Origin: Chrysoperla carnea
Lineage: Eukaryota > Arthropoda > Insecta > Neuroptera > Chrysopidae
Direction: 5' to 3'
DNA: 64,000 nucleotides
NCBI RefSeq assembly: GCF_905475395.1
Contig: NC_058337.1
Location: forward strand, 138,453,172 to 138,517,171
Part shown: one piece after another, positions 1 to 64,000 of the stretch
How the letters are laid out: each line of letters starts with the position of its first letter
Numbering within the stretch: the stretch's first letter is position 1
The notes under the pieces: generated by a model
What the model was told of the DNA's origin: nothing
The model's input: only the letters and a program-made list of their open reading frames with translations
Database searches by the model: none
Position numbers and translations under genes: made by a program

Positions 1-240
1 AAATAATTTTACACGTGTCAGCTATTCTCAAGAATATGTTGAAATAGATTTGACCTTGAAAAATATGATATCATCATCCTGTTACAAGTTCAAACTTGTT
101 TGAATAAAAATACATGTTCAAACTTGTTTGAACATGTTTAAACTTGTTTGAATCGCATTAGATCTTAAAATAATTTTACACGTGTTATGAGATTAGATAA
201 TAATTTCTGCTGGTGGGGGGGATTTTTGGAGTGGTGGTAA
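1..240. repeat. Subterminal repeat block (inner part of left terminal repeat)
   Basis: AT-rich block made of the same short units as the other subterminal blocks: a CACGTG-containing unit, a TCAAGAATATGTTGAAATAG unit, a TGATATCATCATCCTGTTAC unit and the palindromic TTCAAACTTGTTTGAA unit. It ends at the G-rich promoter of the 123-aa gene. The function is unknown; binding sites for replication or integration proteins are a reasonable inference. Confidence 0.7.
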
Positions 241-309
241 TCATATAAAAAAGGCGCTCGACATTACGGTAATATCAGTTTTCATTAAATATTCATAATA
301 TTAATCAAA
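212..309 (+). promoter_or_regulatory. Putative promoter of the 123-aa gene
   Basis: A GTGGGGGGGAT tract lies about 30 bp before a TATA box (ATATAAAAAA at about 243-252), followed by the ATG at 310. The same G-tract plus TATA arrangement precedes the 166-aa gene near 3224-3245, so this looks like a shared Polinton promoter type. Confidence 0.55.
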
Positions 310-681
310 ATGAATAGAGCAGAATTAAAATTATTAGATAGTTGTTTAGTGCGACCATGCATAAAAATGGACTACTTGCCACTGAAAAAAAAATTAAAAA
401 TACTAAAAATGGAGCGGATTCTAACGATACATGGGCCATCAATAAAAGTTTTACTGGATATAAGCCTAGATGGTACAGAAAACGAGGGAGTTTTTCTACC
501 ATCTAGGTTTGCAGTGTTGACGGACAACATGATTAAATTATTTAACACAAAACCGGGGTATTTGAGGGTGGAGGAGAAAATTGGAAGAAGTCACCAACTG
601 AGACTGCGCCTATTCGAAGACGATGGTGATAGTAATGATGATGATGATGATGACTATGTTCAAGAACATCAAAATTTTTAA
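310..681 (+). CDS. Polinton-associated 123-aa protein, possibly OB-fold-like
   Basis: I do not recognise a named family with confidence. The predicted 123-aa protein has a basic N-terminal half with a pattern of alternating hydrophobic strands (around LKILKMERILTIHGPSIKVL, then VFLPSRFAVL) and ends in a strongly acidic tail with a run of six aspartates. Short proteins with this strand pattern plus an acidic tail resemble OB-fold single-strand DNA-binding proteins, but that is inference. It is intact, follows a TATA-type promoter by about 60 bp, and is the outermost gene in the arm. An identical copy lies at 8893-9264 on the other strand. Confidence 0.6.
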   Translation: MNRAELKLLDSCLVRPCIKMDYLPLKKKLKILKMERILTIHGPSIKVLLDISLDGTENEGVFLPSRFAVLTDNMIKLFNTKPGYLRVEEKIGRSHQLRLRLFEDDGDSNDDDDDDYVQEHQNF

Positions 682-803
682 CAAATCATTCCTATATTGA
701 ATTTTATTACTGCAAGATATATATATTTTATTGTTATTGTTATAAAAAAATTGTAAAGTTTATGTTTTTGATATTTAAAAAAAAAAATAATACTAAATAA
801 ATT

Positions 804-1476
804 ATGGATATTTTTGTAAAAAATGGTGTTTATTTTAATTCATTACAATTATGGGGTACAATGTCGCTACAAAATCATATTGATCTGTTTCAAAATTCGG
901 AAATGATTTACCCAGAATATTTTAATGTGAGTATTGTTTGATAAGATCTGTTTAGAAAATTGTAGCCAAATATTTTTATAGATGGAATTTTATCAACTTA
1001 TGGAGGCATGTCGTTGGAGTATACCTACAAAGTTAATCGACACATTACGGTATTCTTATTTAGAAGTTGATGATTGCTTTCATATTGCTGCATTTACAGT
1101 AAGAAATTGTTTGGATGCAATCTTATTTGTAAATTATGCGAAAAAGTTCAACTACTTTAAAAGAGATTTCAATCAGTTTGAAATATTACTAAATGAATGT
1201 TGTGATGATCTTACTCATGGAAGTAACTTGAGAAAAAATTGGGGTACATACGATATCCGCCGAAAACAATGGATTGGTGATAGTGCTAGACATGATGAGA
1301 GAATGTTTTTATGGTATGAACAAATAGATCCTAAAATTCTCTGTAGAATGCTATACCAACAAATGGATGGTGGAAATATACCGAAATGGTTCGAGCCATG
1401 GATATGTGCTACAAATTGTAATGAAATAGACAGATGTGATTGTGGAAGAAATAGTGATGATCATGATTGTATATAG
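804..1476 (+). CDS. Spliced 205-aa Polinton-associated protein
   Basis: Two exons give one open frame: 804-926 (41 codons) and 982-1476. The 55-bp intron at 927-981 starts GTGAGT and ends TTTTATAG, and is phase 0. The second exon alone would start with its own ATG at 982, but the upstream ATG at 804 is in frame after splicing, so I prefer the longer form. The C-terminus is rich in Cys, His and Asp (CDCGRNSDDHDC) and may bind metal. No family was recognised. It lies 120 bp after the 123-aa gene on the same strand. An identical mirror copy lies at 8098-8770. Confidence 0.6.
927..981 (+). other. Spliceosomal intron of the 205-aa gene
   Basis: 55 bp, donor GTGAGT, AT-rich body, acceptor TTTTATAG. 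Removing it joins two exons in the same frame. A spliceosomal intron is expected only in DNA expressed in a eukaryotic nucleus. Confidence 0.65.
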
Positions 1477-1883
1477 AAATAAAAACATGAATATAATTGT
1501 CTATGATAAGGTTTTTTTTTTTTAAAATGTGTTTGTATTTACAATAAAAAACACCTATAATTTAAATAATCATTGTTGTGTTTTATCTATGAAATGACCT
1601 CACCACCTTATTTTCAGGTTATAAATACACCTTGTTTGTGATAATTATATTCGCACCATCAAGTAATTTTGAGTAATAAACATGAATCAAAAAACATTTG
1701 TATTACAACAATATTTTTATATTGTTTTGTGTTAGTTAAAAATTGCTTCAATAAAATTTCATGAACCTAGTCTAATATATATTCATATTAAAAAATACAT
1801 TTTTTAAAACACAAATATGTTCACAAAAGCGGTCCACTATGGCAAAATTTTTTTGTTACAATTATGTTCACAAAAACTTTCCA
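1477..1883. other. Non-coding interval between the 205-aa gene and the integrase tail
   Basis: AT-rich, with poly-T and poly-A runs that probably include polyadenylation signals for the two convergent genes. The stretch near 1803-1880 (ATATGTTCACAAAA units) is shared with 50455-50530 next to the other integrase remnant. No gene is seen. Confidence 0.6.
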
Positions 1884-2120
1884 CTATAAAAGGAGACTTT
1901 TTTTATCAATATATGAATCATGTAAAGAGTCGAACCCTAACCACCTGACTTTAACGTTAGATCCATGTTTAGCTAAGACCTTTTCCACTAAATAAATGTT
2001 TGGATCGTGAACTTTTTGTAATTCTTCAACATAGAAACCACCCTTTATATCTTCGTTGTTGTAATCCTTCAATAAATATGTTCTTGGGTTTGTAAGTTTC
2101 ACCTCGTGAATGGTGAATAT
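1884..2120 (-). pseudogene. Polinton integrase, C-terminal fragment with chromodomain
   Basis: About 78 codons remain from the C-terminus of a retrovirus-like Polinton integrase, the enzyme that inserts the element into chromosomes. The fragment holds the SH3-like tail (IHEVKLTNPRTYLLKDY) and a chromodomain core (YLVEKVLAKHG, KVRWLGFDS). The RNase-H-fold catalytic core with its D, D and E residues is absent, so the fragment cannot act as an integrase. It ends with a normal stop at 1884. The same remnant appears in mirror image at 7452-7688 and, diverged, at 50532-50735 in element 2. Confidence 0.8.
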
Positions 2121-2299
2121 TTCTGGTAACTACTCCGATTTTATAAGTTTTTGTTAAAAACTACTCCGATTTTATAAGTTTTTTAACAAAATTGATTTGA
2201 TAACTGCTTCAATACTCTGATTTTTTCAATTTTTTTAATAAAATTGTTTTTATATCTGCTTTAATACTCTGATTTCTCAGTTCATATCTGGTTCATATC

Positions 2300-3185
2300 C
2301 AAATCTAACGGGACAGGAGAAAGAGAATTCTCAAGAATATGTTGAAATAGATTACATCTAACCTTGAAAAATATTGTAATTTGACACTTTAAGTAGACAT
2401 GATAAAATTCAAGATACGTGACCGGATGTTTATTTTTTTTTTATGTTGAAATAGATAACATCTAACCTTGAAAAATATGATATCATCATCCTGTTACAAG
2501 TTCAAACTTGTTTTAATCGACTTAAAATAATTTTACACGTGACCGGATGTTAATATTTTTTTATGATTAAGCAATGTAATATGACACTTGAACGTGTTAG
2601 ATAATAATTTGCAAATCTGAATTCCAAGAAAAGAATATTATGAGTCAGCAATTCTCAAGAATATGTTGAAATAGATAACATCTAACCTTGAAAAATATTG
2701 TAATTTGACACTTGAAATTTACATAATAAAAATACATGTTCAAACTTGTTTGAATGGACTTTGATCTGAAAATAATTTTACACGTGTCAGCAATTTTCAA
2801 GAATATGTTGAAATAGATTTGACCTTGAAAAATATGATATCATCATCTTGTTACAAGTTCAAACTTGTTTGAAATAATTTTACATGTGTCAAAACACGTG
2901 ACCGGATGTTAATATTTTTTTTTTATTGAGTCAGCGATGTAATATGACACTTGAAATTTACATAATAAAAATACATGTTCAAACTTGTTTGAATGGACTT
3001 TGATCTTAAAATAATTTTACACGTGTCAGCAATTTTCAAGAATATGTTGAAATAGATTTGACCTTGAAAAATATGATATCATCATCCTGTTACAAGTTCA
3101 AACTTGTTTGAATAAAAATACATGTTTAAACTTGTTTGAGCTTGTTTAAACTTGTCTGAATTCCAAGAAAAAATAATTAGTTTGA
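2300..3185. repeat. Internal copy of the subterminal repeat block
   Basis: The same units as the element ends recur here: ACGTGACCGGATGTTAAT three times (about 2416, 2537, 2897), several CAAACTTGTTTGAA palindromes, and TTCAAGAATATGTTGAAATAG units. The block matches 40300-40975 of element 2, where it directly follows the left terminal repeat. In element 1 it therefore looks like an internalised element end. Confidence 0.75.
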
Positions 3186-3214
3186 ATTATGATTATAAAA
3201 ATATCAAATTACAA

Positions 3215-3417
3215 CTTTTTTAGTGGGGGGGATAATGCTATAAAAAGTGATGTCCGTAGCTGTTGAAGTATCTCTTTTGAAATTCACCTTTGCTTCAGTT
3301 AGTTTTTTCTGTATATATTTTTTACATTATTTTTATTTTTATTATTATTATTATTATTTTGTTCTGCAGTGTCCCTCCGGAACCAATTGCAAATAGAAAT
3401 TTAAAACAAAATATATT
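3215..3417 (+). promoter_or_regulatory. Putative promoter and 5' UTR of the 166-aa gene
   Basis: A GTGGGGGGGATA tract at about 3222 is followed by a TATA box (CTATAAAAAG at about 3239) and a leader carrying a (TTA)n microsatellite (about 3333-3359). The arrangement matches the promoter at 212-309 and the sequence at 40998-41135, where the microsatellite carries the LINE. Confidence 0.55.
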
Positions 3418-3918
3418 ATGACTTGTTTTGTAGATGTACAAGGATTTAAAAATCAAAAAAACAAATTTATTATTAAAGAATTTGCTATGGTTTCTACAAA
3501 TTATGTTGAACATTTTATTTTCAAATCACCGGAACCATTGTCAAGTTTAACTTTAAATATTCAAAAACAAGTACGGTTTCTAAGTCAATTTTATCATGGA
3601 ATAAGTTGGATAGATGGACACTGCGCATACAGTGAACGTAAACAGTTGATAAGAAACGTTTTAAAAAATTTTGATGTGATCATCGTAAAAGGATTAGAAA
3701 AACTAAAATGGGTTGAAGAATATACTGATGGAGAAATATACAACTTTGAAGATATTAAATGTTATGAAACATTGAAGCAATTAAAAAATAATTACTCAAG
3801 TCGAAGATGTACAAATCACAAATATTCCAATACTATGTGTGCTTTAGAAAATGCTGAAAATATGTATAAAAAATTTAATGAAAAAAACATTTGTATATCA
3901 TTATTACCATTTATTTAA
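3418..3918 (+). CDS. Polinton-associated protein, VDVQGF family (166 aa)
   Basis: Intact 166-aa protein clearly homologous to the 162-aa product at 53074-53562 in element 2. They share the start VDVQGFK, the F-K-PP/PEP segment near residue 35, a YHG(I/L)-W block near residue 65 and a VKG/CKG-E block near residue 100, with Cys/His residues near the end. I know this type as a recurrent Polinton-associated protein of unassigned function. An RNase-H-like or exonuclease fold is possible but not shown. It follows a TATA promoter directly. The identical mirror copy is at 5654-6154. Confidence 0.7.
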   Translation: MTCFVDVQGFKNQKNKFIIKEFAMVSTNYVEHFIFKSPEPLSSLTLNIQKQVRFLSQFYHGISWIDGHCAYSERKQLIRNVLKNFDVIIVKGLEKLKWVEEYTDGEIYNFEDIKCYETLKQLKNNYSSRRCTNHKYSNTMCALENAENMYKKFNEKNICISLLPFI

Positions 3919-4011
3919 AATAAATATTTTTTACATAAAATTTGTATATTTTAATAAAGTTTTTGAAATTTTAATAATTAATTGTTTCATTTATATTTCC
4001 TTTTATTGAAT

Positions 4012-4170
4012 TCATTTTGACTTTTTTTTTTTTCGAGCTTCATTCGGACTAAGAATTTCACTAGTATCACTAAATGGAAAATAGCTAACCCCTTCCACTA
4101 ATTTTAAAGTCTCTTCTAGTAATTGATATTTCGGTTGGTAAACAGATTTACTGTACACATAAATGTTTTC
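4012..4170 (-). pseudogene. Polinton packaging ATPase, C-terminal remnant (left arm)
   Basis: Mirror copy of the fragment at 5402-5560. It encodes about 52 residues matching the DNA downstream of the Walker-A part of the ATPase at 56906-57238. The N-terminal Walker region has been replaced by the 16-bp satellite, with the breakpoint just before GAAAACATTTATGTG. Confidence 0.7.
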
Positions 4171-4340
4171 AGTCTCTTTCTAAACAGGTCTGTATCTAAA
4201 CAGGTCTCTTTCTAAACAGGTCTGTATCTAAACAGGTCTCTTTCTAAACAGGTCTCTTTCTAAACAGGTCTGTATCTAAACAGGTCTGTTTCTAAACAGG
4301 TCTGTTTCTAAACAGGTCTGTATCTAAACAGGTCAAAACC
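4171..4340 (+). repeat. 16-bp tandem satellite (left copy)
   Basis: About ten copies of a 16-bp unit TAAACAGGTCT(C/G)T(T/A)TC. It starts abruptly at the ATPase remnant and ends in TTTAATACTGG-type variants. The same satellite occurs at 5098-5401 and 50733-51730. Confidence 0.9.
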
Positions 4341-5236
4341 AGTATTAAACAGTTTTTTTCAACCTAGTATTGAAAACTTATGAAAAAAAAAAAAATTGAT
4401 TCCAATAGTGATCGTAATATATTAATTGATAAATTAAGAAGGCTACATTCTACAAACATCGGAAGAGAAATACTATCTATAATCCATTACTTGAGGAAAA
4501 CAAATATAATTAAATAACAAGTTTATAATAACTTTATCAAAAATTAAAAAGCCGGAGTAAAATTGGTGAAAGCCGGAGTAAAACCGGAGTAAAATCGGCG
4601 AAAGTCGGAGCAAAATCGGTGAAAGCCGGAGTAAAACCGGAGTAAAATCGGCGAAAGTCGGAGCAAAATCGGTGAAAACCGGAGTAAAACCGGAGTAAAA
4701 TCGGCGAAAGTCGAAGTAAAATCGGTGAAAACCGGAGTAAAACCGGAGTAAAATCGGCAAAAGTCGGAGTAAAATCGGTGAAAACCGGAGTAAAACCGGA
4801 GTAAAATCAGTGAAAGTCGGAGTAAAACCGGAGTAAAATCGGCGAAAGTCGGAGCAAAATCGGAATAAAATCGGCGAAAGTCGGAGTAAAATCGGTGAAA
4901 GCCGGAGTAAAATCGGCGAAAGTCGGAGCAAAATCGATGAAAACCGGAGTAAAACCGGAGTAAAATCGGCGAAAGTCGGAGTAAAATCGGTGAAAACCTG
5001 TTTAATACTGGTCTGTATCTGTTTAATACTGGGCTGTAGCTGTTTAATACTGGTTTTGACCTGTTTAATACTGGTTTTGACCTGTTTAATACTGGTCTGT
5101 TTAGAAACAGACCTGTTTAGAAACAGACCTGTTTAGATACAGACCTGTTTAGAAAGAGACCTGTTTAGAAAGAGACCTGTTTAGATACAGACCTGTTTAG
5201 AAAGAGACCTGTTTAGATACAGACCTGTTTAGATAC
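4336..5236. repeat. Asymmetric centre of the palindrome
   Basis: This interval is not mirrored. It holds a short unique AT-rich segment (about 4384-4550), a tandem array built from GGAGTAAAATCGG-type units (4553-4996), then TTTAATACTGG variants and the start of the right-hand 16-bp array. A single-stranded arm could fold with this as the loop. The only long ORF across it is a translation of the repeats. Confidence 0.8.
4553..4996. repeat. GGAGTAAAATCGG(T/C)GAAA tandem array
   Basis: Roughly 21-bp units such as GCCGGAGTAAAATCGGTGAA, alternating with shorter ACCGGAGTAAA units, fill about 440 bp. It is present once, between the two palindrome arms, and is not seen in element 2. Confidence 0.9.
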
Positions 5237-5401
5237 AGACCTGTTTAGAAAGAGACCTGTTTAGAAAGAGACCTGTTTAGATACACACCTGTTTAGAAAG
5301 AGACCTGTTTAGAAACAGACCTGTTTAGAAAGAGACCTGTTTAGAAAGAGACCTGTTTAGAAACAGACCTGTTTAGAAAGAGACCTGTTTAGAAAGAGAC
5401 T
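5098..5401 (-). repeat. 16-bp tandem satellite (right copy)
   Basis: About 19 copies of the reverse complement of the 16-bp unit seen at 4171. It is longer than the left copy, which causes the asymmetry at the palindrome centre. It abuts the ATPase remnant at 5402. Confidence 0.9.
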
Positions 5402-5560
5402 GAAAACATTTATGTGTACAGTAAATCTGTTTACCAACCGAAATATCAATTACTAGAAGAGACTTTAAAATTAGTGGAAGGGGTTAGCTATTTTCCATTT
5501 AGTGATACTAGTGAAATTCTTAGTCCGAATGAAGCTCGAAAAAAAAAAAAGTCAAAATGA
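5402..5560 (+). pseudogene. Polinton packaging ATPase, C-terminal remnant (right arm)
   Basis: An open frame from the satellite boundary to TGA at 5558-5560 encodes the part of the ATPase after the ENIYVYSK block, ending in a lysine run. Element 2 (57141-57238) has the same DNA but lacks 8 bp after the AGTAAA triplets, which shifts its frame. The P-loop half is missing here, so no active ATPase can be made. Confidence 0.75.
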
Positions 5561-5653
5561 ATTCAATAAAAGGAAATATAAATGAAACAATTAATTATTA
5601 AAATTTCAAAAACTTTATTAAAATATACAAATTTTATGTAAAAAATATTTATT

Positions 5654-6154
5654 TTAAATAAATGGTAATAATGATATACAAATGTTTTTTTCATTAAATT
5701 TTTTATACATATTTTCAGCATTTTCTAAAGCACACATAGTATTGGAATATTTGTGATTTGTACATCTTCGACTTGAGTAATTATTTTTTAATTGCTTCAA
5801 TGTTTCATAACATTTAATATCTTCAAAGTTGTATATTTCTCCATCAGTATATTCTTCAACCCATTTTAGTTTTTCTAATCCTTTTACGATGATCACATCA
5901 AAATTTTTTAAAACGTTTCTTATCAACTGTTTACGTTCACTGTATGCGCAGTGTCCATCTATCCAACTTATTCCATGATAAAATTGACTTAGAAACCGTA
6001 CTTGTTTTTGAATATTTAAAGTTAAACTTGACAATGGTTCCGGTGATTTGAAAATAAAATGTTCAACATAATTTGTAGAAACCATAGCAAATTCTTTAAT
6101 AATAAATTTGTTTTTTTGATTTTTAAATCCTTGTACATCTACAAAACAAGTCAT
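5654..6154 (-). CDS. Polinton-associated protein, VDVQGF family (mirror copy)
   Basis: Identical at the protein level to the product at 3418-3918. It converges with the ATPase remnant, with about 90 bp of poly-A-rich spacer between them. In element 2 the homologue (53074-53562) instead lies next to the major capsid gene, so gene order differs. Confidence 0.7.
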   Translation of the reverse strand: MTCFVDVQGFKNQKNKFIIKEFAMVSTNYVEHFIFKSPEPLSSLTLNIQKQVRFLSQFYHGISWIDGHCAYSERKQLIRNVLKNFDVIIVKGLEKLKWVEEYTDGEIYNFEDIKCYETLKQLKNNYSSRRCTNHKYSNTMCALENAENMYKKFNEKNICISLLPFI

Positions 6155-6357
6155 AATATATTTTGTTTTAAATTTCTATTTGCAATTGGTTCCGGAGGGA
6201 CACTGCAGAACAAAATAATAATAATAATAATAAAAATAAAAATAATGTAAAAAATATATACAGAAAAAACTAACTGAAGCAAAGGTGAATTTCAAAAGAG
6301 ATACTTCAACAGCTACGGACATCACTTTTTATAGCATTATCCCCCCCACTAAAAAAG
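6155..6357 (-). promoter_or_regulatory. Mirror promoter and leader of the 166-aa gene
   Basis: Reverse complement of 3215-3417: G-tract, TATA box and (TAA)n leader. Confidence 0.55.
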
Positions 6358-6386
6358 TTGTAATTTGATATTTTTATAATCATAAT

Positions 6387-7272
6387 TCAAACTAATTATT
6401 TTTTCTTGGAATTCAGACAAGTTTAAACAAGTTCAAACAAGTTTAAACATGTATTTTTATTCAAACAAGTTTGAACTTGTAACAGGATGATGATATCATA
6501 TTTTTCAAGGTCAAATCTATTTCAACATATTCTTGAAAATTGCTGACACGTGTAAAATTATTTTAAGATCAAAGTCCATTCAAACAAGTTTGAACATGTA
6601 TTTTTATTATGTAAATTTCAAGTGTCATATTACATCGCTGACTCAATAAAAAAAAAATATTAACATCCGGTCACGTGTTTTGACACATGTAAAATTATTT
6701 CAAACAAGTTTGAACTTGTAACAAGATGATGATATCATATTTTTCAAGGTCAAATCTATTTCAACATATTCTTGAAAATTGCTGACACGTGTAAAATTAT
6801 TTTCAGATCAAAGTCCATTCAAACAAGTTTGAACATGTATTTTTATTATGTAAATTTCAAGTGTCAAATTACAATATTTTTCAAGGTTAGATGTTATCTA
6901 TTTCAACATATTCTTGAGAATTGCTGACTCATAATATTCTTTTCTTGGAATTCAGATTTGCAAATTATTATCTAACACGTTCAAGTGTCATATTACATTG
7001 CTTAATCATAAAAAAATATTAACATCCGGTCACGTGTAAAATTATTTTAAGTCGATTAAAACAAGTTTGAACTTGTAACAGGATGATGATATCATATTTT
7101 TCAAGGTTAGATGTTATCTATTTCAACATAAAAAAAAAATAAACATCCGGTCACGTATCTTGAATTTTATCATGTCTACTTAAAGTGTCAAATTACAATA
7201 TTTTTCAAGGTTAGATGTAATCTATTTCAACATATTCTTGAGAATTCTCTTTCTCCTGTCCCGTTAGATTTG
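6387..7272. repeat. Internal subterminal repeat block (mirror copy)
   Basis: Reverse complement of 2300-3185, with three CATCCGGTCACGT units (about 6665, 7025, 7146) and the TTCAAACAAGTTTGAA palindromes. Confidence 0.75.
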
Positions 7273-7451
7273 GATATGAACCAGATATGAACTGAGAAAT
7301 CAGAGTATTAAAGCAGATATAAAAACAATTTTATTAAAAAAATTGAAAAAATCAGAGTATTGAAGCAGTTATCAAATCAATTTTGTTAAAAAACTTATAA
7401 AATCGGAGTAGTTTTTAACAAAAACTTATAAAATCGGAGTAGTTACCAGAA

Positions 7452-7688
7452 ATATTCACCATTCACGAGGTGAAACTTACAAACCCAAGAACATATTTAT
7501 TGAAGGATTACAACAACGAAGATATAAAGGGTGGTTTCTATGTTGAAGAATTACAAAAAGTTCACGATCCAAACATTTATTTAGTGGAAAAGGTCTTAGC
7601 TAAACATGGATCTAACGTTAAAGTCAGGTGGTTAGGGTTCGACTCTTTACATGATTCATATATTGATAAAAAAAGTCTCCTTTTATAG
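7452..7688 (+). pseudogene. Polinton integrase C-terminal fragment with chromodomain (mirror copy)
   Basis: Identical to the fragment at 1884-2120. The catalytic core is missing. The open frame begins before the ATG at 7470, so that ATG is not the true gene start. Confidence 0.8.
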
Positions 7689-8097
7689 TGGAAAGTTTTT
7701 GTGAACATAATTGTAACAAAAAAATTTTGCCATAGTGGACCGCTTTTGTGAACATATTTGTGTTTTAAAAAATGTATTTTTTAATATGAATATATATTAG
7801 ACTAGGTTCATGAAATTTTATTGAAGCAATTTTTAACTAACACAAAACAATATAAAAATATTGTTGTAATACAAATGTTTTTTGATTCATGTTTATTACT
7901 CAAAATTACTTGATGGTGCGAATATAATTATCACAAACAAGGTGTATTTATAACCTGAAAATAAGGTGGTGAGGTCATTTCATAGATAAAACACAACAAT
8001 GATTATTTAAATTATAGGTGTTTTTTATTGTAAATACAAACACATTTAAAAAAAAAAAAAAACCTTATCATAGACAATTATATTCATGTTTTTATTT
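7689..8097. other. Non-coding interval, mirror of 1477-1883
   Basis: AT-rich, no gene seen. It carries poly-A/T runs and the single small length difference between the arms. Confidence 0.6.
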
Positions 8098-8770
8098 CTA
8101 TATACAATCATGATCATCACTATTTCTTCCACAATCACATCTGTCTATTTCATTACAATTTGTAGCACATATCCATGGCTCGAACCATTTCGGTATATTT
8201 CCACCATCCATTTGTTGGTATAGCATTCTACAGAGAATTTTAGGATCTATTTGTTCATACCATAAAAACATTCTCTCATCATGTCTAGCACTATCACCAA
8301 TCCATTGTTTTCGGCGGATATCGTATGTACCCCAATTTTTTCTCAAGTTACTTCCATGAGTAAGATCATCACAACATTCATTTAGTAATATTTCAAACTG
8401 ATTGAAATCTCTTTTAAAGTAGTTGAACTTTTTCGCATAATTTACAAATAAGATTGCATCCAAACAATTTCTTACTGTAAATGCAGCAATATGAAAGCAA
8501 TCATCAACTTCTAAATAAGAATACCGTAATGTGTCGATTAACTTTGTAGGTATACTCCAACGACATGCCTCCATAAGTTGATAAAATTCCATCTATAAAA
8601 ATATTTGGCTACAATTTTCTAAACAGATCTTATCAAACAATACTCACATTAAAATATTCTGGGTAAATCATTTCCGAATTTTGAAACAGATCAATATGAT
8701 TTTGTAGCGACATTGTACCCCATAATTGTAATGAATTAAAATAAACACCATTTTTTACAAAAATATCCAT
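8098..8770 (-). CDS. Spliced 205-aa Polinton-associated protein (mirror copy)
   Basis: Exon 1 is 8648-8770, intron 8593-8647, exon 2 8098-8592. Sequence, splice signals and product are identical to 804-1476. The function is not recognised. Confidence 0.6.
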
Positions 8771-8892
8771 AATTTATTTAGTATTATTTTTTTTTTTAAA
8801 TATCAAAAACATAAACTTTACAATTTTTTTATAACAATAACAATAAAATATATATATCTTGCAGTAATAAAATTCAATATAGGAATGATTTG

Positions 8893-9264
8893 TTAAAAAT
8901 TTTGATGTTCTTGAACATAGTCATCATCATCATCATCATTACTATCACCATCGTCTTCGAATAGGCGCAGTCTCAGTTGGTGACTTCTTCCAATTTTCTC
9001 CTCCACCCTCAAATACCCCGGTTTTGTGTTAAATAATTTAATCATGTTGTCCGTCAACACTGCAAACCTAGATGGTAGAAAAACTCCCTCGTTTTCTGTA
9101 CCATCTAGGCTTATATCCAGTAAAACTTTTATTGATGGCCCATGTATCGTTAGAATCCGCTCCATTTTTAGTATTTTTAATTTTTTTTTCAGTGGCAAGT
9201 AGTCCATTTTTATGCATGGTCGCACTAAACAACTATCTAATAATTTTAATTCTGCTCTATTCAT
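8893..9264 (-). CDS. Polinton-associated 123-aa protein (mirror copy)
   Basis: Identical to the product of 310-681, including the acidic tail. Its promoter (mirror of 212-309) lies at about 9265-9362. Confidence 0.6.
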   Translation of the reverse strand: MNRAELKLLDSCLVRPCIKMDYLPLKKKLKILKMERILTIHGPSIKVLLDISLDGTENEGVFLPSRFAVLTDNMIKLFNTKPGYLRVEEKIGRSHQLRLRLFEDDGDSNDDDDDDYVQEHQNF

Positions 9265-9362
9265 TTTGATTAATATTATGAATATTTAATGAAAACTGAT
9301 ATTACCGTAATGTCGAGCGCCTTTTTTATATGATTACCACCACTCCAAAAATCCCCCCCACC
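9265..9362 (-). promoter_or_regulatory. Mirror promoter of the 123-aa gene
   Basis: TATA box near 9322-9331 and the C-tract ATCCCCCCCAC near 9351-9361 on the plus strand, the reverse complement of 212-309. Confidence 0.55.
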
Positions 9363-10195
9363 AGCAGAAATTATTATCTAATCTCATAACACGTGTAAAA
9401 TTATTTTAAGATCTAATGCGATTCAAACAAGTTTAAACATGTTCAAACAAGTTTGAACATGTATTTTTATTCAAACAAGTTTGAACTTGTAACAGGATGA
9501 TGATATCATATTTTTCAAGGTCAAATCTATTTCAACATATTCTTGAGAATAGCTGACACGTGTAAAATTATTTTAAGATCAAAGTCCATTCAAAACAAGT
9601 TTGAACATGTATTTTTATTATGTAAATTTCAAGTGTCATATTACATTGCTTAATCATAAAAAAATATTAACATCCGGTCACGTATCTTGAATTTTATCAT
9701 GTATACTTAAAGTGTCAAATTACAATATTTTTCAAGGTTAGATGATATCTATTTCAACATATTCTTGAAAATTGCAGACTCATAATATTCTTTTCTTGGA
9801 ATTCAGATTTGCAAATTATTATCTAACACGTTCAAGTGTCATATTACATTGCTTAATCATAAAAAAATATTAGCATCCGGTCACGTGTTTTGACACATGT
9901 AAAATTATTTCAAACAAGTTTGAACTTGTTACAAGATGATGATATCATATTTTTCAAGGTCAAACATATTCTTGAAAATTGCTGACACGTGTAAAATTAT
10001 TTTAAGATCAAAGTCCATTCAAACAAGTTTGAACATGTATTTTTATTATGTAAATTTCAAGTGTCATATTACATTGCTTAATCATAAAAAAATATTAACA
10101 TCCGGTCACGTGTAAAATTATTTCAAACAAGTTTGAACTTGTAACAGGATTATGATATCATATTTTTCAAGGTCAAATTAACATATTCTTGAAAA
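9363..10195. repeat. Subterminal repeat block of the right terminal repeat
   Basis: Contains three copies of CATCCGGTCACGT (about 9671, 9875, 10101), several TTCAAACAAGTTTGAA palindromes and TTCAACATATTCTTGA units. Three copies of the CCGGTCACGT unit also occur in the internal block and in the element 2 block. Confidence 0.8.
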
Positions 10196-10750
10196 TTGCT
10201 GACTAATGTCAACGTCCCGCCCCCCGTTCACTCTCCGCCACTATTGGTCAAAGCCAATGACGTCACCCCCCCGTTTATGCTTAGGCAGCCATTCCTCCCC
10301 ACCAATTCAACCACACCTCCCGATGCCATCTTGATTTTTACAGCGCTACTATTGGTCAAAGCCAATGACGTCATCAATGCTTAGGCAGCCATTATCCCCC
10401 AACACCACACCTCCCGACGCCATCTTGATTTACTATTGAAAGTGGGCTCGATTATCTCATCTAACGTCCAATTCCCGCCCCCTTTAAGCCCCACTTCCAA
10501 GAAACACACTCCTGTCAACCACGCCCATCACTATTGGTCAAGCCCCGTTTATGTCATTCCTCACCCCCACCACACCTCCCAACGCCATCTTGATTTTTAC
10601 AGCGCTACTATTGGTCAATGACGTCATCTATCCCCTCCAACTTCCGAGGTTTCCAACATTCACCTAGGTTTGCCCTTTTTTGAAAAGTGTACCATCAAAA
10701 CGGGGTTACTTGAGGTCAAACTGGCCCAGAACATACATGACTCTTCTACT
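10196..10750 (-). repeat. Right terminal inverted repeat of element 1 (GC-richer outer part)
   Basis: Matches the reverse complement of 39682-40300, the left end of element 2. It is built from repeated CCAAT-type ATTGGTCAA boxes, TGACGTCA (about 10258, 10366, 10619) and GCCATCTTGATTT modules. The outermost shared motif with element 2 is TGACTCTTCTACT, ending at about 10750. Read inward from the tip this is AGTAGAAGAGTCA, which fits Polinton termini beginning with AG. Proline-rich ORFs here are not genes. Confidence 0.75.
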
Positions 10751-11096
10751 ACTATTACTGACCTAGCGTAGCGAGGATGTTTAATGCACATGTACAAGGA
10801 TGGGTTAATTATTACGGACGATATTATAAATCGGCTATGTATCCATTTTTACGTAACATGGAGCGTTTTCTAACACGTTGGGTAATGAGGAAATACAAAA
10901 GATTCCAAGGTTACAAGAAAAGAGCAAGGAACTGGTAAGGGTGTGTGCGAAAGCGTGAACCTAGACTATTTGTTCATTGGAGGTTAGGCCTTGGATCAAG
11001 GTTTGGATAATGGGAGCGGTGTAAGCTGAGAGGTTTACGCACCGTTCTGCGAGAGACTGGAGGGGAGGTTCCTTTGGTCTACTCACCTTGTAGTAT
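10751..11096 (+). pseudogene. Group II intron 1: end of reverse transcriptase ORF plus domains V-VI
   Basis: The reading frame near 10779-10936 encodes a typical group II intron maturase C-terminus (GWVNYYGRYYKSAMYPFLR, then WVMRKYKRFQGYKKRARNW), followed by a stop. At about 11012-11048 lies a domain V-like hairpin (GAGCGGTGTAAGC pairing with GTTTACGCACCGTTCT), then a domain VI-like tail ending near TCTACTCACC. Only the 3' end of the intron remains, and its 5' side is cut off at the Polinton junction. Confidence 0.7.
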
Positions 11097-11629
11097 GTTG
11101 CGAAAGTGAGAAAGATGCAAAGAATTTTCTAGAACTGCTACATATAAGGTTAGAAAAGTTTAGTCTACAGGTATCAGAAGATAAAACTGGAGTTCTTAAA
11201 TTTGGAGGACAAGTCTGGAAACAGGCTCAGAGAAGCAAAGAAAAAGTAGAAACTTTTACCTTTCTTGGGTTTACGCATTATTGCGGCAAGAGTAGACAAG
11301 GGTATTTCGTTATGGGTCATAAGACTAGTAAAGAGAATCTTTGTCAAAAGCTTAAGGAAACTAAGGAGTGGTTAAAGAAGATACGTAATAAGATGTGTCT
11401 TAAAGCATGGTGGTCAGTACTTAAATCTAAATTAACAGGACATTATAATTATTTTGGAGTGAGTGGTAATTATCGCTGTCTCTCTAAGTTTTATAAGTCG
11501 ATCTTTTGGATGGTATTCAAGTGGATAAATCGTCGCAGTCAGAAAAAGAGTATGAATGTTGAACAGTATCAAAATTATCTACAGTGGAATCCACTACCAA
11601 CACCTAGGATATGTCATGCAATGTATTAA
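11097..11629 (+). pseudogene. ltrA: Group II intron 2: reverse transcriptase/maturase fragment
   Basis: From 11097 the frame shows VCCESEKDAKNFLELL and KTGVLKFGG (late RT motifs) and then the maturase region FLGFTHYCGKSRQGYFVMG, ending in a normal stop after about 177 codons. The catalytic YADD segment is upstream of the junction and absent. The fragment begins exactly where the 3' end of intron 1 stops, so two different intron 3' ends are joined head to tail. Confidence 0.8.
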
Positions 11630-11657
11630 TTCTAGTTTTGATAGTAAATGTTTTATT

Positions 11658-11700
11658 GAAGAGCCGTGTGCGGGAAAATCTCAAGCACGGTTGTGTGGGG
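11658..11700 (+). ncRNA. Group II intron 2 domain V
   Basis: GAGCCGTGTGCGGGAAAA followed by TCTCAAGCACGGTT folds as the conserved domain V hairpin with a GAAA-type loop. It lies 30 bp after the maturase stop codon, the expected place. Confidence 0.7.
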
Positions 11701-11750
11701 GTACCCATAGCATTGAAACTAATTTCAATTTAAAATATGTAGTAAATGTT

Positions 11751-12722
11751 ATGGTTTCTACCCGACCTCAAAATCAAAATGAAGCAATGAATCAAGCCAT
11801 AGATTTATTGATCAATAATGATACAGATATATCAACTTTATTTAAAGAAGATGGTTTATTAAAACAGTTAACTAAGCGTCTTGTAGAGAAGGCATTGCAG
11901 TCAGAGATGAATAATCATTTAGGATATAGCAAATATAGTCAGAGTGATATTGAGAATTCGCGTAATGGTTATAATGTAAAGAACCTCATGACAAAGAATG
12001 GTGCTGTTGAGATTGAAGTACCAAGGGATAGGAATAGTAGTTTTGAACCAGCATTAAGAGCAAAGCGTCAAAGAAGGTTTGATGGATTTGATGACAAAGT
12101 GCTATCATTATACGCTAAAGGCATGAGCTTATCAGATATAAAGATTCAACTGCAAGAATTGTATGGAGCTGATATTAGTGAGAGCTTAATTAGTCAAATT
12201 ACTGATGATATAATTGAGGATGTTAAGCTATGGCAGTCGTCCACTGGACTCAGTATATGCTATAGTGTTTTTTGATTGTTTAATAGTAAAAGTACGTCAG
12301 GATAAACGTATTATCAATAAATCAGTATATGTTGCATTAGGTATTGATTTACAAGGACAGAAAGATATTTTAGGATTATGGATCAGTGAAAATGAAGGTG
12401 CTAAATTTTGGCTTAGTAATTTTACTGAGATGAAAAACAGGGGTATGCAAGATATGTTAATTGTCTGCAGCGATAACTTGACTGGTATGTCTGAAGCTAT
12501 AGGAGCAATTTTCCAAAGACTGAGCATCAATTATGTATTGTACATCAAATCAGAAATAGTTTAAGATATGTATCTTATAAGGACCTTAAAGAACTTGCAG
12601 GTAAAGAAGTTTTGAAGCAAAATGAAATAAACAATATCCTCAAATTGCTAAGTCCTGGTATGCCAATTGGGATAATTTAATAATTTTCTTAGGCTATCCT
12701 GAAGAAATAAGGAAAATAATCA
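11751..12722 (+). pseudogene. IS256-family transposase, 3'-truncated and frameshifted
   Basis: The N-terminal part (STLFKEDGLLKQLTKRLVEK, MNNHLGYSKY, NGAVEIEVPRDRN) is a typical IS256-family mutator transposase. Frame breaks occur near 12235 and 12540. The catalytic aspartates are in FFDCLIVKVRQD and VCSDNLTGM. The gene ends within the YPEEIRKIIN block, where IS200 copy A begins. The missing C-terminal glutamate region (TTNAVES) is found next to other IS200 copies at 24488 and 58790, showing that IS200 split an IS256 and the pieces later separated. Confidence 0.8.
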
Positions 12723-13305
12723 ATTACTACCGTCTAAAGCCGGTAGTTTGGTTTACGCTTGCAAAGCAGATTAAAAGCGTAAACGCTAAAACTCTGATAT
12801 TCTAAAATCATCTTTTTTATGATATTCTTCTTGTTGCTCTATATACTTCTGTACTGCTTCTGAATTCACATTACCAACTGTAACAACAAAATACCCTCTA
12901 GCCCAAAGATGTTGACCCCAATATCGCTTACGAAGTAGTTCAAATTCCTGTAGCAATTTACGACTACTCTTTCCATTAATATATTGTAACACCTTAGATA
13001 TTGAGATACTCGGTGGAACTGATACTAATATATGAACATGATCAGGACTTATGCTGCCACTAATTATATCTATGTAATTAGCTGCACATATTTCCTGAAT
13101 TACTTCCCTTGCTCTACTTGCTATTTGCCCAGTTAAACTCTATACCTGTACTTTGTACAAAACACTATATGATACTTTAAATCATACAGGCTATGAGACC
13201 CTCTCCTATATTCCATCTCTTCCCCTAGTAACCTATTAGATAGATTATACTAAAGTCTTCGCCTAAAGGCGAGGGTGTTAACCCTATCCCACTTAACTAC
13301 ATAAA
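12720..13305 (-). mobile_element. IS200/IS605-family insertion, copy A
   Basis: An element of about 585 bp with the same ends as the other three copies: a left CTCGCCTTTAGGCGA hairpin and a right ACTACCGGCTTTAGACGGTAGT-type hairpin. IS200 elements transpose as single strands and make no terminal repeats or target duplication, consistent with what is seen. It lies between IS256 and the istA gene. Confidence 0.85.
12786..13216 (-). pseudogene. tnpA: IS200 TnpA transposase, frameshifted
   Basis: One T is missing from a TTTT run near 13134 relative to the intact copies (143 aa), so the HUH/Y1 transposase is out of frame at its N-terminus. The C-terminal 68 residues remain open, including the YIEQQEEYH segment that carries the probable catalytic tyrosine. 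Confidence 0.85.
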
Positions 13306-14439
13306 ACCTGGCCATAGACGTTTATATTTTGCATAATGAGACGAATTAGTGGTAAATATTCCTTTGCCATCTACTCTAACGTGCCTTGCTATTAAATCAT
13401 TTTGTATAGAAAATATTTGAACAAGATTTGGTGATAATTGTACCAATACTTCACTGTATATATATTTTGCTGGTACAGAATAATAATTATTATCTATGGT
13501 GATATGACAATCTTTTGCTACTTTTCGATTATGCCACGATGACAAATCAAACGTTTCTAATGGTAAGGGCATTAAATTATTACTTTCTTCTTGCTCAAAT
13601 AGTTCCTGAGGAATTTTTTCAGTAGTGCCATGTATTCGGTTATTTGCTTTATTTAACCAGTTGGCAAGATCGTGTATTAATTCTTCATATCTATGAAATT
13701 TACGTCCAGCAAAAAAATTATTTTTGACATACTTTATGCCTGATTCTACTTTGCCTGTTTCTTGAGGTTGATATATACGACAAGGAGAAAGTAAAATCCC
13801 ATAATGATCAGCTAAACATTTGTATTCCTTATGATATACAGGCTCATAGAAATTGCTATCTACCACCCCAGCTTTAAGATTATCAAGTTTTATTACTTTT
13901 GGACTGCCAGCAAAATAATTAAATGCATGGATATGACATTGTATCCATGTTTGACAACTTTGATCAAACACTACTTCATAATAATCAAGGCGACTATAGC
14001 TTAAACGCATATTAAATACATATGCTTTAACTCTACGCCCCTTAGAATTATACTGTAAGCCTATGTCACCAAAATCTACTTGTGCTTCCTCTCCTGCTAA
14101 AGTATGAAAACGAATGCAACTGTTATCCTTAATTTTATATTTTTTGATATAACGGGTCAAAGAAGTATAACTGCTTGTATAACCTTGATTTTTTAACTCC
14201 TCAAAAATTCTTATGTAACTTAGATTTCTTTCTAATAACTCAATTATTTTTTCGTGCCAAGAATCCAAAACTGAAGATTGTTCATAGATTGCCGGGGATT
14301 CTGTACCAGCCTCTACATAGCGGTTTATTATTTTCCGTACTGTTTTGCGGTCTGTTCTTGTTAGTTTCGCAATATTCCTTTGACTATTGCCTTGTTTATA
14401 AAGGGTGATAATTGTTGTGTACATATTTATTCTTATCAT
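13297..14439 (-). pseudogene. istA: IS21-family transposase IstA, C-terminally truncated
   Basis: A 380-residue ORF with the N-terminal helix-turn-helix (NSQRNIAKLTRTDRKTVRK) and the DDE integrase core: VDFGDIG, IKLDNLKAG and GKVESGIKYVKNN. It stops where IS200 copy A was inserted, after KYKRLWPGF. The missing end and the partner gene istB are seen in a second IS21 copy at 24724-27489, which overlaps this sequence, so two IS21 copies existed. Confidence 0.85.
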
Positions 14440-14555
14440 TGTATCACTAGATATTTATTTTAATTAATTATCTAGTGAATATTGCACATTATAACCTTAT
14501 TAGGTTACACCAAATTCTCTGGTCCCTTTTTCGTGCAATTTACTGGTCCCTTTTA
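14440..14555. repeat. IS21 left end
   Basis: The stretch carries the repeated TGGTCCCTTTT motif twice. The same motif (GTGGTCCCTTTTTATTGG) lies just after istB at 27505-27525, marking the other end of an IS21 element. Confidence 0.65.
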
Positions 14556-14735
14556 CTTTAGCAATGACATTTAATAATGCTAACACTATCTTTGTCTTCT
14601 CTGCAGCACTGAAATTCCGTATCTGTTTCTTAGTCATTTTATCTCCTATAAGTTATTTCTTTATTCTAACTTATTACCAAGATAACCTAACTCTTTTTTT
14701 GTCCAATTTTTTCAGTCCATTATAGTATACATCCA
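14556..14735 (-). pseudogene. IS3-family left-end fragment with start of orfA
   Basis: The inverted terminus near 14716-14730 (TTCAGTCCATTATA) and the first ~25 codons of orfA (MTKKQIRNFSA) match the IS3 copy at 17420-18766. The rest is missing. Confidence 0.75.
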
Positions 14736-15228
14736 GCATAAATCGAGATAAATCAAGTTTTTTGTATTTTTTTACTGGATCCTGTGGACAAGCCTATAGT
14801 ACCGGACAATTATTAAAAAAATGTTATATTTTATTCAGATGTAGGTGACTTTGTATGTCATTCCCGCGAAAGCGGGAATCCAGGAAAAAAAAGTTTAAAT
14901 ACAGTAATTTTTAAGAATATAAAAGCTCGATTTATCTCGCTTTATGCTGGATTCCCGCCGTTGCTAAGAATGACATAGAATAATAACTGTCCGGTACTAT
15001 TGGACAAGCCACGGGAGGCATTGTCACGTGGATTGAAAAGCACTTTCGATGTCATCTAGTTGCTTGACCACGGCATCCAAAAAATAATAAAAAATACTAA
15101 TTTTATTAGTATTTTTAACTGGATCCCGCTACAAGCTCGCGGGATGACAACTGGAAAACTGATTCACGCAACAATGCCGCTACGGGATGACACCAAGAAT
15201 GTTTTTCGATTTATGCAATAATAATTCT
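14736..15228. repeat. Rickettsia palindromic repeats between IS3 fragment and typA
   Basis: No gene is seen. The interval holds inverted segments such as TGTCATTCCCGCGAAAGCGG and ACTGGATCC...GGGATGAC, and a unit (TAGTACCGGACAATTATT near 14797) that recurs diverged near 57795. These are typical of the dispersed palindromic repeats of Rickettsia intergenic DNA. Confidence 0.7.
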
Positions 15229-17058
15229 TTACTTCCCAGCTCTTTTACGATCATTGGGGTCGAGTAGAGCTTTACGTAAGCGGATAGATTTCGGTGTTAT
15301 CTCAACTCGCTCATCATCTTGTATATAGCTGATTGCTTGCTCTAAAGTTTAAAGCATTGGTGGGGTTAATTTAATAGCCTCATCTTTACCGGATGCTCTA
15401 ACGTTGCTTAGCTGTTTAGCCTTAAGCGGATTTACCTCTAAATCGTTATCACGGCTATGTTCACCGATAATCATTCCTCTATATACTTTGTCACCTGGAT
15501 TGATAAACATTTTTCCCCTATCTTCCAGATTCCATAAAGCGTAAGCAACAGCGTCACCATCGCCGTTAGAGATAAGTACGCCCTTAGTCCTCCCTTCGAT
15601 AGTGCCTTTATAATCAGCATAGCCGTGGAAAATACGATTCATAATACCAGTACCACGAGTTTCAGTTAAGAATTGGCTGTGATAACCAATTAAACCTCTT
15701 GATGGACTGATAAAGGTAACACGGCTTTTGCTGCCACCTGATGGTCTCATATCGGTCATTTCGCATTTTCTAAGCGATAAGGAGCTTACGACCACACCAA
15801 CATAATCATTGTCAACGTCAACTTGGATTTCTTCCATAGGTTCTTGTTTATTGCCGTTTTCGCCTGTTTGGAATAATACTTCTGGTCTACTGATTGATAA
15901 TTCAAAGCCCTCACGACGCATAGTCTCGATTAAGATACCAAGCTGTAATTCTCCACGTCCTGCAACTTGGAAAGCGTTTGATCCAGGTGCTTCGGTTGCT
16001 TTAAGGGCTACGTTACTCTCAAGCTCACGCATCAATCTGCTGCCAATTAAGCTTGATGTAACTTTCGTACCCTCTTTACCTGCAAGTGGTGAGTCATTAA
16101 CGCTAAAGGTCATAGATAGGGTTGGTGGATCAATCGGTAGTGATGGCAGTGCCTCAGTTACTTCAGATGCACATATCGTATCGGCAACGTTAGCATTTTC
16201 AGCACCAGCAATGGCGATAATATCACCGGCTGTAGCCTCATCTATAGCGATTCTCTCGAGTCCTCTAAAGGCTAATATTTTAGTGATTCGCCCATTTTCA
16301 AGTACTTTATTTTCACGGTTTAGTACTTTAATATTTTGGTTAACCTTAACGCTACCGCTTTGTACTCTACCGGTTAAAATTCTACCAAAAAAAGGGTTGA
16401 ATTCTCTAGTAGTAACAAGCATAGAAAAAGGTGCTTTAGCATCAGCTATAGGAGGGTGTACATGCTTTACTATTAGATCAAATAAAGGTGCAAGATCATC
16501 TGCTAAATTGTCTAAAGGATTTATCGTTTGATCAAAATTTAATGAAGCTCTTCCTGCTCTACCTGAAGCATAAACTATTTTATCTATGAAATTAAGCTGA
16601 TCATCATTTGCTTCTAACACTACAAATAGCTCGTATACTTCATCAATAACTTTATTTATTCTTTGGTCGTCTCTATCAATCTTATCGATAACAACGATAG
16701 GTTTTAAACCAAGCTTTAAGGCTTTAGACAGCACAAATTTTGTTTGTGGTCCTTCTGATGCATCAACAAGTAGCACAACGCCGTCAACTATGCTAAGTAT
16801 GCGTTCTACTTCAGCGCCAAAGTCAGCGTGTAGTGGTGTGTCTACTATATTGATACGTACAACACCCCACATAAGGGCAGTACATTTGGCAAGTATGGTA
16901 ATCCCACGTTCACGCTCAAGGTCGTTAGAGTCCATAGCACGTTCGGCTACTTGTTGGTTAGCTCTAAAAGTGCCACTTTGTTTAAGCATGTTGTCAACAA
17001 GCGTGGTTTTCCCATGATCAACATGGGCAATAATTGCTATATTACGAATAGATGTCAT
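15229..17058 (-). pseudogene. typA: GTP-binding ribosome-associated GTPase TypA/BipA, broken
   Basis: TypA is a translational GTPase of the EF-G family that binds 70S ribosomes. The ORF shows the P-loop AHVDHGKTT near residue 15, ERERGITI, the NKxD-equivalent DKID, and the C-terminal region with GLIGYHSQFLTETRGTG. The frame is cut by an in-frame TAA near 15349, after LTPPML. The same frame continues for 39 more codons to the natural stop at 15229, so about 6% is lost. The switch-II motif normally DTPGHADFG reads DTPLHADFG here, which should abolish GTP hydrolysis. I chose the ATG at 17058 because it gives the usual [16 protein letters not shown] start. Confidence 0.9.
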
Positions 17059-17192
17059 CTTCAAAAATTCTCACAAGTTTACAATAGTTTTCTGCATTAT
17101 ATACCAAAATAGCAAAAATTGGAATAAACTTCTTGTAAAACTCATGAATTCAATTTAAAGAACAATATATATTAACTTTTACAATTCCATTT
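17059..17192. other. typA upstream region
   Basis: AT-rich divergent intergenic space between typA (minus) and the HAD-like gene (plus). It probably held both promoters. No repeat is seen. Confidence 0.5.
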
Positions 17193-17503
17193 ATGAAGCA
17201 AAAAAAACTATTATGTCCTGATGTTGACGGAACAATATTTTTCAAGAGTTTACATAATTACCTTGGGGAGAAATTAACTATAGATCATAAATTTGGAATA
17301 TCTATCACCGAAAAACTAAAAATACAGTATACAGATGAGTTTTCCAGAAATCCGTCTTTAGGTTGGAGGAATGAAAAAAGACTAGTAACTCTAATAAAAA
17401 AGGCTTGGTTATCTGAGTATAATGGACTGAAAAAATTGAACAAAAAAAGAGTTAGGTTATCTTGGTAATAAGTTAGAATAAAGAAATAACTTATAGGAGA
17501 TAA

Positions 17504-17905
17504 AATGACTAAGAAACAGATACGGAATTTCAGTGCTGAAGAGAAGACAAAGATAGTGTTAGAATTATTAAAAGAAGAAGTAACAATATCACAGTTATCG
17601 TCTAAATATGAGGTGAGTAGCAATAGTATATCACATTGGAAGAAGCAATTTTATCAAATGCAGCAATAGCATTTGAACCAGCTAAGGTAGTGAGTGAATA
17701 TCAAGAACAAATTAAAGAACTTAAGAAGCAAAATGATGCGTTGGCAAAGGTTTTAGGAAAAACTACAATTGAGAGAGATTGGGCTGTGGGAAAGCTAAGA
17801 AGCTTGGATTTATCAAATAGAAAGAGTTTTGTCATATCCAAGCTAGAACAGTTACCAAAGACAAGACGATGTGAATTATTAGGGGTTAACCGTTCTTCAA
17901 CATAA
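17504..17905 (+). pseudogene. IS3 orfA and start of orfB, frameshifted
   Basis: orfA starts at 17504 with a helix-turn-helix transposase domain (AEEKTKIVLELLKEEVT, SSNSISHWKKQF). A one-base deletion near 17645 moves the frame. The second part has the leucine-zipper-like EQIKELKKQNDALAKVLGK segment typical of IS3 and ends in a stop near 17903. Confidence 0.8.
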
Positions 17906-17957
17906 TATAAAGTAGAAGGACTTAGTAGCTATAATTTAGGTATATTAAATAGAATAG

Positions 17958-18710
17958 ATGAGATATATACAGATAATCCAGAATTTGTTTATCGTTATAT
18001 ATATATATCAGCAATTATTAGAAGATGGTTTTAAGATAGGTCGAGACCGAGTGCTAAAATATATGAGATTGATTGGTATTGAAGCCATATACCCTCATAT
18101 AAAGAAGTCAACTACTATAAAAGATAGTGAGCATAAAATATACAGCTACCTACTTGATAAATACTGGATTACAACTGATAAAACTAAGAAAGTAGTTGTT
18201 CCTACTGCTAATGAGGTCTGGAGCGGAGATATTACATATATTCGCACTAACGGAGGCTTTGTGTATCTAGCATCCATTATAGATTGGCATAGCAAAGCCA
18301 TATTAAGCTATAAACTGTCAAATAGCATGGACGGGACATTAGTAACTGATATATTGAAGGAAGCATTAAATAAGTATCAAGCTCCACAGATATTTAATAG
18401 TGATCAAGGTAGTCAATATACCAGTAATGATCATATACAGATTCTTAAAGATTATAATATTCAGATATCAATGAATGGTAAAGGCAGAAGTATTGACAAT
18501 ATTGTTATGGAGCGTTTCTTTAGGACGCTGAAATATAATTGTATATTTATTAATGATTATCAAAATATAGGAGAGCTTAAAGAGGGGATCAATGATTATA
18601 TCAGTAAATATAATTATCAGAGATTCCATTCAAGTATTGGTTATAAAAAACCCATGAATGTCTATCTCGACAGTATACAATATCATACAAAAATGGCAGC
18701 TTCATTTTAA
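17958..18710 (+). pseudogene. IS3 orfB, DDE transposase domain
   Basis: The catalytic core is intact: WSGDITYI (D1), NSDQGSQYTS (D2) and NIVMERFFRTLKYN (E). The upstream end is broken by a stop near 17903 and a frameshift near 18003, in an ATATAT run, so no full OrfAB fusion can be made. Confidence 0.85.
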
Positions 18711-19194
18711 ACAAAATGACCAAGCAATTGGCTCAAAATTTTGTCTTGATTTCTCAGTCCATTATACTCTAAAGCAATATTATATGGTTTATCCTGTTTG
18801 TGACAAACAGAAGCATATAGAAGAAGCTACGCAAAAAGCAGGAGTAACAAATCCGGCAAATGTATTATTAATTGAAGATACATTATATAATGTAGAGGCT
18901 GCAAAGAAAGCTGTATTAATAGAGTCGAAAGATACAAGTTTTAAGATTGCTTTTGATGCTTTAAGGGAGCTTAATAAAATTCATATGGTTGATAATGTTA
19001 ACTTGGAAGAACCTTTGACAGAACCAGAGCTTGAAGATAGTAATAGTGATAAGGATGTTAATATGGATGATAATCAAGGAAGTTATAAATCTGATGATGG
19101 AGAATGGCAGCAGGATGTGCTAATGTTAGCAGAACATTCAGACTAGACAAATCATATTATGTTATTTATTCTTGATTAGTGGAGTGTTTTAGAT

Positions 19195-19312
19195 TATTCG
19201 TCATTGCGAGGAGAAACTGTAAGTTTCGACTTGGCAATCTCAGGAGGTTTATATTGCTTTATGAGATTGCCGCGTCGATGCGTTGCATCTCCTCGCAATG
19301 ACAAAAACGGTC
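19195..19312. repeat. Rickettsia palindromic repeat
   Basis: Long inverted repeat beginning TCGTCATTGCGAGGAG and ending CTCCTCGCAATGAC, with GAGATTGCCGCGTC in the centre. The same family occurs at 21356, 33040 and 34457. It abuts the start of skp and may have removed its original start codon. Confidence 0.8.
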
Positions 19313-19893
19313 TATTTAATAAAAACAGAGTTATATCGTGCAGTATAGATTTATTAGGGTTGCTTTTAATAATAAGTTTTTCATATTTTGCTCAAGCAGA
19401 GTTGTCAAATAAAGAAGATAATTTTAAAGTTAGAGTGGCTATTGTTGATGTTCAATCGATTTTAGAAGGGTCAATGGCTATAAAAAATTTGCGTAATAGA
19501 GTTGAAAAAATTAATAAAAAAATTCAAGAAGATATTAACGCCAAAGAAGCAGAATTTAAGCCTATGGAAGAAAGCGTGATGAAAGAACGTTCTTCTTTAA
19601 GTGAAGATGAGTTTGAAAAGAAAGTAAGCGAATTTTATGAAAAAGTTACTGAAGTAAAAAAATAAATTCAGAGTAAAAAAGCAAGACTTGAGCAAGCTCA
19701 TGCTGAAGCTATGAGTAAAATTCATGAATTAACGATTACAATAATTAGTGAGCTTGCAGAAAAATATAGCGTTAATCTAGTCATTCCAAGTGCTCAAATT
19801 TTATATGCAAAAGATAATTTAAATATAACTTCTGAAGTAACTTTTATATTGAATGAGAGATTAAAAGAAGTCCAAATGAATTATAATTATTAA
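19313..19893 (+). pseudogene. skp: OmpH/Skp-family periplasmic chaperone, nonsense mutation
   Basis: Skp escorts outer-membrane proteins through the periplasm. The frame shows a signal-peptide-like hydrophobic segment (LLGLLLIISFSYFAQA), the family start VRVAIVDVQSIL, a coiled-coil middle and a C-terminal KYSVNLVIPSAQILYAKDNL block. A TAA at 19663 interrupts the coiled coil, and the same frame continues to the normal stop at 19891-19893. No clear ATG is left at the N-terminus. Confidence 0.8.
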
Positions 19894-19904
19894 TAAGTAT
19901 CAAT

Positions 19905-21356
19905 ATGGCAGAATTTACACCGATTACAATTGCATATGGGGATGGTATAGGTCCTGAAATAATGGAAGCCGCGCTTTATATATTGCGTAAAGCTGAAGCA
20001 CGAATCCGTTTAGAAACTATAGAAGTAGGGGAAAAACTCTATGTAAAGCATTATAGTTCAGGTATAAGTGAACAAAGTTGGGAGTCGATAGAACGCACGG
20101 GAATTATACTTAAAGCTCCGATTACTACGCCGCAAGGAGGAGGATATAAAAGCCCAAATGTTACGATTCGTAAAACATTACAACTTTTTGCTAATATTCG
20201 CCCCTCTGTTTCGTTTCATCCTTTTACTAAAACTCAGCATCCAAATCTAAACCTAACTATCATACGTGAGAATGAGGAAGATTTATATGCCGGTATAGAA
20301 TACCGCCAGACGCATAATATGTATGAGTCGGTTAAGCTTATTAGCCGTACCGGTTGCGAGAAAATTATCAGATAAGCTTTTGAATATGCAGTAAAAAATA
20401 ACCGCAAAAAAGTTACTTGTTTAAGTAAGGATAATATCATGAAATTTTCCGATGGGATTTTTCATAAAGTATTTAATGAAATTGCCAAAGAATATCCGCA
20501 AATCAATAATAAGCATTATATTATCGATATCGGCACTGCAAGGCTTGCGACCAAACCGGAAATATTTGACGTTATCGTAACTTCTAATCTTTATGGCGAT
20601 ATCATTTCTGATGTAGCTGCTGAAATTTCAGGCTCGGTAGGCTTAGCTGGTTCTGCCAATATCGGAGAGCATTATGCAATGTTTGAAGCAGTACACGGAA
20701 GTGCTCCTGATATTGCAGGTCAAGCCATCGCAAACCCACCAGGGCTATTAAATGCTGCTATAATGATGTTAGTGCATATAGGGCAGGGTGATATTGCCAC
20801 TCTAATCGAAAATGCTTGGAAGAAGACTATAGAAGATGGCATGCATACAGCAGATATATATAATAAAGACCATTCTACTAAAAAGGTCGGCACAAAAGAA
20901 TTCGCCGAGGAAGTAGTAAAAAGGCTAGGTCAGAAGCCAGAGAAATTAGCTAAAGCAGATTATCTGTTAGTTACTAAAAAGCAGGAAAGTAATACCACAT
21001 ATAAAATCAATACTAAAGAATCGAAAAAATTAGTCGGCACAGATATATTTGTAAATATGAATGTCGCTTCTGCTCATGATATAGCTGATAAGGTAAATAA
21101 GCTTGATCTCGGTAATTTTGAGCTGAAAACAATCTCTTCTAAAGGACTGAAATTATGGCCTCGTGATATAAGATTCGAGACCATATCCGATCATTGGTGT
21201 TGTCGTTTTATGGCTAAAGACGGAAAAGAATTAAAGCATTTAGATATAACAAAATTACTTGAAACCTTAAGCAAAGCAAATATCGACTTTATCAAAGTAG
21301 AAAATCTTTTTGAGTTTGATGGTAAAGCTGGATATAGCTTAGCCCAAGGGGAGTAA
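19905..21356 (+). pseudogene. icd: NADP-dependent isocitrate dehydrogenase, nonsense mutation
   Basis: This TCA-cycle enzyme converts isocitrate to 2-oxoglutarate. The frame covers 483 codons, the length of the Rickettsia form with a C-terminal extension, and shows GDGIGPEIM near residue 13, IRENEEDLYAGIEY, and NLYGDIISDVAAEISGSVGL in the metal/substrate region. A TAA at 20373-20375 splits it after IIR with no shift of frame. It starts 9 bp after skp. Confidence 0.9.
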
Positions 21357-21465
21357 GTCGTCATTGCGAGCGAGCGTAAGTAGAGCGTGGCAATCTCATG
21401 AAGTAAGACTCCTGAGATTGCCGCGTCAAGGCTTTGCCTTTCCTCGCAATGACGGAAAAACTTAA
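21356..21465. repeat. Rickettsia palindromic repeat
   Basis: TCGTCATTGCGAGCGAGCG ... TTCCTCGCAATGACGG, the same family as 19195-19312, directly after the icd stop codon. Confidence 0.8.
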
Positions 21466-21483
21466 ACACATAAATAATAATAT

Positions 21484-22253
21484 ATGCACAACATCACCTC
21501 CTCATTTCCAGTTGCTAGCTTAGCTTCAGAAATTCTTGAGTTAATAAAAAATATCCCCGCCGAGGCATTAATTTTTCTAGATGTAGACGATACTATTATA
21601 ACACCGAAATCAGTTACTTTTAGAAAACCGCCCTATAATCAAATGCTTGATAGAATTAAGGCAAACAAAAGTAATTATGATAATTTTGAAGAGATTGTCA
21701 GTAATTGGCGTTTGCAGCGGAAAGTGATATTGATTGATGAAGAATGGGTGCAGGTTTTAAATACTCTAAAAAAAATTATTTCGTTTATGCCCTTACACAG
21801 ATGAGTACAGGGAAATTTGGCAATATTCCATCCATGCAAGAATGGCGATATGAAGAATTAAAAAGTTTAGGTATAGAATTTTCTGACAATAAAAAATTGG
21901 CAATTTTTAGTCCAGCTAAAGAAGATGATGCTGTTTTTTATAAAGGGATATTTATAACCGGTAACCATTCAAAAAGTGGTACTTTAGCCAAATTTTCTAA
22001 AGAGCTACAAGCTAGTTTTATCGTGTTTGTGGATGATCGCAGAAATCATATAGAAGATATGCAAAATTATTGCGAAAAGAATAATATCGGCTTTTTAGGT
22101 ATTTTGTTTGACGGACTTAAAAATTTATCAGGGGAGCCTGATCCAAAACTTGCCAAGTTTCAAGAGCAATATTTGATAGAAAATGCTGAATGGCTTGAGA
22201 ATAATGAAGCTTATAAGCTTATGGCAGAGAGTAGTGAGGTTATTCATGCATAG
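21484..22253 (+). pseudogene. DUF2608-like HAD-fold protein, frameshifted
   Basis: The N-terminal part has FLDVDDTIITPKS, the HAD nucleophile motif. The C-terminal part has FVDDRRNHIEDM, the acidic motif IV, and LFDGL. A frameshift near 21770, in an A-run, separates the two ORFs. Secreted DUF2608 proteins are known in Rickettsia and Legionella, with unknown substrate. No signal peptide is obvious here. Confidence 0.7.
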
Positions 22254-22254
22254 G

Positions 22255-22300
22255 CCTTGTTCCAACCCTGTCATCCCGTGGTGGATGAATAAAATTAAAA
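22255..22300. repeat. Short palindromic repeat remnant
   Basis: CCTGTCATCCCGTGGTGG, a piece of the GTCATCCCGTGG repeat family common between Rickettsia genes. Confidence 0.5.
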
Positions 22301-22311
22301 GAGATAATAAA

Positions 22312-22618
22312 ATGAGTGTAGTTTATAAGGTGGAAAATTTGGAAAGATGCACGAGATTTTTTATCTTCTGCACAAGGTGAGTATATATTAACAAATTCTG
22401 AAAGCAGTGTAAAATATTATGGTATGTTAGTAGTTTATCATATGCTTGAAACTTTACAAAAAGAATTTCCTAAAAAAGTTATAGATGTTATTGTGGATAT
22501 TAATGATGACCATGCAGCTTTGTTTACTGCAATGAAACTAAATTATAAAAATATAGTATATACGGGTAACTCAGACGAGGCGAAGAAACAGCTGTATCTG
22601 TCATACCGCGAAACTTGA
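22312..22618 (+). pseudogene. Rickettsia hypothetical protein, frameshifted
   Basis: About 100 codons with one base lost near 22330. The C-terminal ORF (22424-22618) includes VIDVIVDINDDHAALFTAM. No family recognised. Confidence 0.55.
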
Positions 22619-22682
22619 TCTCGGGATCTTATAACCTGTAATAAAAGATCCCGTGGTCAAGCCACGGGGTGACATTAAGTAA
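22605..22682. repeat. Rickettsia palindromic repeat
   Basis: Inverted pair GTCATACCGCG... and ...CCACGGGGTGACATTAAG, separated by GATCCCGTGGTCAAG-type sequence. It overlaps the end of the preceding pseudogene. Confidence 0.65.
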
Positions 22683-22692
22683 TAAAAAAATC

Positions 22693-23412
22693 ATGAACAT
22701 AAAAGATATAGGAGTAATAATTGCTAAAAACCCGTTAAAGGAAAATACGTTTATTATTACAGTTTTTACCAAAAATCATGGTTTATATTCAGGTGTTGCA
22801 AAAGAATCTTCGAAAAAAAGCAAGTTTATATATCAAGAAGGTAATGTAGTAGATTTTTTACGGCAAGCAAGACTCCATGAACATATCGGAATTGCCAAAT
22901 GTGAGCTTGTCAAATCTTATACCGGTAATTTTATTATAAATAAAGCTAAGCTATATGCTTTTAATTCCGTCATATCTTTAATCAAAGAGTTATTTCACGA
23001 AAGAGAAGAGCATTATAATTTTTTCTCATTGCTAATAAACTATCTGGATAATCTAACAAAAAATTTTTGTTTTCATGATTATATTAATTTTGAGCTAGCA
23101 CTGCTTGCTGAAATGGGCTAAGAACTTGACTTTACTAAATGCAGTGTTAGCAATACTACACAAGATTTAGCTTATCTATCACCTAAATCAGGCAGAGCTG
23201 TATCATATGAGGTAGGAACACCTTATAAAGATAAATTATTACCTTTGCCAAAATTTCTGCTATCTAGTAATGACAAAATTACCTTAGAAGAAAAAAGGCA
23301 AGCTTTAAGCTTAACAAGTTACTTCTTTAATAGATATTTATTTCATAATCACAGACAGCCTGAGATAAGACAAGTTTTTGTAGAATATATACTTGTTGCT
23401 ACTACTGCTTAA
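22693..23412 (+). pseudogene. recO: DNA repair protein RecO, nonsense mutation
   Basis: RecO loads RecA on gapped DNA. The frame of 239 sense codons begins [19 protein letters not shown], the N-terminal OB fold, and continues into the C-terminal RecO domain ([21 protein letters not shown]-like end). A TAA at 23119-23121 after LLAEMG removes the last 40%. The frame is otherwise continuous to TAA at 23410. Confidence 0.85.
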
Positions 23413-23548
23413 GAGCTGCTTGCTTGGATCAGCTCCATTTCTGTCATCTAGTTGCTTGGGAACTAGATTGGAGGGTGTCAGAAAGTATGTGTAAGTTGTA
23501 AAAATAGTTAAGAATAAAAATAACATAAACAACTTACATGGAGCTAAT
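23413..23548. other. Intergenic, repeat remnant
   Basis: Contains a degenerate TGTCATCTAGTTGCTTGG palindrome near 23443-23470 and the leader of the IS256 fragment. No gene seen. Confidence 0.5.
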
Positions 23549-23788
23549 ATGAAAAATAAGATCAAAGTATCAAATCCAACTATAGAAAAACTAGTATCAG
23601 AAATACTATTCCAAAGTGATTCATCTGAGATATTTGGCAAGGAAGGAATCTTTCAAGAATTTAAAAAGCAGATAGTAAATAAGATTTTAGAAAAAGAAAT
23701 GGAAACTCATATAGGTTATGAGAAACATTTCAAAAATGAGAAAGATTCATATAACAGACGTAATGGTCACTATGATAAGACTTTATAA
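23549..23788 (+). pseudogene. IS256-family transposase, N-terminal fragment
   Basis: 80 codons with the family N-terminus (SEIFGKEGIFQEFKKQIVNK, METHIGYEKH, NRRNGHYDKT). It is a different IS256 from that at 11751. It is cut by the IS3 right-end fragment at 23788, where TGGAC begins. Confidence 0.8.
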
Positions 23789-23905
23789 TGGACGGAGAAA
23801 TCAAGACAAAATTTTGAGCCAATTGCTTGGTAATTTTGTTTAAAATTAAGCTGCCATTTTTGTATGATATTGTATACTATCGAGATAGACATTCATGGGT
23901 TTTTT
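23788..23905 (-). repeat. IS3 right-end fragment
   Basis: Reverse complement of about 18645-18765 (the end of orfB plus the terminal repeat) of the IS3 at 17418. It is truncated by IS200 copy B. Confidence 0.8.
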
Positions 23906-24490
23906 ATGTAGTTAAGTGGGATAGGGTTAACACCCTCGCCTTTAGGCGAACACTTTAGTATAATCTATCTAATAGGTTACTAGAGGAAGAGATGGAATAT
24001 AGGAGAGGATCTCATAGCCTGTATGATTTAAAGTATCATATAGTGTTTTGTACAAAGTACAGGTATAGAGTTTTAACTGGGCAAATAGCAAGTAGAGCAA
24101 GGGAAGTAATTCAGGAAATATGTGCAGCTAATTACATAGATATAATTAGTGGCAGCATAAGTCCTGATCATGTTCATATATTAGTATCAGTTCCACCGAG
24201 TATCTCAATATCTAACGTGTTACAATATATTAAAGGAAAGAGTAGTCGTAAATTGCTACAGGAATTTGAACTACTTCGTAAGCGATATTGGGGTCAACAT
24301 CTTTGGGCTAGATGGTATTTTGTTGTTACAGTTGGTAATGTGAATTCAGAAGCAGTACAGAAGTATATAGAGCAACAAGAAGAATATCATAAAAAAGATG
24401 ATTTTAGAATATCAGAGTTTTAGCGTTTACGCTTTTAATCTGCTTTGCAAGTGTAAACCAAACTACCGGCTTTAGACGGTAGTAATTGAT
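23905..24490 (+). mobile_element. IS200/IS605-family insertion, copy B
   Basis: Same ends and hairpins as the other copies. It is followed by the IS256 C-terminal piece beginning ACAACTAATGCTGTGGAATC, exactly as copy C is at 58790. Confidence 0.85.
23992..24423 (+). CDS. tnpA: IS200 TnpA transposase
   Basis: Intact 143-aa Y1/HUH single-strand transposase: the HUH motif is in SPDHVHILVSVPP near residue 60 and the probable catalytic tyrosine in VQKYIEQQEEYH near residue 127. Two residues differ from copy C (SNVLQ and LWARWY). The ATG lies just after the left-end hairpin, as in the other copies. Confidence 0.9.
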   Translation: MEYRRGSHSLYDLKYHIVFCTKYRYRVLTGQIASRAREVIQEICAANYIDIISGSISPDHVHILVSVPPSISISNVLQYIKGKSSRKLLQEFELLRKRYWGQHLWARWYFVVTVGNVNSEAVQKYIEQQEEYHKKDDFRISEF

Positions 24491-24723
24491 ACAACTAATG
24501 CTGTGGAATCTGTCAATAGTCAGTTACGTAAGGTGACTAAAAATAAGAGAGTTTTCCCAAATGATAATGCTGTTTTTAAAGCTTATATTTGGCAATTGAT
24601 TATATGACTAGAAAATGGTCTATGCCTGTCCCAAATTGGAACGCGGCTATGGCTCATTTTTTAATTAAATTTGAAGGAAGAATCTAGGGCTTTGAAAAAA
24701 TTTACACAGTTAATTGGAAAGAC
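24488..24723 (+). pseudogene. IS256-family transposase, C-terminal fragment
   Basis: Encodes [20 protein letters not shown] with the catalytic glutamate, then a frameshift near 24582 and a stop near 24687. It is nearly identical to 58790-59029. It is fused at 24724 to the middle of an istA gene. Confidence 0.8.
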
Positions 24724-24882
24724 TCCAGGAACTATTTGAGCAAGAAGAAAGTAATAATTTAATGCCCTTACCATTAGAAACGTTTGATTTGTCATCGAGG
24801 CATAATCGAAAAGTAGCAAAAGATTGTCATATCACCATAGATAATAATTATTATTCTGTACCAGCAAAATATATATACTGCT

Positions 24883-26263
24883 TTAACATGAAGAGTTGGT
24901 AAAGTGATTAGAACCAATGGTTTGAAAATTGTCATTTACCAATGAAGAAATTCTATTTCTATATTTTTCAATATTTTCAAAAAATGCTCTTATAGATTCA
25001 GTAAATGCCTCAAAATTTGAATAAAATTTATTGTTACTGACAACAGAATACATAAATTTCCACAGTCGTTCAATTGGATTAAGATTAGGACTATATGGTG
25101 GCAAAAATAATAGTTCTATTTTACTGTTTTGTAGATATTCTTTTACCTTTTTTGACCTATGATATCCTGCATTATCACATATCAAGTAAATTTTGCTTTT
25201 CTCTTGGTTATTTTCTTCCAATTTCTTTAAAAATTCAATGATGTAATCACCATTAACTTTAGGATTATCAGTTGTTACTAAATTTAGATTTTTTACATCA
25301 ATTGCACCTATAATATGCTTACGTTTCCATCCACTAAAGCTTGGTAACGTTTTAACTGTATTCTTCCTAATCCAACCAAATCTAGCTCTAGTCTGATATT
25401 GAGGATGAACACTATCCATAAAGTAAATAGACTCATCCTTAGCTAAATTATTCTTTAATAAACTATATTGCAGCTTAAATTCCTCCTGCTTGGCTAAATC
25501 TATTTTCCCAGGAATTAACTTAGGTTTTTTATAACTAAAACCTAATCTGTGTAACAGCTTGATTACCCCAGCTAATGTGTAGATTACTCCATATTGACGT
25601 TCTATGTACAAATCTATATCTCTAGCATAAACATTATTATTATCTTCTAAATGAACTATTAACTCTGCTTCCTGAACTACAGTAAGCTTGCTGTAACTAC
25701 CACCATTTTCAGGCTTAAGCTTCTTATCTTTATGATAATCTATTAAATGTTTTCTTATCCCCTCATCACTCAGTAATAACACTGTTAATATCTCAGCAAT
25801 ACTATAGCCATTATAATAATAATAATAATAATATAATAATGGAGTTTTACCTCCGTTCCTCAGACATTTAAGTCTCTAACAGAGGCCACCCACATCATTA
25901 TGTTTTAATCTTTATTTATTTCAAATACATTCGAATATATACAATTAAATTTTCATGATGTGGATAGAGTCGGTTACTTCGTTCTTACCCAAGCGACGAC
26001 AGTGTGATCAATTTACCGCCCATTAACTATTTTTGTTCACACTGCCGCTGCCTAGGTTCGAACCCGCAACCTCCCAGCCAGTGATCATAGCTTGCTAAGA
26101 CGCCTTAGCGAGCTCGGCCACTGGACCGGTTGTATATATAACTATAGCCATTATCATACATAAGAACAGCTTTGATCCGGTCTCTAATCCTACCATCTCT
26201 CTCCTGCTTATGATGGGCTTTTAATTCTTGTCTTTCTATTACTGCTAGTTTTTTATATTCCAT
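24883..26263 (-). pseudogene. IS630-family transposase, interrupted by a host SINE
   Basis: The C-terminal 299 codons hold the DDE core: YFMDSVHPQYQ, ICDNAGYHRSKKV and YSPNLNPIERLWKFM. The N-terminal part begins at the ATG at 26263 (MEYKKLAVIERQEL) and reaches the SINE at 26154. When the SINE and one copy of the 14-bp duplication are ignored, the frame is continuous and shows no other stop, so the gene was open when the SINE arrived. Confidence 0.85.
25801..26154 (-). mobile_element. tRNA-derived SINE with 14-bp target duplication
   Basis: On the minus strand the element starts near 26140 with a tRNA-like head. An A-box-like TGGCCGAGCTCGCTAAGGCG lies at 26101-26120 and a B-box GGTTCGAACC at about 26054-26064, with a spacing and long variable arm like tRNA-Ser/Leu. 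The body follows, and the tail is an ATT/TAA microsatellite at 25815-25840. ACTATAGCCATTAT is present on both sides, at 25801-25814 and 26141-26154. RNA polymerase III SINEs occur only in eukaryotic nuclei, so this dates after transfer of the bacterial DNA into a host chromosome. The specific SINE family was not identified. Confidence 0.9.
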
Positions 26264-26745
26264 AGTTACTTGATTAGCATATTATCTTACTCTAAGCAAT
26301 TATTCATTTACTAGAGGTATATGCAGTGAAGTATTGGTACAATTATCACTAAACCTTGTTCAAATATTTTCTATACAAAATGATTTAATAGCAAGACACG
26401 TTAGAGTAGATGGCAAAGGAATATTTACCACTAATTCGTCTCATTATTCCAAATATAAACGTCTATGCCCAGGTTTTATAGAATATAGCGAACATTATCA
26501 ACAACAAATGCAGCAGATAGGCAATAATTGCAGTTTATTATTAGAGTTATTACAACAAACACGAGTAAATGATTGGCAACGTTGTGCTCGCGGTATTATT
26601 TCTTTACGTAAGGTTTACAATGATGAGTTATTAGATAAAGCCTGTCATAGAGCATTACATTACGGTATAAGTTCTTACTCTAAAATTAAGAACATCTTAA
26701 ATAGTAATGCAGTAAACTTACCATTGCCAGAGTTTGGAGGTCAGA

Positions 26746-27489
26746 ATGCAGAACTTGCTTAATGACCTACGCAGTTTTAGATTATCAGGTATAGTCAATA
26801 GCTTAAATGAAAGAATTATTTATGCTCAAAATAATAAACTACGATTTAAAGAATTGCTTTCACTATTATGTGAAGATGAAAAATCTCACCGTAAAGATAA
26901 TAATTACCGTCGTCGTAAAAGTGCTGCTAAATTACCGGTCACTAAAAATTTAGAAGACTTTGATTTTCAATTCCAACCAAGTGTTGATACCAAAGTAATA
27001 AGTGATTTATCTACTTGTGATTATATTAATACTAAGAGTAATGTCATATTCATAGGTAATTCTGGAACTGGCAAAACTCATCTTGCTATTGGATTAGCAT
27101 TAAAAGCTTTAACACGAGAATACTCTGTATATTTTACTACGGTCTCGGATATGCTTTATAATTTACATATTGCAAGAGCAGATAATAGCTATCACAAAAA
27201 GGTTAAATTACTCTTATCATTTGACTTATTAATTCTTGATGAGTTAGGTTTTAAGCAATTACCCAAACATTCAGTAGATGATTTTTTTAATATTATTGCT
27301 AAACGATATGAAAATAAATCTACCATTATTACCACAAACAAGGACTTTGAAAGATGGAATGAAATATTTGCTGATGAGTTATTAACTCATGCAATTATTG
27401 ATCGAGTAGTACATCATGCACATATACTAAACATCACAGGTAAAAGTTATTGTATTAATAACTATAAATCTGGAGGTAATATGACATAA
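26746..27489 (+). CDS. istB: IS21 transposition helper ATPase IstB
   Basis: Intact 247-aa AAA+ ATPase that assists IstA. The Walker A motif GNSGTGKTHLA is near residue 105 and Walker B LLILDELGF near residue 160. I chose the ATG at 26746, which overlaps the istA stop. Its partner is broken, so it is probably not functional as an element. Confidence 0.85.
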   Translation: MQNLLNDLRSFRLSGIVNSLNERIIYAQNNKLRFKELLSLLCEDEKSHRKDNNYRRRKSAAKLPVTKNLEDFDFQFQPSVDTKVISDLSTCDYINTKSNVIFIGNSGTGKTHLAIGLALKALTREYSVYFTTVSDMLYNLHIARADNSYHKKVKLLLSFDLLILDELGFKQLPKHSVDDFFNIIAKRYENKSTIITTNKDFERWNEIFADELLTHAIIDRVVHHAHILNITGKSYCINNYKSGGNMT

Positions 27490-27515
27490 AAAATTTTAAA
27501 TAAAGTGGTCCCTTT

Positions 27516-27990
27516 TTATTGGACAATGACATAAGGATGCTGCTTGTATATTTTATCAATCACTTGCATTATTTTTAAGTCTCTTGGGGTTAAGCCTTTT
27601 GGCTTGTAATAATAGCTAGATTTTTTAATAAAAAGTAGAGCACATTGCCTAGAAATACTTAGATTACTACAATCTTTATCTACTATATTTTTTCTAATTT
27701 CCAAGTCCAAACAATGTAGATTTTTTTTTCAACCAGTCACGTTCAACAGTTAACTGGCCTATTTGTTCATACAATTGTTTTATTAAATCCTGATGATCTG
27801 GATCCTTGGATTGTGGCTTAATTTGAAAACCACTAATTTAATTCTCTATACCTCTTTTTTTCCAAGCTTGTATTTGTGTCGGATGAACTCCATATTTGCT
27901 ACTAATTTGAGCTATGGTCATTTCAGCTTTTATTGTTTCTAACACAATCTTTGTTTTTTCTGCCTACTATATTGTTTTGCTTTTTATGAC
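27516..27990 (-). pseudogene. IS3-family (IS150-like) remnant
   Basis: The minus strand reads first an orfA-like helix-turn-helix (SKYGVHPTQIQAWKKRG near 27880), then a QLYEQIGQLTVERDWLKKK coiled coil, and then an orfB start (SISRQCALLFIKKSSYYYKP) in a different frame, ending at the IS21 border. Stops and frameshifts break it repeatedly. It is a different IS3 from the copy at 17418. Confidence 0.7.
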
Positions 27991-28053
27991 ATATACTTTT
28001 TTTTTGTATCTAGAAATTATATCTCATTCTATCATTTTAGTAGTTTCCAGTTT

Positions 28054-28401
28054 TTGTGTACCATTATAAAATACCCAGTTATTTTTGATATTTGGCAACG
28101 CAATTGGTATGGTATCGCTCCATTTTTTAGCTTTCCGGAAGACATCAGAAAGGCGATTGATACTACTAATGCTATTGAAGGCACTAACCGTCAAATTCGT
28201 AAAATTATTAAAAATAAAGGAGTGTTTGCAGATGATAAATCGATTCAGAAAATAATCTTTTTGGCATTGACAAATGCATCTAAAAAGTGGACAATGCCTA
28301 TTAAGAATTGGACCATGGCTTTAAACCAATTTGCAATCCTTTATGATACTAATTTACAAAATTGGGCAAATGGAGAAATCGTACTTACACAAAATATCTG
28401 A
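28054..28401 (+). pseudogene. IS256-family transposase, C-terminal fragment
   Basis: Encodes RNWYGIAPFFSFPEDIRKAI and TTNAIEGTNRQIRKIIKNKG with the catalytic glutamate, to a normal C-terminus. It probably complements the N-terminal piece at 23549 (same IS256 type), 4.3 kb away, with other insertions between them. Confidence 0.75.
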
Positions 28402-28500
28402 CAGACCCCTAGATTGCTTCGTCAATTATTTCATAATTTCCTCGCAATGACGAGACTTTTTTAAAACTGTCCGATACTATAGAATAAATCACAATTTACA
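28402..28500. repeat. Palindromic repeat remnant
   Basis: TTTCCTCGCAATGACGAG and ACTGTCCGATACTAT are pieces of the two Rickettsia repeat families seen at 14797 and 19195. No gene. Confidence 0.55.
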
Positions 28501-28505
28501 ATAAA

Positions 28506-28772
28506 TTAACGTACTCTACCAGTTGCTGGGCTTTTTTGTAATGAATCACTAACTGCTGCCCCAAAATCCTTTACACTTGTAGCAAGCTTACCATTGGCTA
28601 TGGCAGAATTTACAGCTGCACTAACAGTAACTTTTATTACTTCACATCCAGCAAGTACAACTCCCCATGCAGCTTTCAAAAGCTTATTTTCACCTACAAA
28701 ACCATGCAATTTTTCTTGTGCTTTTTCTGCTTGATCAGTTACAAACTTTTGTAACTGATCATTTGTGGGCAC
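28506..28772 (-). CDS. Small Rickettsia hypothetical protein (88 aa)
   Basis: 88 aa with an amphipathic N-terminus (QKFVTDQAEKAQEKLHGFVG) and a central hydrophobic stretch (KAAWGVVLAGCEVIKVTVSA). No family recognised. The region 28730-28766 overlaps the joint with an IS200 remnant, so its true N-terminus may be lost. Confidence 0.45.
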   Translation of the reverse strand: MPTNDQLQKFVTDQAEKAQEKLHGFVGENKLLKAAWGVVLAGCEVIKVTVSAAVNSAIANGKLATSVKDFGAAVSDSLQKSPATGRVR

Positions 28773-28888
28773 GGGGTTACTTTTGTGCTACTAGTGGTAA
28801 TGTGACTGATGATATAATTAATGAATATAATAATAAGCATACTGATGCACATGAATCAGACATGATTTCTAACATAAGACTCGAATAA
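28766..28888 (+). pseudogene. IS200-type TnpA remnant, C-terminal
   Basis: Encodes LWARGYFCATSGNVTDDIIN and the tail HESDMISNIRLE. It matches the C-terminus of Y1 transposases but not the four local IS200 copies, so it comes from a different IS200. Confidence 0.7.
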
Positions 28889-28931
28889 GCTTCAGCTTGA
28901 TATGCGACTTCTAGTCGCTATAATCAAACTT

Positions 28932-29063
28932 TTATCTCTCAGATGAAAGTGGTTGATTTGGATCTCTAAATGGATGGGGATAGTTTTGATAATGCTTTTC
29001 GACTTTGGCTAAATCTTTTGAAATTTTTGTAGAAGCATCTTTTATTTTTTTTAAATTGCTCAT
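28932..29063 (-). CDS. Small hypothetical protein (43 aa)
   Basis: Short ORF MSNLKKIKDASTKISKDLAK, ending PNQPLSSER, with a lysine-rich amphipathic helix. It lies 12 bp downstream of the recJ end on the same strand. Length and placement suggest a real small gene, but the function is unknown. Confidence 0.4.
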   Translation of the reverse strand: MSNLKKIKDASTKISKDLAKVEKHYQNYPHPFRDPNQPLSSER

Positions 29064-29074
29064 AAACATCATTT

Positions 29075-30832
29075 TTAAGTTATTATTATATCTTTTATAA
29101 TTAACTGAATAGTGTAATTATTTTGCCAATTATTTGTCTTTAATGTTCCTTATACTGAAATATTATGTGCTTTAGGACTAAGTAATACCTCTTCAAATGA
29201 AGTACCTAACGAATTAAAAGCAATAGCTAGTAATGCTTTACTACTGGAACTTTTTTTATTCGGAGCAAACAAGCATCTAATATGCTTACTTCCCACTTTA
29301 TCCGCTTTTAATACAAATAAATTATCAAATTTAAATATAGGTTCATAATTACCTTGACCAAAAGGCTCCAAAGTACTTAATTCCTCCATTAAAGGTAAGT
29401 AGACGCTCCTAAGACTTAAATCAAGATCATATTCTGCTTGCTTCTAATTTTCTAGTCTATTTAGACTAATTCTAAAAGCGTTATTTAAAAATTCTTGTAA
29501 TTCTTGTATTTTTTCGGCAACTACTGTAAAACCTGCTGCCATGGCGTGTCCTCCGCCAGCAATTAGTAAATTTTTGACTTTAGCATTAATAATCTCAGCC
29601 CCAAAATCAACACCTAAAATAGAACGACATGATGCTTTACCGATCCCGTCATTTAAGGCTATAACTGCTACTGGTTTATCAAATTTCTCTTTAAGTCTTC
29701 CTGCAACAATACCTATAACACCAGGATGCCATCCTTCTTTAACAATAAATAACAAACTATTATCTTGCTGCGTCTTAGCCATTTCCATTGCTTCTTCTAT
29801 CATCAGCATTTCAATGACTTTACGTTCATTATTATGCTTCTCAAGCTCCTCAGCTAATTTAAGAGCTTCATTAGAGCTATTAGTAGATAATAGATTAGCA
29901 CCTAAACTTGATTTTCCTACTCTACCGCCAGCATTAATACCCGGACCTAAAATAAAACCTAAATGATAACATTTTGGGATTTCATTAAGCCCTGCCATAT
30001 CATATAACGTTTTAATGCCGATATTTTGCCTTTGATGCATTATTTTTAAGCCGCTCGATACAAAAGCACGGTTTAACCCAATAAGCTTTACCATATCGCA
30101 CACAGTACCAAGAGCCACCAAATCCAAATATTTTATCAAATTAGGCGGAAGAGTTTTCTCAAAATAATTTTGCTTCTTTAAATCTGATAATATCCCAGTT
30201 GCAAATAAAAAAGCAACCCCTACAGCTGCAAGATGTTTACATTCACTTGTCTCATCAACACGATTCGGATTCACTATAGCTACCGCTTCAGGTAATATTT
30301 CAATAGCTATATGATGATCAATAACGATTACGTCAAGCCCTGCATCCTTTGCGTATTTCAAGGCTTCATGAGCCATCACCCCACAATCAACTGTTTTTAA
30401 TAATTCAGTGCCGTTATCTTTAATTTTTTGCATAGCAGAAGGAGTAGGACCGTACCCTTCAGCTATACGATCAGGGACATAAATATCACAAACAATATTT
30501 AAATCTTTGAAAACATTTTTAAGTAATGCTGACGAAGTAGCACCATCGACGTCATAATCGGCAAATATACATATTTTTTGCTTATTTAAGATAGCTTTAA
30601 TAGCTCTATCTACTGCCTTTTGCATATCAAGTAGATGGAAAGGATCAGGAAGCAAATTCTTGATTTTCGGCATTAAAAAATCTTCTGCCTTAGCTATATC
30701 ATCAATCCTTAAAGATATCATTCTAGCAAGCAAATCACTGATTTTAAAACTACGGCATAATTCTATGACTATTTCCTCGTTAACGCTTCTACGCTGCCAT
30801 ATTTTACCATTTATAGATGCTTGCGATTTCAT
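29075..30832 (-). pseudogene. recJ: Single-strand exonuclease RecJ, two nonsense mutations
   Basis: RecJ is a 5'-3' single-strand DNA exonuclease of the DHH family. Visible motifs are ADYDVDGATS (motif I, near residue 93), VIVIDHH (motif III) and GGGHAMAAGFTV (DHHA1). An in-frame TAG lies just before 29444 and a TAA at 29150-29152. The frame between and after them continues to TAA at 29075, so no indel is needed. The middle DHH and DHHA1 domains are intact; the C-terminal OB domain is cut. Confidence 0.9.
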
Positions 30833-30868
30833 TAATTACCTAAATTGTTTAAACGTTTTCATATGATG

Positions 30869-31156
30869 TTAGGTAATTATACAACAAAAATCATCATTTT
30901 TACCCATACAATCAAACGTACCGCAATCACTTTCCTTTTCTGAATCTAAAATTTTTGTTTGACTATTATTATCACTATCCTTGTGCTCTTTTAATGAGTC
31001 TGTATCAGCAGTGATACTAATTATTTCTAAATCTTCATCATTATAGTTATCTTTTTTCTCTTCTATTTCATTTAACAGAATTGATTCATTACTATTTAAA
31101 CTATTATTAGAATAAGTTTCTTCTATTCTTACATTTCCAATTGACACGCTAGACAT
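30869..31156 (-). CDS. Acidic Rickettsia hypothetical protein (95 aa)
   Basis: 95 aa, very rich in Asp, Glu, Ser and Asn, without a hydrophobic core, so probably disordered. It ends FCCIIT, whose last four residues form a CaaX-like box. It starts near recJ's 5' side on the same strand. No family recognised. Confidence 0.5.
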   Translation of the reverse strand: MSSVSIGNVRIEETYSNNSLNSNESILLNEIEEKKDNYNDEDLEIISITADTDSLKEHKDSDNNSQTKILDSEKESDCGTFDCMGKNDDFCCIIT

Positions 31157-31342
31157 TCTACCTTGAGGATCATATGTATATATCGTTATATCGTTATATC
31201 ATTTTTATCTTTATCTATACTTCACCTCTTATAGATTTGTTCTATTTTTCATATAATTTTAGAACTAAATTCTTGACTCATTCCAGCTAAAATTAAATGG
31301 CTTTCCCGTTCCATGTCTAAATAATTTATATTTAGACAATTA
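31157..31342. other. Intergenic region
   Basis: AT-rich, with short TATATCGTTATATCG repeats near 31178-31200. No gene seen. Confidence 0.5.
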
Positions 31343-31924
31343 TCATTTTCTATTTTTTTTTTTTTTTTGCTCTCTTAAGTGCTTCTTATAAGCATTAATA
31401 TCTCCTTTACCGTTGTAAATAAATCCGGTATTTTTTGCTGTCTTTTCTTTGGCATACTTATCATAAGCTTTAACATTTACCTTACCGTCTTCATCTATGA
31501 ATCCAGCATTTTTTGCAGTTTGTTCTAATATATATTTATTATAATTTTTTAGATCCACATCGCCATCTTTACCTATAAATCTGGCTTTCTTTGTCGCTTG
31601 TTTTCTTGTATATTTATTATAAGTTTTTATATCAGCTTCGCCATCTTTATCTATAAATCCAGCATTTTTCGCAGTTTGTTTTCTGAGGTACTTATCATAA
31701 GCTTTTATATCCCCATTACTTTCTTTATCAATAAATCCAGCTTTCTTTGCTGATTTCTCTTCTCTATAACCCGCATAGGCTGATAAAAGTTCTTCTTTAT
31801 TATCAGAATTTTTAAAACCAAGTTTTTCTGCTTTAAACTGTAATCTTCTAATTTCTAATCTTTCTTTTGCTAACTCTTTGCTTGTTTTATTCTGAGATTC
31901 TTTCAATAGTTTACGTTTACCCAT
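31343..31924 (-). CDS. Tandem-repeat lysine-rich protein (193 aa)
   Basis: After a basic coiled-coil start (MGKRKLLKESQNKTSKELAK), five or six repeats of about 27 residues follow, with the consensus K-x-AGFIDKDG-x-x-D-[IL]-K-x-Y-[ND]-KY. The DKDG core looks like an EF-hand-type loop, but the flanking spacing is not a clear EF hand. I do not know the function. It is intact, lies just downstream of prfA and ends in a lysine-rich tail. Confidence 0.6.
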   Translation of the reverse strand: MGKRKLLKESQNKTSKELAKERLEIRRLQFKAEKLGFKNSDNKEELLSAYAGYREEKSAKKAGFIDKESNGDIKAYDKYLRKQTAKNAGFIDKDGEADIKTYNKYTRKQATKKARFIGKDGDVDLKNYNKYILEQTAKNAGFIDEDGKVNVKAYDKYAKEKTAKNTGFIYNGKGDINAYKKHLREQKKKKNRK

Positions 31925-31933
31925 ATGAACCCT

Positions 31934-33007
31934 TTATATATCTGAAAGCTTCTTAGCCTCATCATTTGCAATTGAAGCCTCAATAAATTTATCTAACTGT
32001 CCGTTAATTACCTCATCTATTTTATAAAGAGTAAGATTTATTCGATGATCCGATACACGTCCTTGTGGAAAATTATAAGTACGTATACGCTCCGAACGAT
32101 CCCCAGAGCCTATTTGCTCACGTCTATTATTGGCTCTTTCTTGATCTTTTTTCCGACGTTCTTCTTCATATATTCTAGCACGTAAGAACTTTAATGCTTT
32201 GGCTTTGTTTTTATGTTGGGATTTTTCATCTTGTAGTGCTACAGTAATACCGGTAGGTATATGTGTTAATCGGACAGCAGAATCAGTTGTATTAACGTGC
32301 TGCCCTCCTGCTCCTGAAGCTCTATAAGTATCAATTCTTAAATCTTTTTCCTCAAGTTTAATATCAACATCTTATACTTCAGGAAGTACAGCAACAGTAG
32401 CAGCCGAGGTATGAATACGCCCCTGCGATTCAGTTTCCGGAACACGCTGCACTCTATGGACTCCTGATTCAAGTTTGAGCTTAGAGAATACATCTTTACC
32501 TTTTATAGATGCTGAAACTTCTTTGTATCCCCCTATGCCTGTCTCATCAATAGATAATATCTCAAAACGCCAGCCTTTTAATTCCGCATATCTTTGATAC
32601 ATATTAAACAGCTTAGCAGCAAAAAGTGCTGCCTCTTCACCGCCTGTGCCTGCTCTAATTTCAATAATAGCACTTTTACTATCCGCTTCATCTTTTGGCA
32701 GGAATGCTATTTTTACGGAACGCTCAAGAGTTGGCAACGAATCTTCAATATTGCGTATTTCTTCCTCAATCATTTCTAGAGTTGCCTTATCTAAACTAGG
32801 ATCTTGCTTAAAATTATTTGCTTCTTCAAGTTCAGCTTTAGCTTTGTTTTATTCCTTAATTTTTTGGACAATATGTTCAAGGTCAGCATATTCCTTGGAA
32901 GCTTTAACAAACTCCTCTCCTCCTATTCCTGAGGATAGTTTTTCACTTAAATCCTCATATTTACCTAAAATTTTTGTCAGATTATCCGAAAAGCTTGAAA
33001 TGTTCAT
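31934..33007 (-). pseudogene. prfA: Peptide chain release factor 1, two nonsense mutations
   Basis: RF1 ends translation at UAA and UAG. The frame of 357 codons includes the catalytic [18 protein letters not shown] (GGQ motif). In-frame TAA codons at 32849-32851 (codon 53) and 32372-32374 (after TVAVLPEV) break it, without any frameshift. As an essential single-copy gene it could not be dead in a free bacterial chromosome, unless another copy exists. Confidence 0.9.
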
Positions 33008-33034
33008 ATTATTTTATTCGTGATTTATTTGTGG

Positions 33035-33155
33035 TGAGGTATCGTCATTGCGAACGACCGCAGGGAGTGCGGCAATCTCATGAAACAATATTAGGACTCC
33101 TGAGATTGCGCACGTACAAAACTTTCAGTTTCTTCTCGCAATGACGGTGAATGAG
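33035..33155. repeat. Rickettsia palindromic repeat
   Basis: ATCGTCATTGCGAACGACC ... TTCTCGCAATGACGG with GAGATTGCGCACG in the centre. It lies between prfA and pdhC. Confidence 0.8.
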
Positions 33156-33156
33156 A

Positions 33157-34403
33157 TTACAACAATAATAGGGCAGGGCTTTCTATAAAACTCTTAAACG
33201 CAGCTAAAAATTCTGCTCCAACTGCTCCATCTACTACTCTGTGGTCAGCAGAAAGAGTTACGTCCATAATTGTTGATATACTTATTTGATCATTTTTGAC
33301 TATAGCACGTTTTGAGCTACTGCCAACGCCCATTATACAACTTTGCGGCGGGTTAATTATAGCATTGAAATTTTTAATACCATACATACCAAGATTTGAA
33401 ATAGTAAACCCTCCGCCTTGGAATTCTTCGGGAGTTAGTTTATTTTCTCTGGCTTTCTTGATTTGCCCTTTCATTTCACTAGACAGATCTATAATATTTT
33501 TCTGGTTAGCATTTCTAATTATCGGAGTAACAAGTCCATTTTCAATTGCTACCGCTACTGAAATATCAACATTATTGTAGTGTCTAATAGCATCATCCCC
33601 CCACGATGCATTAGCGTTCGGTACTTCTTGCAAAGCTTTAGCAACAGCTAGGATAATAAAGTCATTAACTGATATTTTTGCTGATTTATCATCGCCAAAA
33701 GACTTATTAATATCTTCTCTTATATCTAGTAACTTATCAACATTACATTCTATTGATAAATAAAAATATGGAACTGTTTGTTTTGATTCAAGAAGACGCT
33801 TAGCTATAATTTTACGTATATTGTTATTAGGTGCTAAACGATATTCTTCAGGATTTCTACTAACTATTTTATTATTTAAGGTTTTTGAGCCGCCTTTATG
33901 CGATAATACATCTTGTTTGATTATTCTGCCATGCGGTCCACTACCTTTAATTTCTTCAAGTTTCACATTTTGGATTTTTGCAAGTCTTTTAGCAAGAGGT
34001 GAAGCAAACACCTTAATATTGTTTTGATCTGAAGCGGTCGTAATATTCTCTTCCTTAACGTTCTGAGGAGCTATAGTTTCAGCAGGTTTTGATATTTCTT
34101 CTTTTTTAGGTGAATTACTGTTGTTTTTCGCTATAAATTCTTCAATTTCGGATGATTCTTCCCCCTCTTCGATTAATACCGCTATTAACGAATTCATAGG
34201 CACGTTCTGACTACCTTGAGGAATAATTATTTTAGCAAGAGTACCCTCATCTACTGCCTCTACTTTCATAGTTGCTTTATCGGTTTCGATTTCAGCGATT
34301 ACTTCTCCGGGATTGATTTTATCCCCTTCTTTTTTAACCACCTTGCTAAATTCCCTTCCGTCATAGTTGGAGATAAAGCAGGCATTAAAATTTTGATTGG
34401 CAT
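33157..34403 (-). pseudogene. pdhC: Dihydrolipoamide acetyltransferase (PDH E2), frameshift near N-terminus
   Basis: E2 is the core of the pyruvate dehydrogenase complex. The natural start at 34403 gives [18 protein letters not shown], the lipoyl domain start. One A is missing in a poly-A run near 34330, so the rest is read from another frame. The remainder has the lipoyl lysine [13 protein letters not shown], a peripheral-subunit binding domain ([11 protein letters not shown]) and the catalytic [15 protein letters not shown]. Only the GTG-start downstream ORF (394 aa) is open. Confidence 0.9.
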
Positions 34404-34454
34404 AATTTGTTATAGTTTTGATTTTTTTATTAGTATTTTTGGTTTATAGTAAAT

Positions 34455-34562
34455 CAACATCGTCATTGCGAGGAGATGCGTAGCAGAGGGTGAAGGCAAT
34501 CTCAGGAGGCTTAATAAGATTGCCGCGTCGGTTATTAAAATAACCTCCTCGCAATGACGTAT
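34455..34562. repeat. Rickettsia palindromic repeat
   Basis: ATCGTCATTGCGAGGAGATG ... CTCCTCGCAATGACG, the same family as 19195 and 21356. Confidence 0.8.
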
Positions 34563-34566
34563 TACA

Positions 34567-35089
34567 TTACACCTTATTGTCAGGGCTAACTATCATTATC
34601 ATTTGTTGGTCTTCCATTTTAGTTTGCTGATCAATCTTAGCAAGTCCCTCTAATCCTACTTCTATACGTTTAAATAATTCCTCACCAACATCCTTATGAA
34701 GAATTTCTCTACCTTTAAACCATAAAGAGATTTTTACTTTATCACCATCTTTTAAAAAATTCTTTTATTTTCCTTAGTTTAGTTTCAAAGTCACCTATAC
34801 TAATATTAGGTTTGAATTTCATTTCTTTAAGTACGACTATTTTTTGCTTTTTACGTGCTTCATGCAAACGCTTTTTGCTTTCGTACTTAAATTTACCGAA
34901 ATCTAAAATTTTACATACAGGAGGCTCAGCATTAGGCGATATCTCAACCAAATCAAGACCGACTATTTCAGCCATATCAAGTGCTTGCCTAATATTTACG
35001 ATGCCATGCCTCTCGCCATTTTCGCCTACTAAACGAACCTCTCTAGCTCTGATTTCTCTATTAGCTTTAGGAAAATTATTTTTAGAAAT
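34567..35089 (-). pseudogene. infC: Translation initiation factor IF-3, frameshifted
   Basis: IF-3 prevents subunit joining and checks the start codon. The frame shows [20 protein letters not shown] and the linker [21 protein letters not shown] frameshift in a T/A run near 34755 moves the C-terminal domain ([16 protein letters not shown] to the stop at 34567) out of frame. An ATG at 35117 is in another frame and soon stops. The in-frame start is probably the non-AUG ATT near 35089, a known habit of infC genes, but a mutated start is possible. Confidence 0.85.
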
Positions 35090-35188
35090 AAAACTACTCC
35101 GTCTTATGTTGTTTCATATTGCATTTAACTTATTTTACTCTAAATTACAAGTAAATAAAATATTTTAGCTTTATTTTTATATATTCTA

Positions 35189-35534
35189 TTAAAAAAATGG
35201 GAAAGATATAATTAAACAAATACCGAATACCAATACAGCAACAATACCAAATATTGTTAGACAAATTCTAGTTAATTTAGCAACTTTTTCCTTTATTTTT
35301 AAATTTTGTAATTCTATCTCATGCTTGTGAGCTTGCTCTTTTTGTGCCCATATTCACTAACTTTTCTAAAGTACCTGGATAAATATTTTCATATTCGGTA
35401 ACTGTATCAATTGGCGGCAATATATGCTCAAACTTTTTACGATAAAAATTTTTATCTATTTCAGAATGACAACTCTTAGCATAGCCTTTGTTTAATCTAT
35501 TATTTTTTGTAAAAAAACTTTTAGTCTCTTTCAT
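35189..35534 (-). pseudogene. DUF2335-type membrane protein, frameshifted
   Basis: The N-terminal ORF (35319-35534) has KFEHILPPIDTVTEYENIYP, typical of small phage-associated DUF2335 proteins. After a frameshift near 35345 the second half gives a helix (HKHEIELQNLKIKEKVAK) and a transmembrane segment (CLTIFGIVAVLVFGICLI) to the stop at 35189. Confidence 0.75.
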
Positions 35535-35691
35535 ATTCTCTTATTATTTTTAGAAACGTACATGCTAAATTATCTCTTACTATCTCAAAATAGTCAAACA
35601 ATGCTACTTCTTTCTTTTGCTCTATATTGTTGCTTGTTTTGAATATAGTCTTTAATTCATTAAAAATCACTTTTATAAAGCTTTGTTTCAT
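35521..35691 (-). CDS. Small hypothetical protein (56 aa)
   Basis: ORF too short for routine calling: starts MKQSFIKVIFNELKTIFK, ends LKIIREYERD. It overlaps the start of the DUF2335 gene by 14 bp (stop and start interleaved), suggesting translational coupling in a small operon with the GTA genes. No family recognised. Confidence 0.5.
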   Translation of the reverse strand: MKQSFIKVIFNELKTIFKTSNNIEQKKEVALFDYFEIVRDNLACTFLKIIREYERD

Positions 35692-35693
35692 TA

Positions 35694-36473
35694 TTATATT
35701 AAATGTGAATTTATAAAATCTTTCTCAGGTATTAGCGGTTCGCCTCTAAAATTTATAGCATTATTAAATTTATTGCAACAAGTTATAAAATTTTTATCAC
35801 TGATATAATTTTTACTTCTCTAGCATCCTTAACATAATCAGGTATAACGTCTTCTAATATAAACAAATTACCGAAGTTGCTTAAAACTTGACTACTAAAA
35901 TTATTATCACAAAATATAATTTGACCCCAGTTATAATAGCCATTTTCTTTATCTAAATTTTCTATTCTTAAACTTTCTTTTAGAATTTCTTTAATCTTAT
36001 ATACTCCACTATATAAGTTTTTATCTATTTTGCATTTATTATCCCCAAAACTCACTCTGCATGTTTTACTATATCTATTAATTATAGTTTGGTTATATTT
36101 TATTGTTTCAGGCTTTAAATGCATTTTAAAGTTCAAATCATATTTTGTATATAAAGTGCAATAATATGTAATAAAATGCTCAAAAACACCATTATTATAT
36201 AATATTATTTTAACAGCAGCATTATTTAAATTCATTTCTGCCGTGATGCCTTTTTCTTCAAAAATACCCTAAATAATTACTTGATTTTGTGCGGAATCAT
36301 TAAATTCTGCTTCTTTCAAATCTAAACCGGAATTCGGTAAAAAATTATATCTTCATTTTTTATAATATGATCGTTACCCGTTAGATTTAATTCCTTACCA
36401 TTTGCATACTTAATTTGAAAGCAATAAGCAAAATTTTCTAACTTTGTAATTAACTTTTTAATTAAAATACTCA
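35694..36473 (-). pseudogene. GTA-type tail protein DUF2163 (gp13-like), multiple breaks
   Basis: DUF2163 proteins belong to the tail tip of Rhodobacter-type gene transfer agents. The main ORF (35783-36235) has SKTCRVSFGDNKCKID. The C-terminal end (NFITCCNKFNNAINFRGEPL) is in another frame and stops at 35694. Upstream, the N-terminus starts at 36473 with MSILIKKLITKLENFAYCF but is interrupted by a frameshift near 36345 and an in-frame TAG near 36270. At least three lesions are present. Confidence 0.8.
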
Positions 36474-36514
36474 TAATGCTACCTATGTTATAAATTTTAG
36501 TACATCTTTAAATA

Positions 36515-37243
36515 TCAATTTTGGATTTGAGAAGGGTTAGTATATAAGTAAATAGTTTTTGGTATATCTTGGTTATATTCAGTACTATAATAAGAATACT
36601 TTTTAATTAGCTTAACATTTTCATTAAAATTAAAAGGTTCTTTTGTAATATCTACTGGTCTAAAATTCCCTAACTGTATATCTCTAGTAAATTCTTCTTG
36701 TATTGCATCATTAGTTATTAAAGCGTATTTAAAATTTGGCAAAACTGTGTCTAAGAATTTTTGAATTTTAGCATTTGGTCAATGTATAAAAACATCTTTA
36801 ACTATTAATAAATCTCCTGACAATAAACTCCGGTCTTCAACTTTATCAAAATCATCAACTTTATAAAATCTTACATTATCCTTAGCAAATAACTTTTTAT
36901 TATTTTCTATAACACTTTTTACTACATCAAGACCTATATAAACTTTATCGTTTGGAATATCTATTAATTCCATTATTTGAAAGTCTCCACAACCGTAATC
37001 AACAATAGTATGAAATTTTGGATCATAGAAATATTCTTGTAAAATTTTCCTATACTCCTCTGTATATTCTTTATAAGAAACGGTTCCAGAACCTTTTTGC
37101 CATATCTGATTATCATATATATGCGTAAAAATTTTTTCATCATTTTTGTCTAATTCTAAATCTGCTCCTTGTACTTCTTCTGGATTTTGTAAAATAACTA
37201 ACATAAAAATATAAATAATATTGAATTTAAAAAGCTTATTCAT
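36515..37243 (-). pseudogene. SAM-dependent methyltransferase with N-terminal hydrophobic leader, nonsense mutation
   Basis: Class I methyltransferase fold: motif I VDYGCGDFQIMELI near residue 80, the acidic post-I strand VYIGLDVV and GDLLIVKDVFIH (motif IV region). The first 25 residues (NKLFKFNIIYIFMLVILQ) look like a signal peptide or membrane anchor, unusual for this enzyme class. A TGA near 36779 splits the frame after VFIH, and the same frame continues to the normal stop at 36515. It sits between two GTA tail genes, so it is a cargo gene rather than a tail part. The substrate is unknown. Confidence 0.7.
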
Positions 37244-37302
37244 AACAACCTACTATTAACTATAAGACGATATCATACAAAATGTAAATTAAAACTCAAA
37301 TA

Positions 37303-37900
37303 TTATATAATAATTACCTCTATCAATTCTATATCTGATAACTCTATAGAGCCGTCACTACAATAAGAATACTCAAAGCTATCTACACTAAATCTAACTG
37401 CTACATCGAAAACAAAATCTGCTGTTAAAATTTCGTCCTGATTTAAAGGGTTTGGTAAAGTTATAGCTCCGTCATTATAATCTATTACTCCCATAGTTCT
37501 GATATTATTAATATATAATGTAACGTTGTTATTAACAGGCTTAGTAATTACTCTTTCATATGGCAAAATAGGATCAGCATATATTTTCTTTAGCTGAAAT
37601 TTATTTAAGTTACCACCCCCTTTGGCTAATAATCCCTTCAGTCACTTTATAATCAGCATAGTCTCTAAATCTAAAAGCAAAGTTACTACCCCGCCTTGCT
37701 TTGAAGAAACTATTAAATTGCTCAAATTCAGCTGCATTTAGTTTAGCGTTTTTAATTAAATATTTCTGACAAAAATTTTTGCGGTCTAAATGCCTTGCTT
37801 CTCTACCGGATTTAGTCATAACGTGAGAAGTAGAAAATTCAGGTTTACCAATTGCAGAACTCTCGATAAATTCTGGCATACAGATATCATGAAAATTCAT
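37303..37900 (-). pseudogene. GTA-type tail protein DUF2460 (gp12-like), frameshifted
   Basis: The N-terminal ORF begins MNFHDICMPEFIESSAIGKP and holds FKARRGSNFAFRFRDYADYK, the hallmark of the DUF2460/TIGR02217 family. An extra G near 37628 shifts the frame. The C-terminal part (37303-37600) includes YERVITKPVNNNVTLYINN, IDYNDGAITL and a final VEVI-type strand. In GTAs this gene precedes the DUF2163 gene, as here. Confidence 0.85.
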
Positions 37901-37915
37901 AAAATACCTAAATTA

Positions 37916-38200
37916 CTATTCAAAAAGCACTAAATCATTTTTAATCAAAGAACGAAAATCATCGTTCATATCTATATTCCATCTTTTTATATCTATATGT
38001 ATTGACACATCAGACTCGTCTAGTGCTTCCTTAATTTCAAACAACTCTTCATAATTAATATTATCCATAATACAAAGGTCAAGATCGGAAATTTTTTTTG
38101 CCTTACCCTTAACTCTTGAGCCGTAAGCATAAAATTTATAAGGATATTTCTTAAGTATAGAACGTAATATTAACAAATCTTGCTTTTTAATCTGAACCAT
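37916..38200 (-). CDS. Minimal nucleotidyltransferase (MNT) of a HEPN/MNT pair
   Basis: Intact 94-aa protein with the nucleotidyltransferase signature YAYGSRVKGKAKKISDLDLC near residue 20 (GSR followed by SDxDL) and a later acidic strand (VSIHIDIKRWN). Proteins of this type pair with a HEPN-domain partner. In characterised pairs the MNT modifies or neutralises the HEPN toxin. The start overlaps the end of the HEPN gene by 14 bp, as expected of a two-gene operon. Confidence 0.8.
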   Translation of the reverse strand: MVQIKKQDLLILRSILKKYPYKFYAYGSRVKGKAKKISDLDLCIMDNINYEELFEIKEALDESDVSIHIDIKRWNIDMNDDFRSLIKNDLVLFE

Positions 38201-38581
38201 TATATTTCTCCAAATTATTTATAAGCTCATTTAAAGCATCAGAAAAATCATCAAAAATGTTAATTACTAGTTCTAAATTTTTTTTTCATTATAAGTATGA
38301 ACTGTAATATTACGAATCTCTATAAACTTAAACCATCTTGTTAGATCTGAAATCAAACCACTAACCGCTGCTTCACGAAATACATCCTTTAAAATATAAG
38401 GGGTTTTACCGGATTTTTCACAAAAGCGTTTCATTGTTTTCCAAGCTAATTCATAACAAAATTCAAAGGCTTTAATGCTACCGGCTTTATTCTGTTCGGT
38501 CTCTAGATGTTTACGGAATTCTTCAAATTTATTCCTTGATTTTAATAAGCTACTTATATCTAGCCCTGCGATTAAATGCAT
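38187..38581 (-). pseudogene. HEPN-domain partner (HI0074-like), frameshifted
   Basis: The frame begins MHLIAGLDISSLLKSRNKFE and shows the helix AFEFCYELAWKTMKRF typical of nucleotidyltransferase substrate-binding proteins. It ends in RNITVHTYN, a HEPN-type R-x4-H motif. A frameshift in an A-run near 38275 changes the last 30 codons, which continue in the other frame to the stop at 38187. In characterised pairs the HEPN partner is the toxin or the substrate-binding subunit. The C-terminus is lost here. Confidence 0.75.
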
Positions 38582-38582
38582 T

Positions 38583-38984
38583 TTATACTCCTATTCTTTG
38601 CTTTAACAATGTCTGATAATTCATTACTAATTTGCTACTTACTAAATCTTTACCAGCTTGGAACTCGATTTTATTGGCTTTTATTCCAGCAACATTTTCA
38701 AATGAATGATGCTGTATTTTATCCTCTATTTCACTTGCAAGCTTTAATGCCATATTACGATTCTTATCATTAGTAAAAATACATATTTCAAACTCCAACT
38801 GCATTATATTTTGTACTCTAGTTGATATATCATTAACATTTAATATATTAATAAGTAAAAATGGATATTTTGCATCCTGAACTATTGAAAAATATATCCT
38901 ATTAACTTTAGTTTTTATATCATTATCGTTTATAAGTAATTTATACAAACTTAATTGAAAATTATAGATAAAATCATGATACAT
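38583..38984 (-). CDS. GTA-type tail protein DUF3168 (gp8-like)
   Basis: Intact 133-aa protein starting MYHDFIYNFQLSLYKLLIND, with the conserved YPFLLINILN and LEFEICIFTNDKNR strands. DUF3168 proteins close the head-tail connector region of Rhodobacter-type GTAs. Its stop is one base from the HEPN start, so the toxin-type pair has been inserted neatly between two GTA genes. Confidence 0.75.
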   Translation of the reverse strand: MYHDFIYNFQLSLYKLLINDNDIKTKVNRIYFSIVQDAKYPFLLINILNVNDISTRVQNIMQLEFEICIFTNDKNRNMALKLASEIEDKIQHHSFENVAGIKANKIEFQAGKDLVSSKLVMNYQTLLKQRIGV

Positions 38985-39086
38985 ATATTTCCAGTGCTAT
39001 AATATTTAAAAATTTGCTCTTTTCTTCAACATTAATAACTCGCTTAATCTCAAATTCTCGCTCTTTAAACCTGAATTCTGGATTAG
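38985..39086. other. Interval between GTA gene and IS982
   Basis: About 100 bp, AT-rich, including the IS982 end. Nothing else seen. Confidence 0.5.
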
Positions 39087-39681
39087 CTAATTTTGAGATA
39101 TAGCAGGTTTATTAGGTTTCATACAGTATGCAATTAGGGCGGATAAGATATGTACGAAGGCAGTCCAAATTGATTTATGTCTTGTATGTTCGATCTCGAA
39201 AGAACCCTTCAGCAGACTAAATACTGTTTCGATAATTGAGCGTTTGCGTAATAATATTTTTTCAAATAATGGCATAAGTTTATTCTTCATTTTCTTCTTT
39301 ATGCCAGTTACTAACTTGAGTCCTTTACTGTATAGATCATCAAAAAGCTCTTGTTTGATATAACCCTTATCGCCAAACAATAATCCCGTGATATGTTTGG
39401 TGATTGTCGAAACCGGTGCTCTATCATCTACATTACCAGGCGTTAGTTTTAGACCTTGAATCTAACCTTTTTCGTTAATAAGCAAATGTAATTTTAGACC
39501 AAAAAACCAACTTTTTGTTGTTTTACCCAAAGCAGCAATACCAGCAAATACTTTATTACGAGAGATTCTTTTTGGATGAGAAACTTCTAAAGATGTGGCG
39601 TCAATATAAGAAACTCCCGTAGATTTAGCTTTCTGCGTATACCATTCAAGTAATAAAACTAAATAACTCAAAACTCTTGGT
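39087..39681 (-). pseudogene. IS982-family transposase, truncated by Polinton element 2
   Basis: The DDE transposase frame reads GVSYIDATSLEV (D1), FGDKGYIKQELF (D2) and KRSIIETVFSLLKG (E). An in-frame TAG near 39462, after LINEKG, breaks it. The N-terminal part is missing because the gene stops at 39681, where the Polinton terminus AGTAGAAGAGTCA begins. Confidence 0.8.
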
Positions 39682-40300
39682 AGTAGAAGAGTCAGCCCAC
39701 TCCTGGCCCAAAAGAATGGTACACTTTTCAAAAAAGGGCAAACCTAGGTGAATGTTGGAAACCTCGGTTGAATGCGAAGTTGGAGGGGATAGATGACGTC
39801 ATTGACCAATAGTAGCGCTGTAAAAATCAAGATGGCGTTGGGAGGTGTGGTGAGGGTGAGGAATGACATAAACGGGGCTTGACCAATAGTGGTGGGCGTG
39901 GTTGACAGGAGTGTGTTTCTTGGAAGTGGGGCTTAAAGGGGGCGGGAATTGGACGTTAGATGAGATAATCGAGCCCACTTTCAACCCCAAAGTATGGTAC
40001 ACTTTTCCAAAAAGGGCAAACCTAGGTGAATGTTGGAAACCTCGGCATTGACCAATAGTAAATCAAGATGGCGTCGGGAGGTGTGGTGTTGGGGAATAAT
40101 GGCTGCCTAAGCATTGATGACGTCATTGGCTTTGACCAATAGCAGCACTGTAAAAATCAAGATGGCGTCGGGAGGTGTGGTTGAATTGGTGGGGAGGAAT
40201 GGCTGCCTAAGCATAAACGGGGAATTACCAGGTGACGTCATTGGCTTTGACCAATAGTGGCGCTTGACGGAGAGTGAACGGGGGGCGGGACGTTGACATT
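39682..40300 (+). repeat. Left terminal inverted repeat of element 2
   Basis: Starts AGTAGAAGAGTCAGCCC and matches the reverse complement of 10196-10750. It carries three TGACGTCA sites (about 39793, 40119, 40213), CCAATAGT boxes and CAAGATGGCGTC modules. The segment near the tip (ATGGTACACTTTTC ... CAAACCTAGGTGAATGTTGG) occurs twice, at about 39717 and 39990, so this end contains an internal duplication of about 270 bp. Confidence 0.8.
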
Positions 40301-40975
40301 AGTCAGCAATTTTCAAGAATATGTTGAAATAGATTTGACCTTGAAAAATATTGTAATTTGACACTTTAAATATACATGATAAAATTCAAAACACGTGACC
40401 GGATGTTAATATTTTTTTATGATTAAGCAATGTAATATGACACTTGAAATTTACATAATAAAAATACATGTTCAAACTTGTTTGAATGGACTTTGATCTG
40501 AAAATAATTTTACACGTGTCAGCAATTCTCAAGAATATGTTGAAATAGATTTGACCTTGAAAAATATGATATCATCATCCTGCTACAAGTTCAAACTTGT
40601 TTGAATCGACTTTATATGTGTCAAGACACGTGACCGGATGTTAATATTTTTTTATGATTAAGCAATGTAATATGACACTTGAACGTGTTAGATAATAATT
40701 TGCAAGTCTGAATTCCAAGAAAAGAATATTATGAGTCAGCAATTTTCAAGAATATGTTGAAATAGATATCATCTAACCTTGAAAAATATTGTAATTTGAC
40801 ACTTTAAGTATACACGATAAAATTCAAGATACGTGACCGGATGTTAATATTTTTTATTGAATCAGCAATATAATATGACACTTGAAATTTACATAATAAA
40901 AATACATGTTTAAACTTGTTTGAACTTGTTTAAACTTGTCTGAATTCCAAGAAAAAATAATTAGTTTGAATTACG
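40301..40975. repeat. Subterminal repeat block of element 2
   Basis: The same units as in element 1, again with three ACGTGACCGGATGTTAAT copies (about 40393, 40628, 40835), and with TTCAAACTTGTTTGAA palindromes and TTCCAAGAAAAGAATATTAT units. Confidence 0.8.
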
Positions 40976-40997
40976 ATTATAAAAATATCAAATTACA

Positions 40998-41135
40998 ACT
41001 TTTTTAGTGGGGGGGATAATGCTATAAAAAGTGATGTACGTAGCTGTTGAAGTATCTCTTTTGAAATTCACCTTTGCTTCAGTTAGTTTTTCTGCATATA
41101 TTTTTTACATTATTTTTATTATTATTATTATGATT
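40998..41135 (+). promoter_or_regulatory. Polinton promoter copy leading into the LINE
   Basis: GTGGGGGGGATAATG and TATAAAAAGTG (about 41007-41030) match the promoter of the 166-aa gene at 3215. The downstream gene is not present because a LINE occupies the (TTA)n leader. After the LINE the sequence differs and leads to polymerase B. Confidence 0.55.
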
Positions 41136-44100
41136 TAAATTTGATATTAACGTATTCATGTCTGCCAAGGAGGGAGAGAGGATACAGGATTTACACCCCA
41201 GAGCCTCCCATCTCCTTGAGAGACATAAATCTTCACAAGGCAGCTACGTCTTTTGAAGAAAGTTCACTGACTTGTGGCCGTGTAGTCTGTACGTCCGTCA
41301 GTCCACGCGACGTCTGTTGGTCCGTCTGTTTTCCGAGTCGGTGGTACGTAAGTCTGTCTAATGTCCTGGTCAAGCAGGCTCCGTCCCTGCACCGCAGCGA
41401 TGTGGAACCTACTAAAAGAAAAAAAAATAGAAAAAGAAGAAAGAAACTTCAAGGGCTGTTACTTGAAGACAGTCTGATGCGATCTCAATGTACGAAGGGT
41501 GCCTATAATGACAGCCTTCTGCATAGAAGAGATAAGGTGACGAAGATGAGACCTGCAGACCGGAATTTGAGATAGATTCGTCTCGAGAGTTGGACGAATT
41601 CCGCCTAGGCAACCGATAATGAGGACAACCATTTTGACTGAGTAGCCAGGGTGTAGTTGTCGTAGTTCTTGTAAGAGATCAAGATATTTAGTCCGTTTTT
41701 GCTCCTCCTTCGTGACTATGTTCGTTTCTGCAGGCGCAGAGAACTCGATGACGTACATAGTCTTAGATAAGATATCCTGGAGCACTATATCAGGCTTAGT
41801 AGCAGAGAGCTGCCTGGTAGTTGGGAACGAGAAATTCCAGAAGATAATGCATTTCTCGTTCTTGACGACGGACTCGATCTCGCCTGGAGCATATGGTAGG
41901 ACTGGCGTAGGGTCCACTTCATACTTGTGTCTCAAGAAGTAGTACAGCACGCGGAGGGCAGCGTTATGGCGATGTATGTAGGTGTTCGTGGCATAAGAAG
42001 GACATGCCGAGATGAGGTGCATCAGCGTCTCCGGCTGAGATTTGCACGCTCTGCACATAGTGGTGGAGACTGCTTGCTTATATACATAATTTTGGTGAGT
42101 TAGCGTCGCTATCACACCATCTTGGGCAGCGATGATAAAGCCGTCTGTTTCGGACTTGAGTCCAGCTGATCGGAGAAAAGAGAACGTAAGATCAACGGAA
42201 AGACTGCAGGTGTCTAGATGACGGTAGAACATTCCCTGATGGTCACGATTCCGATGATCTTCGAAGAGGGAGCGTATTTCAGCTCGTTTTACAGCTGAAC
42301 GAAGTCGAGATTTGGAGAGAAGGACCACGTTATCATCAAGATCACGATTAGACGGATCAAAAGCAAGGCCCAATTTAGACGCTGCATGTTGTGCTGCAGA
42401 GAACAAGAATGCTCCTTTACCCTGTAACTCATGATCGCGCACGAGTTTCATAAGAGGGTCAGAACTATTTATGACCTGACAAGCTATTCCTAAAACTACC
42501 CTATCATGTAGACATTCAACGGATAGGAGACCTCTACCTCCTTGCTGGCGTGGGAGGTAATTACGCGGTACAGAAGCACGTGGGTGCAAACTACGATTGA
42601 CGTTCATGAGTTTGCGAGTGCCTCTGTCAAGTTCCTTAAGCTCCTCTATTGTCCATTTGATGGAACCAAAAGAATAGAGAAGGATGGGTATTGCAAGCAT
42701 ATTAGTAGCACGGATCTTATGGATCCCAGACAATTCTGATTGCCAGATTTGTCGAAGACGGTGCCTATACCTGCCGCGAAGAGCTTCCTTGACAGTAGAC
42801 ACACTTTGAATGTGGTTTTCACCGACACCCAAATATGTGTAGAGCTCTTCTTCATCGAGATGTTTCACGATGCTTCCATCTGTGAGCTGCACGTCTGCAT
42901 CGTAATCAGGGACACGACCCCTCTTACAATGAATGACGGCACATTTATCAAGTCCGAATTCCATGCCAATAGCCTTCGTGTACTGATGGACAGCTTTGAG
43001 AGCTTGAGATAGACTGCTCTCAGAAGAAGCATAAAGTTTCAGGTCATCCATATAGAATAGATGAGTTACCTGATGCTTCCTATCTGCCGGGGGACCACAA
43101 CGGTAACCAGTTTCTTCTCGCAAGCGCAAGGAAAGGGGCATAAGGGAGATGCAGAATAAAAGCGGGCTAAGGCTGTCGCCTTGATAGACACCACGCTTAT
43201 ACGTTACCAGATCTGTTGAGACAGTACGTTTACCACATCTAATGGTAAATTTGGTCTTCCACAAAGGTAACAGCTCTTCGATGCATCTGATGATATCGGG
43301 GTGAATTTTCAAACATTTGAGCAGCACCAATATGAGTTGGTGAGAGGTAGTGTCAAATGCTTTCCTATAATCCACCCAGGCCACACTCAGGTCGCGCTGA
43401 TACTGACGAGCGTCTTGACAGATACATCTGTCAACAAGAAGATTATCTTTGCAACCTGATATACTTCGTTTGGAGCCGCGTTGCTCGTATATCATCTGCC
43501 AAACCGGTTCTATGGTTGTGAGTATGCGTTCATTAAGAATGGAGGTGAACGCTTTGTACACGGTATTGAGACATGTAATCGGGCGATAATTGCTCGGAAC
43601 TGAAAGGTCTCCTTTCTTGGGAATCAAAACTGTTCGTCCTTCCGCGAACCACGTTGGAAAGGTCCCGTACCCAAGGATGTATGAAGTAAAGTGCCTAGCA
43701 AGATGTGCGTGTGTGGAAGTTAAACGTTTCCACCAGAAGTTGGACACAGCATCCATGCCAGGCGCCGAATGATTCTTCTTGCCTTTGAAAGCAAGGGATA
43801 CTTCATCAGCGGTAACAGATGTTAGGACCGCTTGTTCTGCTAGGCGCACGTTGCAGAACCTTTCGAACAGTTTGATTGGTCTTATATTTTTATGTACACT
43901 AGTCGACTTTTCATATAAATCACGCCAGTAGCCATCGATTTGCTCTATCGAAGGTGGATTCTCGACGAGAGAAGGGGGTTTTGCAAATAAACGGGAAGGA
44001 TTCGATGCAAAGATCTTGTTCTCTCGAATACACTTCTCGCGTTTAACTAGCTTTTTCCGAGCGAGAGCTAGTGCACGTATCTTTTCAATGTTTCGCTGCT

Positions 44101-45489
44101 TGATAGTGAGCAGGATACCCTTGTTTAGTGTGTGGTGTTGGTGCCTGAGTTCACGCGCGAAGGCTCGCACCTTTGGGGTGAAGGGTTTACCAGCTTTCTG
44201 GTACTCTAACACACACTCGATACGTGATACCGTCTGTCGTAGAGGGGTCAACTTGGAGTCAAGTTGCTCTATACGCTTGCGTGTTTTCTCCTCGGCTGTC
44301 TCAGTAGACTTGGGGGCAGGAGAAAGAGCACACATTGCAGCATAGACTGAGCTATCGATTTCGAGTAGGCTACTTGTGTGATTCAGATGATCGTCGACGA
44401 TCTGGTTGATTAAAGCAAGGTCTTGTGCTTTGGCAAACGTTTTGCGGTACTTGGGACGTTTGCGTTTGGAAAGGTCATTATCGGTTTTGAACAGGATATT
44501 TTGAAACCGCTCTTTAAGCTCTTCCAAACGAGTGTTTGGTGGCTCAGCAGGAAGGATCGGAGTTTGCTCTACGTTGGCTTCCGTGGTCGAAGTGAGTGGC
44601 GTGGCTGTTTCCGCCGTTAACACAGATAGTGCTGGGATATCTTCGGGTATCAGAGGCGTAGGTGCTGAAGCCTCTAACACAGGTGGTGGTGGGGTATTTT
44701 GACATACCCGATCCTGTGTCTCAGTATCAGATCTCTCACTTTCTAATACTGGCTCATCCTGAGATATTCCATCCTGCGTCTCAGCGACTAATGTCTCACG
44801 TGTAGGATGAACTACACCAATAGCAGCCGGCTCTATCTCATCACCTCGATTCACTTCCGCTTGCGTAGTCCTGCATCGTTTCTCTTGTCCTGTTCGGGGT
44901 TTGTCAAATCCGGTTTTTTTGAGACGGGATGCTTGATCGCGTAGATGTTGCGATTTCATATGGGAAAGTTTGGGATGCTTTTCGCACCAGAGGGTGTGCA
45001 TCCTGCCCATATAGCCACGTCTAGATGGTTCACTTGCTTCGTAACAAGTGAGCAGGTCAGCCTTAAGTGCCTTCGTCCATTGAAAGCACTGAAGACGACT
45101 GTTTTGTGTGCTCGCTCGACTTTCTTGAGAAGTGCCTTGAGATGGCTCTTCGTCGTCAGCGGCACGTCTAGTCTCCGGGACTAGCCTGGGATCCAAAGCC
45201 AAATTTGATTGCTCTCCCTCATATCCGTGAGAGCTACCCCCTATAGGTAAGGTAGAAGCGTCACCTGCAGGGGGGCGGGGTTCTGTAGGACTGGGTCGAC
45301 TACTACCTGCCTGAGGACCGAAAAATCTGCTTCTCAAATTTGACATTTTTTGGATTTGACTCATTTAGCTCCGCTGAGTCAGCACGGACCCACCTCGTTA
45401 GCCCATCACTTTGAGCGGAATTGATGGTTACCGGGTATGGCACGTGTCCTAGTGTTAGGCTCGGACGTGAGGTTAGGGATTGCCTGCCC

Positions 45490-45490
<1 letters not shown>
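41136..45490 (-). mobile_element. R4/Dong-like LINE retrotransposon in a (TAA)n tract
   Basis: A full-length non-LTR element on the minus strand: 5' UTR about 45365-45490, one ORF, 3' UTR about 41136-41458. It is flanked on both sides by ATT/TAA microsatellite. Dong elements of the R4 clade are known to insert into TAA repeats, and the domain plan (restriction-like endonuclease after the RT) fits that group. The target here is the microsatellite in a Polinton leader. Confidence 0.8.
41459..45364 (-). CDS. LINE ORF: reverse transcriptase with restriction-like endonuclease (1301 aa)
   Basis: The ORF is uninterrupted. In order: a low-complexity Pro/Ser/Thr-rich start; a Myb-like or helical DNA-binding region near residues 92-150 (WTKALKADLLTCYEASEP); a charged linker; reverse transcriptase at about residues 530-860, with motif A DYRKAFDT near 664, QGDSLSPLLF and the catalytic FYMDD near 770; a CCHC zinc knuckle (CRACKSQPETLMHLISAC) near 1104; and a PD-(D/E)XK-type endonuclease (KPDIVLQDILSKTMYVIEF) near 1190. 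This is the plan of R2/R4-superclade LINEs that copy RNA at a nicked chromosomal target. An intact frame with all catalytic motifs suggests a young, possibly active copy, unlike its surroundings. Confidence 0.9.
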   Translation of the reverse strand: MSQIQKMSNLRSRFFGPQAGSSRPSPTEPRPPAGDASTLPIGGSSHGYEGEQSNLALDPRLVPETRRAADDEEPSQGTSQESRASTQNSRLQCFQWTKALKADLLTCYEASEPSRRGYMGRMHTLWCEKHPKLSHMKSQHLRDQASRLKKTGFDKPRTGQEKRCRTTQAEVNRGDEIEPAAIGVVHPTRETLVAETQDGISQDEPVLESERSDTETQDRVCQNTPPPPVLEASAPTPLIPEDIPALSVLTAETATPLTSTTEANVEQTPILPAEPPNTRLEELKERFQNILFKTDNDLSKRKRPKYRKTFAKAQDLALINQIVDDHLNHTSSLLEIDSSVYAAMCALSPAPKSTETAEEKTRKRIEQLDSKLTPLRQTVSRIECVLEYQKAGKPFTPKVRAFARELRHQHHTLNKGILLTIKQRNIEKIRALALARKKLVKREKCIRENKIFASNPSRLFAKPPSLVENPPSIEQIDGYWRDLYEKSTSVHKNIRPIKLFERFCNVRLAEQAVLTSVTADEVSLAFKGKKNHSAPGMDAVSNFWWKRLTSTHAHLARHFTSYILGYGTFPTWFAEGRTVLIPKKGDLSVPSNYRPITCLNTVYKAFTSILNERILTTIEPVWQMIYEQRGSKRSISGCKDNLLVDRCICQDARQYQRDLSVAWVDYRKAFDTTSHQLILVLLKCLKIHPDIIRCIEELLPLWKTKFTIRCGKRTVSTDLVTYKRGVYQGDSLSPLLFCISLMPLSLRLREETGYRCGPPADRKHQVTHLFYMDDLKLYASSESSLSQALKAVHQYTKAIGMEFGLDKCAVIHCKRGRVPDYDADVQLTDGSIVKHLDEEELYTYLGVGENHIQSVSTVKEALRGRYRHRLRQIWQSELSGIHKIRATNMLAIPILLYSFGSIKWTIEELKELDRGTRKLMNVNRSLHPRASVPRNYLPRQQGGRGLLSVECLHDRVVLGIACQVINSSDPLMKLVRDHELQGKGAFLFSAAQHAASKLGLAFDPSNRDLDDNVVLLSKSRLRSAVKRAEIRSLFEDHRNRDHQGMFYRHLDTCSLSVDLTFSFLRSAGLKSETDGFIIAAQDGVIATLTHQNYVYKQAVSTTMCRACKSQPETLMHLISACPSYATNTYIHRHNAALRVLYYFLRHKYEVDPTPVLPYAPGEIESVVKNEKCIIFWNFSFPTTRQLSATKPDIVLQDILSKTMYVIEFSAPAETNIVTKEEQKRTKYLDLLQELRQLHPGYSVKMVVLIIGCLGGIRPTLETNLSQIPVCRSHLRHLISSMQKAVIIGTLRTLRSHQTVFK

Positions 45491-45544
<54 letters not shown>

Positions 45545-45556
45545 CATTATTATTTT
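45490..45556. repeat. (ATT)n microsatellite
   Basis: About 20 ATT units at the 5' end of the LINE. The opposite flank near 41116-41136 is a shorter ATT run. Together they are the split target tract. Leucine- and tyrosine-run ORFs here are not genes. Confidence 0.9.
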
Positions 45557-46212
45557 GTTTTTGGTATATTTATTATTCTAAACTTAGTCTATATATTTTA
45601 TACAAAAAACAAATATTACTCAGTTGTAAGTTAACTTTAGTGTTGAACGTTCGGTAACGTATATTTTGCTTAGTATTTGAAAATATAACGGTAAGTGTAT
45701 AAATTTTTTAAATAATATTGTGAAACTTAAATATAATTTTTTTTGAAAGAAGGACACCTACGAACAAAATGTTATGCAGACGCTAAACATGGTACCTCAA
45801 GGTGGTAGCACTGATATGATGAAGAAAGTGGAGAGAGCGTTGAGGCTCATCAAGACGGTGGAGGAAGCTGAGCGATGGATTATACTTAATAAGCAGAACA
45901 TCCGCTTATTCAAAAAGATGTTGATGTTAAAGAAAGAAAATCCTCTGCGTCTTGAAGCTAATATTGGACTTTGTAAATCATACCAGCGGCAACTTCACCG
46001 ACTGCGATTAGATTTAGTTAAACAAGGTGGTGGAGTCACCAAAAAACAAAATCGACATCTAATCTGGGAGACAATTGAAACCACCATCAGGGCAGGGTGA
46101 AGACTGGTATGATTACAAATTTGGATTATAAAGATCCAAATATATTTTTCAACCGGGCATTTCCAATGTTTAGAAGACACGTTCGGCGTGAGCTAGTGAA
46201 GCATCCCCTCAA

Positions 46213-46275
46213 GGTAAGTAAAATTTAAGATTTACAATTTAAATAGTCTAATGAGATCTTGAATTTTTTTTTCAG
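46213..46275 (+). other. Polymerase B intron 1
   Basis: 63 bp, donor GTAAGT, acceptor TTTTTTTTCAG. Removal joins CCCCTCAAG to GTGTATATT in one frame. Confidence 0.75.
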
Positions 46276-47487
46276 GTGTATATTATGTTCACGGGCAATT
46301 TTATTAAGCCCATCACCAAAGAGGAGGATTTGAAAACTTTTATAACGCCGGCCAAGGAAATGTATCTGACAACGGACATGCAGGAGTGGTACAATGATCA
46401 TGTCAAAAACTATTTGCTGAAAAAATTGGAAGAATTCCAGGAACGCGATAGCGGTTGGGCTCTTGACATGATCATAAATATTCGAGTCCACATGAATAAG
46501 TACTCTCCGATCACAGCTGGAACATTTTGCGAACTACCATCTGCAATTAAATGTAGAAAAGCTGTGATTAATGTCCGGAATGATGATCAACATTGCTTTT
46601 TATGGTCGATAATGTCAGCACTTTACCCGGTTGAAAAGCATCCTCAACGTATAAATAAGTACCCGCACTATAGTCATTATTTAAAATTTGATGGATTAAA
46701 GTTTCCCATGTCTCTAGATCAAATTAATAAATTTGAAAAGATGAACCCGCATTTATCGATTAACGTGTACGGCTACAAAGATACGTTTCTACATGGTTTG
46801 GAAATTTTCCCTGTACGCGTTAGTTCGAACACTGCGGGGCAGAAAATTCATCTACTGGCTGTGGAGAATGGGAACAGTCACCACTTTTGCTGGATAAAAA
46901 ATTTAGCAAAGTTGAGTCGATCGAGTGTAAAGAGTGATAGGCATAAAATTTATTTATGTGATCGATGTCTCAACTATTTTGCTACAGAAGTCAAACTCCA
47001 ACAGCATTCAGTAAATTGTGGTGAGAAAGAAGCAGTGCGGGTACGAATGCCTGAAACTGATGACGAGCGGTTCGTTGAGTTCAAAGATTTCAACAGCAAG
47101 GAACGTGTTGAGTATATGGTGTACGCTGACTTTGAGGCGTTATTGGTACCACAACATCATGAAGACATGGAAATGGATCATGGGTCTTATACACAAAAGA
47201 TTCAAAAACATATACCCTACAGTGTAGGTTACTATGTTCATTGTACCCATGATCCCAACCAATCGTTTTATAAGGCATACCGTGGTGCTGATTGTGTCAA
47301 GTGGTTTGTTCATGAACTGGAACAAGTAGCGTACTCATTAGAGCAAAAAATAAAACACGTTAAACCAATGTATCCGCTCACCGTCGAACAAGAACTGGAT
47401 TTTATGTCAGCAGAGAAGTGTCACATTTGTGATAAAGATTTCGTATCCAATTCCATACGTGTTCGCGACCATTCACATCGCACAGGT

Positions 47488-47544
47488 AATGTAATTTATT
47501 TATTATTTTTTAATTTCATCTAATTTTATATTAATCTATTTTAG
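47488..47544 (+). other. Polymerase B intron 2
   Basis: 57 bp, donor GTAATG, acceptor CTATTTTAG. Removal restores continuity across the conserved RDHSHRTG block. Confidence 0.8.
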
Positions 47545-47847
47545 GTATCTACCGTGGAGCAGCACACCAATTTTGTAATCTGCATTATCAAGATTCAAGG
47601 ATGATACCTGTTGTGATGCACAGCTTGAGTGGATACGATTCGCATTTTATTATTGAAGCTCTGCTGACGGAAATCGACGGTCAAGTTGATGTGTTGCCCA
47701 TCAACAAAGAAAAGTACATCAGTTTCACAAAGCACGTCTCGGACATTCAACTAAGATTCATCGATTCCTTCCGATTTCTCGCAGACAAGTTAGAAAATCT
47801 GGCCTCATATTTAGATAATGATAAAAAATCCATTTTACATTAAGAGG

Positions 47848-47914
47848 TAAATGATAAAAAAAAAATAATTTTTAATACAGGATTGTAATTTGTTTTCTAT
47901 TTTTTTTTTATAGG
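47848..47914 (+). other. Polymerase B intron 3
   Basis: About 67 bp, donor GTAAAT, acceptor TTTTTTATAG. The reading frame continues across it, except for the TAA just upstream of the donor. Confidence 0.65.
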
Positions 47915-49882
47915 TCAGTAATGATGAACAATTTCAATTGCTGACGAGAAAAGGTGTATTTCCATATGAATACATGAGTAGCTGGGGACGTCTCCAAGAG
48001 ACAAAATTACCACCAAAGGAGGCGTTCTACAGTGTGTTAACAGATGAACACATAACGGATGAGGATTATAACCATGCGATACAGGTATGGAACACATTCA
48101 ATTTACATACACTAGGTGATTATTCAGACCTGTATATGAAAACTGATGTCTTACTACTTGCGGATATTTTTGAAAATTTCCGTAACACTTGTATTCATAG
48201 CTATAGCCTCGATCCTAGTCACTATTACACACTTCCTGGCTATACGTGGAGCGCCATGTTGAAATACACCAATATCAAATTGGAATTGTTCACGGATATT
48301 GATGACTTGTTGTTTATCGAGAAAGGAATCAGAGGCGGTGTAAGTCAATGTTCTAATCGCTATGCTAAGGCAAACAATAAGTACATGGAAGAGGGGTATG
48401 ATAAAACTCAAGAAGATGTCTACCTTATGTATTATGATGTGGTGAACCTATATGGTGCAGCAATGTGTGGATACCTACCAACAGGAAATTTTAAGTGGGT
48501 CGACACACCAAACATCGAGGATGTTGCAGATGATTCACCAGTCGGGTACATTTTAGAAGTAGACCTTGAAATACCCCAACATCTACATGATAACTTTAGC
48601 GATTTACCGCCATGTCCGGAGACAACGAAACCACCTGGATCAAAACAAAAATATCTTCTGTCAACCCTTTACAATAAGACCAACTATGTCGTGCACTACA
48701 GGAATTTAAAACTGTATACACAACTCGGTGTTAAGGTAACAAAATACCACCGTGTGTTACAATTCGATCAATCTGCATGGTTGAAACCATATATTGATTT
48801 CAATACCGAGATGCGCAAGAACGCCTCAAATGAGTTTGAAAAAGCATTATTCAAACTCATGATTAATGCCATCTTCGGTAAAACCATGGAGAATGTGAGG
48901 AAACATCGGGTTGTGTACATACGAAAAAATTGGGATGGAAAACATGGTGTGAAGAAATTAATTGCCAAACCCAATTTTCACAGTATGATGGTGCTCGACA
49001 ATGACGTCAGTATTGTTGAAATGAAAAAATCACAGATACGTTTCAACAAACCCATCTACATAGGCTTCACAATTTTAGACGTATCGAAAACGTTTGTGTA
49101 TGACTTCCACTACAACTACATGTACCAACGGTGCAACCCCACAAATGTCAGGTTATTATACACAGACACCGATAGTCTAATTTATAGTGTGAGAAATACT
49201 GACGTCTATGAGGTCATGAAACAGGATATTAATCGTTTTGATACGGCTGACTATGCACCCGACAACATCTATGGTATGCCACTACGTAATAAGAAAGTCA
49301 AGGGTTTAATGTCCGATGAAAATAATGGTGATGTTATGCTAGAATTTGTCGGATTACGTAGCAAAATGTATGCTATTCGGGTGCAAAATAAAAAAGAGAC
49401 TAAACGATCCAAGGGTCTCAAGAAGTCAGCTATCCGAAAACTTACTTTTGAGGACTATAAGCGGTGTTTGCTTGAGAACCGTAACTTTTACCGTGTTCAG
49501 CAAAGCATCCAATCCAAGCGACACCGCTTACATACCATCAAACAGCAGAAAGTGGGCTTATCACCATTTGACCAAAAACGATACATTACTCACAATTCAT
49601 GTGAAACAAAACCATGGGGTCACTATAGCATTATTTGTTGAGTGTAAGTATTTTATATTTTATGTTTTTAATATTTAGCTAATTTTTGCTGTTGTTTCAG
49701 AAATGTGTCCTGCTGTTGTTGTTGTGATCCTCAAAGTGGTTCGGTATTGTGATAGGTGTACAAACAATTGATAGAGTAGTGCGCATGAACAATTGATAGA
49801 GTAGTGGTGGGGGTGTCAAAAAAACTGATAGTTAGGTAGAATTATTGTAGAAAACAATTTAGTGTTAGTTTAAACATACAAA

Positions 49883-50311
49883 ATGCAAGACTTTGATAAT
49901 CATAATAGTGATAACAACTGTATTGTTAATATGATTAAAGATAATTGTAGTTTAAGTACTATAAACAATGTGTTAACAAAGTATTTTAAAACATCGGTTA
50001 ATATGGCAATTAAATGTGGTCGACCGGAAACTTTAAACTACCTTATTGATAAGGTAGAACAAATGGACTTAGAAGTGAAATTTTCCCCATCGTCAGACGA
50101 TGAAGACAAACAAATTTGAAACTGGATTTTAAAAAATATCCACTCTGGACAAAAAGATGGAATTGTAGGAAAAGATGGTATTTTTGAACAATCTTACTAC
50201 AGTGTATTTACATCAGACGAGTTATCCGACTATGTTCAAGTGAAAGAAATAATTGAAAATTATCTTATGAAGAAAGATGATGATGATGACAATGGACACT
50301 TTTCAGAATAA
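49883..50311 (+). pseudogene. Polinton hypothetical protein, nonsense mutation
   Basis: 78 codons from MQDFDNHNSDNNCIVNMI to the TGA at 50117-50119. The same frame then continues for 64 codons to 50311, ending in an acidic DDDDDNGHFSE tail. The N-terminal part resembles a short ankyrin-like helix pair (NMAIKCGRPETLNYLIDKV), which is only suggestive. No family assigned. Confidence 0.5.
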
Positions 50312-50531
50312 TAATTATAATGTATTTTCGATAATTTATAAATATATATTTTTTAAATATTATTATAATACAACTCTGTTTTTATATGTTATAGATAAAA
50401 TTTTACAATAAAAATAATATTTTTACAATGTGATATTTTTTATTTTTTTTATAAAACACAAATATGTTCACAAAAACGGTCCACTATAACAAATTTTTTA
50501 TTGTTACAAGTATGTTCATAAAAACGTTCCA
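50312..50531. other. Non-coding, AT-rich
   Basis: Poly-A signals and the ATATGTTCACAAAA repeats also seen near 1803-1880. No gene. Confidence 0.55.
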
Positions 50532-50735
50532 CTATAAAAGGAGACTTTTTTTATCAATATATGAATCGTGTAAAGAGTCGAACACTAACCACCTGACTTT
50601 AACGTTGGATCTACGTTTAGCTAAGACCTTTTCCACTAAATAAATGTTTGGATCGTGAACTTTTTGTAATTCTTCGGCATAGAAACCACCCTTTATATCT
50701 TCGTTGCTGTTATCCTTCAATGAATATACAGGTCT
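50532..50735 (-). pseudogene. Polinton integrase C-terminal fragment with chromodomain (element 2)
   Basis: Diverged relative of 1884-2120: KGGFYAEELQKVHDPNIYL and VLAKRRSNVKVRWLVFDSL. The satellite replaces everything upstream, so the integrase core is absent in this element too. Confidence 0.8.
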
Positions 50736-51730
50736 CTTTCTAAACAGGTCTGTTTCTAAACAGGTCTGTTTCTAAACAGGTCTCTTTCTAAACAGGTCTC
50801 TTTCTAAACAGGTCTGTATCTAAACAGGTCTGTATCTAAACAGGTCTCTTTCTAAACAGGTCTCTTTCTAAACAGGTCTGTTTCTAAACAGGTCTGTATC
50901 TAAACAAGTCTCTTTCTAAACAGGTCTGTTTCTAACCAGGTCTGTTTCTAACCAGGTCTCTTTCTAAACAGGTCTCTTTCTAAACAGGTCTCTTTCTAAA
51001 CAGGTCTCTTTCTAAACAGGTCTGTATCTAAACAGGTCTGTATCTAAACAGGTCTCTTTCTAAACAGGTCTCTTTCTAAACAGGTCTGTATCTAAACAGG
51101 TCTCTTTCTAAACAGGTCTCTTTCTAAACAGGTCTGTTTCTAAACAGGTCTCTTTCTAAACAGGTCTGTTTCTAAACAGGTCTGTATCTAAACAGGTCTC
51201 TTTCTAAACAGGTCTCTTTCTAAACAAGTCTCTTTCTAAACAGGTCTGTATCTAAACAGGTCTGTTTCTAAACAGGTCTGTTTCTAAACAGGTCTGTATC
51301 TAAACAGGTCTCTTTCTAAACAGGTCTCTATCTAAACAGGTCTCTTTCTAAACAGGTCTCTTTCTAAACAGGTCTGTATCTAAACAGGTCTGTTTCTAAA
51401 CAGGTCTGTTTCTAAACAGGTCTGTATCTAAACAGGTCTCTTTCTAAACAGGTCTCTATCTAAACAGGTCTCTTTCTAAACAGGTCTGTATCTAAACAGG
51501 TCTGTTTCTAAACAGGTCTGTTTCTAAACAGGTCTGTATCTAAACAGGTCTCTTTCTAAACAGGTCTGTATCTAAACAGGTCTCTTTCTAAACAGGTCTC
51601 TTTCTAAACAGGTCTGTTTCTAAACAGGTCTGTTTCTAAACAGGTCTGTATCTAAACAGGTCTCTTTCTAAACAGGTCTGTATCTAAACAGATCTGTATC
51701 TAAACAGGTCTGTATGTAAACAGGTCTGTT
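50733..51730 (+). repeat. 16-bp tandem satellite, main array
   Basis: About 62 copies of TAAACAGGTCT(C/G)T(T/A)TC. Three versions (CTCTTTC, CTGTATC, CTGTTTC) alternate irregularly, with higher-order blocks repeated near 51200-51500. The unit is uniform, with no unique spacers. Confidence 0.95.
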
Positions 51731-51845
51731 TAATACTGGTCTGTACCTGTTTAATACTGGTTTTAACCTGTTTAATACTGGTCTGTATCTGTTTAATACA
51801 GGTTTTGACCTGTTTAATACTGGTCTGTTTAGAAACCGGTATGGT
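51731..51845. repeat. TTTAATACTGG variant repeats closing the satellite
   Basis: Units TGTTTAATACTGGT(C/T)(T/T)G, also present at 4996-5100 and near 4333-4360, flank the 16-bp array in all copies and probably belong to the same satellite unit. Confidence 0.75.
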
Positions 51846-51847
51846 TT

Positions 51848-52803
51848 TCAGTATATTATATTTTCTTCCCTTAACTCTTGTATCAAACTATTGATTTCAT
51901 TTTGATGGCTGAAATTTCCCGCGTCACGTGATGCGCATAACAGCCGTAATCTGTCACAAAGTTCATCGATTGTATTCCAGTACACATAGTCTATGGGATT
52001 ATTAGTTACTCGTGATAATGTTGAGCCGATGGGTATAGATGTTTCTTAATGATATTTTTATACTTAAAACTTTTAGTTCCTTGAATTTGACCCTGAGAGT
52101 CATAATTCCGTCTATTAGCGTTTGTTGATGTTACAATTTCCAAATAGTTACGCATGTCTTGCTCTGAATAATTTTTTGGTATCTGTTTTACTAAAAGCTC
52201 ATATAAACCTGATGTTCCGTCATACCATTTTTCGTTGACTTGTATATTGTTATGCTTAATGTAAACAACTGAATTACCTACATATAATCTATCAGCAGCA
52301 TTATCATAACGTAATCCGTAAATATTATCGATAAGCTTATCATCTTTATTCGATAATATAAAATAAATGTATTTACCAGCCACATCTCCATAAGTCTTTG
52401 TAAAATGTTGAAGTGCATGATGATTATTCTCTGGTGATTTTATAATCTTCCTAAATACAACATCAGGAGTGTGTAATGCCTCATCCTCGTAGGTGTCTGA
52501 TAGATTTTGTTTTGTGACTACTGGAGTATCTTCAAATAATTTTCGAGCCTTCATTGGCGTATAATTTAATAGTTCATCTTTATTGTCTTCTAAGGTATCA
52601 TCTTCTATCTTGCGTTTTATATTAATTCGAGTAAAATCGTTTTTGTTCTCTTGTTTTTCTACTAGCTGATTCAACGGATCAGTGATGGGCTTAAATGTTT
52701 TTTCTAATGAAATGGTCGCTCTTTGTTCATCAGCTTTGAGTGCGTTATACTTTTTCTGTATAATATCGCTCAACTTAGCTAGCTGTTTCGTTGTCTGAAG
52801 CAT
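51848..52803 (-). pseudogene. Polinton-associated 265-aa-type protein, frameshifted at C-terminus
   Basis: The N-terminal half is a coiled coil (TTKQLAKLSDIIQKKYNALK) and a charged linker. The C-terminal half has strands IYGLRYDNAADRLYVGN and WYDGTSGLYELLVKQIP, recognisable in many insect Polintons. A frameshift near 52030 moves the last 60 codons (NPIDYVYWNTIDELCDRLRL to the stop at 51848) into another frame. Its role in the virion or replication is unknown. Confidence 0.7.
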
Positions 52804-53073
52804 GTTATCACATGAAAGCTCACAAGTTAAATGACCTATACAGTTGATAAACAGCGCTTAATAACCTAACAAGCATCATCAATCAACCTATATAATATGC
52901 TCTTTATAAGGAATAATAAATCAACTTGTACTACAGATTAGATAAAAAAAAATTTTTATTTAAAAAAAATTACAATTTTAGATTAAAAAAATACAAAATA
53001 TGAATAAAGACAATTATTTTATTTTTTAATATTATTTATTGTTAAAACTTTTTTAATCATTAACACTAATTTA
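52804..53073. other. Intergenic AT-rich spacer
   Basis: Runs of A and T and a possible polyadenylation site for the minus-strand genes. No gene seen. Confidence 0.55.
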
Positions 53074-53562
53074 TCAACAACAAGCACCTCCGTATAAAGA
53101 TCTATTAAAAAAATAATGTAATAAATACATAATAATATTTGTGGTACAATGTTTATGTTGATAGATGCATAGAGCTTTTGATACACTGTCATTCTTATGA
53201 AGTGGTTTTCCACCATCCAAATTTTCAATGTGGACTGCCCTTGTTGAATTTCGAATTAATTTTTTAATCCAAATTTTCTTTTCTTCACCTTTGCAGTATA
53301 TTACATTATAATTAGCAATGTGTGTTAAAATGGCTGATAACTCGCAATAATCGGTGGCTCCTTGATTCCAGTATAAGCCATGGTAATTATTTGAGAGCCA
53401 AATTGCTTGCTTCTTATCCGAATCACTTAATGTGTTAAATGGAAATGGCGGTTTGAATACATAATGTCCAAAGTGGTTACCATTTGTATCCACAAAACTA
53501 AGTTCTTTAACGATGAATTCATGGTTTACTTTGAAACCCTGTACGTCCACTATGTACGCCAT
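53074..53562 (-). CDS. Polinton-associated protein, VDVQGF family (162 aa)
   Basis: Homologue of the 166-aa proteins of element 1: MAYIVDVQGFKVNHEFIVKE, the FKPPFPFNTLS segment near residue 38, NNYHGLYWNQG near residue 62 and NVIYCKGEEKKIW near residue 88, with a Cys-His-rich C-terminus. Intact. It ends one base from the capsid gene stop-to-start region, so both are probably transcribed together. Confidence 0.7.
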   Translation of the reverse strand: MAYIVDVQGFKVNHEFIVKELSFVDTNGNHFGHYVFKPPFPFNTLSDSDKKQAIWLSNNYHGLYWNQGATDYCELSAILTHIANYNVIYCKGEEKKIWIKKLIRNSTRAVHIENLDGGKPLHKNDSVSKALCIYQHKHCTTNIIMYLLHYFFNRSLYGGACC

Positions 53563-53563
53563 T

Positions 53564-54760
53564 TTAAACTACTCTATTCACAATATTCGTAAGTGGATTG
53601 TATTTAAATAATCGATCATGGAACACTATACAATACGCACGCGTTTTAGCTGGGAAATTAACACTAGCTTCAAACTCAACGCGCAAGTCCACTGTTGTAG
53701 ATTTAAGTGACTCTGGGTGCTTCGAACAGTCAATGACAAATAGAGGTGATTTATTTATAAACGTTTCTTCATCTAGCAATGGTTCTGTTATAGAGCGTCT
53801 ATAGTACGATTTTTGAAAATTGCAATACATTTCATACAGTAACGCTGTTTGATTATTTGTGTAATTTAGATTCAAATTCACATATGGGTAGGCTTCACCA
53901 TTTAAATAGACTTTCAAATTTGTTATGTTACAATGGTCAAACTGACTGGAATCTTTTAAAATGTTGCGGTCACGATTTGTTTGGAAACAGATAACAGCGT
54001 AGTTAGGACATTCTACACTAGTTTTAACACTCCATACATGTCTATCAGTTAATGGTAGTTCTGGTATAAGTAGACATTCCATTGATCGAAACCATAACCT
54101 CAAATCATCATTTTGATTGACTAAGTTGTATAATTTGACTCGCATTTTATCAGACACTTTAACGTATGGAACACACCATTCTAATTTGTTGATTTTAATT
54201 TTAGGTTTGCTTGTTGCGACAGTTGAGGTAAAACAATTAATATCATCATTTGCACGAACAATAACGATTTCTTGTTTCATGTTTACGAGAATTTTAGGAT
54301 AATCTTCAAAAAAACCCATATACATTTTCAACGGAATACGAACATTGAAGTAACCAGCAGCATTCTTTTTAAAATTTTCACCAAAGCCAGCATTTTCTAA
54401 AGCTTTACTTTGATTTTCGTTTAGGGATAGATAGTTTTTGATAGTGCTAACGATGCCTACGTTATTAATCACATCAATTACCTTACCACCAATTTCATAA
54501 CGAATTTCATGAAACATAAATGATATAGCATTCGATATGAAGCTGGCTGCATTTGTATCATCATCATCAGTCACTTGACCTTCGATATTTAAAACACTTT
54601 CACTTGGTAATGTGTACAAGTCTTGTGATTGAATGCAAATTCTACTCTCATCGCTTGATTCAAATTTCGATGAATTATAAGCTTGGTGGTTGTGATACTC
54701 TAGTCCTGTAATAACATTATCGTACTCAGGTACATTGGTCACTTCTAGTATTTCTGCCAT
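53564..54760 (-). CDS. Polinton major capsid protein (double jelly-roll type)
   Basis: Intact 398-aa protein. The SESVLNIEGQV start, FMFHEIRYEIGGKVIDVINN and the C-terminal VDLRVEFEASVNFPAKTRAYCIV are strand-rich segments of the kind found in Polinton and adintovirus major capsid proteins. In related viruses these form the double jelly-roll hexons of an icosahedral shell. Its position next to penton, protease, PLA2 protein and ATPase supports the call. I rely on gene order and pattern, not on an alignment. Confidence 0.75.
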   Translation of the reverse strand: MAEILEVTNVPEYDNVITGLEYHNHQAYNSSKFESSDESRICIQSQDLYTLPSESVLNIEGQVTDDDDTNAASFISNAISFMFHEIRYEIGGKVIDVINNVGIVSTIKNYLSLNENQSKALENAGFGENFKKNAAGYFNVRIPLKMYMGFFEDYPKILVNMKQEIVIVRANDDINCFTSTVATSKPKIKINKLEWCVPYVKVSDKMRVKLYNLVNQNDDLRLWFRSMECLLIPELPLTDRHVWSVKTSVECPNYAVICFQTNRDRNILKDSSQFDHCNITNLKVYLNGEAYPYVNLNLNYTNNQTALLYEMYCNFQKSYYRRSITEPLLDEETFINKSPLFVIDCSKHPESLKSTTVDLRVEFEASVNFPAKTRAYCIVFHDRLFKYNPLTNIVNRVV

Positions 54761-54835
54761 TCTTCTTCTTCTTCTTAATACAATTGAATTTTATTCGTAT
54801 AACTGATTTCTTTATTTTAAACCAGCAACTAAATT

Positions 54836-55015
54836 TTACCCAACAATTGGCCGTTTTAGTTTTAAGCCAATTGATTGAAGAAATTTTCTATTTTCGTATG
54901 ATAACTGTTTGTGATTATTTATTCTATTGTTGCTCGATTGAGGTTGTTTTATGAGACGGTTTGTAGAAACACTGCCTCCAGCATAACGTGTAGGATGATT
55001 AAATACAAAACCCAT
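54836..55015 (-). CDS. Small Polinton ORF (59 aa) overlapping the penton stop
   Basis: Starts MGFVFNHPTRYAGGSVSTNR and ends LKRPIVG. Its ATG overlaps the penton stop codon as TAATG, a strong sign of coupled expression on one transcript. Rich in Asn, Arg and Lys. Function not recognised; it may be a small virion or core protein. Confidence 0.5.
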   Translation of the reverse strand: MGFVFNHPTRYAGGSVSTNRLIKQPQSSNNRINNHKQLSYENRKFLQSIGLKLKRPIVG

Positions 55016-55692
55016 TATATCTTTTTCAAGTGTAATCCAATTGTAATGTTTTCACCTCGAAAGTTAACTAATTTACCAGTTTGGTCCACTAACGTGAGCG
55101 TAATGTTGCTTATAGTTTGACAGTTGATTGGTAAATAAATAACATTCATAGGATGTATCACAATTTTATAACCTGGTGGTAGATTTGGTGAAAAATGAAA
55201 CAATGTGTGACTGATTTCATTGTTATGATACGATCCATTTGTAATATTACATTGAACATAAATTGTTTCTACAGGTAAAATATTAACTGTATTGTCACTT
55301 TCATGCCTTTTATTTGCATCTAGTTTTCGTTTATTAAATCCCAACATGCGACAAACAGAATCTGATGGTTCACAGTTTATTATCACAGTACACTTTATTT
55401 CACATTTTAAAGCATTTGTATTAACATTTATTTGTAGTGTCACCTCATCGCCTACAGCTTCTTTTAAATAACGTTCAATATCTTCAACTTCATAAGATCC
55501 TGGTGGTATTTCTATGACTTTATCATCGTAATAAAACATGTTATTGTGGCTGTGTATATTAGGTATGGAATTGTACCCTTGTAAATCTACTAGACCCATT
55601 TCATAATTTTCATTTTTATCTAATTCAATTGGTGGAGAATAGTCTGTTGTTAAAAAAGAGCTATTCCCTGTAAATGTAAGCATGTATGACAT
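55015..55692 (-). CDS. Polinton penton (minor capsid, single jelly-roll) protein
   Basis: Intact 225-aa protein starting MSYMLTFTGNSSFLTTDYSP, with PPIELDKNENYEMGLVDLQG near residue 20 and IPPGSYEVEDIERYLK near residue 60, the usual start of this family, and a strand-rich C-terminal half. In Polinton-like viruses this protein occupies the vertices of the capsid. Gene order (major capsid, penton, protease) fits. Confidence 0.75.
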   Translation of the reverse strand: MSYMLTFTGNSSFLTTDYSPPIELDKNENYEMGLVDLQGYNSIPNIHSHNNMFYYDDKVIEIPPGSYEVEDIERYLKEAVGDEVTLQINVNTNALKCEIKCTVIINCEPSDSVCRMLGFNKRKLDANKRHESDNTVNILPVETIYVQCNITNGSYHNNEISHTLFHFSPNLPPGYKIVIHPMNVIYLPINCQTISNITLTLVDQTGKLVNFRGENITIGLHLKKI

Positions 55693-55729
55693 CTTGATTT
55701 TGAATGAAGTAAATACAAGACTTGCTGGT

Positions 55730-56100
55730 TTATTTATTTAATAAAAATTGTATACATAGATGTCCACAAATCGGAGTATTAAACTGTTGTTGCCTATCAA
55801 AATTATATTGAATGTCACATCCGTTAAAATATTTAATGATTTCCACTGGCGGTCTCAAATTTCCAAAACTATCATAATAGATGACACTTCGATTGTACTT
55901 TTTATATGCCGTCCAGTGTGTGCCACTATTTTTGGATACATCATGGTTGATAATTCCTGTTTCATATTTATATGGTCTTTTGGGTAGGGTGTCACGCATA
56001 AAAACACCACGAAAATACGGAATTTTAAATTGTTTAGCATACACACGTAGCTCCGTATCGTAAAGCGCTCTACGTGGTAGCGTTTCAATTAGTTTTTTGC
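55730..56100 (-). CDS. Adenovirus-type cysteine protease
   Basis: The open frame runs from within the end of the PLA2 gene to 55730. The catalytic histidine lies in KNSGTHWTAYKK, the acidic residue in IYYDSFGNLRPP, and the cysteine in NTPICGHLCIQF. The protease matures capsid proteins in related viruses. No in-frame ATG is found upstream of the one at 56044, yet conserved sequence (LPRRALYDTEL) extends further up, so the true start overlaps the PLA2 gene, is non-AUG, or has been lost. The coordinates include that conserved extension. Confidence 0.75.
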
Positions 56101-56874
56101 TAAATATAATCCCATGCCTTTGTTGTATGGTCTTAAATACAAGCCATTACCCATTGCTATAGCTTCCATTGTTTTGTTGTGTCTTTGACTCTCATTAAGT
56201 TGATCACGAGCACTTTTATAATTTGTAACGGCTTTAGCAATACCCGACGCTCCACCAGCCAAAGCACCTAAAGCAGAGAGTCCTGCGAATATTGGAATTA
56301 ATGGAAGTATACCACCAGACTTTGGAACTGGTATTACACGTGTGGGTGCTTTAATACGTTGACCTCGCACGGCTGCTTTTGCTATTTTTACTGCTGCTTT
56401 TAAGTCCGTTGGTTGTGATTTTTTCAATGCATTTCGTGCCTTTCGCACTGATGCTGTAAAGTTTATAGTTTTCTTTGTCTTTTTCATCTTTTTCTTTTTT
56501 AATCCCATACCAAGTGAAGTTTTTGCCTTCATGGCGCCTGTAACGAATAAAGCGGATGCTTTTTCACCAATTGTTGAATCAGATGCTTTGGCACGTTTCC
56601 AAGCGGCTTCAGCTAATTTTTTATCTGCTAGATGACGCTCCTTTAAGTCTTTACTTTTTGAATATGCTATATCATGTACCATACAAGCCTGATCCAATGT
56701 GTTTTTTGGTTTATCACCACGCGCTAATCGTTCTGCCAGCTTAGTTCCAGGTCCACAATATTGATAAGTTGGTATGTGTAACTCAAACGGTAATTTATTT
56801 ATAAGTGTGTTAACAATACCTCTTCCTTTGTGTTGTTGCTTCTGATGTGACATACTACTAAATGATTTAAACAA
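56089..56874 (-). CDS. Polinton virion protein with phospholipase A2 domain (261 aa)
   Basis: The N-terminal half carries the PLA2 calcium loop YQYCGPGTKLAERL and the catalytic HD motif CMVHDIAYSKSKD, the same arrangement as in parvovirus VP1. The middle is strongly basic (LKKKKMKKTKKT) with alanine-rich helices, and the C-terminal part has a glycine-rich hydrophobic stretch (LIPIFAGLSALGALAGG). In parvoviruses PLA2 opens endosomal membranes during entry. A similar role here is inference. Intact. Confidence 0.75.
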   Translation of the reverse strand: MFKSFSSMSHQKQQHKGRGIVNTLINKLPFELHIPTYQYCGPGTKLAERLARGDKPKNTLDQACMVHDIAYSKSKDLKERHLADKKLAEAAWKRAKASDSTIGEKASALFVTGAMKAKTSLGMGLKKKKMKKTKKTINFTASVRKARNALKKSQPTDLKAAVKIAKAAVRGQRIKAPTRVIPVPKSGGILPLIPIFAGLSALGALAGGASGIAKAVTNYKSARDQLNESQRHNKTMEAIAMGNGLYLRPYNKGMGLYLAKN

Positions 56875-56905
56875 TTAAGTTCACATATATTTAAATGTTT
56901 ATAAA

Positions 56906-57238
56906 ATGGGTTGTATTGAAATTTTAGTCTTAGTTACATTAAAAATGCGTTTTCATAAACAACAACCCGCTCTGAGTGTTGAAAATTTAATACCAGAAAA
57001 TACAGACACACAAACATATCATGGTCCTCTATTTTCAGATTCACTACGAACAATAATATGTGGCCCTAGTGGTTGTGGTAAAACCAATGTTATGTTGAAT
57101 TTAATTTATGATGAAAACGGTTTACGCTTTGAAAACATTTATGTGTACAGTAAACCAACCGAAATATCAATTACTAGAAGAGACTTTAAAATTAGTGGAA
57201 GGGGTTGGATATTTTCCATTTAGTGATACTAGTGGAAC
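56906..57238 (+). pseudogene. Polinton packaging ATPase (FtsK/HerA type), truncated and frameshifted
   Basis: Divergent from the PLA2 gene. The Walker A motif ICGPSGCGKTNVML is near residue 50, followed by IYDENGLRFENIYVYSK. An 8-bp deletion after AGTAAA, relative to the palindromic element, shifts the frame, and the sequence stops at the Rickettsia junction before the Walker B region. This ATPase would power DNA packaging into capsids. Confidence 0.85.
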
Positions 57239-57739
57239 AATTCTTCTTTTTATAATTTGCAAATAAATAACAGCCACTATATAAATTCGACTTTTGTTAA
57301 TACCAACTTTGCAAGCAATATCATTTTAAATAGTGAAGATTTTAGTAAATTTCTATCAAATATATTAATTACTTCAGTAAAGGATTTACCAAAAACTACT
57401 AATTTAGCAAATATGAATTTAGCAAATTTTGACTTAAGTAATTAAATATTTAACGCAGTTAACTTTTCTGGTGCTATTTTTAAAAATGCTAATTTAGCAA
57501 ATACAGCGATTCAAAACTCTACTATAGAGAAAGCCGATTTTTCTAATGCAATAGTTAGTAAAACAGACTTTTCAAACTCTACATTAACGGATAGTATATT
57601 TAAATCGGCTAAAATTGATCAAGCTAATTTCACTGGTAGTAACTTAACTAATGCTGACTTTACTGAGGCAGAAATTAAAAATACTCAGCTTGATAAGGCT
57701 ACAACTACCGGAGTAAAGGGGATAGATAGTTCTAATTGA
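57239..57739 (+). pseudogene. Pentapeptide-repeat protein, 5'-truncated at Polinton junction, nonsense mutation
   Basis: The frame is open from the junction and shows about 25 imperfect A(D/N)LxN/F repeats such as NLANMNLANFDLSN and NFSGAIFKNANLANTAI. A TAA at 57443-57445 interrupts it. The frame continues to TGA at 57737-57739. Pentapeptide repeats fold as a right-handed helix; the function here is unknown. The N-terminal part lies beyond the junction. Confidence 0.75.
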
Positions 57740-57789
57740 TAAAATAAAGAATCAGAATTTTATCTCAAGAGTTAACGATTAGGTAAAAA

Positions 57790-58030
57790 TCCGTATTGTA
57801 CCAGATAGTTATTAAAAAAATGTTATATTTTATTCAAATATAGGTGACCTTATATGTCATTCCCACATAGGCTTTGCCTGCGTGAATCATTTTCCCCTGT
57901 CATCATCCCGTGGCTTGACCACGGGATCCAGTTAAAAATACTAATAAAATTAGTATTTTAAATTATTTTTCCTGGATTGCCACGCTCATTTCATTCGCTC
58001 GCAATGACGATTTGAAAACCTAATAAAAAC
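57790..58030. repeat. Rickettsia palindromic repeats
   Basis: A diverged copy of the unit at 14797 (AGTTATTAAAAAAATGTTAT), then TCATCCCGTGGCTTGACCAC and CGCTCGCAATGACG palindromes. No gene seen. Confidence 0.7.
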
Positions 58031-58079
58031 TATCTGGTACTATTAAAATTCGTTAGGATTAGTAGAAAGAAGTATTTAA

Positions 58080-58200
58080 CTGTTAAAAAACTTTTTAATT
58101 TTCAGCTCATCTTCTTTTGTATAAGAAGCTATTTCTTGGTCTTTCAAATCGAACTGACCATGCAAAGAAAGATAAACAGGATTTTTTTTATTAACTATTT
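58080..58200 (-). pseudogene. C-terminal remnant of a Rickettsia protein
   Basis: About 38 codons (NPVYLSLHGQFDLKDQEIAS, ending KIKKFFNS) open from the IS200 border to a stop. The 5' part is cut by IS200 copy C. Not identified. Confidence 0.5.
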
Positions 58201-58785
58201 TATGTAGTTAAGTGGGATAGGGTTAACACCCTCGCCTTTAGGCGAACACTTTAGTATAATCTATCTAATAGGTTACTAGAGGCAGAGATGGAATATAGGA
58301 GAGGGTCTCATAGCCTGTATGATTTAAAGTATCATATAGTGTTTTGTACAAAGTACAGGTATAGAGTTTTAACTGGGCAAATAGCAAGTAGAGCAAGGGA
58401 AGTAATTCAGGAAATATGTGCAGCTAATTACATAGATATAATTAGTGGCAGCATAAGTCCTGATCATGTTCATATATTAGTATCAGTTCCACCGAGTATC
58501 TCAATATCTAAGGTGTTACAATATATTAAAGGAAAGAGTAGTCGTAAATTGCTACAGGAATTTGAACTACTTCGTAAGCGATATTGGGGTCAACATCTTT
58601 GGGCTAGAGGGTATTTTGTTGTTACAGTTGGTAATGTGAATTCAGAAGCAGTACAGAAGTATATAGAGCAACAAGAAGAATATCATAAAAAAGATGATTT
58701 TAGAATATCAGAGTTTTAGCGTTTACGCTTTTAATCTGCTTTGCAAGCGTAAACCAAACTACCGGCTTTAGACGGTAGTAATTTA
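58201..58785 (+). mobile_element. IS200/IS605-family insertion, copy C
   Basis: Left end TATGTAGTTAAGTGGGATAG and right end CCGGCTTTAGACGGTAGTAA with the family hairpins. It is followed by the IS256 C-terminal piece, the same joint as copy B. Confidence 0.85.
58288..58719 (+). CDS. tnpA: IS200 TnpA transposase
   Basis: Intact 143 aa, HUH motif SPDHVHILVSVPP and the tyrosine segment VQKYIEQQEEYH. It differs from copy D by two residues (NYI versus NYT, VVTV versus VATV). Confidence 0.9.
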   Translation: MEYRRGSHSLYDLKYHIVFCTKYRYRVLTGQIASRAREVIQEICAANYIDIISGSISPDHVHILVSVPPSISISKVLQYIKGKSSRKLLQEFELLRKRYWGQHLWARGYFVVTVGNVNSEAVQKYIEQQEEYHKKDDFRISEF

Positions 58786-59029
58786 TACAACTAATGCTGT
58801 GGAATCTGTCAATAGTCAGTTATGTAAGGTGACTAAAAATAAGAGAGTTTTCCCAAATGATAATGCTGTTTTTAAAAGCTTATATTTGGCAATTGATTAT
58901 ATGACTAGAAAATGGTCTATGCCCGTCCCAAATTGGAACGCGGCTATGGCTCATTTTTTAATTAAATTTAAAGGAAGATTCTGGGGATTTGAAAAAATTT
59001 ACACAGTTAATTGGAAAGACTCGATTTAA
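58786..59029 (+). pseudogene. IS256-family transposase, C-terminal fragment
   Basis: [20 protein letters not shown] to MAHFLIKFKGRFWGFEKIYT, with the natural stop at 59029. It has no frameshift, unlike the copy at 24488, and ends 5 bp from the radA stop. The N-terminal two-thirds are missing. Confidence 0.8.
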
Positions 59030-59033
59030 CATT

Positions 59034-60380
59034 TTAGGAACTACCTAACAATAATTTCAAATCCTTTAAGTGAGCTATTGAAGATATAAAATCATGAGTT
59101 AAATTTTTTGACCTGGAACAAATAATATTATTAAATCCAAGCTTTAAAGCCACTTTTATTCTTGCTTCGGCTTTGGCAGTTTTTCTTATTTCACCCGATA
59201 GGCTTATTTCACCAAAAAATACGCTATGCTCTGGTAGAGGCTTATTTGTAGCTGCGGAAATAAGGCTAGCTGCTATCGCTAAATCTGATGCAGGTTCGTT
59301 TATTTTAAGTCCGCCTGCAATACTTAAATATACTTCATAATTGGCAAGATTTAGTCCTATTCTGCTACTTAATACCGCAAGTATCATTGATAACCTGTTA
59401 ACGTTCCAGCCGACAGCAGAGCGTCTAGGCGTTACCATATTTGACGGCACTATTAAAGCTTGCACTTCCATAAGTAGTGGTCTTGAACCTTCGATTCCAG
59501 CAAAAATTGCTGTACCTATCACATTCTGCTCTCGCTTCATCAAAAATAACTCGGATGGGTTAGTGACCTCGATAAGCCCGCTACTGCTCATCTCAAACAC
59601 ACCTATTTCCCCAACTCCGCCAAAACGGTTTTTATAAGAGCGTAAAATACGGAAACGGTTATTATGATCACCCTGGAAATATAGTACAGTATCAACTAAA
59701 TGCTCAAGCAATTTAGGACCTGCTAACTGCCCATCTTTGGTTACGTGACAGCTAAGTAGAATAATGATATTATTTTGCTTGGCATAATTAACAAGCTCAG
59801 GAGCACAGGTGCGAATTTGGGAAACAGTACCAGGAGGGGAAGATAGTTCCCGTGTTGCGATTGTTTGAATAGAGTCGATAACCACTAAATCGATATTATC
59901 TTTATTCGCCTCAAGGCTTGCTATAATATCTTCTAGATTATTAGCAGCTAAAATATTTGTTTTATCATTAACTAAATCTAGTCTTAAAGCTCTTAGCTTT
60001 ATCTGATCAAGCGACTCTTCACCTGTTATATATAAGCATTTTACTTTTGAAGCAAAACTGCCGGCAACTAGCTGCAACAATAAAGTAGATTTCCCAATAC
60101 CAGGATCGCCGCCTATTAATATAGCTGAACCGAGTACTAAACCGCCGCCTAGGACCCTATCTAACTCACCAATTGGCGTAGAAATACGCACCTGATCAGT
60201 TACATTACTAGATAATTGTTCGAAATCTTGTTTACTTCCTATTTTGGCAATATTCTTATTTGAAATTACTTTTTCTTCAACAATACTACCCCATACCCCA
60301 CAATCAAAGCACTGCCCCGACCATTTAGGGCTAGTATTCCCACAATTAGAACAAATATAGTGCTTTTTCTCTTTGGTCAT
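59034..60380 (-). CDS. radA: DNA repair protein RadA/Sms
   Basis: Intact. RadA is a RecA-like ATPase that drives branch migration in recombination. Domains in order: a C4 zinc finger CSNCGNTSPKWSGQCFDC near residue 10, Walker A GGDPGIGKSTLLLQ near residue 90, VVIDSIQT (Walker B), the KNRFG motif in SYKNRFGGVGEIG, and a Lon-like C-terminal domain (SDLAIAASLISAATNKPLPE). I prefer the ATG at 60380 (MTKEKKHYICSNCG); an upstream ATG at 60395 adds five residues. It is flanked on both sides by IS elements. Confidence 0.9.
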   Translation of the reverse strand: MTKEKKHYICSNCGNTSPKWSGQCFDCGVWGSIVEEKVISNKNIAKIGSKQDFEQLSSNVTDQVRISTPIGELDRVLGGGLVLGSAILIGGDPGIGKSTLLLQLVAGSFASKVKCLYITGEESLDQIKLRALRLDLVNDKTNILAANNLEDIIASLEANKDNIDLVVIDSIQTIATRELSSPPGTVSQIRTCAPELVNYAKQNNIIILLSCHVTKDGQLAGPKLLEHLVDTVLYFQGDHNNRFRILRSYKNRFGGVGEIGVFEMSSSGLIEVTNPSELFLMKREQNVIGTAIFAGIEGSRPLLMEVQALIVPSNMVTPRRSAVGWNVNRLSMILAVLSSRIGLNLANYEVYLSIAGGLKINEPASDLAIAASLISAATNKPLPEHSVFFGEISLSGEIRKTAKAEARIKVALKLGFNNIICSRSKNLTHDFISSIAHLKDLKLLLGSS

Positions 60381-60442
60381 GTTATTTCTCATCAAGTAAA
60401 AATAATATAGTCAATTAAGAAAATAATTTCAATTTAAGAATT

Positions 60443-61027
60443 TATGTAGTTAAGTGGGATAGGGTTAACACCCTCGCCTTTAGGCGAACACTTTAGTATA
60501 ATCTATCTAATAGGTTACTAGAGGAAGAAATGGAATATAGGAGAGGGTCTCATAGCCTGTATGATTTAAAGTATCATATAGTGTTTTGTACAAAGTACAG
60601 GTATAGAGTTTTAACTGGGCAAATAGCAAGTAGAGCAAGGGAAGTAATTCAGGAAATATGTGCAGCTAATTACACAGATATAATTAGTGGCAGCATAAGT
60701 CCTGATCATGTTCATATATTAGTATCAGTTCCACCGAGTATCTCAATATCTAAGGTGTTACAATATATTAAAGGAAAGAGTAGTCGTAAATTGCTACAGG
60801 AATTTGAACTACTTCGTAAGCGATATTGGGGTCAACATCTTTGGGCTAGAGGGTATTTTGTTGCTACAGTTGGTAATGTGAATTCAGAAGCAGTACAGAA
60901 GTATATAGAGCAACAAGAAGAATATCATAAAAAAGATGATTTTAGAATATCAGAGTTTTAGCGTTTACGCTTTTAATCTGCTTTGCAAGCGTAAACCAAA
61001 CAACCGGCTTTAGACGGTAGTAATTGA
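60443..61027 (+). mobile_element. IS200/IS605-family insertion, copy D
   Basis: Same ends as copies A-C. It is inserted between radA and rsmD. Confidence 0.85.
60530..60961 (+). CDS. tnpA: IS200 TnpA transposase
   Basis: Intact 143 aa, same motifs as copy C. Confidence 0.9.
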   Translation: MEYRRGSHSLYDLKYHIVFCTKYRYRVLTGQIASRAREVIQEICAANYTDIISGSISPDHVHILVSVPPSISISKVLQYIKGKSSRKLLQEFELLRKRYWGQHLWARGYFVATVGNVNSEAVQKYIEQQEEYHKKDDFRISEF

Positions 61028-61323
61028 TTTTTTATCTCATTATAACCTTTTACTCGTCATCTTTTAACAACCCCATAATTTAGTAACTATTTGAGATAGG
61101 ATAGATTAAGGGATGTCGCTCGTTAATCAAAAAATACTCTATATGTCATTTCCGCGGAGGCTTTGTTGCGTGGATCATTTTTCTCTGTCATCCCGCAACT
61201 TGATCGCGGGATCTTGTGCCATAGAATGTGTCCTGAGATACCGCGGTCAAGCCGCGGTATGACAGACTTTTTCCTGGATTCCTGCTTCCGCAGGAATGAC
61301 ATATAGAGATACAGCAAAATTAG
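61028..61323. repeat. Intergenic region with Rickettsia palindromic repeats
   Basis: Holds inverted CTGTCATCCCGCAACTTGAT / CAAGCCGCGGTATGACAG and TGCTTCCGCAGGAATGACAT units (61185-61310). The 64-aa minus ORF here is a translation of the repeat. No real gene seen. Confidence 0.7.
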
Positions 61324-61902
61324 TCAATCAACTATATGACAAGTATACTTCAAAACCAATAATTTAGTATTGCCATATAGTTTCTCACGTATAATTTTGA
61401 TATTTTCGTCTAAAACGTAATCATCTGTTTTAGACATTTCAACCACTATTATAGCGTTTGTATTGAGCCAGTTATTCTTTATAAGCAGCTTCATTACTTT
61501 CGGCACTATTTTATTATGATAAGGGGGGTCAACGAAGATAAGATCAAAAACCGTATTTGCTTTTGGCAGATTTAAGGCATTAATATTAACGAAATTGACC
61601 TTATCTTCAATATTTAAAGTCATAGCAAATTCTTCCGCTATTTTTAATGAATATAGATCAATATCAATTAAAGTAGCAAAGCCTGCTCCTCTTGATAAAC
61701 TTTCGAAAGCTAGGCTACCGCTACCAGCAAATAAATCTAGTACTTTAATATTTTCACTAAATAATTTATTACCTATAAACTCACCGGAAGTTAATATGCT
61801 AAATATTGCTTCCTTAAGTTTACCAGTAGAGGGACGATATTTTATATTTTTAGCAATAGGTATTTTCTGATTTTGAAATTTACCTGATATTATTTTTAAC
61901 AC
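61324..61902 (-). CDS. rsmD: 16S rRNA (guanine966-N2)-methyltransferase RsmD
   Basis: Intact 192 aa. Motif I VLDLFAGSGSLAFESLSRGA near residue 50 binds SAM, and the catalytic FVDPPYHN near residue 125 is the N-methyltransferase DPPY signature. The start MLKIISGKFQNQKIPIAKNI fits the family. It modifies G966 of 16S rRNA during 30S assembly. It overlaps rluB by 7 bp, a normal operon arrangement of rRNA modification genes. Confidence 0.9.
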   Translation of the reverse strand: MLKIISGKFQNQKIPIAKNIKYRPSTGKLKEAIFSILTSGEFIGNKLFSENIKVLDLFAGSGSLAFESLSRGAGFATLIDIDLYSLKIAEEFAMTLNIEDKVNFVNINALNLPKANTVFDLIFVDPPYHNKIVPKVMKLLIKNNWLNTNAIIVVEMSKTDDYVLDENIKIIREKLYGNTKLLVLKYTCHIVD

Positions 61903-62585
61903 TTATATAATTTTTTAGTTACTTCTCGGTATTCATTCGGCTTAAGATTATCTAGTTTAAAATTACCATACTCAGTTCTAATTAACTTATTAACTTTTAA
62001 TCCAAAATGCTCAAATATTCTTCTAATTTCCCGATTTTTGCCCTCAAACAAAATAACTTCAAGCCATGAGTTAGTGGAATTTTTCCTAAGCAACTTTATT
62101 GATTGTGGATTATAAAATATTCCGTCAATTTCTAGGTTTTTATAATTACTTTTTAGTAGAAGATCAGGATTTCCGTAAGCTCTAACAGTATATACCCGTT
62201 TTAACTTACTTGAGGGTAGTTCAAACTGACGAGCTAAATCACCATTATTGGTTAGTAGTAATAAACCCTCACTATTTAAATCTAGTCTACCTATCGAAAT
62301 TACACGCGGTAACCCAGTTAATTGTTCGAATACAGTTTTACGAGATAGAGGATCTTTATGGGTAGTAATTAAACCAACAGGCTTGTAGTAAATCCATAGC
62401 CTTGATTTTTGAGAAGAAGTAATTAATGAACCTGATACCTCAATTTGATTATCGATATCAACATTTGTAGCAGGTGACGTAACTATTACCCCGTCTACTT
62501 TCACTTGTCCATCAAGAATTAGCTTTTCGGCATCTCGCCTAGAACAAACTCCTGCATTACTAATTAATTTTGCTAACCTTTGCAC
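61896..62585 (-). CDS. rluB: Pseudouridine synthase RluB/RsuA family
   Basis: Intact 229 aa. N-terminal S4 RNA-binding domain (RLAKLISNAGVCSRRDAEKL) and the catalytic aspartate in GRLDLNSEGLLLLTNNG near residue 98, then GKNREIRRIFEHFGLKV. It forms pseudouridine in 23S rRNA; the exact target base cannot be told from the sequence. Confidence 0.9.
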   Translation of the reverse strand: MQRLAKLISNAGVCSRRDAEKLILDGQVKVDGVIVTSPATNVDIDNQIEVSGSLITSSQKSRLWIYYKPVGLITTHKDPLSRKTVFEQLTGLPRVISIGRLDLNSEGLLLLTNNGDLARQFELPSSKLKRVYTVRAYGNPDLLLKSNYKNLEIDGIFYNPQSIKLLRKNSTNSWLEVILFEGKNREIRRIFEHFGLKVNKLIRTEYGNFKLDNLKPNEYREVTKKLYKC

Positions 62586-62648
62586 TTTATTATTTTTTTA
62601 TGCTGAATTTATTTTGGTTCATGATTTTGCTGCCACGCAACAAATAAT

Positions 62649-63333
62649 CTAATTTACGGCTAGCTTATATTTTAAATTAACCAGTTTTATATGACAATTG
62701 ATACTACATTTATTGTTTGCTAACTTAGTAGAAGAAGGTTTTTTAGGGCTTTTAGCAAGAGTCTTAGTTTGTGGTTTTTTTATATTAATATTCTTTACAA
62801 ATTTTTCTGTTTCAGCATGTAAATATTCTATTTTTACTTTAGCTAAACCTTGCTTTTTAAAAGCTAAAACTTCTGCTGCTTTTGCAGATACGTCTATTAT
62901 ACGATTTGGTTTATAAGGTCCACGATCATTAACCATTAAAATCACTGATTTATTATTAGCTTTGTTAGTTACTTTAACTAAACATGGAAGAGGAAGAGTT
63001 TTGTGAGCAGCAGTTAATAAATTTTTATTAAAAATATCCCCATTAGCAGTTTTTTTACCATGGAATTTGTCTCTACCTCCACCCATACCAGGAAGCATAA
63101 CCTGTTTCAGTAAAGCTTTTTGGAGCATGAGGTTTATAAGTTTTGCCCTTTATTTTATATTGGTTACCAACCTTATAATGCCCTTTATAAACTAAATTAT
63201 GAGGATCGTCTTTTGATAGTTCCTTATGTGAATGCTTACAAGAACATGGTAGCTTTTTTGAATTATTACAACCACTTAAAAAAAAACAATAAAAGATTAA
63301 TAAAATTAGTAAAACAAATTTATGATTCATCAC
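62649..63333 (-). pseudogene. rlpA: Rare lipoprotein A (RlpA), frameshifted
   Basis: RlpA is a septal lytic transglycosylase. The N-terminal ORF has a lipobox signal peptide ([19 protein letters not shown]) and reaches GYASWYG. There a frameshift near 63085 separates it from the double-psi beta-barrel part ([26 protein letters not shown]). Both halves are otherwise open. Confidence 0.85.
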
Positions 63334-63930
63334 CCGCAGTGTTACTATTAAAATTATCTGCTATTTTAGCATAACACACAACTTTTTCAACACCTTTTAT
63401 TTTTGAGGCAAGATCAGCAAAGTTTTCTAGCTCTTCTTCTAACCTTGCAACTCCAAATAAATAAACCACATTATCTACTGTTAAAACAGTATAATTAGCA
63501 AATTTAATGTCCTTTCTGACGAGATTCTTAGCTTTAATCTGTGCTGTTATCATACTATCTCTAGTATATTGTGCTAAGTCAAAGTGATTACTATTTTTAA
63601 TTACTTTTAACTCATTAATTACTTCAGTTACGCCTTTTTTATTCCAAGCAATTTCTACTGCTTTCAACGCATCTTTCTCTTTCTGAATATTTCCTGTTAA
63701 CAGCACTCTACCTTCAGACACCTCAACTTTGATTTTAGCACCTAATTCTTTAAAATTATTTTTTACTAGACCAGCTTTAATACCAGCTGAAATTCTTGAG
63801 TCATTTAATGTTCCAGATATTGGCTGATCTTTTGAAGCAACAACACCAGTAGTGGTTGCTGCAGTAAAAATAGCCGGTAAACAACCTGAAAGATTAAAGG
63901 CTAGAGTTATGAAAAATAAATTCTTAACAT
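63320..63930 (-). pseudogene. BON-domain lipoprotein, frameshift after start
   Basis: Two BON domains (VEVSEGRVLLTGNIQKEKDA; TVLTVDNVVYLFGVARLEEE) of the OsmY/YraP type that bind membranes in the periplasm. A lipobox LAFNLSGC precedes them. One base is missing shortly after the ATG at 63930, so the lipoprotein signal is out of frame with its start. The C-terminal end overlaps the start of rlpA by 14 bp, pointing to an operon. Confidence 0.75.
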
Positions 63931-64000
63931 AGTATTATTAATAAATGAAAAGTTGGTAGACAAGTATACCTTTAATACTTCAAGATTTGGCAAGCCAAAT
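63931..64000. other. Window end, incomplete
   Basis: AT-rich upstream region of the BON gene. No gene seen. Confidence 0.4.

Follow-up and report, generated by a model that had tools for sequence, protein, structure and literature searches.

A host SINE within a Rickettsia-derived transposase gene on chromosome 1 of the green lacewing Chrysoperla carnea

DNA of a Rickettsia related to Rickettsia sp. MEAM1 has almost certainly moved into chromosome 1 of Chrysoperla carnea and decayed there, and a host SINE has subsequently inserted into one of its transposase genes. The window, i.e., the whole 64-kb stretch of DNA that was analyzed, maps in its entirety to chromosome 1 of the C. carnea assembly inChrCarn1.1 (138453172-138517171). 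The assembly comprises 559 Mb in 337 contigs, with chromosome 1 accounting for 139,979,878 bp. The main features of the window are listed in Table 1.

Table 1. Positions of host and rickettsial features in the 64-kb window
Feature	Position in window	Strand	Basis or remarks
Host repeat, with 4.4-kb inverted repeat (1-4334 / 5238-9573)	1..10750		Host-locus matches
Rickettsial IS630-type element, split by SINE	24876..26321	minus	Domains, open frames, sibling alignments
Target-site duplication, left copy ACTATAGCCATTAT	25801..25814	+	Exact match; single in siblings L022-L024
Host SINE	25815-26140	minus	326 bp; (TAA)n tail adjoins left duplication; A-box-like motif and B box near head (right side)
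Target-site duplication, right copy ACTATAGCCATTAT	26141..26154	+	Exact match
Rickettsial genes, decayed	28953..36010		Collinear with MEAM1 392597-400492 in 5 pieces, 94-98% DNA identity
Host Polinton-like stretch, LINE inside, adjoining rickettsial DNA	39694..57237		Host loci; DJR-like and PLA2-like domains
LINE open reading frame, RVT_1, 1301 aa	41459..45364	minus	Domain; 40 scored host matches including query

A preliminary description of this DNA had reported a 326-bp insert flanked by a perfect 14-bp duplication at 25801..26154, and these coordinates proved to be exact: counting both strands, the window contains just two exact matches to the 14-mer ACTATAGCCATTAT, at 25801 and 26141. On its minus strand the SINE carries an A-box-like motif (TGGCCGAGC) and a perfect B box (GGTTCGAACCT), both in this copy and in the family consensus, from which an internal Pol III promoter is predicted. 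The Pol III boxes and TAA tail described earlier were found, the A box as an A-box-like motif. The right duplication is separated from the SINE head by about nine bases that the consensus lacks. The accompanying claim that the SINE is tRNA-derived fared less well: the A and B boxes hint at a tRNA origin of its head, whereas ARAGORN at default settings found no tRNA in the SINE, Rfam gave no useful match, and ARAGORN at a 60% threshold returned a poor 80-base cloverleaf on the SINE consensus. Features shared with the tRNA-type SINEs of insects are the A/B box, the simple 3' tail, the target duplications, and the dispersed copies, and in neither case was any coding capacity found; unlike theirs, the head of the lacewing SINE goes unrecognized as a tRNA at default thresholds. 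The SINE RNA (25838-26137, minus strand) was computed to fold at -120.9 kcal/mol (z -11.4), and none of 200 shuffles did as well.

In one scan 51 relatives of the block's DLST gene were retrieved, the best from the Bemisia tabaci Rickettsia sp. MEAM1 (95% amino-acid identity) and the second best from the Rickettsia of Diachasma alloeum (91%); the eight other records with Rickettsia in the title lay at 71-81%. Judged by these identities and by the collinear alignment (Table 1), the closest sequenced relative of the block among those compared is Rickettsia sp. MEAM1. We take the MEAM1 Rickettsia to be a member of the R. bellii clade. That is the clade in which a survey has placed the Rickettsia of C. 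carnea (PMC7762206). A group II intron match (Rfam RF00029, 54.6 bits) was also seen in the rickettsial DNA, at 11012-11087 of the window.

The block extends well beyond the window. IS256-type transposase sequence occurs on chromosome 1 at 138.363-138.366 Mb (locus L031) and at 139.400-139.402 Mb (L123), so that the block was traced over about 1.04 Mb close to the end of the chromosome; mutS, IS elements, and 16S lie between the two. The block may reach further left, to a glycosyltransferase frame located at 138.281 Mb (L050). Because the block was read at scattered points, host stretches may divide it; its ends were bracketed only. None of the six genome matches to citrate synthase falls inside the block; therefore, either the transfer was partial or that gene was lost, and a complete genome transfer is unsupported.

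The bacterial DNA stands in a host chromosomal context, i.e., at a position on chromosome 1 with satellite on its left, host repeats on its right, and a host SINE inside a bacterial gene. On the left, one satellite is common to samples at 138.05, 138.15, 138.19, 138.20, 138.24, 138.26, and 138.27 Mb, and to parts of the samples at 138.21 and 138.25 Mb; a long satellite array thus lies directly left of the block, at 138.05-138.27 Mb (L049, L118, L120, L121, L133-L135). On the right there is an RVT_2 frame at 139.43 Mb, with repeats common with host loci at 139.44, 139.45, and 139.60 Mb. Within the window, matches to host loci cover 1-3448, 3805-4352, 4995-5767, 6124-10750, 25810-26162, 39694-46891, 50447-51846, and 57049-57237. 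The inverted repeat is multicopy, occurring at the end of chromosome 1, on the X, and on other chromosomes.

Between them, the two long host stretches of the window (Table 1) and L115-L117 hold the 4.4-kb inverted repeat and Polinton-like pieces (a DNA_pol_B_2, a Pox_A32-like ATPase, and DJR-like and PLA2-like domains), which have been amplified on the X and at the end of chromosome 1. The chromosome 1 samples at 138.21, 138.22, and 138.23 Mb contain Polinton-like pieces, and L117 has a DNA_pol_B_2 piece that can be aligned with 47272-49266 of the window. The LINE gave 40 scored matches at 97-100% identity, distributed over the six chromosomes and a single small contig, and seven copies, including that of the window, lie at C1:138.28-139.29 Mb. 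This young LINE has TAA repeats at both ends, which recall those LINEs that target such repeats.

Several of the bacterial genes are broken. Among the best candidates, which were those scored, there was one high-scoring match to bacterial 16S (1191 bits), at C1:139382497-139383821 (L105 1501-2825), and five weaker matches on C3 and C6. The 16S of the block aligned with that of MEAM1 at 98.3% (1088 bp) and 98.6% (222 bp), and lacked about 161 bp and 13 bp. Five MEAM1 reading frames face 31.3-35.6 kb of the window; three of these are frameshifted in the block and one has two in-frame stops, while the fifth is changed in repeat length only, which is no proof of decay. The DLST stretch compared, of 390 codons, is free of stops, which counts against decay. 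Private changes at codon positions 1 and 2 versus position 3 numbered 26:25 on the block branch and 42:103 on the two other branches, MEAM1 and D. alloeum, taken together, a pattern that points to relaxed constraint on the block; Fisher's test gave p = 0.006, but with MEAM1 as the sole comparison it was not significant (p = 0.13). A simple mixture put neutral change since the transfer at about 1.3%, a rough value from two genes. On this sequence evidence the rickettsial block looks dead and decaying in the nucleus. Because the block looks dead, as judged from the 16S deletions, the broken genes, and the relaxed constraint, the SINE is taken to have landed after nuclear transfer. The preliminary description had argued that the SINE could land only after nuclear entry, an interpretation that is supported here; with its broken 16S, frameshifts, and host elements, the block is no functional Rickettsia chromosome. 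Of the relative date proposed with it, the order (transfer, then SINE) stands, and an absolute date would need a lacewing mutation rate.

A different account of the same arrangement is that the SINE was reverse-transcribed into a living Rickettsia, perhaps an intranuclear one, whose chromosome was then misscaffolded onto chromosome 1. Intranuclear Rickettsia do exist, which lends this account some plausibility. C. carnea is, moreover, often PCR-positive for Rickettsia of the bellii clade (PMC7762206). However, the loss of conserved stretches from 16S, broken genes, and a host LINE and Polinton-like elements within the block are hardly compatible with a living Rickettsia, and we regard this account as very improbable.

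The transfer of rickettsial DNA into chromosome 1, followed by SINE insertion, is also what the interrupted gene itself indicates. The transposase, which has DDE_3 and HTH_33 domains and which, following the preliminary description, we take to be of the IS630 type, had been described as open on both sides of the insert. This was indeed so: the piece at 26263-26141 on the minus strand is a stop-free frame of 41 residues that ends in DNGYS, and the piece at 25812-24883, also minus, reads NGYSIAE... and has no stop up to its end. Four near copies of the gene, with 84-98% amino-acid identity, lie in the same block. In three of the four (L022, L023, and L024) the 14-mer is present once at the homologous place, i.e., these represent the empty site, and in the fourth (L025) it has a single mismatch there. 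When the flanks of the SINE were joined at one copy of the duplication, they aligned with L022 at 99.2% identity over 1106 bp without a gap, and with L023, L024, and L025 at 97.1% (one gap opening), 95.7% (five), and 98.0% (two), respectively. With the corresponding locus from the Rickettsia of Oxypoda opaca (L111), identity was 91.4%, with two gap openings. When the window was compared with 33 host and 12 Rickettsia loci, Rickettsia matches at 24874-25818 and 26141-26322 bracketed the SINE exactly.

Among ten Rickettsia genomes searched, two had any match at E<=0.001, and only the Rickettsia of O. opaca had a near relative of the transposase (91% amino-acid identity). That gene is uninterrupted, although its 14-mer differs. 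Among the findings that would overturn it, the preliminary description had named an identical insertion in a cultured Rickettsia chromosome; we did not see one in these ten genomes, a small sample.

Could host and Rickettsia reads simply have been misjoined to give an assembly chimera? Joins made by an assembler close to satellite arrays are generally prone to error, and it is next to such arrays that the block lies. However, a random join would not leave a mid-gene SINE bordered by a 14-bp duplication and by flanks that match a sibling copy without a gap, the window and the loci counted contain no N at all, and the reported contig N50 is 67.8 Mb (PMC10116181). We rejected a chimera on the basis of the duplication and the empty site, and give it next to no credence.

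The SINE belongs to a dispersed host family, in agreement with the earlier expectation that the repeat would be present elsewhere in the genome. In a genome search in which 40 of 2358 first-look candidates were scored, all 40 (query included) matched at 90-100% identity, and they were distributed over C1-C6. A 21-mer from the SINE head, with up to one mismatch, occurred at 48 sites in the host genome as against none for the reversed control, and the only one of the 48 inside the block was the copy studied here. Twenty copies were fetched, these being the best-scoring rather than a random set and including the present one; a simple scan, without a shuffled control, found exact flanking duplications of 8-18 bp in 18 of them, and none at the other two (L003 and L015). 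Relative to the 19 other copies, the present SINE has three private changes in about 300 bp, and it is separated from its nearest relative by differences at 4 of 294 sites. That the insert might be a rickettsial repeat or bacterial mobile element and not a host SINE, an idea that could draw on the many short repeats of Rickettsia genomes and on the failure of tRNA finders at default settings to recognize the head, has a negligible likelihood and was rejected, because the family is host-wide, with 39 of the 40 scored copies outside the rickettsial block, flanking duplications at most of the 20 fetched copies, and no match to the insert in any of the 12 Rickettsia loci compared.

We propose that a Rickettsia related to MEAM1 contributed a large part of its chromosome to chromosome 1 of an ancestor of C. 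carnea, perhaps in one event, the insertion taking place next to satellite arrays and near the chromosome end. The bacterial DNA would then have evolved without full constraint, with host transposons entering it, and one young SINE would have been copied from its Pol III RNA into the rickettsial IS630-type transposase, duplicating 14 bp. The copying was most likely by target-primed reverse transcription encoded by a LINE, a process that typically leaves behind a target duplication such as the 14-bp one seen here, a tail of simple sequence, and a small number of extra bases at the 5' junction. The SINE showed no similarity to the LINE of the window beyond the TAA repeats found at both.

Both host retrotransposons in nuclear Wolbachia DNA and an integrated tick Rickettsia chromosome are already on record. 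The nuclear Wolbachia insertions (nuwts) on chromosome four of Drosophila ananassae, in which host retrotransposons are numerous (PMC4299567), resemble the lacewing block in being a large insert from a rickettsial endosymbiont in an insect chromosome with host retrotransposons inside; they differ in that their donor was Wolbachia whereas that of the lacewing block was Rickettsia, and the latter offers one insertion with a target duplication and with empty sites in siblings. The chromosome of Rickettsia africae integrated in the tick Amblyomma variegatum (cited in PMC9228755) is likewise Rickettsia DNA reported from an arthropod nucleus, although both the Rickettsia and the host are different. 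The Wolbachia-derived f element of Armadillidium vulgare (PMC5541319) is, like the lacewing block, a large symbiont insert in an arthropod genome, but it acts in sex determination, whereas no function is suggested for the lacewing block. A term search of the C. carnea genome paper (PMC10116181) found no mention of Rickettsia or Wolbachia, and we saw no report of this insertion among the open-licence papers found, most of which were screened as listings.

What is new is that the nuclear 16S retains the two primer sites of a Rickettsia PCR in wide use. The primers GCTCAGAACGAACGCTATC and GAAGGAAAGCATCTCTGC, which occur together in 19 papers, have perfect sites in the nuclear 16S and would give a 963-bp product, the same as from MEAM1. 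Despite its deletions, the nuclear Rickettsia 16S pseudogene keeps these diagnostic primer sites. It is conceivable, although we consider it rather unlikely, that part of the Rickettsia infection scored by PCR in Chrysoperla represents the nuclear insertion segregating in populations. In the survey, 64% of wild C. carnea were Rickettsia-positive (33-92% per population), lacewings carrying Rickettsia only performed like uninfected ones, and transmission was 89% (PMC7762206); near-identical strains have also been described from C. carnea, C. lucasina, and C. pallida (Gerth et al., PMC5557424). Such segregation would fit the intermediate prevalence, the lack of a fitness effect, the 89% transmission rate, and the near identity of the strains of three sibling species; it would also agree with the perfect primer sites and the product of the same size, on the assumption that the primers match those of PMC7762206. 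Against it, Rickettsia titre in that survey was different in larvae and adults, and many individuals were negative (PMC7762206).

A host SINE inside bacterial DNA, together with its empty-site control, constitutes very clean sequence proof that the block is nuclear and not contamination, and records the transfer of Rickettsia DNA on a megabase scale into an insect used for biocontrol. It carries a warning, i.e., that in Chrysoperla the product of a Rickettsia 16S PCR may come from a pseudogene on the chromosome. The SINE junction itself provides a simple presence/absence marker for the age of the insertion and its polymorphism across the species complex.
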